From contig NZ_JABMCF010000040.1 in NCBI RefSeq assembly GCF_013359815.1, positions 1-64,000 on the forward strand: a stretch of 64,000 bases of DNA, given 5' to 3'. Under the pieces are notes generated by a model. It was not told where the DNA came from, ran no database searches, and was given only the letters and a program-made list of their open reading frames with translations. This DNA comes from Curtobacterium flaccumfaciens. GTDB lineage: Bacteria; Actinomycetota; Actinomycetes; Actinomycetales; Microbacteriaceae. Of the stretch, positions 1 to 64,000 are shown piece by piece (the first letter of the stretch is position 1; every line of letters starts with the position of its first letter). A program made the translations under genes and the position numbers.

Positions 1-84
1 CACATTCCGAACCCGGAAGCTAAGCCTCTCAGCGCCGATGGTACTGCAAGGGGGACCTTGTGGGAGAGTAGGACGCCGCCGGAC
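1..84 (+). rRNA. rrf: 5S ribosomal RNA, 3' part
   Basis: The first 84 bases match the 3' two thirds of a bacterial 5S rRNA, including the conserved CCGAACCCGGAAG loop region, the GCGCCGATGGTACTGC segment and the terminal GAGAGTAGG...CGCCGG helix. The 5' third lies before the window, so the window opens at the end of an rRNA operon read on the plus strand. The 3' boundary is approximate to a few bases. Confidence 0.95.
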
Positions 85-104
85 TTAACGTAGTAAGAAC
101 AGGG

Positions 105-135
105 AACCCCTGACCATTCGTGGTCAGGGGTTTTC
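105..135 (+). terminator. Intrinsic terminator of the rRNA operon
   Basis: A perfect 12-bp stem (105-116 with 121-132) closed by a TTCG tetraloop runs into a short T tract at 131-134. It sits 20 bases after the 5S end, where an rrn operon terminator is expected. An open frame starting at base 120 would run through this hairpin, so that start is not used for the next gene. Confidence 0.92.
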
Positions 136-212
136 TGCGTTTTGCGGCCCGTTCGGGGTCCTTGTCGAGGGGGTCCGGTCAGGCCGTAGGATCAGCCGAC
201 GACGGAGGAACG

Positions 213-1343
213 ATGACCGAAGCCTGGCCGGCCCTGCCCGACGGCTCCCGACTGGCGCTGCGGGAGATCCTCATCCACGGGGTGCTCTCCCGCGCCGAGA
301 TCGCTCGGTCACTCGGGCTCTCACGGGCGAGTCTCACGCGGGCCATGCGCATCCTCGTGTCACAGCGGCTCGTGGTCGAGGTCGGCACTGATGTGCGCGG
401 TGCCACCGGTCGCCCGTCGGAGCTCCTGCAGGTGAGCAGCGGGCAGTGGGAGTTCCTCGGCATCAAGCTCACGAAGGACCGCCTGTACGCCGCGGTCACG
501 GACCTGGGCGGACGGGTCCTCGCCCTGCACGAAGAGGCGATCGACGACACCGCCGCCGAGTCGCTCGCGGAGCAGATCACGATGGTGCTCGATCGGCTCC
601 GGGATGCGCACCCGGCGATCTGTGCGGTCGGGGTCTCGCTGCCCGGTGACGTCGTGCTGCGCGCGGGGGAGTCCGTCGTCGCGGCGTCGGTGTTCCTCGG
701 GTGGCACGAGGTGCCGTTCGCCCGGATGCTCGAGGAGCGGACGGGGATCGCCACGTTCACGGCGAACGACGTCCACGCGCTCACCGCGAAGGAGCACTGG
801 TTCGGTGCCGGCGCTGGCCGCGGGTCGATGGTGCTCGTGACGGTCGGTGAGGGCCTGGGGCTCGGGCTCATCGCGAACGGGCAGGTCTCCACCGGGGAAC
901 ACGGGCGACTGGGGCGCATCGGGCACCTCCCGGTCCTCGGGGGCGGTCCGGATTGCGGTCTCGGTCACGCCGGGTGCGCCTCGAGCTACCTGCCGAGCCC
1001 GGTCATCGTGCGGAACGCCGGGCACGAGGGGAAGACGTACGACGAGGTGGTCGAGCTCGCGCGGGACGGCGACGAGGGCGCCCTCGCTGCGTTCGAGGAT
1101 GCCGGCCGCGCCCTCGGGGTCCTGCTCGCCACCGCGGTGCACATCGCGGACCCCTCGGCGATCGTGCTGACTGGTGACGGGCTGCCCGTGTACGACCTGG
1201 CGCGGGCGACCGTCGACGAGTCGATGCGAGCCGCACTGGCGCCGTACACCGAGCCGGTCACGGTGGAGGTGCAGCCGTTCGAGTTCTCGGAGTGGGCACG
1301 CGCCGGGGCGGTCCTCGCCATCCGCCGGCTGCTGGGGGAGTGA
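213..1343 (+). CDS. ROK family transcriptional regulator
   Basis: This 376-residue protein has an N-terminal winged helix-turn-helix (about residues 14-58; LSRAEIARSLGLSRASLTRA is the HTH) followed by a ROK sugar-kinase-like domain with the GEGLGLGLIANG signature. ROK repressors bind DNA and are released by a sugar ligand. The usual ROK zinc motif CxCGxxGC is degraded: C248 and C255 remain, but the middle cysteine is Leu250, so structural zinc binding may be altered. The ATG at 213 is chosen because GGAGG stands at 204-208; the longer frame from 120 crosses the rrn terminator. It is followed by the galactosidase genes, so it is the likely repressor of that locus (inference). Confidence 0.88.
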   Translation: MTEAWPALPDGSRLALREILIHGVLSRAEIARSLGLSRASLTRAMRILVSQRLVVEVGTDVRGATGRPSELLQVSSGQWEFLGIKLTKDRLYAAVTDLGGRVLALHEEAIDDTAAESLAEQITMVLDRLRDAHPAICAVGVSLPGDVVLRAGESVVAASVFLGWHEVPFARMLEERTGIATFTANDVHALTAKEHWFGAGAGRGSMVLVTVGEGLGLGLIANGQVSTGEHGRLGRIGHLPVLGGGPDCGLGHAGCASSYLPSPVIVRNAGHEGKTYDEVVELARDGDEGALAAFEDAGRALGVLLATAVHIADPSAIVLTGDGLPVYDLARATVDESMRAALAPYTEPVTVEVQPFEFSEWARAGAVLAIRRLLGE

Positions 1344-1378
1344 GCGACCACGGGTACTGCAGCGGTGTCGGAGCGTTA

Positions 1379-1417
1379 GTTACACACGTTGACAAACGCG
1401 GACGCAGACGGGAGGCT
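1379..1417 (+). promoter_or_regulatory. Promoter and candidate operator of the galactosidase genes
   Basis: A perfect -35 hexamer TTGACA (1389-1394) is followed after 17 bases by GAGGCT (1412-1417), a weak -10 one base away from TAnnnT. An imperfect palindrome, GTTACACACGTTGAC (1379-1393), overlaps the -35 box. It matches 12 of 15 bases with the site inside the promoter at 8564-8578 read on the opposite strand. The position suggests repression by one regulator, most simply the ROK protein encoded just upstream. The site is seen directly; the regulator is inferred. Confidence 0.5.
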
Positions 1418-1447
1418 TGAGCGGTCCACACCATCGAAGGAGATGCC

Positions 1448-3463
1448 GTGACCGCTGCCCCCACCGTCCCGTGGCCGACCGACGGCCTGTCGTTCGGCGG
1501 CGACTACAGCCCGGAACAGTGGCCCCGGGAGACCTGGCTCGAGGACGTCAGACTGATGCGCGAGGCCGGGGTGAACCTGGTCACCGTCGGGGTGTTCTCG
1601 TGGGCACTGCTCGAGCGGTCGCCGGGGGACTTCACGTGGGAATGGCTCGACGACGTCCTCGCGCTGCTGCATCAGAACGGGATCGCGGTGGACCTCGCGA
1701 CGCCGACCGCTGCACCACCGAACTGGCTGCTGACCGCACACCCGGAGATCCTGCCCGTGGACGCCACCGAGCGGCGAGAACGACCCGGTGGGCGACTCGG
1801 GTGGTGCCCGGCGTCCGAGTTGTTCCGGGAGCACGCGCTCCGCATGGTCGACGCGCTGGCCGAGCGGTACGGCCGGCATCCCGCGGTGCGGCTCTGGCAC
1901 GTGAGCAACGAGCTCGGTGGCGGTAACGGCCGGTGCTACTGCGAGGAGTCGGCAGCGGACTTCCGGCACTGGCTCGTCGCGAAGTACGGCGACGTTGAGG
2001 CCGCGAACGATGCCTGGGGCACGGCCTTCTGGGGGCACACGTACACCTCGTTCGACGAGGTCTCGCCGCCGCGCGGGGTGGGCGGGGCGCCGAACCCCGG
2101 GCTCGCGTTGGACTTCGAGCGGTACTCGTCCGACGCCCTGCTGCGCCAGTACGACGCCGAGAAGGCCGTCATCGAACAGCACTCGGAGGTGCCGGTCACG
2201 ACGAACTTCATGGTGGGCGCCGGGTCGCAGGTCGTCGACTACGCCGGGTGGGCGACGCACGTGGCGATCGTCGCCAACGACCACTACACCCTGGTCGACG
2301 ACGCCCGCCGCGAGCAGGACCTCGCGCTGGCCGGTGACCGGATGCGCGGGATGTCGGCAGGCCGCCGTCCCTGGCTGCTCATGGAGCACTCGACGGGGGG
2401 TCCGAGCTGGCAGCAGCGCAACCGCGCCAAGGAACCGGCCGAGCTCGTCCGGAACGCCCTGGCGCACGTCGCGCACGGGTCCGACGGGGCGCTGTTCTTC
2501 CAGTGGCGGGCCTCCACCGCGGGCGCGGAGCAGTTCCACTCGGCGATGCTCCCGCACGCCGGCACCCGCACTCGCATCTGGCGCGAGGTGCTCGCCCTCG
2601 GCCGGGCACTGCAGGCCCTCGCACCCGTCCAGGGCACCCGCGTCGAGCCGGCCCGGGTCGCGATCGTCGTGGACGAGGCCTCCGGGTGGGCCGTGCAGTC
2701 GGGGCTCAAGCCGCACCGGGGCCTGCGCTACGGCCGGGAGCTCCGCGCCTGGCACCGCGCGTTCCACGACCGGCAGGTGCTCACGGACGTGGTCCCCGCC
2801 GACGCCGACCTGGACGGCTACGACGTGGTCGTCGTGCCGACGATGCTCATCGTCGACGATGCGACCGCCGCGCGGCTGTCCGCCGTGGTGGACCGCGGCG
2901 CCACCCTGATCGTCACGTACCTGTCCGGCGTCGCCGACGAGACCGCCCGCATCCGCACCGGCGGCTACCCGGGCGCGTTCCGCGAGGTGCTCGGCGCCTG
3001 GAGCGAGGAGTTCACCCCGCTGCAGCGCGACGAGCGCTGGACCCTCGACGACGGCGAGGTCGTCACCGACTGGGCCGAGGCGGTCGTCCTGGAGGACGCC
3101 GAGTCCGTGCTCCGCTACACCGACGGCCCGCTCGCGGGCCGGGCCGCCGTCACGCGCCGCGCCGTCGGCGGCGGCGCCTGGTACGTGTCCGCGATGCTCG
3201 CGGACGACAGCATCCAACGGCTCGTGGACGGGGTGATCGCGGAGCGGGGGATCCAGCGGACGGTCACCGGGCCTCCCGGCCTGGAGGCGGTGCGTCGCGT
3301 CAGCGACGACGGTTCCGCCTTCCTGTTCCTCGTCAACCACCGTGCTGACGACGTCACGGTCGTCGCGTCCGGGACGGACCTGCTCGACGGGTCCGGCCAC
3401 GGGCCGGACACCGTCGTGCCGGCCGGACGCGTCCGCGTGCTGCGCGAGGAGCGGGCCTCGTGA
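1448..3463 (+). CDS. Beta-galactosidase, glycoside hydrolase family 42
   Basis: The 671-residue protein removes terminal beta-linked galactose and has the normal length and layout of GH42: a TIM barrel beginning with GGDYSPEQWP, then a trimerisation domain and a small beta domain. The acid/base is Glu155 in HVSNELGG and the nucleophile is Glu313 in LLMEHSTG. There is no signal peptide, so it works in the cytoplasm on imported oligosaccharides. The start is GTG 1448 with GAAGGAGA at 1436-1443. Its stop overlaps the GTG of the next gene by four bases (GTGA), so the two are translationally coupled. Confidence 0.93.
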   Translation: MTAAPTVPWPTDGLSFGGDYSPEQWPRETWLEDVRLMREAGVNLVTVGVFSWALLERSPGDFTWEWLDDVLALLHQNGIAVDLATPTAAPPNWLLTAHPEILPVDATERRERPGGRLGWCPASELFREHALRMVDALAERYGRHPAVRLWHVSNELGGGNGRCYCEESAADFRHWLVAKYGDVEAANDAWGTAFWGHTYTSFDEVSPPRGVGGAPNPGLALDFERYSSDALLRQYDAEKAVIEQHSEVPVTTNFMVGAGSQVVDYAGWATHVAIVANDHYTLVDDARREQDLALAGDRMRGMSAGRRPWLLMEHSTGGPSWQQRNRAKEPAELVRNALAHVAHGSDGALFFQWRASTAGAEQFHSAMLPHAGTRTRIWREVLALGRALQALAPVQGTRVEPARVAIVVDEASGWAVQSGLKPHRGLRYGRELRAWHRAFHDRQVLTDVVPADADLDGYDVVVVPTMLIVDDATAARLSAVVDRGATLIVTYLSGVADETARIRTGGYPGAFREVLGAWSEEFTPLQRDERWTLDDGEVVTDWAEAVVLEDAESVLRYTDGPLAGRAAVTRRAVGGGAWYVSAMLADDSIQRLVDGVIAERGIQRTVTGPPGLEAVRRVSDDGSAFLFLVNHRADDVTVVASGTDLLDGSGHGPDTVVPAGRVRVLREERAS

Positions 3464-5619
3464 CCGTCGTGGAGCGCGAGTCGACAGCCGTCGGTGCACG
3501 CGATCGACGGGTGCACGTGCTGCGATCAGCCGGGGTGTCGCTGGTGCTGGCGTCCGCGGCGGACGGGCTGCCCGAGGTGCTGCACTGGGGTCGGGACGTC
3601 GGGCCCGTCGCGCCGGACGATGCGGCCGACCTGCTGCTCGCACTCGGCCGGCCGCTCGGACCGAGTGCGCTCGACGCGCGGTGGCCGCTCACGGTGCTGC
3701 CGACCGAGCGCGACGGGTGGGAGGGTCGACCGGGGATCGCCGGGCACGTGGACGGGATGCCGCTCGTGCCGCGGTGGCTCGACGTGGTGGTGATCGGTGA
3801 CGACGAGCGGATCGTCGTGACCGCGGAGTCGGACTCGTTGGCGCTCCGGAGCGAGTTCGCGCTCGACTCCGCGGGGGTGCTGCGGGTGCGGCACACGGTG
3901 ACGAACACCCACGCCGAGCCCGTGCACGTGCAGGCGCTCGAGGCGACGCTGCCGGTGGGGGAGCGGATCACCGAGGTGCTCGACCTGGGCGGACGGTGGA
4001 CCCGTGAGCGCACACCCCAGCGCCGGGCGGCGACGGCCGGGAGCCACGCGCGGGAGAGCCGTCGCGGGCGGACGGGCCACGACTCGCCGACGTTGCTCGT
4101 GCTCGGGACGCCCGGGTTCTCAGACGCCGAGGGTGAGCTGTGGGCGGTGCACCTGGCCTGGAGCGCCGACTCCGTGTACCGGTACGACCAGCTCGCCGAG
4201 GCGCGACCGCTGCTCGGCGCCGGAGAACTGCTGCGTGCCGGCGAGGTCGTGCTCGGCGAAGGGGACTCGTTCGCTTCCCCTGATGCGGTGTTCGTGTGGA
4301 GCGACACCGGGATCGACGGGCTGTCCGACCGCCTGCACGACTCGTTGCGAAGGCGCCCGGGGCACCCGCGACGACCCCGGCCCGTGGTGCTCAACACGTG
4401 GGAGGCCGTCTACTACCGGCAGGAGCTCGAACCCCTGGTGGCCCTCGCCGAGACGGCGGCGGACATCGGGGTCGAGCGGTTCGTGCTCGACGACGGGTGG
4501 TTCCTCGGCCGGCGGTCGGACTCGACCTCGCTCGGGGACTGGCGCGTCGACCCGACCGTGTGGCCGGACGGGCTGGCACCGCTCGTCGACCGGGTGCGTG
4601 CGCTCGGCATGGAGTTCGGCCTGTGGTTCGAGCCCGAGATGGTCAGCCCGGTGTCCGAGCTGGCGGTGGCACACCCCGAGTGGATGCTGCAGCGCCCCGA
4701 GGACGACGTCCGCACGTGGCGGAACCAGTACGTGCTCGACATGGCGAACCCGCTGGCCCGGCACCACGTGCTCGAGAGCATGTCCCGCGTGATCGGCGAG
4801 CACCACGTCGACTTCGTGAAGTGGGACCAGAACCGGGACATCGTGCACGCGGTGCACGCGGGACGCGCCGGCATCGACGCGCACACCCGCGGCGTGTACG
4901 CGTTGATGGACGAGCTGCGTGCACGGCACCCGTGGCTCGAGATCGAGGCGTGCGCGAGCGGCGGTGCCCGGATCGACCTCGGCGTGCTCGAGCGCACCGA
5001 CCGGGTGTGGCCGTCGGACTCGAACGACGCCTTCGAGCGACTGCCGATCCAGCGCTGGACCGAGGCGCTGCTCCCACTCGAGCTGATCGGCTCGCACGTC
5101 GGGCCGGAGATCTCGCACACCACGGGCCGGCACCTCGACCTGGACTTCCGGATGGCGGTGTCGCTGTTCGGCTCGGCCGGCATCGAGACCGACATCACGA
5201 AGTTGTCGCCCGAGGAGCTCGACCGGCTCCGGGCCTGGACGGCGCTGTACCGACGGGAGCGCGGGCTGCTGCACACCGGGCGGCTGCGGCACCTGGACCT
5301 CGGGGACCCGGGGACGGTGGCGACCTCGGTGGTCGCCACCGACCGTTCGCGGGCGCTGGTGCGGGTGGCGCGGACGGAGACGGGGCCGAGGTCGTTGCCG
5401 GTGCCGCTCCGGGTGCGTGGACTCGACCGGTCGCGGCGCTACCGGCTCGCTCCGGTGTCCGGGCTCGCTGTGCCGCGTGGGCTCGACATGGTGCCGCCGG
5501 AGTGGCTCGTGCGCGGACACCTGGAACTGACCGGCGCCGTGCTCGAGGACGTCGGCGCCCGGCTGCCACTCCTCGCACCCGCGACCGCGATCGTGCTGGA
5601 GCTCCGCGCGATCGACTGA
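3460..5619 (+). CDS. Alpha-galactosidase, glycoside hydrolase family 36
   Basis: The 719-residue cytoplasmic enzyme removes alpha-1,6-galactose from raffinose-type sugars or galactomannan fragments. It shows the GH36 pattern: N-terminal beta-supersandwich, a (beta/alpha)8 barrel with FVLDDGWFLGRR and GLWFEPEMVSP, nucleophile Asp456 in FVKWDQNRD and acid/base Asp520 in WPSDSNDAFERLP. It overlaps the preceding beta-galactosidase by four bases. It is one of two GH36 enzymes in the locus; the other, at 14234, differs greatly in sequence. The substrate is inferred from the family and context. Confidence 0.93.
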   Translation: MTVVERESTAVGARDRRVHVLRSAGVSLVLASAADGLPEVLHWGRDVGPVAPDDAADLLLALGRPLGPSALDARWPLTVLPTERDGWEGRPGIAGHVDGMPLVPRWLDVVVIGDDERIVVTAESDSLALRSEFALDSAGVLRVRHTVTNTHAEPVHVQALEATLPVGERITEVLDLGGRWTRERTPQRRAATAGSHARESRRGRTGHDSPTLLVLGTPGFSDAEGELWAVHLAWSADSVYRYDQLAEARPLLGAGELLRAGEVVLGEGDSFASPDAVFVWSDTGIDGLSDRLHDSLRRRPGHPRRPRPVVLNTWEAVYYRQELEPLVALAETAADIGVERFVLDDGWFLGRRSDSTSLGDWRVDPTVWPDGLAPLVDRVRALGMEFGLWFEPEMVSPVSELAVAHPEWMLQRPEDDVRTWRNQYVLDMANPLARHHVLESMSRVIGEHHVDFVKWDQNRDIVHAVHAGRAGIDAHTRGVYALMDELRARHPWLEIEACASGGARIDLGVLERTDRVWPSDSNDAFERLPIQRWTEALLPLELIGSHVGPEISHTTGRHLDLDFRMAVSLFGSAGIETDITKLSPEELDRLRAWTALYRRERGLLHTGRLRHLDLGDPGTVATSVVATDRSRALVRVARTETGPRSLPVPLRVRGLDRSRRYRLAPVSGLAVPRGLDMVPPEWLVRGHLELTGAVLEDVGARLPLLAPATAIVLELRAID

Positions 5620-5670
5620 GCGCCGTCAGCCGCGCTGTTTCGGCGGGGGAAGCGTTTCCTGGTCGGCGAC

Positions 5671-5720
5671 GTGACGGTTCCGGTTCGCGATCCTCGGGGA
5701 TCGTGAACCAGAACCGTCAC
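5671..5720. repeat. 50-bp palindrome, copy 1 (REP-like)
   Basis: Two 23-base arms (5671-5693 and 5698-5720) pair around a four-base loop and begin and end GTGACGGTTC / GAACCGTCAC. It lies between the convergent alpha-galactosidase and beta-mannosidase genes, where it could stop transcription from both sides, but there is no T tract. Related copies are at 5869, 20128 and 53541. Confidence 0.85.
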
Positions 5721-5868
5721 GCGCCGAGAGGAAATGTCCGTCGCGGGGCGATCGGTGGGGTGGCGCGCGGTGCACGAGGCGCGGTGCGGGACGGTCCCTC
5801 CGTCCGCGGGCTTCGGTGCTGCGGGCTGCCGGGTTGCGGGTGCAGCGGAGGTGTGCGGGCGTGCTCGG

Positions 5869-5918
5869 GTGACGGTTCCGGTTCGCGAACCCGGGGGATC
5901 GTGAACCGGAACCGTCAG
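5869..5918. repeat. 50-bp palindrome, copy 2 (REP-like)
   Basis: This is a second copy of the same palindrome, 150 bases after copy 1 in the same convergent gap; the arm ends carry small differences. The remaining gap sequence (5620-5957) holds no plausible gene: open frames through it are GC-rich shadows. Confidence 0.82.
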
Positions 5919-5957
5919 CGGCGCGAGGGAACGTCGCCGCCCCCCAGGGCACCTGGG

Positions 5958-8513
5958 TCAGGGCAGGAGCGAACCCGCGTGGCGGAGGACGAGCGGGTGG
6001 ACGAGCTCCTGTGCAGCGATGCCCGGCGCGCCCGTCACCGTGAAGGTCACGGACTCGCCGGGGAGCAGGGACACCAGGCCGTCGTCGACCCGGGCGGCCG
6101 CATCCACGCGGTCGGGGAACAGCGAGACGTCGCGCGCGTACGCCGTCGCCGTCACGGTGACCGTTGCGCCGTCCTCCGTCGCCGACACCACCGTGGACAG
6201 GGGCGAGGGCTCGAGTGCCTGGTCGACGACCTCGGCGAAGTCGTGCACGGTGCGGGTGCCGGCTCCCGTGACGACGAGGACCTCGGAACCGGGGTCGCCC
6301 GGTGCCGCGAGCGACGACGGCAGCTGCACCCGGTCGGCATCGGCGGGGGCGGCCGCGAGCATGAACGACGACGACTCGAGCACGGCGCCGTCGAAGGCGA
6401 CGCGGGAGACCGTGACCTCGTCCGCGACCGGCGCCCCGGACGCGTTGACGAGGACGACGTCGAGACCTCCGTCGCCGTCGCCGTCACCGCCCTGGGCACC
6501 GGACGACGGCTGCACGGTGAGCAGCACGGGCTGGTAGGCCTGCCGGACGGCGTACCAGACGGGCTTCCGGATGCCGGCGTGGTCGACGAGGGCCCACGAG
6601 ACCACGGGCCAGTCGTCGTTGAGCTGCCAGACGACCATGCCGGTGTTGTCGGGCGTGCGGGAGCGGAACCACTCCATGCCGAAGCGGATCGCGTGCGCCT
6701 GGTTGAGCTGCGCGGCGAAGTGCCAGTCCTCGATGGAGGCCGGCTCGGGCAGGTGCCCGCGCATGCCGTCGGCGAGCTTCCGGTTGCCCTGGTCGGCCTT
6801 CTGGTGCACGAGCATCTCGTGGCCGTCGGGGTCGAGGGGCTCGTCGTGCACCACCGCGGTCAGGGTCGACCACGCCGGCGGGCCCTGGAACCCGAACTCG
6901 GCGACGAACCGCGGCTCCCAGTCGGCGTAGGCGCGGTAGTCGAGCCGGTTCCAGACGTCCCAGATGTGCACGCTGCCGTTCCGCTGGTCGTTCGGCGTCA
7001 GGTACTCGTCGAACGAGAACGGGCTGCCCGGCGTGTACGGCCGGGTCGGGTCCGGCTCGGCGACGACCGACGGCAGCAGGGAACGGTAGTAGCCGTTGCC
7101 CCAGGTGCGGCCGACGAGCGACGGCCGCCAGCCCCACTCGGCGTAGGCGACGAGGTTCTCGTTGTTGCCGTTCCACACCACGAGCGACGGGTGCGGGCTG
7201 AGGCGGGTGACGGCCTCGCGGACCTCGGGCTCGACCTCGTCGGCGAGCCAGGGCTCCTCGGCGTAGGCAGCACAGGCGAACAGGAAGTCCTGCCACACCA
7301 GGACGCCGAGCTCGTCGCACCGGTCGTACAGGTCGTCGGACTCGTAGATGCCGCCGCCCCAGATGCGCAGCAGGTTCATGTTCGCGTCGATCGCGTCCTG
7401 GATCCGGTCCGCGTAGCGCTCGGGCGTCATCGCGGTCAGGTAGGCGTGGTCGGGGATCCAGTTCGCCCCGCGCACCATGACCGGACGGCCGTTGACGCGG
7501 AGCAGGAACGGCGCGCCGCCGGCGTCGGCAGCGGTGTCGAGCGTGACGGTGCGGAATCCGACGCGGCCGGTCCATACGTCGTCGCCGACCTCGACCCGGA
7601 CGTCGTACAGCGGCTGGTCGCCCTCGCCGCGGGGCCACCAGACGGCGACGTCGGGGACCTCGAGGCGGACGGTCGCGGCGCCGTCGACGACGGGACGTGC
7701 GCCGACGACCCGGCCGGCGGTGTCGGAACCGGCGTGTCCTGCGGACGCGGGGTGCGGGGCCAGGGTGATCCGGGCCTCCAGGCCGGTGCCCGCGGAACCG
7801 TCCGCGGACGCGACGGGCGCGCTGCCGATGGCCTGCGAGAAGGAGCCCGTGGAGCCGGCGTGCTCGACGTCGACGTGGGTCGTCAGCACCCCGGTGGTGC
7901 CGTCGAGGTCGACGAGCGGGCGGACGGCCGCGATGCGGACGCCGCTCCAGGACTCGATGCCGATCGACTTCCAGATGCCGCTCGTGGCGACGTCGACGCC
8001 CCAGTCCCACCCGAAGTTCGACGCGTTCTTGCGGAGCGCGTTGTAGGGGTGGTGGTTGACGTGCGGCAGCTCGCCGCCGTGCAGGGCGGACAGCCGCTCG
8101 GCGGCGGGGACGGGCGCGTCGAACGTGACGACGAGCTCGTTCGCGCCCGGTCGGAGCAGGTGCCCGACGGGGAACCGGTACGAGCGGTGTTGGTTGGCGG
8201 TCGTCGCGACGACGATGCCGTTGAGCTCGATCGTGGCGAGGGTGTCGAGGCCCTCGGCGACGAGGTCGTGGCGGGTCTCGTCCGGCGCGGTCCACTCGAA
8301 GGTGCGGCGGTAGCGCCAGACGGTGTCGCCGATCCACTGGGTGGCGGCCTCGCCGTCGCCGTCGAACGGGTCGGGGATCCGGCCGGCCCGCAGCAGGTCG
8401 GTGTGCACGCAGCCGGGGACCTGCGCCTCGACCGGTTCGCGGTGCTCCGCCGACTGCTCGGGCCCGGTCACCGCCTCGAGGGTCCACGTGCCGTCCAGGG
8501 TGGTCCGCTCCAT
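5958..8513 (-). CDS. Beta-mannosidase, glycoside hydrolase family 2
   Basis: The 851-residue protein has the GH2 order: sugar-binding jelly roll, immunoglobulin-like domain, TIM barrel (beginning near RGANWIPDHAYL), then C-terminal beta domains. The acid/base is Glu452 in WNGNNENL and the nucleophile is Glu539 in VAEFGFQGP. The NGNNEN and EFGFQ contexts are those of beta-mannosidases rather than beta-galactosidases or glucuronidases. It has no signal peptide. It is transcribed away from the ABC importer genes across a shared control region, suggesting that imported manno-oligosaccharides, possibly galactosylated, are trimmed here together with the GH36 enzymes. Confidence 0.92.
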   Translation of the reverse strand: MERTTLDGTWTLEAVTGPEQSAEHREPVEAQVPGCVHTDLLRAGRIPDPFDGDGEAATQWIGDTVWRYRRTFEWTAPDETRHDLVAEGLDTLATIELNGIVVATTANQHRSYRFPVGHLLRPGANELVVTFDAPVPAAERLSALHGGELPHVNHHPYNALRKNASNFGWDWGVDVATSGIWKSIGIESWSGVRIAAVRPLVDLDGTTGVLTTHVDVEHAGSTGSFSQAIGSAPVASADGSAGTGLEARITLAPHPASAGHAGSDTAGRVVGARPVVDGAATVRLEVPDVAVWWPRGEGDQPLYDVRVEVGDDVWTGRVGFRTVTLDTAADAGGAPFLLRVNGRPVMVRGANWIPDHAYLTAMTPERYADRIQDAIDANMNLLRIWGGGIYESDDLYDRCDELGVLVWQDFLFACAAYAEEPWLADEVEPEVREAVTRLSPHPSLVVWNGNNENLVAYAEWGWRPSLVGRTWGNGYYRSLLPSVVAEPDPTRPYTPGSPFSFDEYLTPNDQRNGSVHIWDVWNRLDYRAYADWEPRFVAEFGFQGPPAWSTLTAVVHDEPLDPDGHEMLVHQKADQGNRKLADGMRGHLPEPASIEDWHFAAQLNQAHAIRFGMEWFRSRTPDNTGMVVWQLNDDWPVVSWALVDHAGIRKPVWYAVRQAYQPVLLTVQPSSGAQGGDGDGDGGLDVVLVNASGAPVADEVTVSRVAFDGAVLESSSFMLAAAPADADRVQLPSSLAAPGDPGSEVLVVTGAGTRTVHDFAEVVDQALEPSPLSTVVSATEDGATVTVTATAYARDVSLFPDRVDAAARVDDGLVSLLPGESVTFTVTGAPGIAAQELVHPLVLRHAGSLLP

Positions 8514-8551
8514 TGCGTCTCCTCATCGTTACGGGGCCGTGACCCGACCCC

Positions 8552-8580
8552 TTGACCGCCTTAGTTTACGCGTGTAACAA
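8552..8580 (+). promoter_or_regulatory. Promoter and operator of the ABC importer operon
   Basis: TTGACC (8552-8557) and TAACAA (8575-8580) are separated by exactly 17 bases. The imperfect palindrome GTTTACGCGTGTAAC (8564-8578) fills the spacer and overlaps the -10 box, a classic repressor position. It is the reverse-strand relative of the site at 1379-1393. The gap is shared with the divergent beta-mannosidase gene, which may be under the same control. Confidence 0.6.
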
Positions 8581-8629
8581 TCACGCTCACAACGTGGACC
8601 CTGCGACGACGCAGACCGAGAGGACAACG

Positions 8630-10315
8630 ATGTTCAACCCAACCCGTTCACGGCTCGCCATCGGCGGCGCCGTTCTCCTCGCAGCCGGCCTCGCGCTCAG
8701 CGGCTGCAGCTCCAGCGGCACCGCCAGCACGAACGACGCCGCTGCCTCGACCCTGGTGGCGTACACCGGCCAGTCCGGCGACTACCAGATCAACTTCAAC
8801 CCGTGGTCGCCGTCCAACATCGGCGGCGTCGGCACGATCTACGAGTCGCTCTTCTTCATCACCAACGTCAACACGAAGGACCCGAAGCCGCTGCTCGGCA
8901 AGTCCTCCGAGTGGAACGACGACGGCACGCAGCTCACCATCACGCTGCGCGACGGAGCCACCTGGAGCGACGGCGAGCCCTTCACCTCGAAGGACGTCGT
9001 GTTCACGCTCGACATGCTCAAGAAGCAGAAGGCCCTGAACTCGATCGGCTACGACGGCACCGCGAAGGCCGACGGCGACGACAAGGTGGTCGTCTCGTTC
9101 GACAAGCCGTCGTTCGTGCTCGGCCCGAACCTGCTCGGCAAGACCTGGATCGTGCCCGAGCACCTGTGGAAGGACATCGACCCGACCACCGACGTCGTGC
9201 GTGAGCCCGTCGGCACCGGCCCGTACACCCTCGGCACGTTCAAGGCGCAGGCGTTCACCCTCGAGGCGAACAAGAAGTACTGGGACGGCGCCCCGGCCGT
9301 GAAGACCATCCGCTACCTGTCGCTCTCCGGCAACACCGCCGGCGCCGACGCGCTGAAGCAGGGGTCGATCGACTGGCAGACCGGCCCGGTGCCGAACATG
9401 GACGACATCCCCGCGAACTACAACGGCTACGACGGCATCACCGTCGGCCAGAACCAGATGGCCCTGCTGACCTGCGCGAACACCGACCTGGGCTGCGCCG
9501 GCCCGCAGACCGACCCGGCCGTCCGCCACGCGATCGCCGACGCCATCAACCGCAAGCAGCTCAACTCGCTGGCGTTCGAGAACACGGCGAGCGAGATCTC
9601 GCCGACCTTCGCGCTCACCACGACGCAGAAGGACACCATCTCGAAGGACATCGAGCCGGCCGTGATGCCGGAGACCGCCGACACCGACGCGGCCGCCTCG
9701 ACCCTCGAGGACGCCGGGTGGAAGAAGGGCTCCGACGGCATCTACGCCAAGGACGGCAAGAAGCTGTCCCTGACGGTCGAGGTCGTCACCGGGTGGACCG
9801 ACTACATCACCGCGATCGACACGATGACGCAGCAGCTCAAGGCCGCGGGCATCGAGCTCAAGGCGCAGCAGTCGTCGTGGAACGAGTGGACCGACAAGAA
9901 GACCAAGGGCAACTTCGAGCTCGCGATCGACTCGCTCGGCCAGGGCCCGACGGCGAACCCGTACTACCTGTACAACAACTACTTCACGACGGCCAACACC
10001 GCGAAGGTCGGTGAAGCGGCCCCGATGAACATCTCGCGGTACAGCAACCCCGACGTCGACAAGGCCATCGCGAAGCTCGCCACGATCAACCCCGAGGACA
10101 CCGCGGCGACCCAGCCCGAGCTCGACACGATCCAGGAGCACATCGTCGAGGACCTGCCCTACATCCCCGTGATGACCGGCGGCACGACGAGCGAGTTCCA
10201 CGCGGCGAAGTTCACCGGCTGGCCGACGGAGGACGACCTGTACGCGTTCCCGGCGGTCTGGGCGAGCCCGGACAACGCCGAGATCTTCAAGGCGCTCAAG
10301 CCGGCGAAGGGCTGA
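8630..10315 (+). CDS. ABC transporter solute-binding lipoprotein, family 5
   Basis: The 561-residue extracytoplasmic binding protein belongs to the DppA/OppA family (SBP_bac_5), which includes oligosaccharide binders. Residues 1-23 form a lipoprotein signal with lipobox LSGC, so the mature protein is anchored to the outer face of the membrane by a lipidated cysteine. Typical family segments follow, such as WSDGEPFTSKDVVFTLDML and VGTGPYTLG. ATG 8630 is preceded by GAGAGGA. It starts an operon of importer genes within a glycosidase locus, so the ligand is more likely an oligosaccharide than a peptide (inference). Confidence 0.93.
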   Translation: MFNPTRSRLAIGGAVLLAAGLALSGCSSSGTASTNDAAASTLVAYTGQSGDYQINFNPWSPSNIGGVGTIYESLFFITNVNTKDPKPLLGKSSEWNDDGTQLTITLRDGATWSDGEPFTSKDVVFTLDMLKKQKALNSIGYDGTAKADGDDKVVVSFDKPSFVLGPNLLGKTWIVPEHLWKDIDPTTDVVREPVGTGPYTLGTFKAQAFTLEANKKYWDGAPAVKTIRYLSLSGNTAGADALKQGSIDWQTGPVPNMDDIPANYNGYDGITVGQNQMALLTCANTDLGCAGPQTDPAVRHAIADAINRKQLNSLAFENTASEISPTFALTTTQKDTISKDIEPAVMPETADTDAAASTLEDAGWKKGSDGIYAKDGKKLSLTVEVVTGWTDYITAIDTMTQQLKAAGIELKAQQSSWNEWTDKKTKGNFELAIDSLGQGPTANPYYLYNNYFTTANTAKVGEAAPMNISRYSNPDVDKAIAKLATINPEDTAATQPELDTIQEHIVEDLPYIPVMTGGTTSEFHAAKFTGWPTEDDLYAFPAVWASPDNAEIFKALKPAKG

Positions 10316-10349
10316 CACCGATGGGATCGCGACCGAGGGGCACTCGACG

Positions 10350-11339
10350 ATGACCTACTTCCTGCGCAAGATCGGCTTCTACGTCGTCGCACTGTGGGCG
10401 GCCCTGACGCTGAACTTCATCATCCCCAGGCTCCTGCCCGGCAACCCGGTGGACATCCTGCTCGCCAAGCTCCAGCAGCGCGGCGGGCAGGTGACCCCGG
10501 CGACCCGGGAGGCGTACGAGCTGCTCCTCGGTGGCGATTCCTCGGAGCCGCTCATCTCCCAGTACGGCCACTACCTGGTCAACGTGTTCCGCGGTGACCT
10601 CGGTGTGTCCGTCAGCTACTTCCCGGCACCCGTCACCGAGGTGATCGGCAGTTCGCTGCCGTGGACCATCGCCCTGGTCGGCATCGCCACCATCGTGGCC
10701 GCGATCATCGGCGTCGGCCTCGGGGCCTTCGTCGGGTGGCGGCCCGGCACCTGGCTCGACTCGTTCGTGCCGGCCACCACCCTGCTCGCCGCGGTGCCGT
10801 ACTTCTGGCTCGCGCTGATCCTGGTGTACTTCTTCGCCACCGGGCTCCACCTGTTCCCGGCGCAGGGCGGCTACGACGTCATCCTGACGCCCGGGTTCAA
10901 CTGGGACTTCATCGTCTCGGCGGTGCAGTACGGGGTGCTGCCGGCGGTGACGATCGTGCTCGCGTCACTCGGCGGCTGGCTGCTCGGCATGCGCAACATG
11001 ATGGTGTCGACGCTGTCCGAGGACTACATCACCACCGCGCAGGCGAAGGGCCTGTCCGACGGCAAGATCCTGCGGAACTACGCCGCCCGGAACGCCGTAC
11101 TGCCGTCCGTCGCCGGGTTCGCGATCTCCCTCGGGTTCATCGTGTCCGGCTCCGTCGTCACCGAGCAGGTGTTCTCGTACCCGGGCATCGGGTCGAAGCT
11201 GCTGTCCGCCGTGACGAACAACGACTACGCGCTCATGCAGGGCATCTTCCTGTTCATCACCCTGGCGGTCCTCGGCGCGAACCTCGTCGTCGACCTGCTG
11301 TACGGACTGATCGACCCGCGCACGCGGGCCCGGAGCTAG
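10350..11339 (+). CDS. ABC transporter permease, DppB type
   Basis: The 329-residue integral membrane protein has about six transmembrane segments. It begins with the characteristic first helix and LPGNPVDILL loop, and carries the EAA coupling loop (DYITTAQAKGLSDGKILRNY) that contacts the ATPases. It forms the channel with the product of the next gene and follows the binding-protein gene by 34 bases. The length fits the family. Confidence 0.92.
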   Translation: MTYFLRKIGFYVVALWAALTLNFIIPRLLPGNPVDILLAKLQQRGGQVTPATREAYELLLGGDSSEPLISQYGHYLVNVFRGDLGVSVSYFPAPVTEVIGSSLPWTIALVGIATIVAAIIGVGLGAFVGWRPGTWLDSFVPATTLLAAVPYFWLALILVYFFATGLHLFPAQGGYDVILTPGFNWDFIVSAVQYGVLPAVTIVLASLGGWLLGMRNMMVSTLSEDYITTAQAKGLSDGKILRNYAARNAVLPSVAGFAISLGFIVSGSVVTEQVFSYPGIGSKLLSAVTNNDYALMQGIFLFITLAVLGANLVVDLLYGLIDPRTRARS

Positions 11340-11353
11340 GGGAGGAGACGACC

Positions 11354-12394
11354 ATGACCAACATCCAGCAGGAGACCGAGCCCACCATCGGCGCGCTGAC
11401 CGAGGAGGCCGACAGCACCACGTCGATCGCCACCCGGCGCGCGTCGAAGGGCGGCATCCGCAGGTTCCTCCCCACGCTCACCCCGTGGCTCGTCACGGGC
11501 ATCGCGCTCGTCGCCGGCGTCACGCTGTTCGGGGTGATCGGACCGCTGCTCGTCGGCGACCCGACCACCATCCGCGACACCGGGCTGCAGGGACCGAGCG
11601 GCTCGAATGTCCTCGGTACCACCCAGACCGGTCAGGACGTCCTGGCGCAGCTCGCCTTCGCCACCCGGGGCAGCCTGCAGATCGGTCTCATCGTCGGCGT
11701 CCTCGCCACGGTGCTGTCCGCGTTCTTCGGCATCCTCGGCGCCTACCTGGGCGGGATCATGGACGAGGCGTTCTCGCTGTTCTCGAACGTGTTCCTCGTC
11801 ATCCCCGGCCTGCCGCTCGTCATCGTCATCTCCGGTCTGGTGCCGCGTGAGGCCCGCGGGCTCTGGACCATCGCGGTCGTCCTGGCGATCACGTCGTGGG
11901 CCGGGTCCGCCCGGGTGCTGCGCGCGCAGACGATGTCGATCCGCAACCGCGACTACGTGTCCGCCGCCCGGGTCGCCGGCGAACGGCCCTGGCGGGTCAT
12001 CGCCGTCGAGATCCTGCCGAACCTGCTGCCGGTGCTCGCGTCGCAGTTCGTGTTCGCGGTGATCGCTGCGATCCTCGGGGAGGCGGGGCTGTCGTTCCTC
12101 GGGCTCGGGGCGTCGAACTCGTCGACGCTCGGCACGATGCTCTTCTACGCCCAGAACGGCTTCGCGCTGGCGAACGGCGCCTGGTGGTGGTTCGTGCCGC
12201 CGGGCCTGCTCATCGCCCTGCTCGGCATGGGCCTGTCCCTGGTGAACTTCTCGATCGACGAGGTCATCAACCCGCGACTCGCGAACGTGCGTGCGCAGCG
12301 ACGGCGCGACCGTCGTGCGAAGCGTGCGGCCCGCTCGGGAGGCCCGGCGCGCGTCGCCACCGCCGGTCACGACACGAATGGGGTCGCCCGATGA
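11354..12394 (+). CDS. ABC transporter permease, DppC type
   Basis: The 346-residue membrane partner of the preceding permease has an N-terminal cytoplasmic tail of about 40 residues, then six transmembrane segments, with HVL-type loop GTTQTGQDVLAQLAF and EAA loop RDYVSAARVAGERPWRV. ATG 11354 has GGGGAGGAG just upstream, 15 bases after the previous stop; a longer reading-frame extension upstream overlaps the DppB gene and is rejected. Its stop overlaps the next start (ATGA). Confidence 0.92.
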   Translation: MTNIQQETEPTIGALTEEADSTTSIATRRASKGGIRRFLPTLTPWLVTGIALVAGVTLFGVIGPLLVGDPTTIRDTGLQGPSGSNVLGTTQTGQDVLAQLAFATRGSLQIGLIVGVLATVLSAFFGILGAYLGGIMDEAFSLFSNVFLVIPGLPLVIVISGLVPREARGLWTIAVVLAITSWAGSARVLRAQTMSIRNRDYVSAARVAGERPWRVIAVEILPNLLPVLASQFVFAVIAAILGEAGLSFLGLGASNSSTLGTMLFYAQNGFALANGAWWWFVPPGLLIALLGMGLSLVNFSIDEVINPRLANVRAQRRRDRRAKRAARSGGPARVATAGHDTNGVAR

Positions 12395-13347
12395 GCGCCA
12401 CCGACACCGCACGACCGGTCACCTCCGGCGCCCCGGGCGACGGCGCCCGGCCGGCCGTGCTGACCATCGACCACCTCGACGTCGTCTACGAGACCGAGCA
12501 CCCCGTGCACGCCGTGAAGGACGTCTCGCTCACCCTGGCGCCCGGCGAGATCCTCGGGCTCGCGGGGGAGTCGGGCTGCGGCAAGACGACCCTGGCGTAC
12601 GCCATCACCCGGCTGCACCGGCCGCCGGCGAAGGTCACGTCGGGCAGCATCACCTTCCACGACCGCGACGGCACCGACGTCGACCTGCTCGGCCTGCCGC
12701 ACGAGCAACTCCGGGCCCTGCGGTGGTCGAAGCTGTCGATGGTGTTCCAGGGGGCGATGAACGCGCTCAACCCGGTCACCACGATCCGCGCCCAGCTCGA
12801 CGACGCGCTGGTCGAACACCGCAAGGGCATGCCCCGCAAGGAACGTCGGGCCATCGCCGAGGACGCCCTGCGCCGCGTCGGCGTCGACCCGTCCCGCATC
12901 ACCGCGTACCCGCACGAACTGTCCGGCGGCATGCGGCAGCGCGTGATGATCGCGATGGCGATGCTGCTCGAACCGCAGATCATGATCATGGACGAGCCCA
13001 CCACCGCACTCGACGTCGTGGTGCAGCGGGAGATCCTGCGCGAGATCGTCCGGCTGCGGGACGAGCTCGGGTTCGCCGTCGTGTTCATCACGCACGACCT
13101 GCCGCTGCTGCTCGAGATCAGCGACCGGATCGCGATCATGCTCCGCGGCGAGGTCGTCGAATGCGACCGTGCCAGCGTGATCCAGCACGACCCGCAGCAC
13201 CCGTACACGCGGAAGCTGCTGCAGTCGTTCCCGAGCCTGTCCGGAGCCCGCGGCGCGTTCATCCGCACCGGGGTCGAGGACGGCGCCGAACCCGAGACCG
13301 ACACCCGGGCCGTCGTGGTCCAGGCAGCACAGGAGACGGACCGATGA
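12391..13347 (+). CDS. ABC transporter ATPase, DppD type
   Basis: The 318-residue nucleotide-binding subunit has Walker A GESGCGKTT (about 59-67), a Q-loop in MVFQGAMNALNP, signature LSGGMRQRV, Walker B IMIMDEPTTALD and the H-loop FITHDL. The C-terminal extension around HPYTRKLLQSFPSL is the oligopeptide/dipeptide transporter C-terminal region. It is coupled by ATGA overlaps on both sides. It forms a heterodimer with the next ATPase. Confidence 0.94.
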   Translation: MSATDTARPVTSGAPGDGARPAVLTIDHLDVVYETEHPVHAVKDVSLTLAPGEILGLAGESGCGKTTLAYAITRLHRPPAKVTSGSITFHDRDGTDVDLLGLPHEQLRALRWSKLSMVFQGAMNALNPVTTIRAQLDDALVEHRKGMPRKERRAIAEDALRRVGVDPSRITAYPHELSGGMRQRVMIAMAMLLEPQIMIMDEPTTALDVVVQREILREIVRLRDELGFAVVFITHDLPLLLEISDRIAIMLRGEVVECDRASVIQHDPQHPYTRKLLQSFPSLSGARGAFIRTGVEDGAEPETDTRAVVVQAAQETDR

Positions 13348-14237
13348 CCAGTGTGACCGTCAGCCACCTCGGCAAGGACTTCCACACCCGCAAGGGCCTG
13401 AAGCGCACCACCCTGCGGGCCGTCGACGACGTGTCGTTCGACCTGCTGCCCGGCCGGACCGTCGCGCTGGTGGGGGAGTCCGGCTCGGGCAAGTCCACCA
13501 TCGCGCGGATGCTCGCCAAGCTCGAGACCAGGACGCGCGGCTCGATCGACGTACGGCTCGAGGACGGCACCCCCGTCGAGGGCAGCATGTACCGGCGGCA
13601 CGTGCAGATGGTGTTCCAGGACCCGTTCGCGTCGCTCAACCCGTTCCACTCGATCGAGCACCACATCGCCCGGCCGCTGCAGCTGCACCACCGGGCCCGC
13701 GGCGCCGACGAGACCGCCGACAAGGTGCGGGAACTGCTCAGCCGGGTGAACCTCGACGAGGACTTCGCGTCGCGGCGGCCGCACGAACTCTCCGGCGGGC
13801 AGCGGCAGCGCGTCGCCATCGCCCGCGCACTCGCCCCGGGCGCGCAGGTGCTCATCGCCGACGAACCCGTGTCGATGCTCGACGTCTCGATCCGCCTGAG
13901 CGTGCTCAACCTGCTCGGCCGGCTGCAGCGCGAGGACGAGCTCGCCGTGCTCTACATCACGCACGACCTGGCGACCGCGCGGCACTTCTCCGACGAGATC
14001 CTCGTGCTCTACCGCGGCCGGGTCGTCGAGCGGGGACCGTCGGACGCCGTCATCCTCGACCCGCACCACGACTACACCCGGCTGCTCGCCGAGGCCGCCC
14101 CCGACCCGGAGCGCACCGAGCGCCGGATCACCGCGGGGCCGCCGCTCGACCGGACGAAGATCGACAACACCACCTGCTACGACCACACGGTCGGGGACTG
14201 GGTGTCGAGCGAGCCCGCACCGGTCGGGGCGCGATGA
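13344..14237 (+). CDS. ABC transporter ATPase, DppF type
   Basis: The 297-residue second ATPase has Walker A GESGSGKST, Q-loop MVFQDPFASLNP, signature LSGGQRQRV and Walker B VLIADEPVSMLD. The usual Ser-x-Leu-Asp D-loop is present. Its start overlaps the DppD-type stop and its stop overlaps the following alpha-galactosidase start, so import and hydrolysis are encoded in one tight unit. Confidence 0.94.
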   Translation: MTSVTVSHLGKDFHTRKGLKRTTLRAVDDVSFDLLPGRTVALVGESGSGKSTIARMLAKLETRTRGSIDVRLEDGTPVEGSMYRRHVQMVFQDPFASLNPFHSIEHHIARPLQLHHRARGADETADKVRELLSRVNLDEDFASRRPHELSGGQRQRVAIARALAPGAQVLIADEPVSMLDVSIRLSVLNLLGRLQREDELAVLYITHDLATARHFSDEILVLYRGRVVERGPSDAVILDPHHDYTRLLAEAAPDPERTERRITAGPPLDRTKIDNTTCYDHTVGDWVSSEPAPVGAR

Positions 14238-16357
14238 GCGACGGGTCGACGTTCGTCGACTGGGTCACCGACGGGTTCGCGGCACGGTTCCGGGTCGGTG
14301 CCGACCAGCCCGCGGCGCTCGTGTCGTTCGTGCCGACCGGCGGAGTGTCGGTCGGCGGAGCGCTCGCCGACGGGCCGGACGACCCGCAGCCGCTCGTCGA
14401 GCTGACGACGATCGGGCACGGGCGGTTCCCCGGCGGGTTCCGGCACGTGGACTCCACGATCGGGGCGCGACTGCGACCCGTGTCGCACCACGTGCACGAC
14501 GACGGGACCGACCTGTGGTTCCGGATCGAGCAGGCGGACGCGGCCACGGGCCTCCGGACCGAGTCGGTGTTCCGGGCGCGCGCCGGCGTGCCCGCGTTCC
14601 AGACGTGGACCGAGGTGTCGGCCGAGCACGGTGAGCACGTCGTCGACTTCGTCTCGTCGTTCGCGACCGGGGCGTTCCTGACCGACTCGGGCGCCTCCGT
14701 CGACGAGCTCGCCCTCGTGCACGCCGACAACGACTGGGCAGCGGAGAGCCGTTGGCGAACCGATCCGCTGCGGTCGATCGGGTTCGCGGCGATCGACCGG
14801 GAGGCCCAGCACCACCCGCCCCGCAGCCGCGCCGTCGTGCAGAACCGCGGCTCGTGGTCGACCGGTGAAGCGCTGCCGATCGGGGTGCTGCGGGCGGAGG
14901 ACGCTGTGTCGCTTCCGTACGCGCTCGTCTGGCAGGTCGAGCACAACGGGCCCTGGTTGTACGAGCTCGGGGAGACCCGGCGGCACGCGTACCTGCTGTT
15001 GAGCGGCCCCACCGACCAGGAACACCAGTGGACCGCAGTCGTCACACCGGAGCAGCCGTTCACCTCGGTGCCGGTGTCCGTCGGGATCGCCGGGTCGATC
15101 GACGACGCCTTCGGGGTGCTCACCCGGCAGCGTCGGGCGTTCCGGCACGTGCGGGAGGCCGACCGTGCCCTGCCCCTGGTGTTCAACGACTACATGAACA
15201 CGCTCATGGGCGACCCGACCACCGAGAAGCTCCTGCCGCTCATCGACGCTGCCGCCGACGCCGGAGCGGACCTGTTCTGCATCGACGCCGGTTGGTACGC
15301 CGAGGGGCACTGGTGGGACACCGTCGGAGCGTGGGAGGAAGCGGCGTCGCGGTTCCCGACGGGGCTCGGCGCCGTCGTCGACCACATCCGTGCGCGCGGC
15401 ATGCAGGCCGGCCTCTGGCTCGAACCCGAGGTCATCGGCATCCACTCGCCGCTGGCTTCGACCCTGCCGTCGTCCGCGTTCGTCGAGCACCACGGGGTCC
15501 GGGTCGCGGAGCACGGGCGGCACCTGCTGGACCTGCGCTCGCCGGAGGCCCGCGCACACCTCGACGCGGTGGTCGACCGGCTCGTCGGGGAGCTCGGGGT
15601 GACGTTCTTCAAGATGGACAACAACACCATGACGGGGCCGTTCGCCGGGATGCTCGAGCACCAGCGGGCGCTGCTCGACTGGCTCGACGCCGTGCAGGAG
15701 CGGTACCCGGCACTGCTCATCGAGAACTGCGCCTCGGGAGCGATGCGCGCCGACTGGGCCATGCTGTCCCGCCTGCACATGCAGTCGACGTCGGACCAGC
15801 AGGACCCGGTCTTGTCAGCCACGATCGCCGCCGCCGCTCCCGCCGCGATGCTGCCCGAGCAGGCGGGGAACTGGGCGTACCCGGCACCGACGATGGACCC
15901 GGAACTGTTCACGCTGTCGCTCGTGAACGGGGTGCTCGGGCGGATGTACCTGTCCGGGTACCTCAACGAGATGTCGTCGTCGCAGCGCGCGGTGGTCGGT
16001 GACGCGATCGCTGCGCACCGGCAGGTCCTGGACGTCGTCGAGGCGTCCGTCCCGGTCTGGCCCCTCGGGCTGCCCGCCTGGGAGGACCCGTGGACCGCAC
16101 TCGGTCTGCACGCAGCCACGGGCGACCTGTACCTGTCGGTGTGGTCGCTGCCCGGTGTGTCGGCCTCGGTGTCGTTGCCGCTGCCGGCGTTCGCCGGGCA
16201 GGCGGTGGTCGTCGAGCCGCTGTTCCCGACGGAACTCGGGTCGTGGTCCGTGGTGTGGGACGCCGCTTCGGGCTCGCTCGAGGTCGCGAACGGCGGGTCG
16301 ACCCCCACAGCGCGGGTGCTCCGCGTCCGGTCGCAGGAGGCGGACGCGGGGGCCTGA
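14234..16357 (+). CDS. Alpha-galactosidase-like enzyme, glycoside hydrolase family 36
   Basis: The 707-residue GH36 protein is divergent from the one at 3460. The barrel motifs are FCIDAGWYAEG, GLWLEPEVIG, nucleophile Asp462 in TFFKMDNNT and, by position, acid/base Asp521 in MQSTSDQQDP. The substrate-binding tryptophan/aspartate pattern differs from classical raffinose enzymes, so specificity could include larger galactosylated mannans or other alpha-galactosides. No signal peptide is present. It is the last gene of the importer operon (ATGA overlap). Confidence 0.88.
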   Translation: MSDGSTFVDWVTDGFAARFRVGADQPAALVSFVPTGGVSVGGALADGPDDPQPLVELTTIGHGRFPGGFRHVDSTIGARLRPVSHHVHDDGTDLWFRIEQADAATGLRTESVFRARAGVPAFQTWTEVSAEHGEHVVDFVSSFATGAFLTDSGASVDELALVHADNDWAAESRWRTDPLRSIGFAAIDREAQHHPPRSRAVVQNRGSWSTGEALPIGVLRAEDAVSLPYALVWQVEHNGPWLYELGETRRHAYLLLSGPTDQEHQWTAVVTPEQPFTSVPVSVGIAGSIDDAFGVLTRQRRAFRHVREADRALPLVFNDYMNTLMGDPTTEKLLPLIDAAADAGADLFCIDAGWYAEGHWWDTVGAWEEAASRFPTGLGAVVDHIRARGMQAGLWLEPEVIGIHSPLASTLPSSAFVEHHGVRVAEHGRHLLDLRSPEARAHLDAVVDRLVGELGVTFFKMDNNTMTGPFAGMLEHQRALLDWLDAVQERYPALLIENCASGAMRADWAMLSRLHMQSTSDQQDPVLSATIAAAAPAAMLPEQAGNWAYPAPTMDPELFTLSLVNGVLGRMYLSGYLNEMSSSQRAVVGDAIAAHRQVLDVVEASVPVWPLGLPAWEDPWTALGLHAATGDLYLSVWSLPGVSASVSLPLPAFAGQAVVVEPLFPTELGSWSVVWDAASGSLEVANGGSTPTARVLRVRSQEADAGA

Positions 16358-16400
16358 GCGGGCGCGCGTCGCGATGGCAGGGCGCGCGCTGGAGCGGACG

Positions 16401-16432
16401 GGAGGCACGGTGCGGGCAGGCACCGTGCCTCC
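16401..16432 (+). terminator. Hairpin after the importer operon
   Basis: A perfect 13-bp GC-rich stem (GGAGGCACGGTGC at 16401-16413 with its complement at 16420-16432) has a six-base loop and begins 43 bases after the last stop codon of the operon. No T run follows, as is common for actinobacterial terminators. A related hairpin occurs at 22417. Confidence 0.6.
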
Positions 16433-16453
16433 GGTTCCGTCCGGAACGGCATC

Positions 16454-16508
16454 GAGTGAGCAGAAGATGTCGGGTCAGCGCACAGGACTCGACATCTTCT
16501 GCTCACTC
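16454..16508. repeat. Long perfect inverted repeat between convergent genes
   Basis: Two perfect 19-base arms (16454-16472 and 16490-16508), starting GAGTGAGCAGAAG and ending CTTCTGCTCACTC, are separated by 17 bases. It lies 14 bases before the 3' end of the response regulator gene and between convergent units, so it may end transcription from the minus strand. The core is less GC-rich than its surroundings. Confidence 0.8.
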
Positions 16509-16522
16509 ATCGGGCTCGCAGG

Positions 16523-17155
16523 TCAGGGGAGGAGCTGGAGCTCCATCGCGCGGGTGACGGCACGGGTGCGGTCGTTCACGCCGAGCTTCTCGAAGACGTG
16601 GCCGAGGTGGGTCTTCACCGTGGCCTCGCTGAGGAACAGCGCGCGGCCGATCGCCGGGTTGCTGTTGCCCTGGGCGACGAGGCGCAGGACGTCGAGCTCG
16701 CGCGGGGTCAGCGACGGGCCGGCCGCGGCGGGGAGCGAGCCCGTCGCTCGGCGGACGAGCGCTGCGGCCGCCGAGGGCGCGAGTGCCGTCTCACCCCGCG
16801 CGGTCGCCCGGACGCCGGCGAGGATCTCGGACTCCGGGGCGGCCTTGAGCAGGTAGCCGGTGGCGCCGGCCTCGATGGCGGCGAGGATCTGGTCGTCGGA
16901 CTCGTACGTGGTCAGGATGAGGACACGGACGCCGGGCTCGGCGGCGAGGATCTCCGCCGTCGCCGCATCGCCGTCGAGCACGGGCATCCGGAGGTCCATG
17001 AGCACGACGTCGGGGCGTTCGGCCAGTGCCACCGTCACCGCGGCGCGGCCGTCGCTGGCCTGGCCGACGACCTCGACGTCGTCGGCGTCCTGCAGGAGGG
17101 CCACGATGCCCGACCGGACGATCGGGTGGTCGTCGGCGACCACGACGCGGATCAC
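16523..17155 (-). CDS. Two-component response regulator, NarL/LuxR family
   Basis: The 210-residue protein has a receiver domain with the acidic pair in VVVADDHP and phosphoacceptor Asp in DVVLMDLRMP, then a LuxR-type HTH (LTPRELDVLRLVAQGNSNPA ... SEATVKTHLGHVFEKLGV). The start is GTG 17155, overlapping the kinase stop by four bases. It is the output of the kinase encoded just upstream and probably controls the adjacent ABC-2 exporter, as in DesK/DesR-like and antibiotic-stress modules (inference). Confidence 0.93.
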   Translation of the reverse strand: MIRVVVADDHPIVRSGIVALLQDADDVEVVGQASDGRAAVTVALAERPDVVLMDLRMPVLDGDAATAEILAAEPGVRVLILTTYESDDQILAAIEAGATGYLLKAAPESEILAGVRATARGETALAPSAAAALVRRATGSLPAAAGPSLTPRELDVLRLVAQGNSNPAIGRALFLSEATVKTHLGHVFEKLGVNDRTRAVTRAMELQLLP

Positions 17156-18384
17156 CGGGTCACCTCTGCCACGGGGTGACGATCGACGGCCGGGAGGCTC
17201 AGGTCGGGTCCGGTGGGCAGGCTCGCGTCGACGACGGTGCCCCCGCCCGGCGTGCTCGTGATCGTGCAGGCACCGCCGGAGAGCACCAACCGTTCGTGGA
17301 GGCCCCGGAGACCGTGCCCGGCCGTCGGGACGCCGGTGTCGAAGCCGACGCCGTCGTCGGTCACACGGACGCCGACCCGTTCGGGCGCGTGCTGCAGGAC
17401 GATGCGGACGGACCCGGCGTCGGCGTGGGCACGGATGTTCGCGAGGGACTCCTGGACGACCCGGAGCAGCACGACCTGGGCGTCGCGGTCGAGCGGGCCG
17501 TCGGTGGCGTCGACGGCGACGGGCGTGCCGGTCTCGCGGGTGTAGCGCTCGGCCAGGCGGTGCAGGGCTCCGGCCAGGCTGCCGCTCGTGGCACCGGCGA
17601 CCCCGGCGGCGATGAGGGCGCGGGAGTCCTCGAGTGCCGCTCGTGCCGACTCCTCGAGGACCGCCAGCCGTTCGTCGAGGGCGGCACCGCGGTCGTTCGC
17701 CAGGTCCTTGCGGGCGCGTTCGGTGAGCATGACGATGCCAGCGAGGTTCTGCGCGACGGTGTCGTGGATCTCGCGGGCCAGGCGCTCCCGTTCGCTCGCG
17801 ACGCCCGCGCTGCGGTGGGCATCGGCGAGGGACTGCTGGGTGGCGCGGAGTTCGTCGAGGAGCTGGCGGCGCTCCTCGGACAGGCCGGCGACGCTCGAGA
17901 TCCACACGCCCATCGCGCAGGCACCGATGACGCTGATGCCCTCGATGAGCACGGTGCTGACGAGGGCGTCCGGGCCGCCGGAGACCTGCAGGCCGATGCC
18001 GCTCGCGACGCCGACCGCGACCGAGAGCAGGACGGCCGTGCGGACCCGTTCGGACTGCACCCACACGAGGGGGAACGCGATGCACTGCACGAACGCGGTG
18101 CTCGGCACGACGGCGGGCAACACCAGGGCGGCGACGAGGACCAGCGGGAGGAAGGCAGCGGCGGCACGGGGGCTGTCGTAGCCGCGGTGGCCGAACACGG
18201 CGTAGGCGACGACGAGCACCACGACCGCGGTGAACGCCGGCCAGCGGGTACCCCACGGCGACCACCCGAACACGGTGATCACGGCGGTGAGGAGCATCGT
18301 GCCCGCGAAGAAGACGTGCAACCACCGGTTGCGCATCCACGTCTCGCCGTTCATGTGCCCAGCATCCCACCAGCGGGGCGCCAT
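17152..18384 (-). CDS. Sensor histidine kinase, NarL-partner (HisKA_3) type
   Basis: The 410-residue membrane kinase has about five or six transmembrane helices in the first 160 residues, a HisKA_3 dimerisation/phosphoacceptor helix with REIHDTVAQNLAGIV (His is the phosphorylated residue) and a HATPase domain with VTDDGVGFD and GLRGLHERL. The ATG at 18384 overlaps the upstream permease stop (TGATG) and has AAGGA six bases before it; an internal ATG at 18354 is possible. No extracellular sensor domain is visible, so the signal is probably sensed in the membrane. Confidence 0.92.
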   Translation of the reverse strand: MAPRWWDAGHMNGETWMRNRWLHVFFAGTMLLTAVITVFGWSPWGTRWPAFTAVVVLVVAYAVFGHRGYDSPRAAAAFLPLVLVAALVLPAVVPSTAFVQCIAFPLVWVQSERVRTAVLLSVAVGVASGIGLQVSGGPDALVSTVLIEGISVIGACAMGVWISSVAGLSEERRQLLDELRATQQSLADAHRSAGVASERERLAREIHDTVAQNLAGIVMLTERARKDLANDRGAALDERLAVLEESARAALEDSRALIAAGVAGATSGSLAGALHRLAERYTRETGTPVAVDATDGPLDRDAQVVLLRVVQESLANIRAHADAGSVRIVLQHAPERVGVRVTDDGVGFDTGVPTAGHGLRGLHERLVLSGGACTITSTPGGGTVVDASLPTGPDLSLPAVDRHPVAEVTR

Positions 18385-19181
18385 CAGGCGTCCTTGCGGT
18401 TCCACCGGAACGTCAGCAGGCAGGCCACCGTGCCCAGGACCAGCCACGCTGCCAACACGAGGGCTCCGAGGCCGAGGTGCCACGCGCCTCCCGGCTCGCC
18501 CGACTCGAACGCACTGGGCAGGAAGACGGACCGCATGCCGGAGGCCATCCACCGCAGGGGGAAGACGGACGCGACGTCCTGCAACCAGGTGGGGAGCTGC
18601 GTGAAGGGCAGGTAGACGCCGGAGATGAACTGCAGCACCAGCACGATCGGGACGATGGTGGCGGTGGCGCGCCGGCCCTCGCGGGGGAGCGCCGAGACCG
18701 CGATGCCGAGGACGCAGCTGGTGGCGATGCCGAGGACCATCACCCCGGCGAAGACACCCCACTTGCCCGCGTCGGTCGGCAGGTCGACGCCGAACACCAG
18801 GCTCGCGATCGCCAGCAGCAGGGCCGTCTGCACGAGCGTGGTGACGAGGACCATGCCGATCTTGCCGACGAAGTACGACAGGACCGGGAGCGGTGTGCCG
18901 CCGAGTCGCTTCAACGTGCCGTCGCTGCGCTCCGTGGCGATGTCGACGCCCAGGGACTGCGTGCCGGAGAGCAGGATGCCCGTCGCGACCAGGCCGGGCA
19001 GGTAGTAGGTGGCGTAGTCGACGCTGACGTCGGGGCCGGCCTGGATGTCGGCGGCGCCGGAGAACGCCACCGAGAACAGCGCCAGCATGATGATCGGGAA
19101 CAGGAACGTGAAGAAGACCGCGTCGGGAGCGCGGAAGTAGGTGCGGATCTCGTACGAGATGCGGCTGGTCGCTGTCTTCAC
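18384..19181 (-). CDS. ABC-2 type transporter permease
   Basis: The 265-residue integral membrane protein has six predicted helices and the ABC-2 layout (cytoplasmic N-terminus, FRAPDAVFFTFLFPIIML as first helix, conserved SERSDGTLKRL-like coupling region, QFISGVYLPFTQLP late helix). With the ATPase encoded just before it, it would form an exporter of drugs, lipids or antimicrobial peptides. It lies between the ATPase and the kinase with overlapping starts and stops, so expression is coupled. Confidence 0.9.
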   Translation of the reverse strand: MKTATSRISYEIRTYFRAPDAVFFTFLFPIIMLALFSVAFSGAADIQAGPDVSVDYATYYLPGLVATGILLSGTQSLGVDIATERSDGTLKRLGGTPLPVLSYFVGKIGMVLVTTLVQTALLLAIASLVFGVDLPTDAGKWGVFAGVMVLGIATSCVLGIAVSALPREGRRATATIVPIVLVLQFISGVYLPFTQLPTWLQDVASVFPLRWMASGMRSVFLPSAFESGEPGGAWHLGLGALVLAAWLVLGTVACLLTFRWNRKDA

Positions 19182-20017
19182 TGCTGTCCCACCATGTCGA
19201 GGTAGACGTCCTCGAGGGACGGACGGATGACTTCGAGGTCGTGCATGGGCGTGGTGCTGCTGCGGATGAGCGCCGTCGGGTCGGTCGTGCGCTCGTCATG
19301 GTGTCCGCCGTCGTCGTCACGCCAGCGGACCCGGGGCGTGCGGGCCTCGGCGCCGCCGATCTCGTCGATGGGTGCGAGGTCGAGGAGCTTCCCGTCGGCG
19401 ATGACCGCGGCACGGTCGGCGAGCTGGGCGGCTTCGTCGAGGTAGTGCGTGGTGAGCAGGATCGTCGTGCCCTCGTGCTGCACCTGGCGGAGAAGGTCCC
19501 AGAACTGCCGTCGGGCCTCGGGGTCGAAGCCCGTGGTCGGTTCGTCGAGGAACAGGACCTCGGGGCGGCCGATGATGCCGAGGGCGACGTCGACGCGGCG
19601 GCGCTGGCCTCCGGACAGTCGACTGACGCGGGTGTTGCGCTGCGTCTCGAGCCCCGTCGCGGTGAGGAGCTCCTCGACGCTGCGGTGCTTCGGGTAGAGC
19701 GTCGCGAAGTGGTTCAGCTGCTCGGCGACGGTGACGTTCGGGGACTCCGCGCTGGTCTGCAGGACGATGCCGATGCGTGCGTTGTGGCTGCGGCTCGTCC
19801 GTGCCGGGTCGTGGCCGAGGACGCGGACCTCGCCGGCGGTGCGGGAGCGGTACCCCTCGAGGATCTCGACCGTCGTGGACTTGCCGGCACCGTTGGGGCC
19901 GAGGAGCGCGAAGGTCTCGCCGCGTTCGATCGTGAAGGAGACGTCGTCCACGGCACGTTTGCCGGTGGCGTACTGCTTGCCGAGGTGCTGGACCTCGATG
20001 GCGGGGGACTCGGGCAT
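19178..20017 (-). CDS. ABC transporter ATPase, DrrA-like
   Basis: The 279-residue ATPase drives the ABC-2 permease. It has Walker A GPNGAGKST, Q-loop VLQTSAE, signature LSGGQRRRVDVALG, Walker B VLFLDEPTTGFD and H-loop LTTHYLDEA. The C-terminal tail carries the short extension seen in DrrA-type drug exporters. It is the first gene of a four-gene operon (ATPase, permease, kinase, regulator). Confidence 0.93.
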   Translation of the reverse strand: MPESPAIEVQHLGKQYATGKRAVDDVSFTIERGETFALLGPNGAGKSTTVEILEGYRSRTAGEVRVLGHDPARTSRSHNARIGIVLQTSAESPNVTVAEQLNHFATLYPKHRSVEELLTATGLETQRNTRVSRLSGGQRRRVDVALGIIGRPEVLFLDEPTTGFDPEARRQFWDLLRQVQHEGTTILLTTHYLDEAAQLADRAAVIADGKLLDLAPIDEIGGAEARTPRVRWRDDDGGHHDERTTDPTALIRSSTTPMHDLEVIRPSLEDVYLDMVGQQ

Positions 20018-20127
20018 GGGTCCAGCATCGCCGCCCGGTGGCCGTGGGGGATCGACCGGGGCGGTGGTCTCGGCATCGTCCGATCGGGGGATGGTGCCGG
20101 CGGGGGAGGTGGTTCGGTTTCCGGCCG

Positions 20128-20177
20128 GTGACGGTTCTGGTTCGCGATCGTCGGGGATCGTGAACCGGAACCGTCAC
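20128..20177. repeat. 50-bp palindrome, copy 3 (REP-like)
   Basis: This copy has the same 23-base arms and four-base loop as the copies at 5671, 5869 and 53541. It lies upstream of the ATPase gene and five bases before the 3' end of the broken minus-strand gene that follows, consistent with a post-gene element. Confidence 0.84.
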
Positions 20178-20181
20178 CGTC

Positions 20182-20322
20182 TCAGTACTGCGGGCGGATC
20201 CAGTCCGTCGGTTGCACGAAGCGGGCGCGGGGCAGGACCTCGTCCGGCTCGGCGGTCCGCACGCTCGTGATGATCGTGTCCTCGCTGTGCTCGTACGAGC
20301 GGCGGGCGATGCACCGTGTCAA
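20182..20322 (-). pseudogene. 3' remnant of an unidentified gene at the island edge
   Basis: From the TGA at 20182-20184 a protein-like minus-strand frame of about 45 codons reads back to roughly base 20322, with local pieces such as RSYEHSEDTIITSV and RFVQPTDWIRPQY. It has coding-like composition but no convincing start, and the same frame meets a stop near 20390. I do not recognise the family. I read it as the C-terminus of a chromosomal gene cut by the island. The junction is near a palindrome (20320-20333, CAACGTGCATGTTG). Confidence 0.45.
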
Positions 20323-20697
20323 CGTGCATGTTGGACCGAGATTGCGCAGGGGAGAGCTGCCTTGCGTACTGTCAGATAGGCTCCGCCGTCACACGCCGGT
20401 GCAGAGGGCATGCTGTCCCGGGTTCGGCTCTCTTCGGACCCGATGGTCATGGGCACGTAGATAGGAGCCCGGCGACTCGCCCGCCACCGCCGTCCGCGTC
20501 AGGAGTAGGCCAGGCTCAGGGGACCGACTAGATCCACACGCCAGCCTTGCGCCCAGCGCCGGGGCCACCAGCTGGGACGATTGCTCGGAGCGGCTCTTCG
20601 CCCGCGAGCGGGACGGCCTTAGTTTGCGATGGCGCGAGCAATCTGCACCGCCAACAAATGACTAGGTCCGCCGGCATGAGCGTGCCACAATCAGGGG
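20323..20697. other. Non-coding stretch at the left edge of the island
   Basis: In these 375 bases I see no coding frame with a credible start and Shine-Dalgarno sequence, no tRNA and no transposase remnant. Base composition is lower in GC than the flanks. It probably holds the promoter of the membrane protein starting at 20698. Confidence 0.5.
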
Positions 20698-21378
20698 GTG
20701 GAGCTAGTCGTGGGCATACTCGGATTTCTTGCTGCAGTCGTCATACCTATGTATCTGCATCGCCAGAAGTACCCCCGTCGTGAGTTGCGTTACGCAATCC
20801 TGCGAGACGATGCGCCGGGCATCTGGAGGCTCCGAATCTGGTCCACAAGCCGAGCAGACATTCCCTCAGCCACGTTCGACGACGCGCGGCCAATAATCTT
20901 CACCTTCAGCCGAGCGGTCGCGGACAAGGGCCCCGGTCCCTCGATGGGGCGCAGAGCGACAGAGTGGATCGCGCCGACCGAACTAGCCATCGCACCGCAG
21001 CTGTTGCGGACTGACTTCTCTTCTACGGTGATTTTCTCCGCCCATGAGCCTTTTAGTCTGCAGGTGGAGAACTCGCTCATTGACGTCCCGGTTAGTCGGG
21101 ACACAAAGGTGGAAACTTACGGAATACCTCGAGTTGAGGTCGCGATCCGGAACACAAGGACAAAATCTCGTATCTCTGCGCTGGCCATCGTGCTGTGGCT
21201 TACTGCGGTCAGTTTCGCGCTCTTTGTGTTGGGTCTGAGTGTCGCGACTTACGATGACAAGCTCGGCGAAGCACTCGGTATCCCCGGTATGCTCCTGCTC
21301 ACGCTAAGCCTCGTGGCACTGCTTGTGATTGGGTTGCGGCGCCTCTTCACTCGTGGAAGAAAGAAGCTGCGCTTCTAG
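20698..21378 (+). CDS. Membrane protein of unknown function
   Basis: The 226-residue protein has one N-terminal transmembrane helix (about residues 2-20), a polar domain of about 130 residues and two transmembrane helices near the C-terminus (about 160-182 and 195-212), ending in a basic tail. I do not recognise a family. The start is GTG 20698 with a G-rich run before it. The gene has codon use and GC content clearly below the neighbours, with codons such as TTT, AAA and ATA, so it is probably acquired DNA. Confidence 0.6.
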   Translation: MELVVGILGFLAAVVIPMYLHRQKYPRRELRYAILRDDAPGIWRLRIWSTSRADIPSATFDDARPIIFTFSRAVADKGPGPSMGRRATEWIAPTELAIAPQLLRTDFSSTVIFSAHEPFSLQVENSLIDVPVSRDTKVETYGIPRVEVAIRNTRTKSRISALAIVLWLTAVSFALFVLGLSVATYDDKLGEALGIPGMLLLTLSLVALLVIGLRRLFTRGRKKLRF

Positions 21379-21465
21379 AACTGGGTGCGGACGCGATCGG
21401 CCAGGCAGCGGCGCGCGCGGCTCGGTGCCTGAGAGCTAGCGCCCCGCGTCCGGTAGACCAGGAGG

Positions 21466-22398
21466 ATGCAGGTCGTCGGAGTCGAACAGTTCGGAGGGCC
21501 CGAGGCCCTCGCCGTCCACGAGGTGCCGGAGCCGCACGCCGGTGCGGGGTCCGTGCGGATCCGGGTGCAGGCGTTCGCCGTGAACCCGACCGACACGGGG
21601 GTGCGTGCCGGGCAGCGGGACAGCTCGCAGGCCTCGCCGCCGTACGTGCCGGGGATGGACGCCGCCGGCGTCATCGACGAGGTCGGGCCCGACGTCACCG
21701 GATGGCAGGTCGGCGAAGAGGTCATGGCGATGGCATTGCCGCTCAGCGCCCACGGTGGCGCCTATGTGCAGGAGCTCGTCGCGCCGGTGGGGTCGTTCAC
21801 GCGGATCCCTCGTGGGACGTCTCTTCCGCTCGCCTCCACGGTGCCGATGAACGGGCTGACGGCGTTGCAGATCCTGTCGCACGCCTCCCTCGCGCCGGGG
21901 CAGACGCTCGCCGTGACCGGGGCCGCTGGGCTGCTCGGGAACTACGTGGTGCAGCTTGCGAAGGCCGCCGGGCTGACGGTGATCGCGGATGCTGCTCCGG
22001 CGGACGAGGCACTCGTCCGGTCGCTCGGGCCGGACCACGTGGTGCCGCGAGGTGCTTCCTTCGCCTCCGCTGTCCGGGAGCTCGTGCCGGACGGGGTCGA
22101 TGCGCTCGCCGATGCTGCCGTGCAGCGCGACGAGGTCGTGGACGCCGTTCGCGACGGGGGAGTGTTCTTCGATGTGCGGGGGTGGCAGGGCAACGGGGCT
22201 CGGGGGATCGAGTTCGTGCAGATCATGGTGTTCTCGGAGTACCGGTCGTTCGACAAGCTCGAGCAGCTGCGGCATGCGGTGGAGAGTGGGACGTTGACTC
22301 CGCGGGTCGCCGAGGTGCTGCCGGCTGCGCGGGCTGCGGAGGCGCATGAGCGGTTGGAGGCCGGGGGGACGCGGGGGCGGTTCGTACTGACGTGGTGA
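21466..22398 (+). CDS. Zinc-free quinone oxidoreductase, MDR superfamily
   Basis: The 310-residue NADPH-dependent oxidoreductase has an N-terminal GroES-like domain and a Rossmann domain with glycine motif TGAAGLLGNY and a later GGVFFDVRG strand. It lacks the zinc-ligand cysteine cluster, as in quinone reductases. ATG 21466 follows AGGAGG closely. Its last 60 percent is repeated almost exactly at 29709-30266, so the two copies flank the 7.3-kb segment with the Sdp-like genes. A hairpin terminator follows. Confidence 0.88.
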   Translation: MQVVGVEQFGGPEALAVHEVPEPHAGAGSVRIRVQAFAVNPTDTGVRAGQRDSSQASPPYVPGMDAAGVIDEVGPDVTGWQVGEEVMAMALPLSAHGGAYVQELVAPVGSFTRIPRGTSLPLASTVPMNGLTALQILSHASLAPGQTLAVTGAAGLLGNYVVQLAKAAGLTVIADAAPADEALVRSLGPDHVVPRGASFASAVRELVPDGVDALADAAVQRDEVVDAVRDGGVFFDVRGWQGNGARGIEFVQIMVFSEYRSFDKLEQLRHAVESGTLTPRVAEVLPAARAAEAHERLEAGGTRGRFVLTW

Positions 22399-22416
22399 GT
22401 TGATGACACGGTGAGG

Positions 22417-22456
22417 GACGGGAGGCGTGGTGCCGGGTGGTGCCGCGCCTTCCGTC
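22417..22456 (+). terminator. Hairpin after the quinone oxidoreductase gene
   Basis: Arms 22417-22434 and 22439-22456 form an 18-bp RNA stem with four G-U pairs around the loop GGGT. It begins 19 bases after the stop codon. The sequence resembles the hairpin at 16401-16432 (GGGAGGC...GCCTYCC), so both may belong to one family of terminator-like elements. Confidence 0.6.
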
Positions 22457-22483
22457 GTTCGGTGGCAACTCTCTCGAATGCCG

Positions 22484-22512
22484 TTGCATGAGGTATTAAA
22501 TATCAGTAGGTT
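22484..22512 (+). promoter_or_regulatory. Promoter of the Sdp-like operon
   Basis: TTGCAT (22484-22489) and TAGGTT (22507-22512) are separated by 17 bases, in an unusually AT-rich patch (GTATTAAATATCAG). It lies 43 bases before the first start codon of the toxin operon. Both hexamers are near consensus for a primary sigma factor. Confidence 0.5.
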
Positions 22513-22554
22513 GCTCTCGTGCACAGCACAGTGGCTGTGTCGGGAGGGACAAAC

Positions 22555-23268
22555 TTGAACATCCAGAAGCTCCACCGTCCACGGGTTGCCGTGCTCGGAT
22601 TCGTGACTGCCATCCTGCTGCTCGCGGCATCGCTCGTCGGTTCGCCAGCCGTGGCGACGGCCGTCGAACCGGTGGCAGCTGCGAGCAGCACGTCGGGCCT
22701 CTCAGAACAGGACCTGCTGCTCGTCGACGGGGCGCTGTTCGGTGTCGGCCCCGTTGCGAAGCAGCTCGGCACGAGCATCGAACCAGTCTTCTCCGGCGAT
22801 GACTTGGAGCGAGTCACGGCCTACGCGCGTGAATCCCGTGAAGGACTCGTCGCATCGAACCCCGATGCGGTCGAGCGCGCTGTGGCCAACATTCGGTCGG
22901 GATCGGTGAACTCCGTTGCGAAGGGCTTCGAAGAGCTCGGGGGAGCCTTCAACTCTTACATCAGCGAGACGTACACCGAGGAAGAGTTGAACGCAGCCAA
23001 GGAGGAGTACAGCTCGACGCAGGCCGTACCGATGTGTGGAGCAGTCGCCGCCTGTGTCGCAGCAGTTGCCTTCGCCGTCTACGCAGCAGCTGCCGTTCAC
23101 AATGCTGCGGTCATCACAGCGGCCGCTGCGGTCCTCGTGTCCGTGTATGCGTGGTGCGGAGCCTGGACCGGTTGCGGGCGCAGCGGCCAAGCAACCGGGA
23201 ATGACCGGGTGAAGCAGGAGAAGTTCCTGGCCAACGCAACCCGCGTCGGTCAGACGCTGCCCGCGTGA
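22555..23268 (+). CDS. SdpC-family antimicrobial peptide (cannibalism toxin) precursor
   Basis: The 237-residue secreted precursor resembles Bacillus SdpC. An N-terminal signal peptide (hydrophobic core about residues 11-30, then ATAVEP) precedes an alpha-helical pro-region. A hydrophobic segment then opens with C161-x5-C167, in MCGAVAACVAAVAF, and is rich in Ala and Val. In Bacillus SDP the mature 42-residue toxin likewise starts at a C-x5-C disulfide (CGLYAVCVAAG) and is pore-forming. Two further cysteines occur in WCGAWTGCGRSG. The TTG start at 22555 is preferred because GGGAGGGA stands just before it; GTG 22519 is the alternative. Genes for SdpA- and SdpB-like proteins follow with overlaps. 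Confidence 0.8.
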   Translation: MNIQKLHRPRVAVLGFVTAILLLAASLVGSPAVATAVEPVAAASSTSGLSEQDLLLVDGALFGVGPVAKQLGTSIEPVFSGDDLERVTAYARESREGLVASNPDAVERAVANIRSGSVNSVAKGFEELGGAFNSYISETYTEEELNAAKEEYSSTQAVPMCGAVAACVAAVAFAVYAAAAVHNAAVITAAAAVLVSVYAWCGAWTGCGRSGQATGNDRVKQEKFLANATRVGQTLPA

Positions 23269-23831
23269 GTCTGAAGCTCGCCGAGACGACCGTGGTCACG
23301 GTGGCGGCTCTTGCCGTGGCCACGGTCGCCTTCGCATCACTCCCGATCAGTACCCACGCGTCGGGATTCGTTGCTGACGGTCTGCGTGCTGTCAGCGAGA
23401 TCACGCCACAAGGATGGGGCTTCTTCACCCGTGACCCGCGCTCTCCGATCACGCAAGCCCGCGTCCGCACCGCGGAGGGAGAGTGGAAGACCGTGACTCG
23501 GGGTCCGAACGCGACCCTGCGGAACGCGTTCGGGTTCAACCGGTCGTCGCGACTCGACGAGTACGACGTGTCCCAGGTCACCGGGTCTCGCGACATCGAT
23601 GGACTCTGGTCGGACTGCACCGGAAACTCGATCGCGGAGTGCGCCCAGCGTGCTGCGTCAGAGCGCGGTGTTCAGGAGTGGACGGCCGAAGGCTACGACC
23701 TCCGGCTCTGCGGGGAGGTCCTCTTGCTCGCCGTGGATCCGGTGCCGATCGACTTCGCGGGCCTGCAGTACGACGCCTCGACGAAGGCCATCCGCGCGAC
23801 CGTCCGATGCGATGCTCTGGAGGATCAGTGA
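23265..23831 (+). CDS. SdpA-family maturation protein
   Basis: The 188-residue protein has an N-terminal transmembrane anchor (about residues 8-28) and an outside domain containing PQGWGFFTRDPRSP, close to the PQGW(A/G)FFT hallmark of SdpA proteins. Three or four cysteines occur in the second half. In Bacillus, SdpA and SdpB are both needed to turn pro-SdpC into active toxin. It overlaps sdpC (GTGA) and sdpB (TGATG), so the three genes are translated together. Confidence 0.8.
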   Translation: MSLKLAETTVVTVAALAVATVAFASLPISTHASGFVADGLRAVSEITPQGWGFFTRDPRSPITQARVRTAEGEWKTVTRGPNATLRNAFGFNRSSRLDEYDVSQVTGSRDIDGLWSDCTGNSIAECAQRAASERGVQEWTAEGYDLRLCGEVLLLAVDPVPIDFAGLQYDASTKAIRATVRCDALEDQ

Positions 23832-24811
23832 TGACCTCTGCCGCCACACTGCAACGTCACAACGGTGGCGGAGTGGGCGGGCGAGCGTCGTTCGAGCGGT
23901 ACGTGTCGGCCGTCAGCCCGTTCACGCCGGTACTCGGGCTCGTGCGATCAGCGATCGCAGCAGCCGCCTTGCTCACGCTCGTGTTCAGCCCGACCGATCA
24001 GCTCTTCTTCCGGAGCTCGACGTTCCCGACCGGTGCGAACTGCGGGAACAGCACGTCGTGGATGTCCTTGTTCTGCATCGGGTCCTCCAGCGGGCATCTC
24101 GAACTGACGAAGTGGGTCGCGGTGTCCGTACTCGCCATCGTCGTCACCGGACTGTTGCCGGCGATCACTGCCCTTCCACACTGGTGGGTGACGTGGAGCC
24201 TCATGACCTCGAGTACGGCCGTCGACGGCGGCGAACACCTCGCCGCGAACCTGGCACTCATCCTCGTTCCGCTCGTACTGCTCGACCGCCGTCGCTGGCA
24301 CTGGACCCCTGACAGGCGGTACGTGGGCCGTTCTTCGTGGGTCGCCGTGATCGGGTACACCACCCTCGGGCTCTGGACTCTCCAGATGATGGGCGTGTAC
24401 TTCCAGGCCAGCGTGGCGAAGTTCTCCGTCCTCGAGTGGTCGGACGGGACGGCGCTCTGGTACTGGATGCAGAACCCGGTCTTCGCCCCGGCCGGAGCCG
24501 TCGGAGACCTTGTTCGGAACGCGCTCCAGTGGTTACCACTCACCGTCATCGCGACGTACGGCACGCTCGCGCTGCAGCTCGCTCTGGTCGGCGCTGTCTT
24601 CATGCCGCGCAGGCCTCGGCATCTGCTCCTGGGCCTCGCTGTCGCGTTCCACCTGGCGATCGCCGTGCTGATGGGCCTGTGGAGCTTCTCGATGATCATG
24701 ATCGCGGCAGACCTGCTGTTGCTCCTCCGCCCCCACGAATCGGAGAGCGTCGCTCGTGCCCTTCACATGGGCTCACGAAACGAACGGCAGGTGAACCATG
24801 TCAGCGCCTGA
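23831..24811 (+). CDS. SdpB-family HTTM membrane protein
   Basis: The 326-residue polytopic protein has about seven transmembrane helices and the horizontally transferred transmembrane (HTTM) domain related to vitamin K-dependent gamma-carboxylases, the family of SdpB. Recognisable parts are the first helix after SPFTPVLGLVRS, the DGGEHLAANL segment and the QASVAKFSVLEWSDGTALWY loop. It would act with SdpA in toxin maturation. It starts in overlap with sdpA and ends overlapping the next gene by 14 bases. Confidence 0.82.
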   Translation: MTSAATLQRHNGGGVGGRASFERYVSAVSPFTPVLGLVRSAIAAAALLTLVFSPTDQLFFRSSTFPTGANCGNSTSWMSLFCIGSSSGHLELTKWVAVSVLAIVVTGLLPAITALPHWWVTWSLMTSSTAVDGGEHLAANLALILVPLVLLDRRRWHWTPDRRYVGRSSWVAVIGYTTLGLWTLQMMGVYFQASVAKFSVLEWSDGTALWYWMQNPVFAPAGAVGDLVRNALQWLPLTVIATYGTLALQLALVGAVFMPRRPRHLLLGLAVAFHLAIAVLMGLWSFSMIMIAADLLLLLRPHESESVARALHMGSRNERQVNHVSA

Positions 24812-25289
24812 CGGGTCCTTCCGAAGCCCGGCGGATCGCGGAGCGGCACTCGGGGCACTCTTCATCCTGGTCCCCATCGCGGTGATCGGAGTCGCTGGGG
24901 CTGCAGCGAAGGGCTTCGATGGACCGTCTCTTGTCGTTCTCGTTCTGGTCTTCGGCGGGCTGGTCTGGGCGATGTCGGTCGCTGCGCGGACGGCTGCCTT
25001 CATCGAATTCTCACCAGAGCAGGTCACCGTCGGGTTGGCGCCGTTCTGGAGGACGCGGCTGGCTCGACGTGAGATCGCAGACGTCGCGATAGTGCATATC
25101 GACACCTACGGCGACTACGGAGGCTGGGGTATCAAGGGCTCCGCCCGAAGCTCGAAGGGGCGCCTGTACTCGGTCGGCGGTGAGACCGCCTTGCGGCTGA
25201 TGATGCGGGATCAGCGGACGTTCGTGGTCGCGTTCAAGGACCCCGGGACGGCGGAGCGAGCGAAGCGAGCGCTGCACGGCGGGTGCTGA
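24798..25289 (+). CDS. Small membrane protein, candidate Sdp immunity protein
   Basis: The 163-residue protein has two transmembrane helices (about residues 15-35 and 43-62) followed by a cytoplasmic domain of about 95 residues that looks like a short beta-rich PH-like fold (FIEFSPEQVTVGLAPFWRTR, RTFVVAFKDPGTAERAKRAL). It does not resemble SdpI. It overlaps sdpB by 14 bases and is the last gene of the operon, which is where an immunity gene is expected; the role is inferred from position only. Confidence 0.55.
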   Translation: MSAPDGSFRSPADRGAALGALFILVPIAVIGVAGAAAKGFDGPSLVVLVLVFGGLVWAMSVAARTAAFIEFSPEQVTVGLAPFWRTRLARREIADVAIVHIDTYGDYGGWGIKGSARSSKGRLYSVGGETALRLMMRDQRTFVVAFKDPGTAERAKRALHGGC

Positions 25290-25346
25290 TCGCGCTGAGC
25301 GGGACGGTTGGGCCGACGATGGACCGCGGAGCGCCACCGGCCTGCG

Positions 25347-26603
25347 TCAGTCATCGGCGGGCTCCTCAGCCTTCCGACGCATCCGGGTCTGCAGCCCCGC
25401 CAAGCGGTTCGACAGCGCGCCCGCCGCATTTGCAGCGTGCCCGATGGCATCCCCGCCGAGCCGTTTTGCGACGTCAACCGAGTCGGCGCTCACATCGAGG
25501 GCACGATCGCGGGCATCCGTCGCGACGTCGTCGACAGCGTCGCGCCACTTCTTCGAGTGCAGCGTCGAACGGTCGTGCTCGATGCCAAGTGTGCCGTGGA
25601 AATCGACGAGTCCGGCTGCGACGCGGTTCGTACCCTCGACGACCCGTCGCGAATCGATCGGATTGAGCAGCACCTTCACGTCACTCATTCCGGCCGCCGC
25701 GTCCATCCGGTCGATGAGACGCTTCGTCGTGGCGGCGATGGCATCGCGTCGCTGCGAACGAGCGACCTGCACACCGGCGCGGTGACTGTCCAGTTCGTCG
25801 GGCGATGTCCGGAGGACCCGGTCGAGCTCCAACACTGCGAGACCGTCATGCAGTTGGAAGCACCGTGCGAGCACCGCCAGCCATTCGCGCGCGGCCGACT
25901 CAGCGTCGGAGGTGAGCTCAGCGAGATCGCCGACCTTCGTGGTCTTCTCGAGCTTGACCGCGAGTGCGTCCAGCGCTCTGAGCGCGTACGACTGCACCGT
26001 CAAGATCGTCTGGCTCGCCCCCTGGATCTTCGACCAGGTGACGTCGTTGACGCCCCCGACCTGCTCGCGGATCGTCAGCGCCTCGCTCAGGAGCAAATCG
26101 ACGCCGATCATGTCGGAGAAGACCTGGTCCTTCTGAGCACGGAGGACGTCGTCGAGCTTCGCGTCGATCTTGGCCAGGTAGTCCGTGATCTCGTCCATCG
26201 CCTGCTGCATCGCAAGCTGCGCCATCACGCCCGCAGCGCCGGTCAGGACGGCGGGGTTCGTGAGGACCGAGCCCGGTGTCTTGACGAATTGCAGTATGCC
26301 CTTGATCTTCCCGCCGTCCGTGACCACCGCACGGCTCACGGAGGGATTGGAGCCCTTCATCGCGGGAAAGTCCTTCAGCGCCTTGGCGGAGTCTTTGGTG
26401 AGCTTCACCCATCGCCCCGACGCTGCCAGTCCGGCGCCAGCCTGGGTTGCCATTGATCCACTACTCGAGACTTCGCTCCACCGAGGAAGGGTGAGTTCGC
26501 GAGAAGCGAGCCCGTTCGATGACAAGAAACGCTCCACCGCACTCGGGTCGCCGATGATCGCGACTCCTTCGTCGTCGCGGACGACCTCGATCTCGTCAGT
26601 CAT
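25347..26603 (-). CDS. Protein of unknown function with helical core
   Basis: The protein of about 418 residues is mostly alpha-helical and has no signal peptide. A hydrophobic stretch (SVLTNPAVLTGAAGVMAQLAMQ, about residues 110-131) may be membrane-associated. It is followed by long amphipathic helices (EITDYLAKIDAKLDDVLRAQ) and a charged C-terminal half. I do not recognise the family; the hydrophobic hairpin flanked by coiled coil recalls membrane-acting effector proteins, but that is a guess. Three ATG codons are near the start; 26603 is chosen because AGGAG stands four bases before it. It converges with the Sdp-like operon. Confidence 0.65.
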   Translation of the reverse strand: MTDEIEVVRDDEGVAIIGDPSAVERFLSSNGLASRELTLPRWSEVSSSGSMATQAGAGLAASGRWVKLTKDSAKALKDFPAMKGSNPSVSRAVVTDGGKIKGILQFVKTPGSVLTNPAVLTGAAGVMAQLAMQQAMDEITDYLAKIDAKLDDVLRAQKDQVFSDMIGVDLLLSEALTIREQVGGVNDVTWSKIQGASQTILTVQSYALRALDALAVKLEKTTKVGDLAELTSDAESAAREWLAVLARCFQLHDGLAVLELDRVLRTSPDELDSHRAGVQVARSQRRDAIAATTKRLIDRMDAAAGMSDVKVLLNPIDSRRVVEGTNRVAAGLVDFHGTLGIEHDRSTLHSKKWRDAVDDVATDARDRALDVSADSVDVAKRLGGDAIGHAANAAGALSNRLAGLQTRMRRKAEEPADD

Positions 26604-26699
26604 CATGCTCCTCATCGTTCGCCGGGTGATCGGCGAAGCTCGTTCGATTGACTCTTACCGCAGTTTCTAGACAATTCGGGCGATCGCTCGAGACGCCGG

Positions 26700-27077
26700 T
26701 CAGAACGACGAGGCTGCCGGGGGAGCGGGCGGCATCGAGTGCTGCACGTGCTCGGTCCATTGGAGACCATCCCACCAGCGGTTCGCGCCCTGCGCGTCCG
26801 CGTACCACCCGGGCGGCGGGCCCTGCGACGGAGCCGGCACTGGCGTCGGCTGCTGAACAGTGACGGTTGGCTGGGGCGTCGTCGCCTGCGCACCGAGGTG
26901 GAGCGACATCTTGTGGCCGCACCCTCGGCAGGTCTTCGTGAAGCCCATCGCGAGCTCCGAGATCCCGACGGTCATCACGGCGGTGCTCGCGCGAACGCTG
27001 TTCCTGCCCAAGTTCGCTGCAGCGCTGTTCGTGCACTTCTTGCAGTCACGGCAGCCTGTCTCGACCCGATTCGCCAT
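26700..27077 (-). CDS. Zinc-ribbon and DUF2510 protein
   Basis: The 125-residue protein begins with cysteine pairs (CRDCKKC and CRGCGHK) that would bind one zinc ion, then a Pro-rich linker, then a DUF2510 module (PPGWYADAQGANRWWDGLQWT), the usual actinobacterial PGWYxD...RWWDGxxWT motif. DUF2510 modules often occur in membrane- or secretion-related proteins, but no function is established here. ATG 27077 has GAGGGG seven bases before it. It follows no obvious operon partner. Confidence 0.75.
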   Translation of the reverse strand: MANRVETGCRDCKKCTNSAAANLGRNSVRASTAVMTVGISELAMGFTKTCRGCGHKMSLHLGAQATTPQPTVTVQQPTPVPAPSQGPPPGWYADAQGANRWWDGLQWTEHVQHSMPPAPPAASSF

Positions 27078-27272
27078 CAGGCACCCCTCTCGTTCCTCGG
27101 GAAGCGTACGAGGACCGCTCACCTGCGACCAGTGCCCCTTCGGGGGTGTTGCGGGATGGCGCACGTCTTTGCGGCGAAGGACGCTCGCCGCCCGGTGTTC
27201 AAGGAACTCTGATCGCCCTAGTTGCTCGAACGTGAGGACCCCTCCCGAAGGTCCGCGGATCAGGAGCACTTC

Positions 27273-27557
27273 GTGACAGACCAACGACGGCAGGACGAAC
27301 GACTCCTGGCGGGCCTCCGTTTCCTCGCAGATCAGTCAGAACCAGCCCCCCCCCCGAAAGGACGTTGGGAAGCAGCATCGGCGCAAGTCTCCATGAGCGA
27401 GACGGAGTCGACCTTCGTCCCCTCCCGCCCCGAATCTTGGGGCCGCAACGCCTTCGGGTTCGGGAAGTCGACGCTCGGTCGCGCGGGTTCGATGGCGGCA
27501 GTAGCTCAACAGTTATCGTCGTTCGTTCAACAGGGTCTGCGTAGCGAGAGCGTTTGA
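27273..27557 (+). CDS. Small hypothetical protein with a C10 tract
   Basis: A 94-codon frame starts at GTG 27273 with AGGAG six bases upstream (27259-27263). It holds a run of ten C residues at 27346-27355 in the middle (encoding EPAPPPKG). No family is recognised. The homopolymer could slip and switch the reading frame. The rest of the 543-base gap between 27078 and 27620 has no other credible gene. The coding status is uncertain. Confidence 0.35.
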   Translation: MTDQRRQDERLLAGLRFLADQSEPAPPPKGRWEAASAQVSMSETESTFVPSRPESWGRNAFGFGKSTLGRAGSMAAVAQQLSSFVQQGLRSESV

Positions 27558-27575
27558 CCGACCGACCGACCGACC
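27556..27575. repeat. Five tandem GACC units
   Basis: GACC is repeated five times directly after the preceding small frame (its stop TGA overlaps the first unit). It lies 46 bases before the MazG-like gene, so unit number might affect its expression. It is a simple short repeat with no known role. Confidence 0.7.
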
Positions 27576-27620
27576 GTGCGCTCGTCTCGTTGTCGTGAGC
27601 CGCGCTGCTAGCGTCGCAGC

Positions 27621-27941
27621 ATGGCGGATGAGGGGCTGCACGACGAGCTACGGGCTTTCGTCGACGAACGCGACTGGGGTCAGTTCCACAGTCAGGAGAA
27701 CCTATCGAAGAGCATCTCGATCGAGGCGGCGGAGCTGCTCGAGTGCTTCCAGTGGAAAGCCGAGGCCGACGAGTCGCGCGTGCGGAGCGAGCTTGCTGAC
27801 GTACTCACGTACTGCTTCCTCCTCGCGGACCGCCTCGGCACGTCGCCGGAGACCCTGATCCGCGAAAAGCTCGCGATCACGAAGGCCAAGTACCCGGTGG
27901 AACGATCGCGAGGGCGGAGCACGAAGTATGACCAGCTTTGA
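27621..27941 (+). CDS. MazG-like nucleotide pyrophosphohydrolase
   Basis: The 106-residue all-alpha protein is of the MazG/dCTPase type. It has the metal-binding pattern EAAELLECF (ExxE of helix 2) and ELADVLTYC (ExxD of helix 3), which hold Mg2+ for cleaving nucleoside triphosphates to monophosphates. It is short, as single-domain members are. It overlaps the following GIY-YIG/DUF2075 gene by 14 bases, so the two act as one unit. Removal of modified or phage nucleotides is possible but not shown. Confidence 0.85.
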   Translation: MADEGLHDELRAFVDERDWGQFHSQENLSKSISIEAAELLECFQWKAEADESRVRSELADVLTYCFLLADRLGTSPETLIREKLAITKAKYPVERSRGRSTKYDQL

Positions 27942-29649
27942 CATCGAGCGGCTCCCGTTCACCCGAAAGCACCTGCGGTTATGGCAAGCGGATGATCGTC
28001 GCTTCATCAACTGGCCAGTGGTCTACATCCTCGACGATGGGAAGCGGGCGTACGTCGGCGAGACCCTGAACACCGCCGCGCGGATGCGGCAGCACCTCGA
28101 GTCAGCCGAGCGCAAGACGTTGAAGTCGGTTCGGCTCGTGCTCGACGACACGTTCAACAAGTCAGTATGCCTCGACCTCGAGTCGCAGCTCATCGCCTTG
28201 CTTGCGGCGGACGAGAAGTTCACGGTGCTGAACAGCAACAAGGGAATCGTCGATGCCGATTACTTCGACCGGCCAAGGTACCGCGACACCTTCAAACAGA
28301 TATTCGATGCACTCCGCGAGCAGCAGGTATTTACTCGCAGTCTGCCCGAGATCGAGAACCGTGAGCTCTTCAAGCTCTCACCCTTCAAGGCCTTGAACCG
28401 TGACCAGGCGATCGCGTTGGAGGACATCCTCGAGGGCCTGTTCGACGACTGGGAAGACGATGCAGCGACTCCGATCACCGTGCAAGGGGACCCCGGCACC
28501 GGCAAGACGATCGTCGCTGTCTACCTGCTCAAGCTCCTCCGAGACCTCGCCCAGGGCAAGGGGCTCGACGATCTCGAGAGCGACGCGCTCTTCTCCGACT
28601 TCTTCACCGAGGACAACCACCGTCTTCTCGATGGTTCGCGGCTCGGGCTCGTTGTTCCGCAGCAGGCGTTGCGGGCGTCCCTCAAGCGCGTGTTCGCGAA
28701 GACCCCCGGTCTTGACAAGACGATGGTGCTGACTCCGTTCGAGGTGGGGAAGAGCGATGAGCCCTGGGATCTGCTCGTCGTCGATGAATCTCATCGCCTC
28801 AACCACCGCGCGAACCAAGCGTCCGGCGTGCAGAACAAGAGTTTCGGGGAGATCAACGAGAAGTTGTTCGGCGCCGACGCCGATCACCTGACACAATTGG
28901 ACTGGATCCGGAAGCAGAGCCGGCACCAGATCTTCCTGATCGATTCGCATCAGAGCGTGCGTCCCGCCGACCTTCCGCAAGCGACGCAGAAGGCGCTCAT
29001 CGATGAGAGTGAAGCCGCGGATCGCCGCTACCGACTCTTCACGCAGATGCGCGTGCAGGGTGGCGCGGACTACGTGTCCTTCGCACGAGCGCTCCTGGGC
29101 GACAAACCGCGCGAGCGTGAGGACTTCGGCACCTACGATGTGCGGTTCTTCGACGACCTCGGCGAGATGCACGACGCAATCCGAGCCCGCGACGCTCAAG
29201 TCGGGCTCTCCCGTCTCGTTGCCGGGTACGCCTGGGAATGGAGAAGCAAGAACGACTCCGCCGCGATCGACATCGAAATCGACGGTCGCAAGCTGCAGTG
29301 GAACCAGACCCAGACCGACTGGATTACCTCACCGGGGGCGGTCGAGCAGGTCGGATCGATCCACACCGTGCAGGGGTACGACCTCAACTATGCGGGCGTC
29401 GTCATCGGGCCGGACCTGCGGTTCGACCAAGAGACGCAGCGTGTTGTCTTCAACCGATCGAACTACTTCGACAAGAAGGGTATGGAGAACAACCCGCGGC
29501 TCGGGATCGAGTACTCGGATGAGGACGTCCTCCGCTTCGTGACGAACGTGTACTCGGTCCTGATGACGCGCGGGGTACTCGGCACCTACCTGTACGTGGT
29601 TGACCCGGCGCTGCGGGAGCACTTGCGCGCGATCATCCAGGCGGGCTGA
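27928..29649 (+). CDS. GIY-YIG nuclease fused to DUF2075 helicase domain
   Basis: The 573-residue protein has an N-terminal GIY-YIG-like domain (about 30-100; VVYILDDGKRAYVGET...RMRQHL, with the catalytic Tyr/Arg pattern), then a DUF2075 P-loop NTPase related to SF1 helicases and Schlafen proteins. Walker A is GDPGTGKTI (about 188-196), Walker B LLVVDESHRL (about 280-289) and motif VGSIHTVQGYDLNYAGVV near the C-terminus. Such proteins are thought to cut and translocate nucleic acid and recur in defence islands. It is coupled to the MazG-like gene. The function is inferred from the domains. Confidence 0.85.
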   Translation: MTSFDIERLPFTRKHLRLWQADDRRFINWPVVYILDDGKRAYVGETLNTAARMRQHLESAERKTLKSVRLVLDDTFNKSVCLDLESQLIALLAADEKFTVLNSNKGIVDADYFDRPRYRDTFKQIFDALREQQVFTRSLPEIENRELFKLSPFKALNRDQAIALEDILEGLFDDWEDDAATPITVQGDPGTGKTIVAVYLLKLLRDLAQGKGLDDLESDALFSDFFTEDNHRLLDGSRLGLVVPQQALRASLKRVFAKTPGLDKTMVLTPFEVGKSDEPWDLLVVDESHRLNHRANQASGVQNKSFGEINEKLFGADADHLTQLDWIRKQSRHQIFLIDSHQSVRPADLPQATQKALIDESEAADRRYRLFTQMRVQGGADYVSFARALLGDKPREREDFGTYDVRFFDDLGEMHDAIRARDAQVGLSRLVAGYAWEWRSKNDSAAIDIEIDGRKLQWNQTQTDWITSPGAVEQVGSIHTVQGYDLNYAGVVIGPDLRFDQETQRVVFNRSNYFDKKGMENNPRLGIEYSDEDVLRFVTNVYSVLMTRGVLGTYLYVVDPALREHLRAIIQAG

Positions 29650-29708
29650 GCCGACCCCGAGTAACGGCCCTGACTCGCGCTCGTCTCACACGAAATCGTG
29701 CTGCGGCG

Positions 29709-30266
29709 ACCGTGCCCATGAACGGGCTGACGGCGTTGCAGATCCTGTCGCACGCTTCGCTCGCGCCGGGGCAGACGCTCGCCGTGACCGGGGCGGCTTG
29801 GCTGCTCGGGAACTACGTTGTGCAGCTGGCGAATGCCGCCGGGCTGACGGTGATCGCGGATGCTGCTCCGGCCGATGAAGCGCTTGTGCGGTCGCTCGGG
29901 CCGGACCACGTGGTGCCGCGAGGTGCTTCCTTCGCCTCCGCTGTCCGGGAGCTCGTGCCGGACGGGGTCGATGCGCTCGCCGACGCTGCCGTGCAGCGCG
30001 ACGAGGTCGTCGACGCCGTTCGGGACGGGGGAGTGTTCTTCGACGTGCGGGGGTGGCAGGGCAACGGGGCTCGGGCGATCGAGTTCGTGCAGGTGATGGT
30101 GTTCTCGGAGTACCGGTCGTTCGACAAGCTCGAGCAGCTGCGGCATGCGGTGGAGAGTGGGACGTTGACGCCGCGGGTCGCCGAGGTGTTGCCGGCTGCT
30201 CGGGCTGTGGAGGCGCATGAGCGGTTGGAGGCTGGGGGGACGCCGGGGCGGTTTGTGCTGACGTAG
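29709..30266 (+). pseudogene. 5'-truncated copy of the quinone oxidoreductase gene
   Basis: This segment repeats bases about 21838-22395 of the intact gene, with about 97 percent identity at protein level over 184 codons and the same stop region. It lacks the first 125 codons (the GroES-like domain). The changes include Gly to Trp in the glycine motif (TGAAWLLG), which would block NADPH binding, so it is not functional. Similarity begins just before the ATGAACGGGCTGAC stretch. It forms the right-hand direct repeat around the Sdp/MazG segment. Confidence 0.9.
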
Positions 30267-30433
30267 GAATAGCCCCAGCGCACGAGAGGAAGCCTGTGAG
30301 CCGAGCTGTCGATCAAGGTTGCCACAGCCGATCCAAGCCACGGCTCAACACCGTGAGATCCAGGTTCAAATCCATATTGAGTGTTATCGGCCCTCGACAC
30401 CGTGCGCTGATCGACGCGAGCGGACCAAGCTTT

Positions 30434-31534
30434 TCAGCCAAGCAGCCCTGCGAGGTGCCGTCCGATTGCGGCGCCCAGCGGAATCGGCACTGCATTTCCA
30501 ATCTGGCGCGCAATCTCGATCTTTGAACCCATGAAGAGGTAGTCGTCTGGGAACCCTTGGAGCGTCGCGGCCTCGTAGTGCGTGAGCGCTCGGTCCTCGA
30601 CCGGATGAAGGTATCGTCCCTTCTCCGGCTTGAAGAACTCCGTGCGCACGGTGACCGCCGGTTTGTCCCAGTGCAATCGACCCATGACGTCAGCCGATCC
30701 TGATGTGTGCTTCTTCCAGCAGTCAGGCAAGAGCTCGTACGGGATGTCGAAACGGTTGCCCTTTTCGGGGATGTGGGCGAACCGTTCGCGCGAGAGGTCG
30801 GTGTAGTAGCGGGTGACATGCAGTTCGGCGGCGCGATAGGGCCCAGAAACCGCGCTTCCGTGGACAACGCGAGCGCGATTGGAGGGGAGGTCGATCGTGC
30901 TGACGGCGGCAGTCATTCCACGCTGTTTGAAGGCCTGTCCGACGGTGACATGCTGTTGCGCGCGCCCAGGGCCGTGTGTGGGCTCAGGGAAACCGGGCGC
31001 GACCTGATCGTCGCGCCACCCAATGATCACGGTGCGTTTCCGCGCCTGCGCCGCACCGTAGTCCGCTGAGTTGAGGACGCGCCAGTCGAAGGAGTAGTTG
31101 GATAGCATCCCCGCTTCGGAGGTTTCGCGGCGAAAGTCCTCAAACTGGGGAGACTTGGTGAACGCGGCGACGTTCTCAACCACGAAGTACTTGGGTTGGG
31201 CTCGCTTGACTGTCTCCGCGTATTGCTTCCAGAGGAAGTTGCGCACGTCCTCGGCGTCCTGCTTCCCGAGAGTGGAAAAGCCCTGACACGGCGGGCCCCC
31301 GAGGACAACCTCGACGGAGGGGATGTCCTCCTGTGCGAGCCAGTCCTCGATGGGACCGGCGAAGACGAGGTCGTCGCCGTGATTAGACGCGTACGTGGCT
31401 GCCGCTGCGGTGTCCATCTCGACCGCGCGGACCGTCGAGAACCGGTCCGAACCTTTGCGGAAGCCTTCGCTGAGGCCTCCGGCTCCTGCGAAGAGGTCGA
31501 GCGTGCGGATGGGGGCGAGCTGCGTAGTGGCCAT
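30434..31534 (-). CDS. dcm: DNA (cytosine-5) methyltransferase
   Basis: The 366-residue C5-methyltransferase has motif I DLFAGAGGLSEGF, motif IV GGPPCQGFSTLG with the catalytic cysteine, motif VI FVVENV, motif VIII QARKRTVII and the C-terminal motif X QIGNAVPIPLG. The target-recognition region lies between motifs VIII and IX and its site cannot be read from sequence. It follows the MORC-sigma gene by 32 bases on the same strand and would protect host DNA from the nuclease parts of the cassette. Confidence 0.95.
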   Translation of the reverse strand: MATTQLAPIRTLDLFAGAGGLSEGFRKGSDRFSTVRAVEMDTAAAATYASNHGDDLVFAGPIEDWLAQEDIPSVEVVLGGPPCQGFSTLGKQDAEDVRNFLWKQYAETVKRAQPKYFVVENVAAFTKSPQFEDFRRETSEAGMLSNYSFDWRVLNSADYGAAQARKRTVIIGWRDDQVAPGFPEPTHGPGRAQQHVTVGQAFKQRGMTAAVSTIDLPSNRARVVHGSAVSGPYRAAELHVTRYYTDLSRERFAHIPEKGNRFDIPYELLPDCWKKHTSGSADVMGRLHWDKPAVTVRTEFFKPEKGRYLHPVEDRALTHYEAATLQGFPDDYLFMGSKIEIARQIGNAVPIPLGAAIGRHLAGLLG

Positions 31535-31566
31535 GTCGGATCAAACCTACGGTACGAGCGCGCGGT

Positions 31567-34500
31567 TCAAGCGGGCGCGGCCGGCGCGCCGGCGGGACCA
31601 GGGTTCATCTCTGCGCGCTCCTCTGCGGGGCTCGGCTGACACCTCCGGAAGGCGTCCGCATGGCGCGGCTCCATCAGGACCCGGCAGGCGACACCAAACG
31701 GAGTCCGCTCAAGCCGGAGCGCGAGGTCGTGGATCGAGGCACCGGTAGTGAGCGCTGAATCGATGAGCTGTGCGTCCACGTCCGAGTATCCGGCACCGTG
31801 ACGGGCGGGACGGCCAGAAGTCGGCGTTGACGTTTCGACGCCGAAGAGTGTCTGGCTGAGCGAGGCCAGGACAGTGCCACGAGCGACGTTCAGGCGGCGA
31901 GCTATGTCATCCGGGTGCTGGCCACTCAGGAAGGCAGCCGCCGTGTCCGGGGGGCTCGCAAGGAGATCGACTCTTGGCTGCGCCGATCTGTTGGCGGCGG
32001 GGTCCGCGATTATCGAAGGCACGGCCAGCCGATTCCGGCGCTTTTTCCGGCCATACTGCCTAACCTGCTCCTCGACGGTCAGAGACCTAGCTCTAGGGAC
32101 CGAAGTGACAGGCCTATCTTCACGGACAGTGGTGTCGTCGATGAAGTGATGATCCGTGAGCATTGCCTGCCGACGCGGACCACGCATCTTCTCCAGCGCC
32201 TTCTTTTCCAGTTGTCGAATTCGCTCTCGGGTGACCCCGAACTCGACACCAATCGCATCAAGTGTCTGACGCTCGCCTCCGTCGAGTCCGAAGCGGAGCA
32301 CGAGGACCCGTGCCTCCTTCCAGTCAAGGGTATTGAGGACTCGAACGAGGTCCCGTCGGAACAACAGTGCCTCGAGGACGTCGCTTGCGGAATCAACCGC
32401 GTCGTCTACGAGGTGGTCACCGAAGGGCTCGTCCCTTCGCAGTTCTGGGTTGTACCAAGGCGCGTCAAGTGACCACACATGTGTGAGCCGGTCTGCCGCG
32501 TCGAGCCGTTCGATGTCAGAGCGGTCAATTTCGGACTGCCGGGCGAGCTCGTCGAGCGGTACGCCATCCGGGTAGAGCGGTTCGAGCGCGGCGCGGGCAC
32601 CGGACAGTCTCCGTAGTGACTCCATCAGATGAACTGGCAAGCGTATGGCGCGTGCTTTGTCGTCGAGCGCCCGCGAGATAGCCTGCCGGATCCACCAGGT
32701 GGCGTACGTTGAAAACTTCGTCCCCTGCGCGTAGTCGAACTTCTCGACCGCGTGGATGAGCCCCATGTTGCCTTCCTGGATCAGGTCGAGTGACTCCATG
32801 TCGCGACCTGCGTAGCGCCTCGCGACGGAGACGACCAGGCGCAAGTTCGCGTTGACGAATCGTGCCTTGGCGTGCTGACCAGCGTGAGCGATCTCTCGAA
32901 GTTCGCGTAGAAGCGACCTGCGCTGTTCCTGAGCGCTATCCGAGGCGAGATGCTCTTCGGCGAGCAACCCGGCCTCGATACGACGAGCGAGCTCGACCTC
33001 TTCGGCGGCGCTCAGCAATTGCGCTCTACCGATTCCCCAAAGGTACTGCTTCATCGGGTCCGCAGAGTGTGGGATGTCTCGATTGCGCTCGACGAAGCCA
33101 GGGGCGGGGCGCTCAATCGAGAAGCCGCCCTCGTCGACTCGCGTGGGTATCGGAACCTCGTCGCCGACCTGCCACCCGTCGAGATCGAGCTCGTCATCGG
33201 CAGGCGGTCGGGCTGCCCGGGTCGCCGTTTCGCGGGTTGCGTCGTAAGCGTGTTCGTCGATCTGCTGGAACGTGGCGGCGGCGAGAACAGCATGGATACG
33301 CTCGATCTGCTCAATCGTGCTCTGCTGCAAATGACCGCGCTCCAGCTTGTCTTGTAGCTGTAACACGATCGAGGTTTTGAAGAACGCGGCGTCGCCGCCG
33401 TGGACACCCTGGAGCTGCTCCCGGTAACCCTCGTTCAACCAGACCGTCGCTGCCGCGTGCTCCAGTTCGAAGAGCCGGCCGCGGCCCAGAGGCTTCCACA
33501 AGACGCGGAGGTTGTTGCCATCGTCACGGAATCCGAACTCCTCGTCCATCGCGCCGATGACGGCTTGGGGAAGCCCCTCCGCAATGCGCGCAACCGGCTT
33601 TGGGCCGCGCTCGCGTTTGCTGCCGAGCCGGAACACCTCCTTCGCCGCGGTCAGGAAGGACCGGAAACCCTGTCCGTCTTCTGCGACAGCTCGTTCTACC
33701 GCGTGGACACCGTCTGCCGTGAGCACGACGCCGTGCTTTTCGGGATTGATGCGAACGGCGCCAAGCGCCTCGACAGCCACGTCGACGGCGACCCGCGCAA
33801 GCTGCAGTTCGGCCAAGTTGCCGGGCAGCAAGTTCAACCAGCCGCCAGCTTGCTGTAGCCGATCGTTACGGTAGACATACAAACCCTGCCACTCCGCTCG
33901 CGGGCGCCCCAGCATTTTGGCGCTCGGACCCTGGTTCGCGGGCTGCATGATGTGGCAGGTGAAGCGCACCTCCGCACCTCCCGGGGTCGTTCCGGTCAGA
34001 TTGAGCGGGTAACCGGCGGCACCAGACGTGAAATCGAAGGGGTCAACGGGGGTTACTTTGACGGGGACGCCGTCGCCCGTTCGTGTGTCGAACTGCTGCA
34101 GGACGATCGTGATGTCACCTCGCGAGATGATCCTGTGGAACGTCAGCCCGAGGTCGTGTCCCAGGCTTGTGAACACCTCGTCGAGCCAGCGCCGCCGATC
34201 GACCTCCACATCGCCGGTGAAGACCGAATGCAGGTGGTCCCATTCCACCACAGTGCCGCTTTCGACACGGGCGAAGCCGCCAGCTCCCTTCGTGAAACCG
34301 CGCTGGGCGTCAGCGTCGCTCAGGACTTCGCCCTCGAATCGTCCGCGCGCGAGACGTATCGCTCGCGTCGGCTCATAGCCACACCTGGAGTAAACAGTCA
34401 GCCGGTCAGCCTGACTGAATGACGCTGCTTTCAAGCCGACGCCGAAATGACCGTGCTCGGCCGCTCCGTACTTGCGACGGACGCCGAGGCGCATCGCTGA

Positions 34501-34740
34501 CGCGAGCTGCGTTGCGGACATCCCTGCGCCGTCGTCATGCATCCGGATCCCGATGAGCTCCTCGTTGCGTGTGATGAATCGCGCGAGGAACTTGGTCGCG
34601 CCCTTGTCGATGGAGTTGTCGATCAAATCGGCCATCGCAGTGGCCAGAGAATGCCCGGCTCCGATCGCGCTGAGGATCGAAGGATCCGGGGCGAGGTCGA
34701 CGACATGCGCGGCCTCGGCGTGTTCTTCGGTCGACTCCAT
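31567..34740 (-). CDS. MORC/GHKL ATPase fused to a sigma-70 factor
   Basis: This single open frame of 1057 residues joins two unrelated machines. Residues 1-450 form a MORC-like GHKL ATPase: N-box MADLIDNSID (about 36-45), G1 HDDGAGM (68-74), GHFGVGLKAAS (97-107). Residues about 560-860 form an RpoD-like sigma factor. Region 1.2 is QYLWGIGRAQLLSAAEEVEL, region 2 includes RFVNANLRLVVSVARRY and KFSTYATWWIRQAISRAL (about 675), and region 4 contains EFGVTRERIRQLEKKALEKM (about 828). The tail (880-1057) has two further HTH-like stretches. No stop or frameshift separates the parts. The start at 34740 (MESTEEHAE) is chosen by homology to other GHKL N-termini; an upstream ATG at 34797 is possible. 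It may load DNA-damage or defence ATPase action on RNA polymerase (speculative). Confidence 0.88.
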   Translation of the reverse strand: MESTEEHAEAAHVVDLAPDPSILSAIGAGHSLATAMADLIDNSIDKGATKFLARFITRNEELIGIRMHDDGAGMSATQLASAMRLGVRRKYGAAEHGHFGVGLKAASFSQADRLTVYSRCGYEPTRAIRLARGRFEGEVLSDADAQRGFTKGAGGFARVESGTVVEWDHLHSVFTGDVEVDRRRWLDEVFTSLGHDLGLTFHRIISRGDITIVLQQFDTRTGDGVPVKVTPVDPFDFTSGAAGYPLNLTGTTPGGAEVRFTCHIMQPANQGPSAKMLGRPRAEWQGLYVYRNDRLQQAGGWLNLLPGNLAELQLARVAVDVAVEALGAVRINPEKHGVVLTADGVHAVERAVAEDGQGFRSFLTAAKEVFRLGSKRERGPKPVARIAEGLPQAVIGAMDEEFGFRDDGNNLRVLWKPLGRGRLFELEHAAATVWLNEGYREQLQGVHGGDAAFFKTSIVLQLQDKLERGHLQQSTIEQIERIHAVLAAATFQQIDEHAYDATRETATRAARPPADDELDLDGWQVGDEVPIPTRVDEGGFSIERPAPGFVERNRDIPHSADPMKQYLWGIGRAQLLSAAEEVELARRIEAGLLAEEHLASDSAQEQRRSLLRELREIAHAGQHAKARFVNANLRLVVSVARRYAGRDMESLDLIQEGNMGLIHAVEKFDYAQGTKFSTYATWWIRQAISRALDDKARAIRLPVHLMESLRRLSGARAALEPLYPDGVPLDELARQSEIDRSDIERLDAADRLTHVWSLDAPWYNPELRRDEPFGDHLVDDAVDSASDVLEALLFRRDLVRVLNTLDWKEARVLVLRFGLDGGERQTLDAIGVEFGVTRERIRQLEKKALEKMRGPRRQAMLTDHHFIDDTTVREDRPVTSVPRARSLTVEEQVRQYGRKKRRNRLAVPSIIADPAANRSAQPRVDLLASPPDTAAAFLSGQHPDDIARRLNVARGTVLASLSQTLFGVETSTPTSGRPARHGAGYSDVDAQLIDSALTTGASIHDLALRLERTPFGVACRVLMEPRHADAFRRCQPSPAEERAEMNPGPAGAPAAPA

Positions 34741-34840
34741 GACTGGGGACGCTACAACCCTCCTCGGACACTCAACGACCGGGATCCCTGGAATCAAGTA
34801 CCGGCGTTCTCCCCAAAACGGGGGGGAGCAGACAGTCCCC

Positions 34841-34869
34841 TTGACACGGTTAAGCTCTGCGGGTGCGCT
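34841..34869 (+). promoter_or_regulatory. Possible promoter of the PF14390-Z1 pair
   Basis: A perfect TTGACA (34841-34846) is followed after 17 bases by TGCGCT (34864-34869), a poor -10. It lies in the gap between the divergent sigma-fusion gene and the PF14390 gene. The poor -10 could reflect dependence on a special sigma factor, perhaps the neighbouring fusion protein, but this is only an idea. Confidence 0.3.
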
Positions 34870-34942
34870 GCCATGGTGTGCTCGCTACTTGCGCGACGCA
34901 TCGGGACGCAGAAGTCGCACGGCGGACGAACAAGGGGGATGT

Positions 34943-35935
34943 ATGGTCGGCGGTGCTACCGAGGATGTTGTTCAGCATCTGACGCCGGAGACAGTGGACG
35001 TGTACTTTCGGGCGGCGGCGCCAGCTCGTTTCCGATTGAGCGCGAAGATCGACGCCTTTCTCGACATCGACCCCCAGGCTCAGCGAATCAGCCTGCACGT
35101 GCCGGCGCGAGGTGAGGCGCCTGACGTTTCTGCCTTTGAGCGGATCACTGTCGCCAAGACGATCTTGGCCGGCCATTCGAGGGAGTGGTTTCGCATCGAC
35201 ATCGACGCAGCAGGCATGCGGTACGAGGCGTACACGCTCGCGGAATCCGTCGTCGACCAGATGCAGTACGGGGCGACGCCGCGCCACGCGCTGTCCGAGA
35301 CCCTCGAGGCGCTGAAAGACCTCCTCACCAGGCGCCGCCGCCTGACGGACGAGAAGGAGGCCGGCCTCCTCGGCGAACTGCTCCTGCTGCGGCACGTGAT
35401 TGACGTGATCGGCGAGGACGCCGCCATCGCCACCTGGTTGGGGCCCGAGTCCGGGGAGCACGACTTCGGCTTCGAGGACTTCGAGGCGGAGGTGAAGACC
35501 ACCAGGTCCGAGGCGCGTGTGCACGTGATCGGCTCCGAGACTCAGTTGATGCCCTCGCCCGGCCGCCCGCTTCACCTAATCTCCATCCAGCTCACCCTCG
35601 CGGGGCACGGCCAGGACGGCTTCACCCTTCCGCAGCTCGTCGACGAGGTGCGTTCGCGCGTTGACCATAGCGCCCGTGCCCTTGACGACCGCCTCGAATC
35701 GGCTGGCTGGCAGGACGAGGCGCGCGACCTCTACACCCTGCGTTTCCAGTACCGCAGCCGCCCGAGGGCCTTTCTCGTCGACGAACTCTTCCCTGCGATC
35801 ACGCGCCCGCGCCTGGACGAAGTTGTGCCTCAGCCGGTGCATGTGGGTAGCGTCTCGTATCGCCTTGACGTCACCGATTTTCCCTTCACCGATGCACCCG
35901 CACCGTTGAACGGCTTCTGCGAGGGAGAGGAATGA
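34943..35935 (+). CDS. PD-(D/E)XK motif protein, PF14390 (DUF4420) family
   Basis: The 330-residue protein has the nuclease-fold core GEHDFGFEDFEAEVKTTRSE (about 172-191): Asp, then Glu-x-Lys on the next strand, as in restriction endonucleases. Members of this family repeatedly occur next to Z1-domain proteins, GHKL ATPases and cytosine methyltransferases. ATG 34943 follows AAGGGGG. Its stop overlaps the Z1 gene start (ATGA), so the two are made together. It is the likely DNA-cleaving subunit or a partner of it. Confidence 0.82.
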   Translation: MVGGATEDVVQHLTPETVDVYFRAAAPARFRLSAKIDAFLDIDPQAQRISLHVPARGEAPDVSAFERITVAKTILAGHSREWFRIDIDAAGMRYEAYTLAESVVDQMQYGATPRHALSETLEALKDLLTRRRRLTDEKEAGLLGELLLLRHVIDVIGEDAAIATWLGPESGEHDFGFEDFEAEVKTTRSEARVHVIGSETQLMPSPGRPLHLISIQLTLAGHGQDGFTLPQLVDEVRSRVDHSARALDDRLESAGWQDEARDLYTLRFQYRSRPRAFLVDELFPAITRPRLDEVVPQPVHVGSVSYRLDVTDFPFTDAPAPLNGFCEGEE

Positions 35936-38900
35936 GCACCGTCGAAACGGTCACGCTCGCGAGTGCGATCCAGTCCGCATTCAACGCAATGGAGAAGACG
36001 GGGCCGAAGGCGCTGCTCCCACGCGTGAATCTGGACGTCGAGGAAGCTGGCCACGACGCCGTCGATGAGGCCACGGTGGTCTCCTTCATAGTCGAGGCCG
36101 GCGTAAACGACCCCGCGCGGTACGCGGCACATATCGCGCTGGCTCAATGGGACGTGGCGGAGGGAGTCGAGTGGCCGGACGGCGCCACGATCGGCTCCTC
36201 CGCCCGACGCCAGCGGGTCTACGACCTGCTCAAGTTGGGCGGTGCCGCCCGCACCCGCCTCAATGAGGTGTTCCCGAGCCAGGCGCTCGTCGACTCCGTC
36301 ATCACGAGCGACCGGTGGGACCCCTGGTACACGACGGCCCGCCAGGAACGTGACTTCTACTGGAAGGCGTACAAGGGCGTCCTCGAAGGCAAGAAGTGGA
36401 AGCCCGAGGCGATTGCCGAGGTCGACGCGTCTGCTTCGAAGATCGTCAGTCGGCTCGCAGACCCCGCCGCCGAAGAGGCCTATTCTTCGCGCGGCCTCGT
36501 CGTCGGCTACGTGCAGAGCGGCAAGACTGCGAACTTCACCGGCATGATCGCGAAGTCCATCGACGCCGGCTACCGGCTCGTCATCGTGCTGACAGGCACG
36601 ATCGAGCTCCTGCGCGGGCAGACGCAACGGCGCCTGGACATGGAGCTGATCGGCGAGGAGAACATCCTCGGCGGCCACGACAAGAACGACGTCAATGCCG
36701 TCCGCGACGTCGACTACGCCGGCAACGGCGACACGGACTGGCTCGCCGGCAAATTCCTCCGGCACGGCATCGATCTCAACGCGCGCCGGGACATCCCCTC
36801 AATCAAACGCCTGACCACGGCCAGCGGCGACTACAAGGCGTTGAAGCAAGGTCTGGACACGCTCGACTTCCGCTCGGCGGCCGAGCTCGCCGATATGAGC
36901 AAGCCTGTGAACCACCCCGACAACCTGTTCGGCACCAATGTGCGCATCGCCGTGGTGAAGAAGAACAAGTCCGTGCTCACCAAGCTCCTCACCGATCTGA
37001 AGAACGTCAGGACGCGCCTCGACGAGATCCCCGTGCTCCTGATCGACGACGAGGCGGATCAGGCCTCGGTTAACACCAAGAACAACACGAAGAAGACCCG
37101 GCGCACTGACGAGGAGAAGGACAGGACCGCGATCAACAAGCTGATCTCGGACATTCTGGACACCATGCCGCGGGCGCAGTACGTGGGCTACACGGCAACC
37201 CCGTTCGCCAACGTGTTCGTCGAGCCGGATGACGAGATCGACGTCTTCCCGCGCGATTTCATCGTGAGGCTTAAGGCCTCCGCTGATTACATGGGCGGCA
37301 CGAGGTTTCACGACCTCGAACCCCTGCAGCCTGGCGAGGAGGCGACCGCTGCGAACTCCAACGAGGAGGCGCACGTGCGTGATCTCGTCGCCGCACCGGG
37401 AACAGCGGCCGAGGTCACCGAGATTCGGCAGGCTCTCGACGCCTTCGTTCTCACTGGCGCGATCAAACTGTGGCGGCAGACGCAGGATCCGGACCTCAAA
37501 TTCCGGCACCACACGATGCTCGTGCACGAGGACGTGACGCAGGCTGCTCACAGCACTCTGGCGACGCTCATCCGACAAGTGTGGGCGGAAGCTGCCTATC
37601 GCTCGCCCGAGGCGAAGGCCCGCCTTCGCGAGCTGTACGAGACCGACTTCGCCCCAGTGCACCGGGCGCGCGGTGGCTGGGGCCTCCGGCTCCCTCTGGC
37701 GTTCGACGACCTCGCCGAGTACATCGGTGAAGCTGTAGCCAAGGTCATGTCGGACAACAACCCCGTAGTCGTCGTCAACGGCTCCAAGGAGAGCGACTAC
37801 AACGAGATGGACTTCACGACCAAGCACTACTGGCGTGTCATGGTCGGCGGCACCAAGCTCAGCCGTGGCTTCACAGTCGAGGGCCTCACCATCACCTACT
37901 TCAAGCGCCGCGCCATGGCCGCGGACACCTTCATGCAGATGGGTCGCTGGTTCGGCTACCGGCCCGGCTACCGCGACCTCGTTCGGCTGTACATCGCGCG
38001 TGACGTCACGGACTCTCGAGGCAAGAGCTACGACCTCTATGAGGCCTTCACCGCGATGGTGCAGGACGAGGAAGCATTCCGCGAGCAGCTCGACGAGTTC
38101 TCAGAGGTGGACCCTGAAACCGGGCGACCGGCGATGCGACCGATCGACGTCCCGCCTCTCGTGTTCCAGCAGCTCCCGTGGCTTCGGCCGACCTCTGGCA
38201 ACAAGATGTACAACGCCGAACTCGCTATCGAGGGAAGCCCCGGGAAGACCCGGGACTTCCCCATGCAGGCCAAGAGAGGAACCGGAGCAGCCAACGCCCG
38301 CCACTTCGAACTGGTCACCCCGTGGCTCGACGAGCGGGGCCAAACGGTGGACCTCCTGACGGACTTGGGGGGCAGCTACAAGGCCCGGGTGGCAATCCTC
38401 CCCGCGGCCGAAGTCGCGGACGTGCTCGACAGGTTCACCTGGGCGGACGGCTACTCGTTCAAGCCCACCGTCCTTTTCATCGAACGAGCCGTCGAGGCCG
38501 GACAGCTCGACGATTTTGCCCTCGTCTTTCCCGAGCTGTCGATTGACGGTGAGCAGCTCCACGACGTCACGGGACGAGACGTCCAGATCCTCCAGCGCGC
38601 GAGGCGTGATGACCGCCGCGGATTCTCCGGAAGCTCCGCTCGCCAGCGTCACGCCGTCGAGTTCATCGCCGGGGCATCCAAGGAAGGGCCCACCGGACCG
38701 GAAGCCAACACGTTGCGACGAGAGAAGGGGCGCGGAGCGATCCTTTTCACTTTCGCCGACGACGTGATCGGACCTGACGGCTCGGCCCTCAGCCGGAAGA
38801 CGTCCGAAATCACGGGGGCTGTCGACGCGACGGATGTGGCGACTCTCTTCTCGATCGTAATGCCGACATCGACACAGTCGCTGAGCCGGGTCGGGTTCCG

Positions 38901-38949
38901 TGCGAAGCGTTCCGATGTCGACTACGGGCAAATCATCGACGCCGACTGA
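35932..38949 (+). CDS. Z1-domain helicase/endonuclease
   Basis: The 1005-residue SF2-type protein carries a Z1 domain. Walker A is GYVQSGKTANF (about 192-202), Walker B LLIDDEADQAS (about 367-377) and motif III YVGYTATPFANV (about 416-427). A helicase C-terminal part follows with GGTKLSRGFTVEGLT and MGRWFGYRPGYRD. Z1 proteins are thought to be the ATP-driven DNA-processing subunit of restriction-like systems that use a separate PD-(D/E)XK partner, here the PF14390 protein. It overlaps that gene by four bases and is followed directly by a decayed vsr gene. Confidence 0.9.
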   Translation: MSTVETVTLASAIQSAFNAMEKTGPKALLPRVNLDVEEAGHDAVDEATVVSFIVEAGVNDPARYAAHIALAQWDVAEGVEWPDGATIGSSARRQRVYDLLKLGGAARTRLNEVFPSQALVDSVITSDRWDPWYTTARQERDFYWKAYKGVLEGKKWKPEAIAEVDASASKIVSRLADPAAEEAYSSRGLVVGYVQSGKTANFTGMIAKSIDAGYRLVIVLTGTIELLRGQTQRRLDMELIGEENILGGHDKNDVNAVRDVDYAGNGDTDWLAGKFLRHGIDLNARRDIPSIKRLTTASGDYKALKQGLDTLDFRSAAELADMSKPVNHPDNLFGTNVRIAVVKKNKSVLTKLLTDLKNVRTRLDEIPVLLIDDEADQASVNTKNNTKKTRRTDEEKDRTAINKLISDILDTMPRAQYVGYTATPFANVFVEPDDEIDVFPRDFIVRLKASADYMGGTRFHDLEPLQPGEEATAANSNEEAHVRDLVAAPGTAAEVTEIRQALDAFVLTGAIKLWRQTQDPDLKFRHHTMLVHEDVTQAAHSTLATLIRQVWAEAAYRSPEAKARLRELYETDFAPVHRARGGWGLRLPLAFDDLAEYIGEAVAKVMSDNNPVVVVNGSKESDYNEMDFTTKHYWRVMVGGTKLSRGFTVEGLTITYFKRRAMAADTFMQMGRWFGYRPGYRDLVRLYIARDVTDSRGKSYDLYEAFTAMVQDEEAFREQLDEFSEVDPETGRPAMRPIDVPPLVFQQLPWLRPTSGNKMYNAELAIEGSPGKTRDFPMQAKRGTGAANARHFELVTPWLDERGQTVDLLTDLGGSYKARVAILPAAEVADVLDRFTWADGYSFKPTVLFIERAVEAGQLDDFALVFPELSIDGEQLHDVTGRDVQILQRARRDDRRGFSGSSARQRHAVEFIAGASKEGPTGPEANTLRREKGRGAILFTFADDVIGPDGSALSRKTSEITGAVDATDVATLFSIVMPTSTQSLSRVGFRAKRSDVDYGQIIDAD

Positions 38950-38974
38950 CTTCGGAAAAATCCACGAGTTACGC

Positions 38975-39228
38975 GTGGAGAAAGGCTGTCTTGGGCGACG
39001 ACGGACGGCACACGCCGTTCGATACAGGCCAACAAGGGCCGTGACACCAAACCGGAACTCGCCGCCCCGCGGATCCTGCATGCGGCGGGCCTGCACTACC
39101 GGGGAAACTAACCCTTCCTGCCCCGACGCACGGCCGAGATCGTCTTTACGCGAGCGAAAGTCGCCGTTTTCATCGATGGGTGCTTCTGGCGCGGGTGTCT
39201 GGCCCATTACCAACCCCCATCAACGAAC
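38975..39228 (+). pseudogene. vsr: Decayed vsr (very short patch repair) endonuclease gene
   Basis: Right after the Z1 stop, one frame reads LSWATTDGTRRSIQANKGRD then TKPELAAPRILHAAGLHYR, the hallmark N-terminus of Vsr. It meets a TAA at 39109-39111 and continues in the same frame as RRTAEIVFTRAKVAVFIDG, then CFWRGCLAHY (the usual motif is CFWHGC). The probable GTG start (38975) is one base out of frame, consistent with a small deletion near 38985. Similarity stops at about 39228, so the C-terminal third is missing. Vsr nicks T:G mismatches made by deamination at C5-methylated sites, so its loss removes repair linked to the dcm gene. Confidence 0.85.
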
Positions 39229-39535
39229 CGCGGATCTCAGGTACCGAGAACCTGAAGTCGATCCGCGCCCGAGCCACTCCGATCGACCGCAGGAAGTCCC
39301 ACGGCGAATCACCGAGCAGCCGAGCGGTGTTGGGGGAGACATCGGCCACGACCGACAGTCCCGAGGATGCAGCAGCCGACACGATCGCGGTCGCAGCTGC
39401 CCGGGCTCCCGCAGGAGAGTCTTCCGGGACGTGCAAAGAGGTGAACGCGAGCGTCGCACCTGCGGCCGCGGCGGCCTCGAAGGTCGGGCCAGCCAGCGGA
39501 CCGTGCGCCAGGTACGCGCTCGCGCCCAGGCGCAT
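39228..39535 (-). pseudogene. mupG: Truncated mupG (DUF871 6-phospho-MurNAc hydrolase)
   Basis: The first about 100 residues of a MupG/DUF871 TIM-barrel protein are present (start MRLGASAYLAHG, then FTSLHVPED, and LGVARARIDFRFS-like strand written as IGVARARIDFRFSVPEIR). Family members have about 350-380 residues. Similarity ends where the vsr remnant begins, so the island junction cut this gene and the rest is absent from the window. Its start overlaps the PTS gene stop (TGATG), showing it was the last gene of the MurNAc operon. Confidence 0.82.
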
Positions 39536-41043
39536 CAGCGCGCAGCTCCCGCGGAGTCAGCCGGCGTGACCTGCACGTCGAGCGGCGCGTCCGGAGCGAC
39601 GGGGTCGCCGGATGGTGCAGACGACTGCGCCTCGAGGTCGGCCCGCACCGAGTCGGAGACCCCGAACAGCAGCGTTGCCACGAACCCCACGACGTACGCC
39701 ACCACGAGCCCCGACCCGTACCCGAGCAACGCCCACCCGTACCCGGACGACCCGTTCAGCAGCGGGATGAGCGACAGGTCCGAGGCCCCGATGGCGATCG
39801 CCCCGACGGAGTGCCCGAGCTGGTCGAACAGCCCGACGACCCCGCCGCCGAACGCCCCGCCGATGCACGCGGTGATGAAGGGCCGCCCGAGGGGGAGCGT
39901 CACGCCGTAGATCAGGGGCTCGCCGACACCGAGGAACCCGGCCGGGAGCGCCCCGCGGATGGTCCGCACCAGCGATGCGTTCGACCGGAACCGCACCCAC
40001 AGCGCGATGCACGCGCCGATCTGCCCGGCACCACCCATCGCCAGCACGGGCAGCAGCACGGTCCACCCGGTCTGGTCGATCAGGGTGGTGTGGATCGGGA
40101 TGAGTCCCTGGTGCATGCCGGTCATGACGAACGGCAGGAAGAACCCTCCGAGCACGAAGCCGGCGAAGGCGCCACCGTTCGCCAGCAGCCAGGTCGCAGC
40201 AGTACCGATCGCGACCGAGACGACACCGGCGACGGACATGAGCACGCCTAGGGTGATCGAGCCGGCGACGAGCACGGTCACGGTCGGCACGACGATGAGC
40301 GCGATGACGTCCGGCGTGACCCGGCGCATGAAGCGCTCGACGTAGGCGGCGAGGATGCCACCGGCCAGCGCGCCGAGCACACCGCCCTGCCCGGGAGCCA
40401 GGGTCTCGCCGAACACCGTGACGTTCGCGACACCGGCCGCGACGATGATGCCGCCGACCGCACCACCGAGAATGGGCGTGCCGCCGAACTCCTTCGCGGC
40501 GTTCATCCCGACGAACACGGCGAGCAGCGACAGGAAGCCGGACGAGAGCACGCCGAGGAACGGCGTCAGCGCAGGCACCCACCCCAGGTTCGTCAGGATG
40601 CCGTTGATCCCGGCGATCAGCCCGCAGGCGATCAGCGCGGGGATGAGGGGGATGAAGATCGCAGAGATCTTCCGGATCGCGCGCATCGTGCGCCCGTCGG
40701 AACGGGACCGCGCGGTCGCCTTGATGGACGCACCGCGAGCAGCGAGCTCGTCAGGCGACGCACCAGGCCCACCAGCCGCAGCCGGCGGGGCGGCCGCGCG
40801 TAGGGCCTCCAGGCCGTCGGCCACGCGGTCGACGAGACCCGGGCCGAGCACGATCTGCAGGTTCGAGCCGGCCGCGATGGCGGCCATGACGCCGTCAGTG
40901 GCCTTCAGGTCGTCGAGCGCGACGGAGGAGTCGGACACGACCTCGACCCGCAGGCGGGTCATGCAGTTCTCGACGTCGGCGATGTTCGCGGAACCGCCGA
41001 CGGCGTCGAGGATCTGCTGGGCGAGTTGCTGTGCATCGGGCAT
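39535..41043 (-). CDS. murP: PTS EIIBC component for N-acetylmuramic acid
   Basis: The 502-residue transporter has an N-terminal EIIB domain with the phosphorylated Cys27 in VENCMTRLRVEV, a linker, then an EIIC domain of about ten transmembrane helices (from FIPLIPALIACGLIAGINGI to LGYGSGLVVAYVVG). There is no EIIA, so it uses a shared glucose-type EIIA, as MurP does. It lies between murQ and mupG, which points to uptake and phosphorylation of MurNAc released from peptidoglycan. Confidence 0.88.
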   Translation of the reverse strand: MPDAQQLAQQILDAVGGSANIADVENCMTRLRVEVVSDSSVALDDLKATDGVMAAIAAGSNLQIVLGPGLVDRVADGLEALRAAAPPAAAGGPGASPDELAARGASIKATARSRSDGRTMRAIRKISAIFIPLIPALIACGLIAGINGILTNLGWVPALTPFLGVLSSGFLSLLAVFVGMNAAKEFGGTPILGGAVGGIIVAAGVANVTVFGETLAPGQGGVLGALAGGILAAYVERFMRRVTPDVIALIVVPTVTVLVAGSITLGVLMSVAGVVSVAIGTAATWLLANGGAFAGFVLGGFFLPFVMTGMHQGLIPIHTTLIDQTGWTVLLPVLAMGGAGQIGACIALWVRFRSNASLVRTIRGALPAGFLGVGEPLIYGVTLPLGRPFITACIGGAFGGGVVGLFDQLGHSVGAIAIGASDLSLIPLLNGSSGYGWALLGYGSGLVVAYVVGFVATLLFGVSDSVRADLEAQSSAPSGDPVAPDAPLDVQVTPADSAGAAR

Positions 41044-41088
41044 TGCTGTGCTCCTCGGGGGAAAGGAAACGGAAAAGGGGAACGAGCT

Positions 41089-42012
41089 CTACAGCACGGC
41101 GCGCAACGAGCCAGCAGCAGCATCGAGGCGCTCGCGGGCATCGGCAGCCGAGGCGCCGGTCAGGATCACGGCGATGGCGGTCTTCACCTCGCCGTCCGAG
41201 GCTTCGAGCGCTGCCTGGACCTCGGCGGGGGGAGCACCGGTGACGTCCTGCACGAGCGAGAACGCCCGGGCGACGAGCTTCGCGTTCGTCGCCCGCACGT
41301 CGACCATGCGGTTGCCGTACGTCTTGTGACTGCGCACCATCGCGAGCGTGGTGAGCATGTTCAGGACGAGCTTCTGCGCGGTGCCCGCCTTCAGGCGGGT
41401 CGACCCGGCGATGAACTCGGGGCCGACGACGACGTCGATGGCGATGTCGGCCTCCCGCCCCGCGGCCGAGTCGGGGTTGCACGCGACGGAGACCGACAGG
41501 GCGGAGCGGCGCCGGGCCTCCAGGATGGCCGCGATGACGTAGGGAGTCCTGCCGGACGCGCTGATCCCGACGACCACGTCGTCGGCCGTCAGACCGAGCG
41601 CGTCGAGGTCGCGGACGGCGGCTGCTTCGTCGTCCTCCGCGCCCTCCACCGCGGTGGTCAGGGCGGGATCGCCGCCGGCGATCACGCCGACCACCTGGCT
41701 CGGGTCGGTGCCGAAGGTGGGCGGGCACTCGCTGGCGTCGAGGACGCCGAGCCGGCCCGGCGTGCCGGCGCCGACGTAGACGAGCCGGCCGCCGCGCGCG
41801 AACGCTGCGGCGATCGAGTCTGCCGCCAGGGCGATGGCCGGGAGGCACGGCTCCAGTGCCGCAGGCACGCTGCGGTCTCCGGCGTTCATGCGCTGGGCAG
41901 CTTCCAGCGTGGAGATCGTGTCGATGTCGTCCAGCGAGTGGTCGGTCGCCTCGGTGGTGAGGGCGGCGAGTTCGTCGCGGAGGGCGTCGTGGGGTTCGTG
42001 CGTCTGGTCCAT
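41089..42012 (-). CDS. murQ: N-acetylmuramic acid 6-phosphate etherase
   Basis: The 307-residue SIS-domain protein matches MurQ in length and motifs: TEATDHSLDDID near the N-terminus, YVGAGTPGRLGVLDASECPP, GISASGRTPYV and the C-terminal UBA-like part. It splits MurNAc-6-phosphate into GlcNAc-6-phosphate and D-lactate. In this family TPGRLG usually reads TSGRLG. It follows the regulator by eight bases and precedes murP by 45. Confidence 0.94.
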   Translation of the reverse strand: MDQTHEPHDALRDELAALTTEATDHSLDDIDTISTLEAAQRMNAGDRSVPAALEPCLPAIALAADSIAAAFARGGRLVYVGAGTPGRLGVLDASECPPTFGTDPSQVVGVIAGGDPALTTAVEGAEDDEAAAVRDLDALGLTADDVVVGISASGRTPYVIAAILEARRRSALSVSVACNPDSAAGREADIAIDVVVGPEFIAGSTRLKAGTAQKLVLNMLTTLAMVRSHKTYGNRMVDVRATNAKLVARAFSLVQDVTGAPPAEVQAALEASDGEVKTAIAVILTGASAADARERLDAAAGSLRAVL

Positions 42013-42020
42013 GGTGGTGC

Positions 42021-42926
42021 TCAGTTCCGGTGGTGGGTGCGGACGGCGTCGCGGCTGCGGGCGAGGAGCGGCTGGGAGCGCTCGTCGGTGCGCTGCGCGA
42101 CGACGATGAACAGGGTGTCGACGATGGCGAGCTGACTCATCCGGCTGCCCATGGCCGCGGGGCGCAGGGCACTCTCGGCACCGGCGACCCCGAGCAGGAC
42201 GTGGTCGGCGGTGGTGGCGAGCGGGGCGGCGGCGTGGCCGGTGATCGCGACGATCGTGGCGTGCTGGGCTCGGGCGGCGTGGGCGACCTCGAGGGTCTCG
42301 ACGGTGGAGCCCGAGTGGCTGACGAGCACCAGGACGTCGTGTTCGCCGATGACGCTCGCCAGGGTCAGGGCGTTGTGTGGGTCGTCGGCGATCGAGCTCA
42401 CGATGCCGATGCGCTCGAGCTTGAGGTGCAGGTCTCGGGCGACGATGCCGCTCGCGCCGACGCCGTACAGGACGACGCGGCGGGCGTTGGCGAGTTTTCG
42501 TGCTGATTCGTCGAGCGCGTGCGGGTCGAGTGCGGCGCGGGTGTCGGCCATCACCGCGCGGACGTCCTCGGTGACCTTCGCGATGACGGTGGCGACGTCG
42601 TCGTCGACCGCGACACCGGCGTGGATCTCGGTCGACTCACGCTCGTGGATCCCACGTTCGACTGCTCGGGTCATGCTGCGCTGCAGGGCTGCGAAGTTCG
42701 CGAAGCCCAGGTGCTGGGCGAAGCGGGAGACCGTGGCAGGGGAGACCCCGGCCCGGCCGGCGAGGTCGGTGGCGTTGGTGGTGGCCGCGGCTGCCGGGTC
42801 CTCGAGGACGGCGTCGGCGATGGCGCGCATGCTCGACGGCATGCTCGCCGACTGGGTCCGGACGAGGGCGAAGGCATCGGCGCGCTCGGACCGCTCGGAT
42901 CGCTCGGGCCGCTCGGTGATCGTCAT
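42021..42926 (-). CDS. murR: RpiR-family regulator of MurNAc use
   Basis: The 301-residue repressor has an N-terminal RpiR HTH domain (DLAGRAGVSPATVSRFAQHL) and a C-terminal SIS domain that binds a sugar phosphate (YGVGASGIVARDLH, VSHSGSTVETLEVA). The N-terminus carries a curious ERSERSERAD run. It heads the operon with murQ. The start is ATG 42926; an upstream ATG at 42933 is in another frame. It probably senses MurNAc-6-phosphate and binds the inverted repeat upstream. Confidence 0.88.
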   Translation of the reverse strand: MTITERPERSERSERADAFALVRTQSASMPSSMRAIADAVLEDPAAAATTNATDLAGRAGVSPATVSRFAQHLGFANFAALQRSMTRAVERGIHERESTEIHAGVAVDDDVATVIAKVTEDVRAVMADTRAALDPHALDESARKLANARRVVLYGVGASGIVARDLHLKLERIGIVSSIADDPHNALTLASVIGEHDVLVLVSHSGSTVETLEVAHAARAQHATIVAITGHAAAPLATTADHVLLGVAGAESALRPAAMGSRMSQLAIVDTLFIVVAQRTDERSQPLLARSRDAVRTHHRN

Positions 42927-42934
42927 CCCGCCAT

Positions 42935-42947
42935 GAAAGCCTCTTTC
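42935..42947 (-). promoter_or_regulatory. Candidate MurR operator
   Basis: A perfect inverted repeat GAAAG-CCT-CTTTC lies nine bases before the murR start. Another CTGAAAGTAAATT stretch is 20 bases further upstream, giving repeated GAAAG motifs as RpiR regulators often use. The regulator assignment is inferred from position. Confidence 0.4.
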
Positions 42948-42982
42948 GTTGGCGAGCGCCAGTGCTGAAAGTAAATTGCGTG

Positions 42983-43570
42983 TTACGTCGTTGTGCTCGA
43001 CCGGTGTGCCAGCGGACTGACGATGGCGGCGATCACCAGGGGGAGGACGAACGCCCACGACGCCGGGTCGGTGTTCGTCGACACGACTCCGGCCCATCCG
43101 GCTGGTTGGTCCGGGGTCCCGCGACCGAACAGCGCTGCGACGAACAGGTAGAGCACGCCCGGCACGGACTGGTACCGGTCGCCGAGTACCGCTCGGCTGA
43201 CCAGTGCGAGTGCGCAGAACGCGATCGTGTTCCGGGCGGTCGCGACCGCGGCCTCGGGTGCGGCGCCGACCGCGAGGCCGATGCTCGCGGTGGCGGTCAC
43301 CAGCGCGACCACGGCGATGACGGTGGCCAGCTCGAGCAGGTCCGTCCGCCGAGTGGGCGCGGGGAACGGTGCGCGGGTGATCGAAGCGCTCGTCGCGATG
43401 GCGATCACCAACGGGAGCACGGCCGCGACGGGGATCAGTGCGAACGGTGCGCCGCCGCCGAACGAGGGGAAGAGCATGCCGATCGGGCCGAGCGTGATCG
43501 AGAGCACCGTCAGGGCGGTCGTGAGTCCGAGCAACGGCAGGGTGCGGTGGACACGCAGCCACCAGATCAC
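42983..43570 (-). CDS. Membrane protein of unknown function
   Basis: The 195-residue protein has about six transmembrane helices and no recognised domain. The GTG at 43570 overlaps the original stop of the upstream ABC permease gene (GTGA), so both are one operon; longer upstream starts overlap the permease and are rejected. It could be a third subunit of the transporter encoded upstream. Confidence 0.65.
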   Translation of the reverse strand: MIWWLRVHRTLPLLGLTTALTVLSITLGPIGMLFPSFGGGAPFALIPVAAVLPLVIAIATSASITRAPFPAPTRRTDLLELATVIAVVALVTATASIGLAVGAAPEAAVATARNTIAFCALALVSRAVLGDRYQSVPGVLYLFVAALFGRGTPDQPAGWAGVVSTNTDPASWAFVLPLVIAAIVSPLAHRSSTTT

Positions 43571-44859
43571 GAGGACGGCACCGGGATGTGGCCGACCGAG
43601 CAATCCGTCAGGCGGTCGATCGTCGCCGTGACCCACGCGGCCTGAGCGGGGGCCGGAGCACGACGGAGGGCTCGCAGAACGTCGGGGTCATCCAGCTCGA
43701 GGGCGGGTTCCACGTGGTCGGCGTTCACGATGCCCTCGGCGGCGACGTCGATGAGCTATCGGTTGGCAACAGCGGCATCGTTGAGGCGTTCGGCATCGTC
43801 CTCCTCGGTGCCGCAGTACGCCACCTCGGCGTCGCCGAGCAAGGAGGTGGTGATGCTGTGGAGCAGGTCGGCGTCGGTCATCCGGACCTGGACGATCATG
43901 TTCAGGACGTCGGGTGTCGACGGCGCGTTGCTCGCGCGGATGGTCGACGGCACCGTGATGCCCGAGCGGCCGATGTTCTCCACGGCCTTCCGGATCACCG
44001 ACTGCGAGTCGTCGCTGTCGCGTTGCTCCGGGAAGAGGCAGATCGTCGGCGCCGCGCCGCTGCAGATCGCCTGCGCTTGCGGGCGGTCGACGATCGGTGC
44101 CGCGCCGAGGACGGAGCCGGCGGTCAGTGCGACGAGGGTGATCACGGCGAACGAGCTCGCGCCTATCGGGACACCGAACCGGTGGACGCTGTTGCCGCTC
44201 GAGCGTCGAGCGACCGTGATGACGAGCAAGCTGCACCCGGCGAGCACACTGAACGCCGTCGCGATGACCGGTGCCCGGACGTCGAGCGCGGTCTCGACCG
44301 AGCAGCAGTCCGCCATCACGAGACCGGCGAGGTACCGGAGTGGGAAGTAGTCCACGGACCAGGTGAAGCCGAGCCAGCTGTACGAGACGAGCAGACTCAG
44401 CGGGATGGACGCCACCGGCGGGACCCACCGCCCCAGTGCGAATCCGATGCAGCTGTGGAAGAACAGGATCCCCGCGAAGGCCAGGCCGACGAGGGGCGAC
44501 GGGCCACCGGGAGCGCCCCAGGTGTCCCGACTCATGAGTGCGACCGCGACGAGCTGGAGCAACAGCCCGGCGGCCAGTGGTGTCCACAGGTGATCGGTGA
44601 CGACTGCTGCGCTGGATCGGCTGCTGGACTCGATCACCGGCGCTGCGGCCCGGAAGCGCTTCCCTTCCCAGGCGCCGGCCGTGGCCGCGACGCCGCACGA
44701 GAACACCAGGTAGATCGCGGAGCCGGCCATCGCCGCGGGCCAGTAGCCGGCGACGGTCGTCTCAGCTGCGAACTGCACGCTGTAGGCGACGACGCCGAGC
44801 AGCCCAGGAGCGAGGAGCCACACTGCGGCTCGGCTGCGCCACGGGATAATCGGGCGCAT
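43567..44859 (-). pseudogene. ABC exporter permease gene split by an in-frame amber codon
   Basis: The frame from 44859 encodes a 367-residue membrane protein with about eight helices, then meets TAG at 43756-43758. The same frame continues without a further stop for 62 codons (DVAAEGIVNADHVEP, RLTDCSVGHIPVPS) to a TGA at 43567-43569 that overlaps the next start (GTGA). Coupling on both sides shows that the longer gene is the ancestral one. The product may still work without its soluble tail, or the stop may be a sequencing error. It belongs with the ATPase gene, which it overlaps by one base. Confidence 0.75.
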
Positions 44860-45602
44860 CAGTCGTCCTCACTCGTGAACCGCGCGTACGAAGCGGTGAT
44901 CGCCTCGGTGGGCGAGAGGTCTGCGAACGGCTCGGTGAACGACGCGACCGAACCAGCGAACGGCACCCGGCCGTCGACGAGGACGGTCACGTGGTCGTAG
45001 GTCGTGGCGACGTCCTCGGTCTGGTGTGTCGAGACGACGACGGACACTTCCGTCGGCAGGTTCTGGATCACCCGAGCGAACCGCGCGCGCTGCGCCGGAT
45101 CGAGTCCGGCCGTCGGTTCGTCGAGCAGGATCCACTGCGCGCCGGACACCAGCGCGCCGGCAACGCCGAGCCGCCGGATCTGGCCGCCCGACAACGAGGT
45201 CGCTCGTGCGTCGGCTCGGGTGGTGAGATCGACGGCGGCCAGGGCGGCCGTCGAGCGAGCCCAGGCGTCGGCGCGCGACAGGCCCTTCAGCCAGCCGCAG
45301 TAGGCGACGTGCTCTCGAGCGGTCAGGCCGGGGAAGGCGCCGCTCCGCTGCGGAAGCCATGCGACGCCGCGGCGGTACCGTCGGCGGTTTCCGCGCGTCC
45401 CCGGTTCCCCCAGTCCCTCGATGCTGATCGTCCCGGCGCGGGGGCGGAGCGTGTCGGCGACGAGCCCGAGCAGGGTCGACTTGCCAGCGCCGTTCGGCCC
45501 GAGCAGGACGCTCGCTCCGGTCGGGAACACCGTCGACAACCCGGAGAGCACCGTGTGGTCGCGCCGGTACCCGAAGGTGAGTTCGTCGATCTGTATGCCC
45601 AC
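44859..45602 (-). CDS. ABC transporter ATPase (exporter type)
   Basis: The 247-residue ATPase has Walker A GPNGAGKST, signature LSGGQIRRLGVAG, Walker B WILLDEPTAGLD and H-loop VSTHQTEDV. It would power the membrane protein encoded by the following, now split, gene. The operon is divergent from a small secreted-protein gene, with a palindromic site between them. Confidence 0.92.
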   Translation of the reverse strand: MGIQIDELTFGYRRDHTVLSGLSTVFPTGASVLLGPNGAGKSTLLGLVADTLRPRAGTISIEGLGEPGTRGNRRRYRRGVAWLPQRSGAFPGLTAREHVAYCGWLKGLSRADAWARSTAALAAVDLTTRADARATSLSGGQIRRLGVAGALVSGAQWILLDEPTAGLDPAQRARFARVIQNLPTEVSVVVSTHQTEDVATTYDHVTVLVDGRVPFAGSVASFTEPFADLSPTEAITASYARFTSEDD

Positions 45603-45620
45603 TGCGCCCCCTTGAAACCT

Positions 45621-45642
45621 TGTACTGGTGTTTCACCGTACA
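45621..45642. promoter_or_regulatory. Palindromic site in a divergent promoter region
   Basis: The arms TGTACTGGTG (45621-45630) and CACCGTACA (45634-45642) are complementary apart from one extra base, around TTT. The form and the gap between an ABC exporter operon and a secreted protein resemble operators of YtrA-type GntR regulators. No regulator gene is adjacent, so the link is weak. Confidence 0.4.
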
Positions 45643-45696
45643 GTAGCGTGCACTCGGCTCGGACAGCCCGGGCCATTACCTCAAGGGGGAAGTGCA

Positions 45697-46125
45697 ATGG
45701 TCAATCTCAGTCGTCGTCTCGCGGCAACCGTCGCAGGGGGAGTCGTGGCCGCCACGGTGTTCGCGGCAGCGCCGGCGTTCGCCGAGGGTTCCTGGTCGTC
45801 GAAGCTGACCGGTGTCGCGATCGGCAAGAACTCGAGGAGCTGGCAGGACTCGCACAAGGACAAGGTGCGGACTGCCACGACGTTCGCGAGCTGCCGGATC
45901 TCGGGGAACGCGAGCGGATTCCGATCCGCCACCGTCCGGCTCTACGACGAGCGCGGCCTGTTGCCGGACAAGAGCATGGGGTCGAAGGTGAACAAGTGCG
46001 GACGGAGCGACTGGGGCGTGATGACCCGGCCTGACCGGTACCACTGGACGATCACGGCGCTCAACGGCTCCTCGTACGAGCCCGCTCTGCGGCTGTCGGT
46101 GTCGCGGGTGCGGCAGGCCTACTGA
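45697..46125 (+). CDS. Small secreted protein of unknown function
   Basis: The 142-residue protein has a clear Sec signal peptide (basic MVNLSRRL, hydrophobic core, cleavage after APAFA at about 29-30). The mature part of about 112 residues is basic and beta-rich, with two cysteines (FASCRIS and NKCGRS) that may form a disulfide. No family is recognised. ATG 45697 has AAGGGGGAAG upstream. It lies divergent from an ABC exporter operon. Confidence 0.75.
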   Translation: MVNLSRRLAATVAGGVVAATVFAAAPAFAEGSWSSKLTGVAIGKNSRSWQDSHKDKVRTATTFASCRISGNASGFRSATVRLYDERGLLPDKSMGSKVNKCGRSDWGVMTRPDRYHWTITALNGSSYEPALRLSVSRVRQAY

Positions 46126-46126
46126 G

Positions 46127-46741
46127 TCAGCGCTGGCGGGCGGCTGCCTCGGTGGCCGCCTGCACGTAGCGCCGGCAGCTCCGGGACTGGTGGAGGAAGA
46201 GTGGCGTGAAGACGACGGCCGCAACGAGGAGCGTGCCGCAGAGGATCCGACTGAAGACGGCAGAGAAGGGGTCGTCGCCGACGAGGTTCGGGAGCTGCGG
46301 ACCGACGATGCCGAGGCAGAGCAGCAGGAACTGACCGAGGGCGATCGGCTGGTAGGCGGCGCGGAGACGGGCGATGTCGACCGCCCGTCGTGCGAGGTCA
46401 GAATCGGCCGGTTCGATCGGGGCTTGCTTCGCGATCGCCTGCGCGAGGGTCTTCCGGCCGAAGCGCGAGAGCCCTTCGAGGGGCGCCTGCATCTGCGGAG
46501 TCAGCCGGAGTGTGGTGGCGACGAGCGAGAACGCCCCCGCGAGTCCTCCGACCGCCACCGTGCACCCGACCACCACGATGGGCCATCCCGGGCCTCGGCG
46601 CGCGTCTCCGAGCAGGATGACGACCACGACGCCCACCATCAGGCCGACGATTCCGCCGGCCAGGATGATCCAGGCCGTCCGGCGCCAGGCTCGGCGGGCG
46701 ATCGTCTCGGGTGTCTCTGGTGTCTCCGTCGCGGTGGTCAT
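46127..46741 (-). CDS. Membrane protein of unknown function
   Basis: The 204-residue protein has four predicted helices in two pairs. It has the same layout as the product of the next gene upstream and shares an RRAWRRTA start segment, so the two are old duplicates. It overlaps that gene by four bases. No domain is recognised. Confidence 0.7.
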   Translation of the reverse strand: MTTATETPETPETIARRAWRRTAWIILAGGIVGLMVGVVVVILLGDARRGPGWPIVVVGCTVAVGGLAGAFSLVATTLRLTPQMQAPLEGLSRFGRKTLAQAIAKQAPIEPADSDLARRAVDIARLRAAYQPIALGQFLLLCLGIVGPQLPNLVGDDPFSAVFSRILCGTLLVAAVVFTPLFLHQSRSCRRYVQAATEAAARQR

Positions 46742-47340
46742 GCGACGGCGACCGGAGTGTCGGTGCGGCGTTCGTTGTCGGCGGTGGCGGCATCCGCGTA
46801 GCGCCGCGCTCGGCGGCCTCGGACGACCAGCAACGGCGCGACGAACACCATTTCGATGACGAAGAGCGCGAGGAAGATCCGGCTGATGATCGCGTTGCCA
46901 TCGCCGGTGACGACCCGGGCGAACTGGGGAGCTGCGGCTCCTGCGAACAGCAGGAGGTTCTGGACGAGGATCAGCCCGTTGAACGCGGCGGTCCCGCGGG
47001 CGACGGTGAGCGCGCGATGCTGCAGCTCCGGGCCTGCGTCGTCCGCGAGCGGAACGCCCGAGCGGATGGCACCCTTGATGATCTTGCGACGGTCTCTCGT
47101 CAGGTCCTCGGTCGCCTGCGTGATTATCGACGACGCGCGTGCCGTGGCGGGGAGCAACGAGAGCATCCCGGCCATGCCGACGAGCACGGCGACGCACGTG
47201 CAGATCGCCAGGGCGACGGTCCAACCGCCCTCGTCCCGCGAGGTTGCCCAACCCGCAACTGCCCCCGCGACCGCGGCGATCGACACGACCAGGGCGGTAC
47301 GACGCCAGGCACGCCGGATGATTCGTTCGTCTTCCCCCAC
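46738..47340 (-). CDS. Membrane protein of unknown function, paralogue of the next
   Basis: The 200-residue protein has four predicted helices. It begins with GTG 47340 (AGGGTGAGCGG upstream) and IIRRAWRRTALVV, matching the start of its neighbour at 46127-46741. The pair presumably form a membrane complex, but no function can be assigned. Confidence 0.7.
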   Translation of the reverse strand: MGEDERIIRRAWRRTALVVSIAAVAGAVAGWATSRDEGGWTVALAICTCVAVLVGMAGMLSLLPATARASSIITQATEDLTRDRRKIIKGAIRSGVPLADDAGPELQHRALTVARGTAAFNGLILVQNLLLFAGAAAPQFARVVTGDGNAIISRIFLALFVIEMVFVAPLLVVRGRRARRYADAATADNERRTDTPVAVA

Positions 47341-47443
47341 CCGCTCACCCTACGGGGCGGGGCAGAGCCGTGTTCTGGAGCCGAGCACCCGTCGGCCGCT
47401 GGCGGTGCGGTCGAGGTGGGGCGGGCCTCCAGGCCGGACGCCG

Positions 47444-47923
47444 TCAGGCGACGCCGCGCCGCGGACGGAAGACGCCCGCCCGGACCAGCCACACGTAGAG
47501 CAGGCAGCCGATGCAGACGTCGAAGACAGCGTTGAGGAACGCGGCCACCAGGGCGACTGCGGCACCGATCGGGGCGGCGTACGGCACGCCGAGCAGTGCG
47601 AGGAGTAGGGCGACCGCGGTCACGAACAGGCCGACCTGCTGGGCGAAGGTCGGGGGTTCCGGGGCCTCGAGTTCGGCGGGCGGGGCGAGGCGTGGACGGA
47701 CGACCCGTCGGAAGAGTGCGCCGTAGGGGTGGCGGCGGATGCCGGCGATGCCTCCGACGGCGAACAGCGCGACGATGACCGCGAGCAGCACGATGCCGGC
47801 GATCCACGTCTCGGGGATGAGCGTGAGGACGATCGTCGCGGCGAGGAGCACCGTGGTGATGGCGGCGCCGAAGCGTGGGGAGCGCGGGTCGATGCCGCGT
47901 GTGGGGTCGGTCGTCGTGGTCAT
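47444..47923 (-). CDS. DUF4395 membrane protein
   Basis: The 159-residue protein has four transmembrane helices and the DUF4395 features: IDPRSPRFGAAIT near the start, then FNAVFDVCIGCLLYVW-like C-terminal helix (here LNAVFDVCIGC), whose Cys pair may take part in thiol exchange. It overlaps the thioredoxin-like gene by four bases (ATGA), a frequent arrangement in Actinobacteria that suggests a membrane redox partner. Confidence 0.85.
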   Translation of the reverse strand: MTTTTDPTRGIDPRSPRFGAAITTVLLAATIVLTLIPETWIAGIVLLAVIVALFAVGGIAGIRRHPYGALFRRVVRPRLAPPAELEAPEPPTFAQQVGLFVTAVALLLALLGVPYAAPIGAAVALVAAFLNAVFDVCIGCLLYVWLVRAGVFRPRRGVA

Positions 47924-48411
47924 CGGGACTCCTGGGTGCCGGTCGTGTCTGCGGTGCCTGTGGTGCCTGCGGTTCCTGCGGTCAGGACGGCGTCGAGGGC
48001 TGCGGCGAGCTCGGGTGGGCGGGGTGGGCCTCCGAAGCGGGTGCGGACGGTCCCGGAACCGTCGACGAGCAGGACCGTGGGGGTCTGCAGGACGTTGAAG
48101 CGGCTCGCCAGTCCGGGGTGCTCGGCGAGGTCGATCTCCAGTCGGGAGACACCGTCGTGTCGGGCTGCGACGGAGTCCAGGTGCCGGGCGGTCGCGGGGC
48201 AGCGGGCACAGGTCGGGGTGGAGAACTGGAGGAGGGTGGCGCGCGTGCCGAAGGCTGTCGGCGGGGCGAGGTCGGCGACGGTGCTGGCGGTGCCAGCGGC
48301 TGAGGTCGTGCTGGGCTTCGCGCGGCCGGTCCTGGAGCGGAGGAGCAGCCCGAGGACGGTGGCGAGGGCAAGAACCCCCGCCAGCACGGCGACGGCCACG
48401 ATGACGGTCAT
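47920..48411 (-). CDS. Membrane-anchored thioredoxin-like protein
   Basis: The 163-residue protein has an N-terminal transmembrane anchor (about 2-24) and a thioredoxin fold with active site CARC in FSTPTCARCPATARHL and the cis-Pro strand LQTPTVLLVDG. The C-terminus has a Thr/Gly repeat. It is coupled to the DUF4395 gene and probably works in thiol chemistry on the outer face of the membrane. Confidence 0.85.
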   Translation of the reverse strand: MTVIVAVAVLAGVLALATVLGLLLRSRTGRAKPSTTSAAGTASTVADLAPPTAFGTRATLLQFSTPTCARCPATARHLDSVAARHDGVSRLEIDLAEHPGLASRFNVLQTPTVLLVDGSGTVRTRFGGPPRPPELAAALDAVLTAGTAGTTGTADTTGTQESR

Positions 48412-48614
48412 GGTGCGACCGTACGTCGTGGTGCTGTCCGCACGGAAGCACGTGTCCGTTCGTGACGGGGCCGGGCGGTCAGGCGGCCCGGCGCAGCCGT
48501 CGCGTCGTTCCGCCGGCAGGCGAGCGTCCCGCCAGTGTGGGGACACCTTCGCCTTGAACAGGCATACGTTTCTCGCGTCGGCAGCGGACGGCTCGCCTGC
48601 CTACGATCGAGAGT

Positions 48615-48833
48615 GTGAGCTTCGACGTGACACCTGGGCGGTACCGGCACTTCAAGGGGAACGACTACGAGGTGGTGCTGGTCGCCCGTGACGTGGAGAC
48701 CGAGGAGCCCGTGGTCGTGTACCAGGCGCTCTACGGCGAACGCGGGCACTGGGTCCGCTCGCTCGCCGACTTCACCGCGCACGTCACGCGCGACGGGTAC
48801 GACGGGCCCCGGTTCGTGCCGGTCGGCAGCTGA
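48615..48833 (+). CDS. DUF1653 protein
   Basis: The 72-residue protein is the complete DUF1653 fold (YRHFKGNDYEVVLVARDVET ... VVYQALYGERGHWVRSLADF), a small beta-barrel domain of unknown role. The start is GTG 48615. It stands alone in front of the large nuclease-helicase gene. Confidence 0.88.
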   Translation: MSFDVTPGRYRHFKGNDYEVVLVARDVETEEPVVVYQALYGERGHWVRSLADFTAHVTRDGYDGPRFVPVGS

Positions 48834-48901
48834 CAGCCAGAGCAGCCGGTGTCGGCGCCCACCCCTAGGCTTTCAGGGCACCGGAGAGCAAGGGGGAGCG
48901 C

Positions 48902-51900
48902 ATGCAGATCGGCGTCGACGGGCACGTGCTGCTCAGCCCGAGTGACCTGAGCACGTGGTCGGCCTGCGAGTGGGCGTTCCTCCGCCGCCTCGACGCCAAG
49001 CTCGGTCGCGGGGAAGCCCTGCCCGACGTGCACGACGACATGCTCGAGCGCACGGCTCGGCTGGGGGACCAGCACGAGCTCGACTACCTCGACATCCTCA
49101 AGCAGACCCGCAAGGTCGTCGAGTTCGACCGCCCCGCCCCGCCGGACTACGTACGCGCCGCATCCGAAGCACGACAGGCCTTCGCCGACGGTGCCGACGT
49201 GCTCTACCAGCCGACCTTCCACGCAGCACCGACCGCCGACGCCCCCGGCTTCATCGGCTTCGCGGACTTCATCATCCGCAACGACCACGGCGAGTACGAG
49301 GTCTACGACACCAAGCTCGCCCGCCACGCCAAGATCAGCGCCCTGCTCCAGCTCGCCGCCTATGCCGAGCAGATGCAGGCGCACGGGATTCCCACCGGTG
49401 AGCAGGTGCACCTGGTGCTCGGCGACCGGACGACGACCACGCACGACCTCGCCGACATCGCGCCGGTGTACCGCACGCAGCGCGCCGAACTCCAGCGGGT
49501 CATCGCCGAGCGCATCGCGGCAGACGAACCGCTGCGGTGGGGCGACCCGCGCTACTCCTCCTGTGGCCGATGCGCCGTCTGCTCCACACAGGTCGCCGAG
49601 CACCGCGACCTCGTCCTCGTCGCCGGCATGCGCCTGGACCAGCGGGCGAAGCTGATCAAGCACGAGGTGCGGACGATCGACGACCTGGCGATCCGCACCC
49701 GGGCAGTACCGGGCTTGTCCCGCGCGACGCAGGATCGGCTGGTACGGCAGGCGAGCCTCCAGATCGAGTCGGAAGACGCCCGACGGAAGGGCGCCGACGG
49801 GCCGGACCAGCCCGTCAAGCCGCGCTTCGAGGTCCTCGACGCCCGTGCGCTCGACGCGATCCCGGCACCCGACCCGGGCGACGTGTTCTTCGACTTCGAA
49901 GGCGACCCGCTGCACACCGAGGACGGCGTGCACTGGGGCCTCGACTACCTGTTCGGCCTGGTCGACGACCGCGCCGAGTTCACCGCGTTCTGGGCGCACA
50001 CCATCCGCGACGAGCGAGTTGCGCTGGAGCAGTTCCTCGCGTTCATCGAGGCCCGGCGGCAGCAGTACCCGGGCATGCACATCTACCACTACGCGGCCTA
50101 CGAGCGGACGCACCTGCTGTCGCTCGCCGCCCGGCACGGGGTGGGTGAAGAGGCCGTCGACGACCTGCTGCGCGCCGGGGTCCTGGTCGATCTGTACCCG
50201 ATCGTCCGGAAGGCCCTGGTCGTCGGCAGCCACAGCTACTCGATCAAGAAGCTCGAACCGCTGTACATGGGCTCGGACCTGCGCGAGAGCGACGTCACGA
50301 ACGCCGCGGACAGCATCACCGCCTACGTCGACGCGATCGAGGAGCTCCGGAACGGCGACGCGGCCGAGGGGCAGCGGATGCTCGACCAGGTCGCCGACTA
50401 CAACGCCTACGACTGCCGCTCGACCCTGCGCCTGCGCGACTGGCTCCGCTCGCTGCGCACCGACGACCCCGACGCGGCCGACCCCGCGCTCGAGCTCGAG
50501 GTCCCACCGATCCCGGTCGAGCGCGAGCCGAACCCGGTGTACGTCGCGCTCGCCGCGCAGCTCGAGGACGTCGACGCCCTCGACCGCACCCCGGACCAGA
50601 CCGCGTTGGCGCTCGCCGCGGCCGCGATCGACTACCACCGCCGCGAGGCCAAGACCTTCTGGCAGGACCACTTCGACCGCCTGCGGAACCCGGTCGACGA
50701 CTGGGCCGACACGCGTGACGTCCTGGTCGTGGAGCGTGCATCCGTCGAGCGCGACTGGGACACGCTGCCGCGCGCCCGCTCGCAGTCGCGGGAACTCCGG
50801 TTGTCGGGGACGCTCGCGCCCGGCTCGCGGCTCCGGCCTGGAGGCACGCCCCACCTGGTCTACGACGACCCGCTTCCGCCATCGGTCGCCTCACCGGGCC
50901 CCGGGTCGAAGGGCGCGTCGTCGCGCGCCGTGATCGTGGACGTCTGGGACAACGGCGATGCCGTCGAGGTCCTTGTGAAAGAGGGACTGCCCGTCGGTGG
51001 CGAACCGCACCACGAGTTCCCGGTGGCCCTCGCCCCGTCGGCACCGCCCCGCGCGAAGCCGCAGCCCGAGGCGATCGCGTGGTGGGGCCAGGCCGTGCTC
51101 GACGAGCTGCCGGCGATGCTGCCCGACCCGGCGCTCGACCTGCTGCGCCGGGTGCCCCCGCGTGGCCCGATCGTCCCGGTGCAGGGCGACGACACGGTGT
51201 CGGCCGTCGTGTCGACCCTGCTCGGCCTCGACCGGTCGTACCTGGCGGTCCAGGGCCCTCCCGGCACGGGCAAGACCTACGTCGGCTCGAACGTCGTCGC
51301 CCGGCTCGTCCGCGAGTACGGCTGGCGCGTCGGGGTCGTCGGGCAGTCCCACGCGACGTCGGAGAACTTCCTGACCTCGGTCGTGAACGCCGGTGTCCCC
51401 GCGGACCGGGTCGTGAAGGTGCCGAAGTCCGGCGCGACCGAGGACGAGCTCGACGCCGCGGCCTGGACCCCGGTGAAGAACGGTGCCGCGGTCGCCGCGT
51501 TCCTGTCCTCGTCCGAGGCCTCGGGTACCGGCGGTGTCGTCGGTGGCACGGCATGGACGTTCGCGAACGAGTCGACGATCGAGCGCCGTTCGCTCGACCT
51601 GCTCGTGGTCGACGAGGCCGGACAGTTCTCCCTCGCACCGACCATCGCGTCGTCGGTCGCCGCGACCCGGCTCCTGCTGCTCGGCGACCCCCAGCAGCTG
51701 CCCCAGGTGTCACAGGGCTCGCACCCGGAGCCCGTCGACGAGTCCGCACTCGGCTGGCTCGCCGACGGACAACACGTCCTGCCGCCGGAGTTCGGGTACT
51801 TCCTGGCCCGCACCCGCCGCATGGAGCCCGCCCTGACCGAGTCCGTCTCCGCCCTGTCGTACGACGGAAAGCTCGCCTCGATGGTCTCCGGGCGGCACCT

Positions 51901-52396
51901 CGACGGCATCGACGCGGGTGTGCACCCCGTGCCGGTCGTGCACGCGGGCAACACGACGTCCTCTGCTGAGGAGGCAGCCCGGGTCGTCGCGCTCGTGGGC
52001 GACGTCGTCGGTCGCACCTGGACCGACGGTTCCGACACCCGGGCGCTGACCGACGAGGACGTCATCGTGGTGGCGCCGTACAACGCGCAGGGGGCACTGA
52101 TCCGGCAGGAGCTCGACCGCGCGGGCTTCACCGGCACCCAGGTCGGCACGGTCGACCTGTTCCAGGGTCGCGAGGCCGTCGTGTCGATCGTGTCCCTCGC
52201 GGCATCGAGCGCAGCGGACATCCCACGCGGCCTCGACTTCCTGCTCATGCCGAACCGGTTGAACGTGGCGATCTCGCGGGCGAAGTGGGCGGCGTACCTC
52301 GTGCACTCGCCATCGCTGACCACGGGGCTGCCGCCGTCGATCGCGGGCCTGTCCCTGCTGTCCCGCTTCATCGAGCTCGTCGAACCGCGCCGCTGA
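48902..52396 (+). CDS. TM0106-type RecB nuclease with RNase H-like and helicase domains
   Basis: The 1164-residue protein has three parts. Residues 1-230 form a RecB/Cas4-like nuclease with VYDTKLARHAK (Asp-x-Lys, about 135) and four cysteines, C22 and C221-x2-C224-x2-C227, placed as in Fe-S nucleases such as AddB, Dna2 and Cas4. Residues about 325-500 are a DnaQ/YprB-like exonuclease (DVFFDFEGDP). Residues about 780-1160 are an SF1 helicase with Walker A GPPGTGKTY (about 785) and LLVVDEAGQF. ATG 48902 follows GGGGGAG. It is presumed to act in DNA end processing; it is a common actinobacterial protein. Confidence 0.92.
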   Translation: MQIGVDGHVLLSPSDLSTWSACEWAFLRRLDAKLGRGEALPDVHDDMLERTARLGDQHELDYLDILKQTRKVVEFDRPAPPDYVRAASEARQAFADGADVLYQPTFHAAPTADAPGFIGFADFIIRNDHGEYEVYDTKLARHAKISALLQLAAYAEQMQAHGIPTGEQVHLVLGDRTTTTHDLADIAPVYRTQRAELQRVIAERIAADEPLRWGDPRYSSCGRCAVCSTQVAEHRDLVLVAGMRLDQRAKLIKHEVRTIDDLAIRTRAVPGLSRATQDRLVRQASLQIESEDARRKGADGPDQPVKPRFEVLDARALDAIPAPDPGDVFFDFEGDPLHTEDGVHWGLDYLFGLVDDRAEFTAFWAHTIRDERVALEQFLAFIEARRQQYPGMHIYHYAAYERTHLLSLAARHGVGEEAVDDLLRAGVLVDLYPIVRKALVVGSHSYSIKKLEPLYMGSDLRESDVTNAADSITAYVDAIEELRNGDAAEGQRMLDQVADYNAYDCRSTLRLRDWLRSLRTDDPDAADPALELEVPPIPVEREPNPVYVALAAQLEDVDALDRTPDQTALALAAAAIDYHRREAKTFWQDHFDRLRNPVDDWADTRDVLVVERASVERDWDTLPRARSQSRELRLSGTLAPGSRLRPGGTPHLVYDDPLPPSVASPGPGSKGASSRAVIVDVWDNGDAVEVLVKEGLPVGGEPHHEFPVALAPSAPPRAKPQPEAIAWWGQAVLDELPAMLPDPALDLLRRVPPRGPIVPVQGDDTVSAVVSTLLGLDRSYLAVQGPPGTGKTYVGSNVVARLVREYGWRVGVVGQSHATSENFLTSVVNAGVPADRVVKVPKSGATEDELDAAAWTPVKNGAAVAAFLSSSEASGTGGVVGGTAWTFANESTIERRSLDLLVVDEAGQFSLAPTIASSVAATRLLLLGDPQQLPQVSQGSHPEPVDESALGWLADGQHVLPPEFGYFLARTRRMEPALTESVSALSYDGKLASMVSGRHLDGIDAGVHPVPVVHAGNTTSSAEEAARVVALVGDVVGRTWTDGSDTRALTDEDVIVVAPYNAQGALIRQELDRAGFTGTQVGTVDLFQGREAVVSIVSLAASSAADIPRGLDFLLMPNRLNVAISRAKWAAYLVHSPSLTTGLPPSIAGLSLLSRFIELVEPRR

Positions 52397-52407
52397 CCAG
52401 CGGGAAG

Positions 52408-53259
52408 TCAGCCCGACTCGACGGTGCCGATGGTCGAGCTGTATGTCGCCACCGCCCCGAACTGTGCTCCGATGATCGTGACGGTCCACGCCGTGCCGTC
52501 CGGGGCGACGGAGTACAGGAGGCGTGCGCCATCAGGAACGGCAGCGAGCCCGGTGCCGTCGGGCAGGAGGATCCGCTCCGGCGCGGTCAGCCCGACGGAC
52601 AGAGTCGACGGGTACGGACCGGTGCCGAACCTCTGCTCCATGACGAAGGCGAGTGTGCCGGCGCTCTGTGCGACGGCCGACCGCTCGGTCTCGACAGTCG
52701 CCGGAGCTGGCGGCGAGGCAGGTTCTGGCGTAGCTCCCGGAACAGCAGACTCCACCGGAACAGCGACGGCCGGGCGTTGCGGGACCGCAACCGGTCCGAC
52801 GGCAGCGCTCCGGTCATCGAGGGGGAGCGAGAGTGCTGGCAGGTGGACACCGGTACCCGCCAGAGCAGACCCGATGACCGCGTACGCCATGAGCGCCGTC
52901 CCGACGCTGCCGAGGATCGCACCTCCGCGACCGAATGCCCGCGCAGTGGCCGAGCCCCATCGTGCTGTCTTGATCGCCTGCACGCCGAAGACGATCGCCG
53001 AGATGCCGATCGTCGAGACGATGAAGCCCGTCTGGATCCCGGACTGTTGCGGCTCGACGAGTGCGATGACCACGCTGCCGAAGCCGAGCAGCATCGCAAG
53101 GGTCGCGAACGCCCAGGGCCTCGTGCGCCGGCGTGGCTTCGCGTTCAGCAGCGGTGAGGGTGCGTGGAGCGTCGGCAGCCGGCGTGCACCGCTTCGCGAG
53201 GGTCCTGATGAGTACTCCGGAGGGGACCAATCTCGTGGTCCTGGCCCGCCCAACGGCAT
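52408..53259 (-). CDS. Membrane protein of unknown function
   Basis: The 283-residue protein has a Pro-rich cytoplasmic N-terminus of about 45 residues, three or four transmembrane helices (about 48-150), a low-complexity Pro/Val linker and an extracellular domain of about 80 residues. The DUF4190-like two-helix arrangement is common in Actinobacteria. Its function is unknown. It converges with the nuclease-helicase gene 11 bases apart. Confidence 0.7.
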   Translation of the reverse strand: MPLGGPGPRDWSPPEYSSGPSRSGARRLPTLHAPSPLLNAKPRRRTRPWAFATLAMLLGFGSVVIALVEPQQSGIQTGFIVSTIGISAIVFGVQAIKTARWGSATARAFGRGGAILGSVGTALMAYAVIGSALAGTGVHLPALSLPLDDRSAAVGPVAVPQRPAVAVPVESAVPGATPEPASPPAPATVETERSAVAQSAGTLAFVMEQRFGTGPYPSTLSVGLTAPERILLPDGTGLAAVPDGARLLYSVAPDGTAWTVTIIGAQFGAVATYSSTIGTVESG

Positions 53260-53360
53260 CGTCGTTCCCCCGTCTGCTCAGTACGACGGACCCATCTTGA
53301 TGGGCGCCGCTGACATGAGCGATCCCCAGAACTGGGTTGACGGGCTGGCCAGGAGTGAAG

Positions 53361-53529
53361 GTGGCAGACCGCTACGATCACGCGGACATCGGCACCGGAT
53401 GCCCTCGGCCTCGGGCAGGTCATCCGACGGACGAGGTCGCAGGGATGGGCGGTCGCTGTCGGCACCGCGACCGTCATGGCGATCGTGGTGTCCGTGACCT
53501 GGGTGGTCGTCGCGGAGCACGCTGGGTGA
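53361..53529 (+). pseudogene. Possible frameshifted small membrane protein
   Basis: GTG 53361 follows AGGAG by the right distance and reads ADRYDHADIGT. A one-base shift at about 53400 then gives a frame ending QVIRRTRSQGWAVAVGT and one hydrophobic helix (TVMAIVVSVTWVVVAEHAG) before TGA at 53527. The unshifted frame gives only low-complexity shadow sequence. The shift falls inside the repeat copied at 53784. The gap from 53260 to 53642 otherwise holds only the palindrome at 53541. Confidence 0.35.
53384..53418 (+). repeat. 35-bp direct repeat, copy A
   Basis: It is almost identical to 53784-53819, with one substitution and one missing C (GGACATCGGCACCGGATGCC against GGACATCGGCACCGGACGCC). 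Copy B is inside the SseB-like gene, copy A in the probable frameshifted small gene 400 bases away. Confidence 0.75.
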
Positions 53530-53540
53530 GTCAGCGCTGC

Positions 53541-53590
53541 GTGACGGTTCTGGTTCACGAACCCCGGGGATCGTGAACCAGAACCGTCAC
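53541..53590. repeat. 50-bp palindrome, copy 4 (REP-like)
   Basis: This is the fourth copy of the palindrome family, with arms 53541-53563 and 53568-53590. It lies 52 bases past the 3' end of the SseB-like minus-strand gene, again in a post-gene position. Confidence 0.85.
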
Positions 53591-53642
53591 CCGGCGGAAA
53601 ACGCCCCGCACTCACCCGGAGCGGACGGTGAGACGGAGCGGG

Positions 53643-54068
53643 TCAGTCGTCGCTGGTCGGGACGCCGCTCTGCATCTGCGCCCGCATCTGGGCGAGGACA
53701 TCGGCGTGCAGGAAGTTCGCCTCGGCCGCACTCGTGGGGTCGACCACGATGCCGAACTCCTCGGGGAGCGCGGACACGAGCTCGGACATCGGCACCGGAC
53801 GCCCCTCGGCCTCGGGCAGACCAGCGGCGAGTTCGTCCGGGTCGGTGAAGACGGGCACGAAGGGCTTGTCCCGGATCATGACGTGGGCGACGCTGCCGGC
53901 CTCCGGAGTGCCTGCTGGCTTCCAGGGGACCCACGCCGCGCTGCGCAGGAAGCCCGCGGGCGAGGCGGCCATCCTCCGTCGCAGTTCGGCGGCCGCGGTC
54001 GGCGGGGCCTTGTCGACGCCTCGGCCGAAGGCTGACCCGTTGGTCTGATCGGTACTCACGCCAGCCAT
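53643..54068 (-). CDS. SseB-like protein
   Basis: The protein of about 141 residues contains an SseB N-terminal-type domain (AAWVPWKPAGT, then VPVFTDPDELAAGLP, then PEEFGIVVDPTS), a small fold of unclear role that is frequent in Actinobacteria. The start is uncertain: ATG 54068 is chosen, while ATG 54089 and GTG 54062 are possible and none has a strong Shine-Dalgarno sequence. Positions 53784-53819 in its coding sequence are repeated at 53384. Confidence 0.7.
   Translation of the reverse strand: MAGVSTDQTNGSAFGRGVDKAPPTAAAELRRRMAASPAGFLRSAAWVPWKPAGTPEAGSVAHVMIRDKPFVPVFTDPDELAAGLPEAEGRPVPMSELVSALPEEFGIVVDPTSAAEANFLHADVLAQMRAQMQSGVPTSDD
53784..53819 (+). repeat. 36-bp direct repeat, copy B
   Basis: This copy lies within the SseB-like gene, where the minus strand encodes LPEAEGRPVPMSE. 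It repeats 53384-53418 with one base added and one changed. Confidence 0.75.
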
Positions 54069-54163
54069 GCTGTCACGGTCGGCGGACATGGCGGGGCCGA
54101 GCCGCGCCTCCAGGCCGAAGCCCGGCGCACGCGGACGTGGGCCGGGCGTCAGAGGTGACGGTC

Positions 54164-54967
54164 TCAGTACGCGGCCGACTGCCCGCCGTCGATCGGGACG
54201 ACCGTCGCGTTGACGTAGGACGCGTCGTCGGACAGCAGGAAGGCGACGACGGCGGCGATCTCGGGGGCCTCGCCGTAGCGCTTCGTCGGGTTGACCTGGA
54301 TGAACTCCTCGGCGGCCTTGCGGGGGTTCTCCGCATCGAGCTGCTTCATCGAGTTCTCGACCATGGGCGTCCAGATGGCACCGGGGGCGATGGCGTTGAT
54401 GCGGATGCCGTAGCGGCCGTACTCGACGGCCGAGTTGCGGGTGAGGCCGACGACGCCGTGCTTGGCGGCCGCGTACCCGGACTGGTTGCCGATGCCGCGG
54501 ATGCCGCCGACGCTCGCGGTGTTCACGACCATGCCGGAACCCTGCTCGCGCATGACCTTGAGCACCTTCTCGAGGCCGAGGAACACGCCGCGGAGGTTGA
54601 TCGACACGACCTTGTCGAACTCGGCGGCGGTGAAGGACTCGGTGGGGTTCTGCTTGCCCTCGATGCCGGCGTTGTTGAAGAAGCCGTCAATGCGGCCGAA
54701 GCGCTCGGTCGTGGCGGTGACGTAGGCGTCGACCTGGGCCTCGTCGGACACGTCGGCGACGGTCGTCAGGACCTGCGCGTCCGGGGTGGATTCGAGCACG
54801 GCGGTCTTCGTCGCCTCGAGTCCCTGCTCGGAGACGTCGACCAGGGAGAGCGCAGCGCCCTCGGCGGCCAGGCGGACGGCGGTCGCGCGGCCGAGGCCGG
54901 AGCCGCCGCCGGTGATGAGGACGACGCGGTCGGCGAAGCGGGTGGTGCCGGTGGTGGTTTCGGGCAT
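54164..54967 (-). CDS. Short-chain dehydrogenase/reductase
   Basis: The 267-residue classical SDR has cofactor motif TGGGSGLGRA (19-28), NNAGI, catalytic Ser in NTASVGGI, Tyr and Lys in YAAAKHG, and an NAIAPGAIWTPM loop. Asp in SLVDVSE suggests NAD+ rather than NADP+. The substrate is unknown. It has its own promoter region to the right, next to the 3' end of a GPP34 gene. Confidence 0.92.
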   Translation of the reverse strand: MPETTTGTTRFADRVVLITGGGSGLGRATAVRLAAEGAALSLVDVSEQGLEATKTAVLESTPDAQVLTTVADVSDEAQVDAYVTATTERFGRIDGFFNNAGIEGKQNPTESFTAAEFDKVVSINLRGVFLGLEKVLKVMREQGSGMVVNTASVGGIRGIGNQSGYAAAKHGVVGLTRNSAVEYGRYGIRINAIAPGAIWTPMVENSMKQLDAENPRKAAEEFIQVNPTKRYGEAPEIAAVVAFLLSDDASYVNATVVPIDGGQSAAY

Positions 54968-55124
54968 GGTGGGAGGCCTCCTGAGGTCTTCGACGGTGAA
55001 GGGCTCGGGGTCCGCGGTGGGGCAGCGAGTCCGATCGATGCATCTGCATCGAGATGGCTAGACTACACCTGTCGTTTAAGAGTGGAAACAGCAGGCGTCC
55101 GGGCGCCCCATCACGCTGCCGGCC

Positions 55125-55790
55125 TCAGCTCGTCACGATCGACGTCGTCGTTGCCATGGTCGCAGCCATGATCACGACGATCGTCGCGGCCTCGATCTCC
55201 TCGAGCACGGCCTTCACCGCCGGGCTCGCCCAGGTGCCCGAGGTGATCTCCTTCACCAGGTCCTTGTCGACGGCGCCGAACTGCTTGCGCAGGGTGTTCG
55301 TCGCGTCGAGCAGGCCGATGACCGCGGCGGAGAACGGCGTGGGTCCTGCCCGGCCAGCCAGCACGTCCCCGATGCCGGAACGCAGCAGTGCCTCCGGGGC
55401 TCCGTCCCGCTCCGGGTGCTTCGTGGTGGGGAAGAGGCCGAGCACCTTGCCCTGCTCGACGCTGATGATGCCCCTGGCGACGAGGCCGGCGAACACGTCG
55501 TCGCGCAGCCGCTGCTTGCCGAGTCGGCTCACCCACCACTTCGCCTTGCGCGGTGCACCGGATGCCGCGATCGACCCGACGACGCCGTCGAGCACCGGGT
55601 CGCCCGTGGCGGCGCCGTTGACGACGGTGACCAGGCCGTCCTGCAGCGAGATGGCACCGCGGAGTGCGAGGTCGGCGAGGACCGCACCCGCGAGACCGGT
55701 GTCCAGCGTCTGCCCGTCGAGGGACTTGCGGCCGTCGGGCTCGACCTGCAGGAGCGCGAACGCCTGTGGGACCGTGAGTTGCTCAGCCAT
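55125..55790 (-). CDS. GPP34 family protein
   Basis: The 221-residue alpha-helical protein is of the GPP34/GOLPH3 family, which in eukaryotes binds phosphoinositides; the bacterial role is unknown. Motifs include ALLQVEPDGRKSLDG, AGAVLADLALRGAIS and GLFPTTKHPERD. The C-terminus ends with a hydrophobic helix (TIVVIMAATMATT), which may touch the membrane. Confidence 0.85.
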   Translation of the reverse strand: MAEQLTVPQAFALLQVEPDGRKSLDGQTLDTGLAGAVLADLALRGAISLQDGLVTVVNGAATGDPVLDGVVGSIAASGAPRKAKWWVSRLGKQRLRDDVFAGLVARGIISVEQGKVLGLFPTTKHPERDGAPEALLRSGIGDVLAGRAGPTPFSAAVIGLLDATNTLRKQFGAVDKDLVKEITSGTWASPAVKAVLEEIEAATIVVIMAATMATTTSIVTS

Positions 55791-55867
55791 GCCCGCAGCC
55801 TGCCACGCGGGGCGGAGGTGCGCCGGGCCTCCGAGCCGACACCCAGCGGCGCCGGACCCGCCCGACG

Positions 55868-56659
55868 TCAGCAGGCGTCCAGCACCCGCACCATCGCGTC
55901 CCGCTCCGCTGGAGCCACCCAAAGGCGGTACTTCGCCTTCACCGTGACCTGGTGCTCGATGTAGGTGCAGCGGAACGCCTTGTTCGCCGGGAGCCAGGTC
56001 GCCGCGTCGCCGGAGCCCTTCTGCGAGTTGGACCGGCCGTCGACGGCGAACAGGTTCACCGGGTCGTTCGCCAGCGCCTGCCGCTCGGCCTCGGTGAGCC
56101 GCTGCGCTCCGGTGCGCCAGGCGTTCTCGAGCGCGACGACGTGGTCGATCTGCACGAGGGTCGAGGTCGTGTTGCCGCGCACGAAGTCCACCGTCGCACC
56201 CGTGTACGGCGAGACGAGGGTGCCGGTGAGCACCTTGCAGCGGCCCTCGCGGGTGATGTCGGCGAGGTCGCGCGCGAGGACGTCGTTCCGGGTGTCGCAC
56301 CCGTTGTGGTCGACGTCGAGCCAGGCGCTGCCGAAGTCACCGGTGCGGTCGTAGCCGGTGCCGGCTGCCTTGCCCTTGACGGGCAGGTCGGCCAGCTGGG
56401 TGCGTGCGCGGACCGCGTCGGCGTCGGTTCCGCGGCTGACGGTCGGACTGGAGGCGGGGCTCGCCCCCGACGACGCCTGCTGCGGTCCGATCGTGGTCGT
56501 CTCCCCGGCCGTGGGGCCGCCCGCAGCGGTCGTGCCCGCCGCGTCGGCGTCCGGCCCGAGGACACCGGACGCGTCGAGTGCGTACCCGCCGACGGCGAGG
56601 GCCAGGACGACGAGGACGGAGGTCAGGGTGATGCGGCTGCGGCGTCGGCGGGACGTCAT
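55868..56659 (-). CDS. Secreted HNH-family nuclease
   Basis: The 263-residue protein has an N-terminal signal or anchor (basic MTSRRRRSR, hydrophobic core about 11-28), a low-complexity linker and a C-terminal GmrSD/DUF1524-type HNH domain: DVDHNGCDTRNDVL, then QIDHVVALENAWRTGA and DPVNLFAVDGRSNSQKG. The His in IDHVV and the Asn residues form the metal site. It may degrade DNA outside the cell. Confidence 0.88.
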   Translation of the reverse strand: MTSRRRRSRITLTSVLVVLALAVGGYALDASGVLGPDADAAGTTAAGGPTAGETTTIGPQQASSGASPASSPTVSRGTDADAVRARTQLADLPVKGKAAGTGYDRTGDFGSAWLDVDHNGCDTRNDVLARDLADITREGRCKVLTGTLVSPYTGATVDFVRGNTTSTLVQIDHVVALENAWRTGAQRLTEAERQALANDPVNLFAVDGRSNSQKGSGDAATWLPANKAFRCTYIEHQVTVKAKYRLWVAPAERDAMVRVLDAC

Positions 56660-56725
56660 GCGGTGGGGCTCCAGGTGGTGCGGGGCGGAACGTGGCGCGG
56701 GTCGAACAGGGGCGCGGGCGGCGGG

Positions 56726-59700
56726 TCAGGTCAGCAGGGAGCGGATGTCGTCGGCGGTCAGGTCGTCGGCGAACAGGGCGTCGTCGTCGATCATCGTGGC
56801 GAACAGCTCGGCCTTGCGCGCGGCGAGGGCGAGGACCTTCTCCTCGATGGTGTCCTCGGCGATGAACCGTTGGACGCTGACCGACCGGGTCTGCCCGATG
56901 CGGTGCGTGCGGTCGACGGCCTGGGACTCGGCGGCGGGGTTCCACCACGGGTCGAGGACGAACACGGTGTCCGCCTCGGTCAGGGTGAGCCCGAACCCGC
57001 CGGCCTTCAACGAGATGAGGAACGCCGGGGCGGTGCCCTGCCGGAAGCGCTCGATGACCTCCGGGCGCTTGCGGGTGGAGCCGTCGAGGTACTCGTAGCC
57101 GATGCCCCGGGCGTCGAGGGCGTCGGACACCATCCGCAGGAACGAGGTGAACTGGCTGAACACCAGGGCGCGACGCCCCTCTGCCGCGAGCTGTTCGAGT
57201 TCGTCGAGCAGCAGGTCGAGCTTGGCGGAGGGGATCGGGGTCGAGCCCGACGTGACGTCCGAGTCCGACGACGACGACCCGGACGACACCAGCGCCGGCG
57301 ACAGCGCGAGCATCCGCAGCAGCGTCAGCGACCGGAACACGATCATCCGGTTCTTCGACAGGTCGTCGATCAGGTCGAGGACCTTCAAGCGCTCCCGGTT
57401 CAGCGTGCGCTCGTACAGCTCCCGGTGCGCGGGGTCGAGCGTGACCCGGACGACCTGCTCCTGCTTCGGCGGCAGGTCGGCCGCGACGGCTTCCTTCGTG
57501 CGGCGGAGCATGAGCGGCCGGATCCGTCGGCGCAGCCGCCCGGTGAGCTCCTGCCGGGCCTCGCCGCGGAGTTCGGGCGAGGCGAGGGGCTTCACGTAGT
57601 CGTCGCCGAACCGGGTCCAGGTGGACAGCAGCCCGGGCGCGACGATGTGGAACAGCGCCCACAGGTCCGTCAGCCCGTTCTCGAGCGGGGTGCCGGTGAT
57701 CGCGAACTTCACCGGTGCCTGCAGCTCCGAGGCCACGCGGTGGGTCTGGGACTGCGGGTTCTTCACGAACTGGGCCTCGTCGAGCACCAGCGCCGACCAC
57801 GGCAGGTCGGTCCAGGCGCGGGCGTCGAGTCGGAGCAGCGCGTACGAGGTGACGACGATGTCCGACGCTGCGGCGGTCCGGGCGACGAGCCCCGGGTCCT
57901 TCAACGACGTCGAGGTCACCGTCGCGACCCGCAGCGACGGCACGAACTTCGCTGCCTCGGCGGCCCAGTTGCCGACGACCGAGGTCGGGGCGACGACCAG
58001 GAACGGGGGCGCGTCGGGCTCCGCGTCACGACGGGCGGCGACCATCGCGAGCACCTGCAGCGTCTTGCCGAGGCCCATGTCGTCGGCGAGTACCCCACCG
58101 ATGCCGTGCGTCACCAGGAACGACAGCCACGCGTACCCGGCGTGCTGGTACGGCCGCAGGTCGGCGTGCACGGTGTCCGGCACGGGGACGTCACCCGGGG
58201 GAGTCGCCCCGAGCAGCCCCGAGGTGATCGCCTGCCACCGCTCGTCGTGCGAGGTCTCGTCGGCCAGCAGGTCGAACTCGGTCCACAGCCCGGCGTGCAG
58301 CGGTGTGACGGCGATCGGCTGGTCGGGCTCCCACTCGTCCAGGTCGCGGGCCTCGTCGATGAGCTCCTTGAGCCGGTCGAACGCGGGGTCGGCCAGCGAC
58401 AGGTACGAGTTGTCGACGAGCTTGAGCCGTCGCTGCCGACCCGCGAGCGCGGTGAGCAGCGGCGTGAAGGGGATCTGCTTGCCGTTGACGCTGACGATGA
58501 TGCCGAGGTCGAACCAGTCGTGCTTGTCCGACGGCATCGTCGTGACACGGATGTGCGGCCGCCCGCTCAACCGCTCGTAGTCGAGCCGCTCGCCCTGCAC
58601 GACCGTGCGGACGCCGTGCGACGGCAGCTCGGGCAGGAACTCGTTCGCGAACACCGCGACGTCGGCCCCGTCGACGGTGCCGTCCTGGAACCAGTCCAGC
58701 CCGCCACCGGGTCCGGCAGTGCGGACGGGAGGCCCGGCCTGCGTCGCGTCGTCGGCCGGCGTCGTCGACGCGGTCGGCTCCACCGCCACGGCCGGGTCCG
58801 CGACGGGATAGTCGCCGGTGCCCGTCGGATCGTCGGCGGCACGGAGCCCGGACAGGTCGGGGAGCGGGCCGTGCAGGGACACCGGGTCCTTCCGGCCGTC
58901 GACGTGCCAGCGCCAGTGCAGGTGCACGCGGTCGTCGGTGCGCGGGGCGCGGGCCGGCTCGAAGGTCGCGGTGAGCACGAGCTCCGGCGGGGTGCGCTCC
59001 GGCAGCTCCACCGAGCCGTCGGAGCTGACCAGGCCGAGGGCACCACGCAGCCGGGGTGACCAGTCGGCCAGGAACTCGTCGACCTCGGCGGTCGGCACGG
59101 TGATCCGGGTGCCCTCGACGAGCATGCGGCGCTGGTCCTCGGGCACCGGTGCCGGGGTCGGGGCGACGGCCACTGTGAACTCGGGGCTCTCGCGGAACAC
59201 GTAGACGCCGTGGTCGCCGATCATCCGCGCCGCTCCGGGCACCACGGGCCGGCCGTCGAGCACGGCACTCGCGCCGATCACCACGGCGTCGTCATGCCGG
59301 GCGACGTCGAGCAGCACCTGGGCCTGCGTGCCGAGCACCGCACCGCCCTCGCGCTTGCCGGTGACGAACTCGATGTCGAGCGCCGCGGCCTGCTGCAGGA
59401 GCGGCCAGAGCAGGGGGCTCCGGAAGTCGTCGAGGTGCAGCCAGTCGCTCTCACCCGGCAGGCCCGCGAGCTGCCCGGCGCGGTGCAGGGCGGCGAGCTG
59501 GAGGAACCAGGCGTGCTGCTCGGCACCGACGCCGAGCCGGTTCTGCGAGTAGGGGAGCGTGCCCCAGGTCAGCTGCCCGCGCACCCAGTTGCCGGCGTCG
59601 CTGCGGGTCACCGGACGGACCCCGAGCCGCACGCTGCGGGACGGCGCCGGCAGGGCGCGGCCGGCGGCACGGGCGCGCGAGGCGAGCTTGGCGGGGACCG

Positions 59701-60148
59701 CGTCACGCAACTCGAACTGCAGTCCCATCCGGGTGCCCTGCGGGGTGGGCGCCCGCTCGTCGTCACCGGCGAGGCGGGCGAGGTCGTGCCTCCAGTCCGA
59801 GGGCGGCGGAGCCGGCGTTTCCGGGCGTGGGCCGGCGTTCGCGGCGAGGGCGCGGGCGTTGATGGTGAGGAGCGCGGCCGCGACGTGCTTGCAGTCGCCG
59901 CCGAGCGGGCAGCTGCAGGTGCTGCGGACCGGGCGGACGAAGTCGCCGCGCGCCGGGGTGGTGTCGACGCGGAGTTCGTACGGGTCGTCGGCGGTGCCGG
60001 ACACGACCGCGGTGACCGTGCCGTCGTCGTCGTGCCAGGTGGCGTCGTCGACCAGGCCGGCGCGGACGACGTCGCGTGCGCGGCCGAAGGTCTGCGGCCC
60101 CACGAAGCGGATGACGTCGACGGCGTCGATCATCGGGGCAGCAGGCAC
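56726..60148 (-). CDS. SWIM zinc-finger SNF2 helicase
   Basis: The 1140-residue protein has an N-terminal SWIM zinc finger (CSCPLGGDCKH, about 73-84), a long linker domain and a SNF2 ATPase: Walker A DDMGLGKTLQ (about 684), VLDEAQFVKNP, then a helicase C domain with FLISLKAGGFGLTLTEAD and HRIGQTRSVSVQRF. It is in the RapA/HepA-like group and would remodel nucleoprotein complexes. GTG 60148 (VPAAPMIDAVD) is the chosen start; ATG 60133 is the alternative. Confidence 0.9.
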   Translation of the reverse strand: MPAAPMIDAVDVIRFVGPQTFGRARDVVRAGLVDDATWHDDDGTVTAVVSGTADDPYELRVDTTPARGDFVRPVRSTCSCPLGGDCKHVAAALLTINARALAANAGPRPETPAPPPSDWRHDLARLAGDDERAPTPQGTRMGLQFELRDAVPAKLASRARAAGRALPAPSRSVRLGVRPVTRSDAGNWVRGQLTWGTLPYSQNRLGVGAEQHAWFLQLAALHRAGQLAGLPGESDWLHLDDFRSPLLWPLLQQAAALDIEFVTGKREGGAVLGTQAQVLLDVARHDDAVVIGASAVLDGRPVVPGAARMIGDHGVYVFRESPEFTVAVAPTPAPVPEDQRRMLVEGTRITVPTAEVDEFLADWSPRLRGALGLVSSDGSVELPERTPPELVLTATFEPARAPRTDDRVHLHWRWHVDGRKDPVSLHGPLPDLSGLRAADDPTGTGDYPVADPAVAVEPTASTTPADDATQAGPPVRTAGPGGGLDWFQDGTVDGADVAVFANEFLPELPSHGVRTVVQGERLDYERLSGRPHIRVTTMPSDKHDWFDLGIIVSVNGKQIPFTPLLTALAGRQRRLKLVDNSYLSLADPAFDRLKELIDEARDLDEWEPDQPIAVTPLHAGLWTEFDLLADETSHDERWQAITSGLLGATPPGDVPVPDTVHADLRPYQHAGYAWLSFLVTHGIGGVLADDMGLGKTLQVLAMVAARRDAEPDAPPFLVVAPTSVVGNWAAEAAKFVPSLRVATVTSTSLKDPGLVARTAAASDIVVTSYALLRLDARAWTDLPWSALVLDEAQFVKNPQSQTHRVASELQAPVKFAITGTPLENGLTDLWALFHIVAPGLLSTWTRFGDDYVKPLASPELRGEARQELTGRLRRRIRPLMLRRTKEAVAADLPPKQEQVVRVTLDPAHRELYERTLNRERLKVLDLIDDLSKNRMIVFRSLTLLRMLALSPALVSSGSSSSDSDVTSGSTPIPSAKLDLLLDELEQLAAEGRRALVFSQFTSFLRMVSDALDARGIGYEYLDGSTRKRPEVIERFRQGTAPAFLISLKAGGFGLTLTEADTVFVLDPWWNPAAESQAVDRTHRIGQTRSVSVQRFIAEDTIEEKVLALAARKAELFATMIDDDALFADDLTADDIRSLLT

Positions 60149-60243
60149 GGGACCATCGTGCCAGTCGCCACCGACGATCCGGGCCGCCACCCTGTGCGAC
60201 GGACATCTGACAGGACTACCGTCCAACTCGGAGCGCGACGACT

Positions 60244-60468
60244 GTGGTCCAAGGAACCGATTGGAAACGCATGCCGGACCGACTGCGGTGGGTACGCGAC
60301 TCAGCCGACCACTGGAACGGATGGATCGACGCCGAGGTCGTGTGCGACATCACCCGGACGGACACGTACACCGTCGATTCCCCGGACCACTCGTTGACCG
60401 GCGGGCACTCGTCCTTCGAGAGCGCCGCCGCTCAAGTGCACGGCTGGGTTCGCTGGACCGGCCGTTAG
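60244..60468 (+). CDS. Small hypothetical protein
   Basis: The 74-residue frame (or 65 residues from ATG 60271, which has GGAAACGC in front) is acidic and Trp-rich in parts (DHWNGWIDAEVV, VHGWVRWTGR). No family is recognised. It lies between the divergent helicase start and the AraC-type gene with room for its own promoter. Confidence 0.5.
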   Translation: MVQGTDWKRMPDRLRWVRDSADHWNGWIDAEVVCDITRTDTYTVDSPDHSLTGGHSSFESAAAQVHGWVRWTGR

Positions 60469-60584
60469 GCCGCAGAGCGCAACCCGGTTGTACGTCCACC
60501 CACTGCTCCCTAGCGTGAGAGGGCAGGCCGGGGACCACCCGGAGGTGACCACACCGCTCTGCTCCAGGAGAGAGAGGTGTTCCC

Positions 60585-61586
60585 ATGACCGACACGACGG
60601 AGTCGCAGGCGCCCGCTCCGGGTTCCGATCCTGCTGCACGGCCCGCCCAGCCACGTTCGCTCGTCGCCGTGGCCGGCCAAGACACCGACGAAGCCATCAG
60701 CTCGCTCGCCGGCATGTACGCGGGCAAGGCCTGGTACTCCCGAGCCCTCGACCAGGACTACTGGTTCAAGTACGTCGGTGTCGGTGACGAACGGCTGAGC
60801 GTCCGCCGTTCCCAGATGCACGGCTACCTGCGCGGTGACGTCGCCACCGAGGGCGAGGTCGTCGTCCAGTGGCTCGAACGCGGCGAGGCCCGCGTCGACG
60901 TCGGCCGCGACGAGGTCCGCATGCAGCCCGGCGTCCCGACGCTGTTCCCCGTCGAGCGCCGCTTCGAGATGGAGTACCAGGACTGGGACCAGCGCCTGGT
61001 GCACCTGCGCCGTGACCTGGTGCTCGACGTCGCCGCCGAGGACCACCTGGTCGACGGCACCATGGCGTTCGACACCACGGCCGCGCCGAACCTGACCGCC
61101 GTCGGCCTGTGGCGGACCGCCGTGTCCGGCGCGCTCCGTGCGCTGCGCGAGGAGGGCGACGAGTCCCTCGCCTGGCACGAGGCGCAGCGTGACGTCGCCC
61201 GGGCCCTGTTCCGCATGTACCCGCTGCAGGCCGAGCGGTTCCCCGCGGGCTACGGCACCCGGAGTGACGGACGGCTCCGTGCAGCGGTCGAGTTCATCCA
61301 GGCACACGCCCACGAACCGCTCACCGTCGCCGACATCGCGCAGGCCGCGGGGCTGAGCATCCGAGGGATCCAGGAGTCGTTCCAGCGGGCGTTCGAGCGC
61401 TCGCCGATGACGTACCTGCGCGAGGTGCGGCTCGGACGGGTGCACGAGGAACTGCGGATCCTGGACCCGCAGGCCACCTCGGTGGCGGACGTCGCCCGGC
61501 GGTGGGGCTTCGCGCACATGGGGCGGTTCGCCTCGGTGTACGCGAACCGGTTCGGGGAGTACCCGCGGGACACGTTGCGGCGCTGA
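60585..61586 (+). CDS. AraC-family transcriptional regulator
   Basis: The 333-residue regulator has an AraC-type cupin-like ligand domain (about 50-190) and a C-terminal pair of HTHs (about 230-330): LTVADIAQAAGLSIRGIQES and SVADVARRWGFAHMGRFASVY. GAGAGAGGTG lies upstream of ATG 60585. The ligand is unknown; the domain resembles regulators of aromatic or amide metabolism. It converges with the downstream permease gene. Confidence 0.9.
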   Translation: MTDTTESQAPAPGSDPAARPAQPRSLVAVAGQDTDEAISSLAGMYAGKAWYSRALDQDYWFKYVGVGDERLSVRRSQMHGYLRGDVATEGEVVVQWLERGEARVDVGRDEVRMQPGVPTLFPVERRFEMEYQDWDQRLVHLRRDLVLDVAAEDHLVDGTMAFDTTAAPNLTAVGLWRTAVSGALRALREEGDESLAWHEAQRDVARALFRMYPLQAERFPAGYGTRSDGRLRAAVEFIQAHAHEPLTVADIAQAAGLSIRGIQESFQRAFERSPMTYLREVRLGRVHEELRILDPQATSVADVARRWGFAHMGRFASVYANRFGEYPRDTLRR

Positions 61587-61632
61587 GGGGCGTGGGCGTG
61601 GGCGTGGGCGCTGCCGGCGTCGGCTGCCGCGC

Positions 61633-63045
61633 TCAGCGCTTCGCTGGCTCGGCCAGCTTGCTGTGCTTCCGCGAGTACCCGAAGTACACGCCGAGCCCGA
61701 TCGCGAACCAGATCGCGAACCGCACCCACGTCTCCCACTGCAGGAACGTGACGAGCCACAGCGACGCGATGACGCCGATGATCGGGATGACCGGCATGAA
61801 CGGCAGCCGGAACTGGCGGTCCAGGTCAGGCTGCCGATAGCGCAGCACCACCACAGCCGAGCACACCACCACGAACGCGAGCAGGATGCCGATGTTCGTG
61901 AGCTCCGCGACGACACCGATCGGCAGCACCCCGGCCAGGATCGCCGACGCGATGCCGAGGATCCACGTCACCCGGGTCGGCACGTGCCGCTTCGGGTCGG
62001 TCTTCGCGAACCACTTCGGCATCAGGCCGTCACGGCTCATCGAGAACCAGACGCGCGAGGCACCGAGCATGAACGTCACCAGCACCGTGACGATGCCGAC
62101 GATGGCACCGATCGCGATGACGTTGGCGACACCGCCGAGCCCGACCGACGCGAACGCCGACGAGAAGCCCGACGCCGGGTCGATGTCGGTGTACTTCTGC
62201 ATCCCGGTGAGCACGAGCGTCGCCAGGACGTACAGCACCATCGAGATGCCGAGGGACAGCAGGATCGCCTTCGGCATGTGCTTGCGGGCGTCGGTGGACT
62301 CCTCGGCCGCGGTGGACATGGCGTCGTAGCCGAACACGGCGAAGAACACGGTCGCGGCACCGGTCATCACGCCGCCGAAGCCGAACGGGAAGTACGGGGA
62401 GTAGTTCGCGCTGTTGATGTGGAACACGCCGAGCACGACGATGAGCACGACGAGCGCCACCTTGATGCCGACGGCGACGAACTCGAACCGGGCGGCGCTC
62501 CGGATGCCGCGCGTGAGCACGAACGCGGTGAGCAGGCACAGCGCGATCGCGAAGACGTCGATCACGTGGCCGTCACCGGTACCGGGTGCGCCGAGCATCC
62601 AGGCCGGCAGGTCGATGCCGAACTGACCGACCAGGAACCCGACGTAGCCGGAGATGCCGATCGCGACCACCGCCACGATCGCGGTGTACTCGAGCAGCAG
62701 GTCCCAGCCGATGAACCACCCGACGATCTCGCCGAGCACCGCGTAGCCGTACGTGTACGCGCTGCCGGCCTTCGGGATGAGCCCGGCGAACTCGGCGTAC
62801 GACAACGCGGCGGCGGCGCTCGCGACCCCGGCGACCAGGAAGCTGATCAGCACCGCGGGTCCGGCGACGCCGTTCGCGACGGTGCCGGCGAGGGTGAAGA
62901 TGCCGGCGCCGATGATGCCGCCGATGCCGATCGCGGTGAGCTGCCACAGGCCGAGGTGCCGTTTCAGGCCGCCCTCGCCCCCGGCCTCGTCATCGATCGT
63001 GTCGATGGGCTTCCGTCGGAACAGGGTGCGTGTCGTCGTCGTCAC
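61633..63045 (-). CDS. APC-family amino acid permease
   Basis: The 470-residue protein has twelve predicted transmembrane helices and the APC signature IGIGGIIGAGIFTLAG in helix 1, KAGSAYTYGYAVLGE in helix 3 and FFAVFGYDAMSTAAEES in helix 6. This subgroup (YfnA/CAT-like) imports amino acids with protons. GTG 63045 is chosen (TTTTRTLFRRKP follows); an ATG at 63053 is out of frame. An inverted repeat lies upstream. Confidence 0.9.
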   Translation of the reverse strand: MTTTTRTLFRRKPIDTIDDEAGGEGGLKRHLGLWQLTAIGIGGIIGAGIFTLAGTVANGVAGPAVLISFLVAGVASAAAALSYAEFAGLIPKAGSAYTYGYAVLGEIVGWFIGWDLLLEYTAIVAVVAIGISGYVGFLVGQFGIDLPAWMLGAPGTGDGHVIDVFAIALCLLTAFVLTRGIRSAARFEFVAVGIKVALVVLIVVLGVFHINSANYSPYFPFGFGGVMTGAATVFFAVFGYDAMSTAAEESTDARKHMPKAILLSLGISMVLYVLATLVLTGMQKYTDIDPASGFSSAFASVGLGGVANVIAIGAIVGIVTVLVTFMLGASRVWFSMSRDGLMPKWFAKTDPKRHVPTRVTWILGIASAILAGVLPIGVVAELTNIGILLAFVVVCSAVVVLRYRQPDLDRQFRLPFMPVIPIIGVIASLWLVTFLQWETWVRFAIWFAIGLGVYFGYSRKHSKLAEPAKR

Positions 63046-63088
63046 CCGCCCATGGTGCACCCGGAGACGATCGTGCGCACGGGCGACG

Positions 63089-63148
63089 TTTCGCGCTGGG
63101 CGACACTTCCCGCGCCGCCGGACCCGCGAACTGTCGCTCAGCGCGAAA
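63089..63148. repeat. Long inverted repeat upstream of the permease gene
   Basis: Arms of 17 bases (63089-63105 and 63132-63148, starting TTTCGCGCTGGGCGACA) pair with one G-U position around a 26-base spacer. It resembles in form the repeat at 16454-16508 but not in sequence. It lies in a divergent promoter region, so it could be regulatory or a mobile palindromic element. Confidence 0.7.
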
Positions 63149-63213
63149 GAACGGCCCGACCCGCCCGCGCACGCACGCGGCTGCACCGCAGGCACCGGGC
63201 GTACACCTGGAGC

Positions 63214-63714
63214 ATGCGCCACCCGAAGAGGACCGAGCCTGGCCCCGGCCAGGAGTCCGTCTGGGACTATCCCCGCCCGCCCGCCGTCGAGCGGGTCACC
63301 GCACGCGTCGTCGTCCGTCTCGGCGGTACGGTCGTCGCCGACACGACCGACGCCGTCCGCGTGCTCGAGACCTCGCACCCGCCGGTCTACTACCTGCCGA
63401 TGGCCGACCTGGCCGAGGGTGCGTTGGTCAAGGCACCGGGTTCGAGCATGTGCGAGTTCAAGGGCCTGGCGCGCTACTTCGACGTCGTCGGCGGTGACGG
63501 GACGGTCGCGAGCCGCGCCGCCTGGAACTACCCGACGCCCGTGCCCGGCTACGAGTCGCTGCGGGAACGCGTCGCGATCTACCCGTCGGCGATGGACTCG
63601 TGCGAGGTCGGTGGCGAACGGGTCCAGGCGCAGGACGGCGACTTCTACGGCGGCTGGATCACGGCGGACATCGTCGGACCGTTCAAGGGCGCGCCCGGCA
63701 CGCTCGGCTGGTGA
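63214..63714 (+). CDS. DUF427 protein
   Basis: The 166-residue protein has the DUF427 fold: VWDYPRPPAVER, then VLETSHPPVYYLPMADL, CEFKGLARYFDV and CEVGGERVQAQDGDFYGGWI. It is a beta-tent-like fold of unknown function found widely in Actinobacteria. ATG 63214 is used; there is no strong Shine-Dalgarno sequence. Confidence 0.87.
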   Translation: MRHPKRTEPGPGQESVWDYPRPPAVERVTARVVVRLGGTVVADTTDAVRVLETSHPPVYYLPMADLAEGALVKAPGSSMCEFKGLARYFDVVGGDGTVASRAAWNYPTPVPGYESLRERVAIYPSAMDSCEVGGERVQAQDGDFYGGWITADIVGPFKGAPGTLGW

Positions 63715-63807
63715 CCCGGCGTCGTCGGGCGGGGCGGCCCTGACCCGGACCGACCCGTTCCGCGCGCGACGGGGCGGACCCGACCCGGGCCTCCCGGCCG
63801 GACCGCG

Positions 63808-64000
63808 TCAGCGGTTGGCGTACGGCGACCAGAACGGCGGCGGGAACGTGCCCCCGGTCACGATCACCAGCACCTGCCAGATGAGCATGACGAGCCCGAC
63901 GCTCCCGATCACGATGCCGATCCACGACCACACCTGCACGGCCCGGCGACGACCGGCGATCCGGATCGCCCGCCAGCCACTGAGCACGCAGACCAGCCCG
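63808..64000 (-). CDS. Small membrane protein, C-terminal part
   Basis: A minus-strand frame reads from the window end to TGA at 63808-63810 with one or two hydrophobic helices (WSWIGIVIGSVGLVMLIWQV) and the end GGTFPPPFWSPYANR. The start is outside the window. No family is recognised. Confidence 0.6.
   Translation of the reverse strand, partial: GLVCVLSGWRAIRIAGRRRAVQVWSWIGIVIGSVGLVMLIWQVLVIVTGGTFPPPFWSPYANR

Follow-up and report, generated by a model that had tools for sequence, protein, structure and literature searches.

An overlapping MazG-like and GIY-YIG/Schlafen-type helicase gene pair as a candidate anti-phage module in Curtobacterium

We read a small MazG-like gene of Curtobacterium flaccumfaciens and the GIY-YIG/Schlafen-type helicase gene that it overlaps as one co-transcribed accessory module that most likely serves in anti-phage defence, a reading to which we assign a probability of a little over one half (about 0.55). 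The pair was analysed within a 64,000-nucleotide stretch (the window; contig NZ_JABMCF010000040.1). The reading rests on the near-constant pairing, order and overlap of the two genes and on the conservation of catalytic-type motifs in each of the three domains, together with a -10-like element at fixed spacing, a patchy, mostly hotspot-bound distribution and defence-rich neighbourhoods.

Results

Organization of the gene pair

The two open reading frames share 14 bases (Table 1), as had been claimed from the sequence alone, and the proposed island around them was also recovered: in 2-kb windows, G+C falls to 0.62-0.68 between ~19 and 40 kb, with values of 0.70-0.74 in most of the surroundings. 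A further G+C dip (0.67-0.68) is found at 8-12 kb. The stretch between the dehydrogenase and PTS markers varies in length among the genomes of the genus.

Table 1. Features of the gene pair and of its surroundings in the window
Feature	Position	Strand	Remarks
Dehydrogenase gene	21466..22398	+	hotspot marker on one side; context, outside the module
Extended -10-like element TGC-TAGCGT	27606..27614	+	ends 6 nt upstream of the MazG start codon
MazG-like gene	27621..27941	+	106 aa; all-alpha NTP pyrophosphohydrolase, dCTP-pyrophosphatase-like
MazG/helicase gene overlap	27928..27941	+	14 nt
GIY-YIG + Schlafen-group-3 SF1 helicase gene	27928..29649	+	573 aa
GIY-YIG nuclease domain	28012..28212	+	aa 29-95; sub-threshold Pfam match, conserved residues, model
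SLFN-g3 helicase domain	28474..29604	+	aa 183-559; Walker A G187-T194, D286-E287-x-H289
Truncated second zinc-dependent dehydrogenase copy	29709..30264	+	follows the pair directly; 95% identity to the first copy; hotspot scar
PTS EIIBC gene	39535..41043	-	hotspot marker on the other side; context
PD-(D/E)XK/RNase H/helicase gene	48902..52396		right of the hotspot

Co-occurrence of the MazG and helicase genes

The pairing of the two genes goes far beyond chance. Among 199 Microbacteriaceae genomes, 49 hold both genes, 2 the helicase only (G478, G529), 3 MazG only (G548 and G558, both partial matches, and G610) and 145 neither (Fisher p 2.4e-40), where the helicase and MazG lists were compared by hand and were drawn at different thresholds (E 1e-80 and E 1e-6, respectively). 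Helicase matches thus number 51 and MazG matches 52, with 49/52 MazG-bearing genomes holding the helicase partner. Within Curtobacterium (66 genomes) both genes are found in 18, the helicase alone in 1, MazG alone in 0 and neither in 47, the 18 genomes with a MazG match being nested within the 19 with a helicase match; the one helicase-only genome, G018, has a broken helicase copy in which the first 31 residues are missing, and no MazG.

The arrangement is equally regular across 80 related loci on genome contigs, chosen as the best among 246 confirmed relatives; all stand under actinobacterial names, several share genomes with the G-numbered set, and some flanks are shorter than 10 kb. MazG lies upstream on the same strand in 78/80 loci, and the genes overlap in 77/80, by 1 to 110 nt and by exactly 14 nt in 68 of the 78 loci with MazG, the start of the tblastn match being taken as the helicase start. 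At L098 MazG is 1 kb off, beside a helicase frame with a stop, and no MazG is found at L034 and L094. The near-constant overlap suggests synthesis of both proteins in fixed proportion, and they may form a complex. MazG and helicase distances are also correlated (r 0.75 for 73 loci, against 0.15 for the best permutation), a correlation that was dropped as a sign of interaction because it is expected for any two linked genes.

A -10-like element precedes the MazG start codon

Start regions were lined up for the window and the 57/80 loci that have a start codon at the position of the 106-aa protein and 60 nt of upstream sequence. In all 58 a TAnnnT box precedes the MazG start, at 12 nt in 50 and at 13 nt in 8, while no other upstream position of TAnnnT rises above 2; a TG stands one base ahead of the box in 47/58. 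The sequences are distinct in 57/58 cases and the remaining upstream DNA is variable. Of the 23 loci outside this set, two are those without MazG and in most a comparable box was seen by eye ahead of a shifted start; no TAnnnT was seen by eye before the MazG start at L052 and L091. Because the box recurs at 12-13 nt in 58/58 start regions, the pair looks like a single unit with its own promoter. The position of the -10-like element, just before the start codon, would put the transcription start approximately at the start codon, so that the transcript is probably leaderless.

The MazG-like protein resembles dCTP pyrophosphatases

Assignment of the small protein as MazG-like holds firmly, with a match to PF12643 (E 1.9e-20) that scores 73.3 bits against a curated cut-off of 27. 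Its sequence matches in the PDB are an archaeal pyrophosphatase and the mouse and human dCTP pyrophosphatases (mouse 6.6e-13). The AF2 model (pLDDT 88) superposes on 4qgp and 6sqw with Foldseek TM scores of 0.75-0.78 whether normalised by query or by target, apart from 0.73 for 6sqw on the target side, and the query TM to dCTP pyrophosphatase-type structures is 0.72-0.78 among the best 15 Foldseek matches. In an alignment of 43 MazG sequences (the window and 42 of 78) the ExxE/ExxD metal-binding motif (E35, E38, E57, D60) is invariant, as are W19, W45 and Y64, and the C-terminal KYDxL tail, whose coding sequence overlaps the start of the helicase gene, is nearly so.

The pocket of human DCTPP1 is described as formed by His38, Trp47, Glu63, Glu66, Trp73, Glu95, Asp98 and Tyr102, with His38 bonding the cytosine (PMC4491611). 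Seven of these eight residues are matched here (W19, E35, E38, W45, E57, D60, Y64), whereas the His38 position is occupied by L10 in an alignment to the mouse protein that was extended by hand two residues leftward. Since the base-reading histidine is absent, we term the protein DCTPP1-like rather than DCTPP1. DCTPP1 is reported to act on dCTP and C5-modified dCTPs (PMC7162842). With the fold and 7/8 pocket residues kept and His38 lost, a pyrimidine dNTP is a plausible substrate, with dCTP or a 5-modified dCTP as our best guess.

The partner joins a predicted GIY-YIG nuclease to a Schlafen-type helicase

For the second protein a GIY-YIG/DUF2075 composition had been proposed from sequence. The helicase part of that proposal is secure: PF09848 (SLFN-g3_helicase, which we take to be the former DUF2075) matches aa 183-559 over profile positions 4-354 of 354 with E 3.6e-65, and the Walker A and Walker B motif residues are invariant in an alignment of 55 proteins (54 of 77 further loci plus the window; L044, L082 and L098, with stops in the matched stretch, were excluded). 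In its predicted structure the helicase part matches the folds of UvrD (Z 20.3) and SLFN11 (Z 18.8); the fold matches listed for the 573-aa protein are filled by the helicase and are thus silent on GIY-YIG chains. The GIY-YIG part scores below the Pfam threshold in the window protein (PF01541, 20.6 bits where the cut-off is 22.6) and likewise in the relative L152 (20.7). The call is based on four relatives that exceed the cut-off (23.6, 25.7, 27.4 and 23.9 bits), on invariant residues and on the strand-strand-helix-strand-helix order at 31-95. The pattern Tyr, Tyr-x-Gly, Arg, Glu, presumably the catalytic residue set of GIY-YIG nucleases, is present as Y33, Y42-V-G44, R52 and E85; Y33, Y42, G44, R52, H56 and E85 are invariant in the 55 sequences, and V43 varies. 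The model (pLDDT 88) places strands at 31-36 and 40-46, a helix at 49-58, a strand at 67-72 and a helix at 78-95. No Schlafen RNase or nuclease core domain was detected in the 573-aa protein with Pfam at E 0.01.

Distribution beyond Microbacteriaceae

Recurrence of the pair, which the earlier reading had left to be counted, is extensive in the family and in the overlapping arrangement described above. Across the phylum the helicase is uncommon (28/396 genomes with any match). Leaving aside the genome of the window itself and seeking MazG within 1.5 kb of the match, MazG adjoins the helicase in 16/27 phylum genomes and is absent in 11/27. Nine of these phylum helicases align through the GIY-YIG part, 7 of them with MazG (one on the opposite strand); the other 18 include 9 with MazG, downstream in 7. 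From these alignments, MazG is linked to at least two kinds of helicase, and GIY-YIG forms the N-terminus in only one of them. One related helicase (L171) is fused to a Peptidase_S24 domain.

Among plasmids, 39 records match the helicase and 12 of these also match MazG, which in 7 is no more than 1.2 kb from the matched stretch. A Lactiplantibacillus plasmid holds the pair with a DUF3427 helicase and pyrophosphohydrolase pair directly upstream; in Priestia the pair sits in a restriction-modification cluster between MrcB_N-HNH and methylase/HsdS genes, and 4 nt are shared by the MrcB_N-HNH gene and MazG; in Ligilactobacillus it follows HsdS and N6-methylase genes; and in the archaeon Halalkalicoccus the MazG and helicase genes are 5 bases apart. 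On these sequence matches, a looser MazG/helicase pairing extends to Bacillota and an archaeon. An annotated MazG is adjacent in only one of the first 7 Bacillota plasmid helicase loci. The helicases without an adjacent MazG, in 11/27 phylum genomes and at six of these 7 Bacillota plasmid loci, imply that MazG is not always needed; a MazG from Enterococcus sits without helicase among ordinary metabolic genes. Restriction-modification, CRISPR or CBASS-type products are named in 7/15 annotated helicase-bearing plasmid loci (L102, L104, L105, L106, L185, L186, L187; CBASS at L104 is our interpretation) and in none of the other 8 (L101, L103, L108, L183, L184, L189, L191, L192), the unannotated locus L188 standing outside the 15.

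Hotspot location and signs of transfer

On the same contig and within 35 kb of a hotspot marker, the pair is found in at least 14/19 pair-carrying genomes (G000, G033, G056, G038, G020, G039, G005, G063, G030, G032, G040, G043, G046, G017). In G064, G060 and G018 it lies less than 8 kb from a homologue of the PD-(D/E)XK/RNase H/helicase gene; in G062 neither a marker nor this homologue is near, and G021 has the pair at the end of a contig. Pair DNA is 96% identical to the window in G033 and 94% in G056, whereas the PD-(D/E)XK/RNase H/helicase gene is 86% identical in both. In G007, the other genome of the window's species, this gene is 95% identical and the pair is absent. The high identity of the pair against 86% for the flanking gene, and the pair-less conspecific, speak for transfer between strains. 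Present in 19 of 66 Curtobacterium genomes, the pair is an accessory element.

Neighbouring genes

Genes near the pair are rich in defence families. At E 1e-10, 119 genes lying up to 5 kb from the pair in 17 Curtobacterium genomes matched 43 PADLOC families, 126 genes up to 4 kb from the pair at 28 other loci matched 155, and 119 control genes matched 9, where the counts are of families and not of proteins (several models match one protein) and the control genes are 119 of 208, from 11 of 20 control stretches in 11 of the 17 genomes. Neighbour genes were called with a custom script. The best-represented of the 43 families trace to one NERD-UvrD gene, present in 12/17 loci; 25 of the 155 families were listed and include type IV and type I restriction enzymes, AbiEii and methylases; control genes matched mad3/mad8, AriA and PD-T4-6-type models, among others. 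Vsr accounts for 6/119 neighbour genes by Pfam; a gene first guessed to be Vsr was found to be NUDIX. In G033, the nearest relative of the window pair, the pair is immediately preceded by an McrB-like gene (AAA_5, plus a weak match to Mrr_N) and an McrC-like gene, the latter ending 59 nt before MazG. The second nearest relative, G056, has an McrC-like gene at the same ~60-nt distance together with an McrB-like gene whose call is fragmented. A shorter McrC-like relative occurs in G064.

In four chosen pair-less hotspots, where the scan covered 10 of 56 called genes, chiefly long ones, the cargo includes a type IIG restriction-modification enzyme (G007), MzaC/MzaD-like genes (G008), NERD-UvrD and DUF262-type matches (G009) and a helicase-type match (G034), while 3/10 scanned proteins have no match at 1e-5.

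Several candidate assignments of the pair were rejected. Membership in the MZA-like cluster at 30434-38949 was discarded on finding relatives of the window's Z1 protein in only 5/80 and relatives of the window-type cytosine-5 methylase in 11/80 other loci. The pair is not a PADLOC system, as the window MazG has no match in PADLOC-DB 2.0.0 and the helicase only weak ones (AbiO, PDC-S14, PDC-S41, Nhi, mad8). The NERD-UvrD helicase was considered as a third component; in 11 of its 12 Curtobacterium loci it is divergent and upstream of the pair, 0.2 to 5.9 kb away, but it has no relative in 72 other loci (1e-10), with NERD in only 3/126 neighbours there, and it was retained as a frequent neighbour. 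Phage cargo was rejected, since matches were confined to 4 phage records and 4 viral contigs and only one of them is close: one unverified phage record holds a close relative with MazG, and the viral contigs hold 4 remote relatives.

The suggestion of a two-gene defence module made in the sequence-only reading is supported in part, by recurrence, mobility and defence-gene surroundings. Across 81 loci no constant neighbour was found besides the partner gene, and neither a methylase nor McrBC is constant.

Discussion

The pair most likely acts in anti-phage defence, in which a motor would feed a nuclease and MazG would remove a dCTP-type nucleotide. The SF1 motor would load onto invading or replicating DNA and move it past the GIY-YIG nuclease, which would cut. 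The MazG-like enzyme would hydrolyse a pyrimidine dNTP to dNMP and PPi, and this hydrolysis may starve resynthesis or keep a modified precursor out of DNA. A more specific version holds that MazG and the SLFN-g3 helicase form an unrecognised bacterial and archaeal defence family directed at cytosine-modified phages, in which MazG would destroy (5-modified) dCTP ahead of its incorporation into DNA and the nuclease-helicase would attack modified DNA. It draws on the McrBC-like, MrcB_N-HNH and type IV enzymes and cytosine-5 methylases near several relatives, and on the dCTPase-like enzyme itself; we consider it quite improbable. We know of no earlier case of combined precursor-and-product restriction of modified cytosine.

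Other functions have to be weighed against defence. The pair could serve house-cleaning or accessory DNA repair, MazG clearing damaged or modified dNTPs and the nuclease-helicase processing damaged DNA, in which case the defence neighbours would reflect the hotspot only. DCTPP1 has been credited with a house-cleaning role (PMC7162842), the helicase core resembles UvrD as well as SLFN11, the Peptidase_S24 fusion in L171 hints at damage-responsive control, and the Enterococcus MazG lies among metabolic genes; however, absence of both genes from 47/66 genus genomes, movement of the pair between strains and its position next to restriction-modification or McrBC genes in several relatives make a repair role unlikely. 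The McrC-like gene ~60 nt ahead of the pair in G033 and G056 raises the alternative that the GIY-YIG/SLFN protein is a restriction motor lent to neighbouring methylases or McrBC. The Ligilactobacillus pair follows its HsdS and N6-methylase genes, and the incomplete gene table there lists no restriction subunit close by; the Priestia pair stands beside methylase and HsdS genes (with other restriction genes listed there too), and the window-type cytosine-5 methylase recurs in 12/81 loci counting the window. Yet such a helper role is very doubtful, given that no methylase or McrBC neighbour is constant and that the methylase nearest to the pair in the window is on the opposite strand, beside the MZA-like genes.

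Toxin-antitoxin operons have overlapping genes with the small gene first, and the fixed order and overlap seen here resemble them; the nearly invariant KYDxL tail runs into the start of its partner. MazG might then sense the dCTP pool, which phages alter, and restrain or release the nuclease-helicase, leading to death or dormancy; with MazG downstream or missing in some relatives, and with helicase-only genomes, a sensor-effector arrangement of this kind is a long shot. Anti-phage defence by an overlapping pair of predicted nucleotide-hydrolysing and DNA-cutting enzymes is the reading that we retain.

Comparison with characterised systems places each part of the pair in a known family. Human and mouse DCTPP1 (RS21-C6) and A. 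fulgidus AF1178 have in common with the MazG-like protein the fold, the ExxE/ExxD motif and the equivalents of W47, W73 and Y102; in contrast to DCTPP1, the protein of the window has no His38 equivalent, a loop shorter by ~10 residues and an operon partner that is a nuclease-helicase. The SF1 helicase core is shared with the helicase part of Schlafen group 3 and SLFN11-14 proteins; the window protein differs in its lack of a Pfam match to the Schlafen RNase domain (E 0.01), with GIY-YIG in its place. Gabija, composed of the GajA nuclease and the UvrD-like helicase GajB, follows a two-gene nuclease plus SF1 helicase logic similar to that of the window pair, but here nuclease and helicase are fused, an NTP pyrophosphohydrolase is separate, and neither protein has a GajA or GajB match (PADLOC, E 0.01). 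The DUF3427 helicase and its neighbour, which we take to be a NUDIX enzyme, likewise set a helicase beside an NTP pyrophosphohydrolase, yet that helicase is of DEAD/ResIII type with a PLD domain and that pyrophosphohydrolase is annotated as a (deoxy)nucleoside triphosphate type.

The component families are already known; for their pairing we found no description in the literature searched, although a mention in a 2015 study of nucleotide-centred conflict systems is possible. DefensePredictor places MazG among the nucleotide-modifying domains predicted, not validated, as defensive, and the available main text of that report contains none of the terms 'DUF2075', 'GIY-YIG' or 'helicase' (PMC13092281).

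The pair offers a compact candidate operon, with a putative promoter, catalytic residues and hosts, for asking whether dNTP hydrolysis serves defence. The Schlafen-type helicase is an antiviral fold in animals, and the pair links it to a bacterial operon.

Gene neighbourhood of the pair

Beside the MazG-like/SLFN-g3 helicase pair lies an MZA-like cluster in which one protein unites the MzaB-like ATPase with the MzaA-like sigma factor. Its companion genes encode a cytosine-5 methylase, an MzaD-like protein of the PD-(D/E)XK type and an MzaC-like Z1 protein. Because its Mza profile scores fall below the NCBIfam cut-offs, we regard this cluster as a variant. Gene calling gave no gene in the gap from the end of the MzaC-like gene at 38949 to 39535.

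The window also holds an SdpC-family toxin-like gene (TIGR04032, 1.5e-8, 34.7 bits, under the cut-off of 99.2). Behind it come an SdpA gene (PF17418, 8.4e-18) and, in the SdpB position, a 326-aa gene that has no Pfam match. These genes likely form a killing-factor operon.

Eleven of 17 pair-carrying Curtobacterium loci have a divergent NERD-UvrD helicase gene upstream of the pair. In six of the 17, a 316-aa protein gene follows the pair immediately downstream on the same strand; in locus L113 this gene is upstream instead. A Pfam search with the L119 protein gave no match. In L171, a locus of another genome, MazG immediately precedes a helicase fused to a peptidase domain.

Features of the window and of related loci (L handles) in other genomes
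Feature	Position	Strand	Remarks
MZA-like cluster, fused protein gene	31567-34740	-	1,057 aa; MORC-type ATPase (MzaB-like) + sigma-70 factor (MzaA-like)
MZA-like cluster, companion genes	30434-31534; 34943-35935; 35932-38949	-; +; +	
SdpC-family toxin-like, SdpA and 326-aa genes, in order	22519-24811	+	
SLFN-g3 helicase + C-terminal Peptidase_S24 (LexA-like), one gene	L171:916-3411	-	
NERD-UvrD helicase gene	L115:6228-8339 and relatives		NERD domain confirmed for L115
316-aa protein gene	L119:7738-8688 and relatives		
Hotspot	21466-22398 to 39535-41043		exchangeable defence-type cargo

The stretch framed by the dehydrogenase and PTS EIIBC genes is a Curtobacterium chromosomal hotspot whose defence-type cargo is exchangeable.
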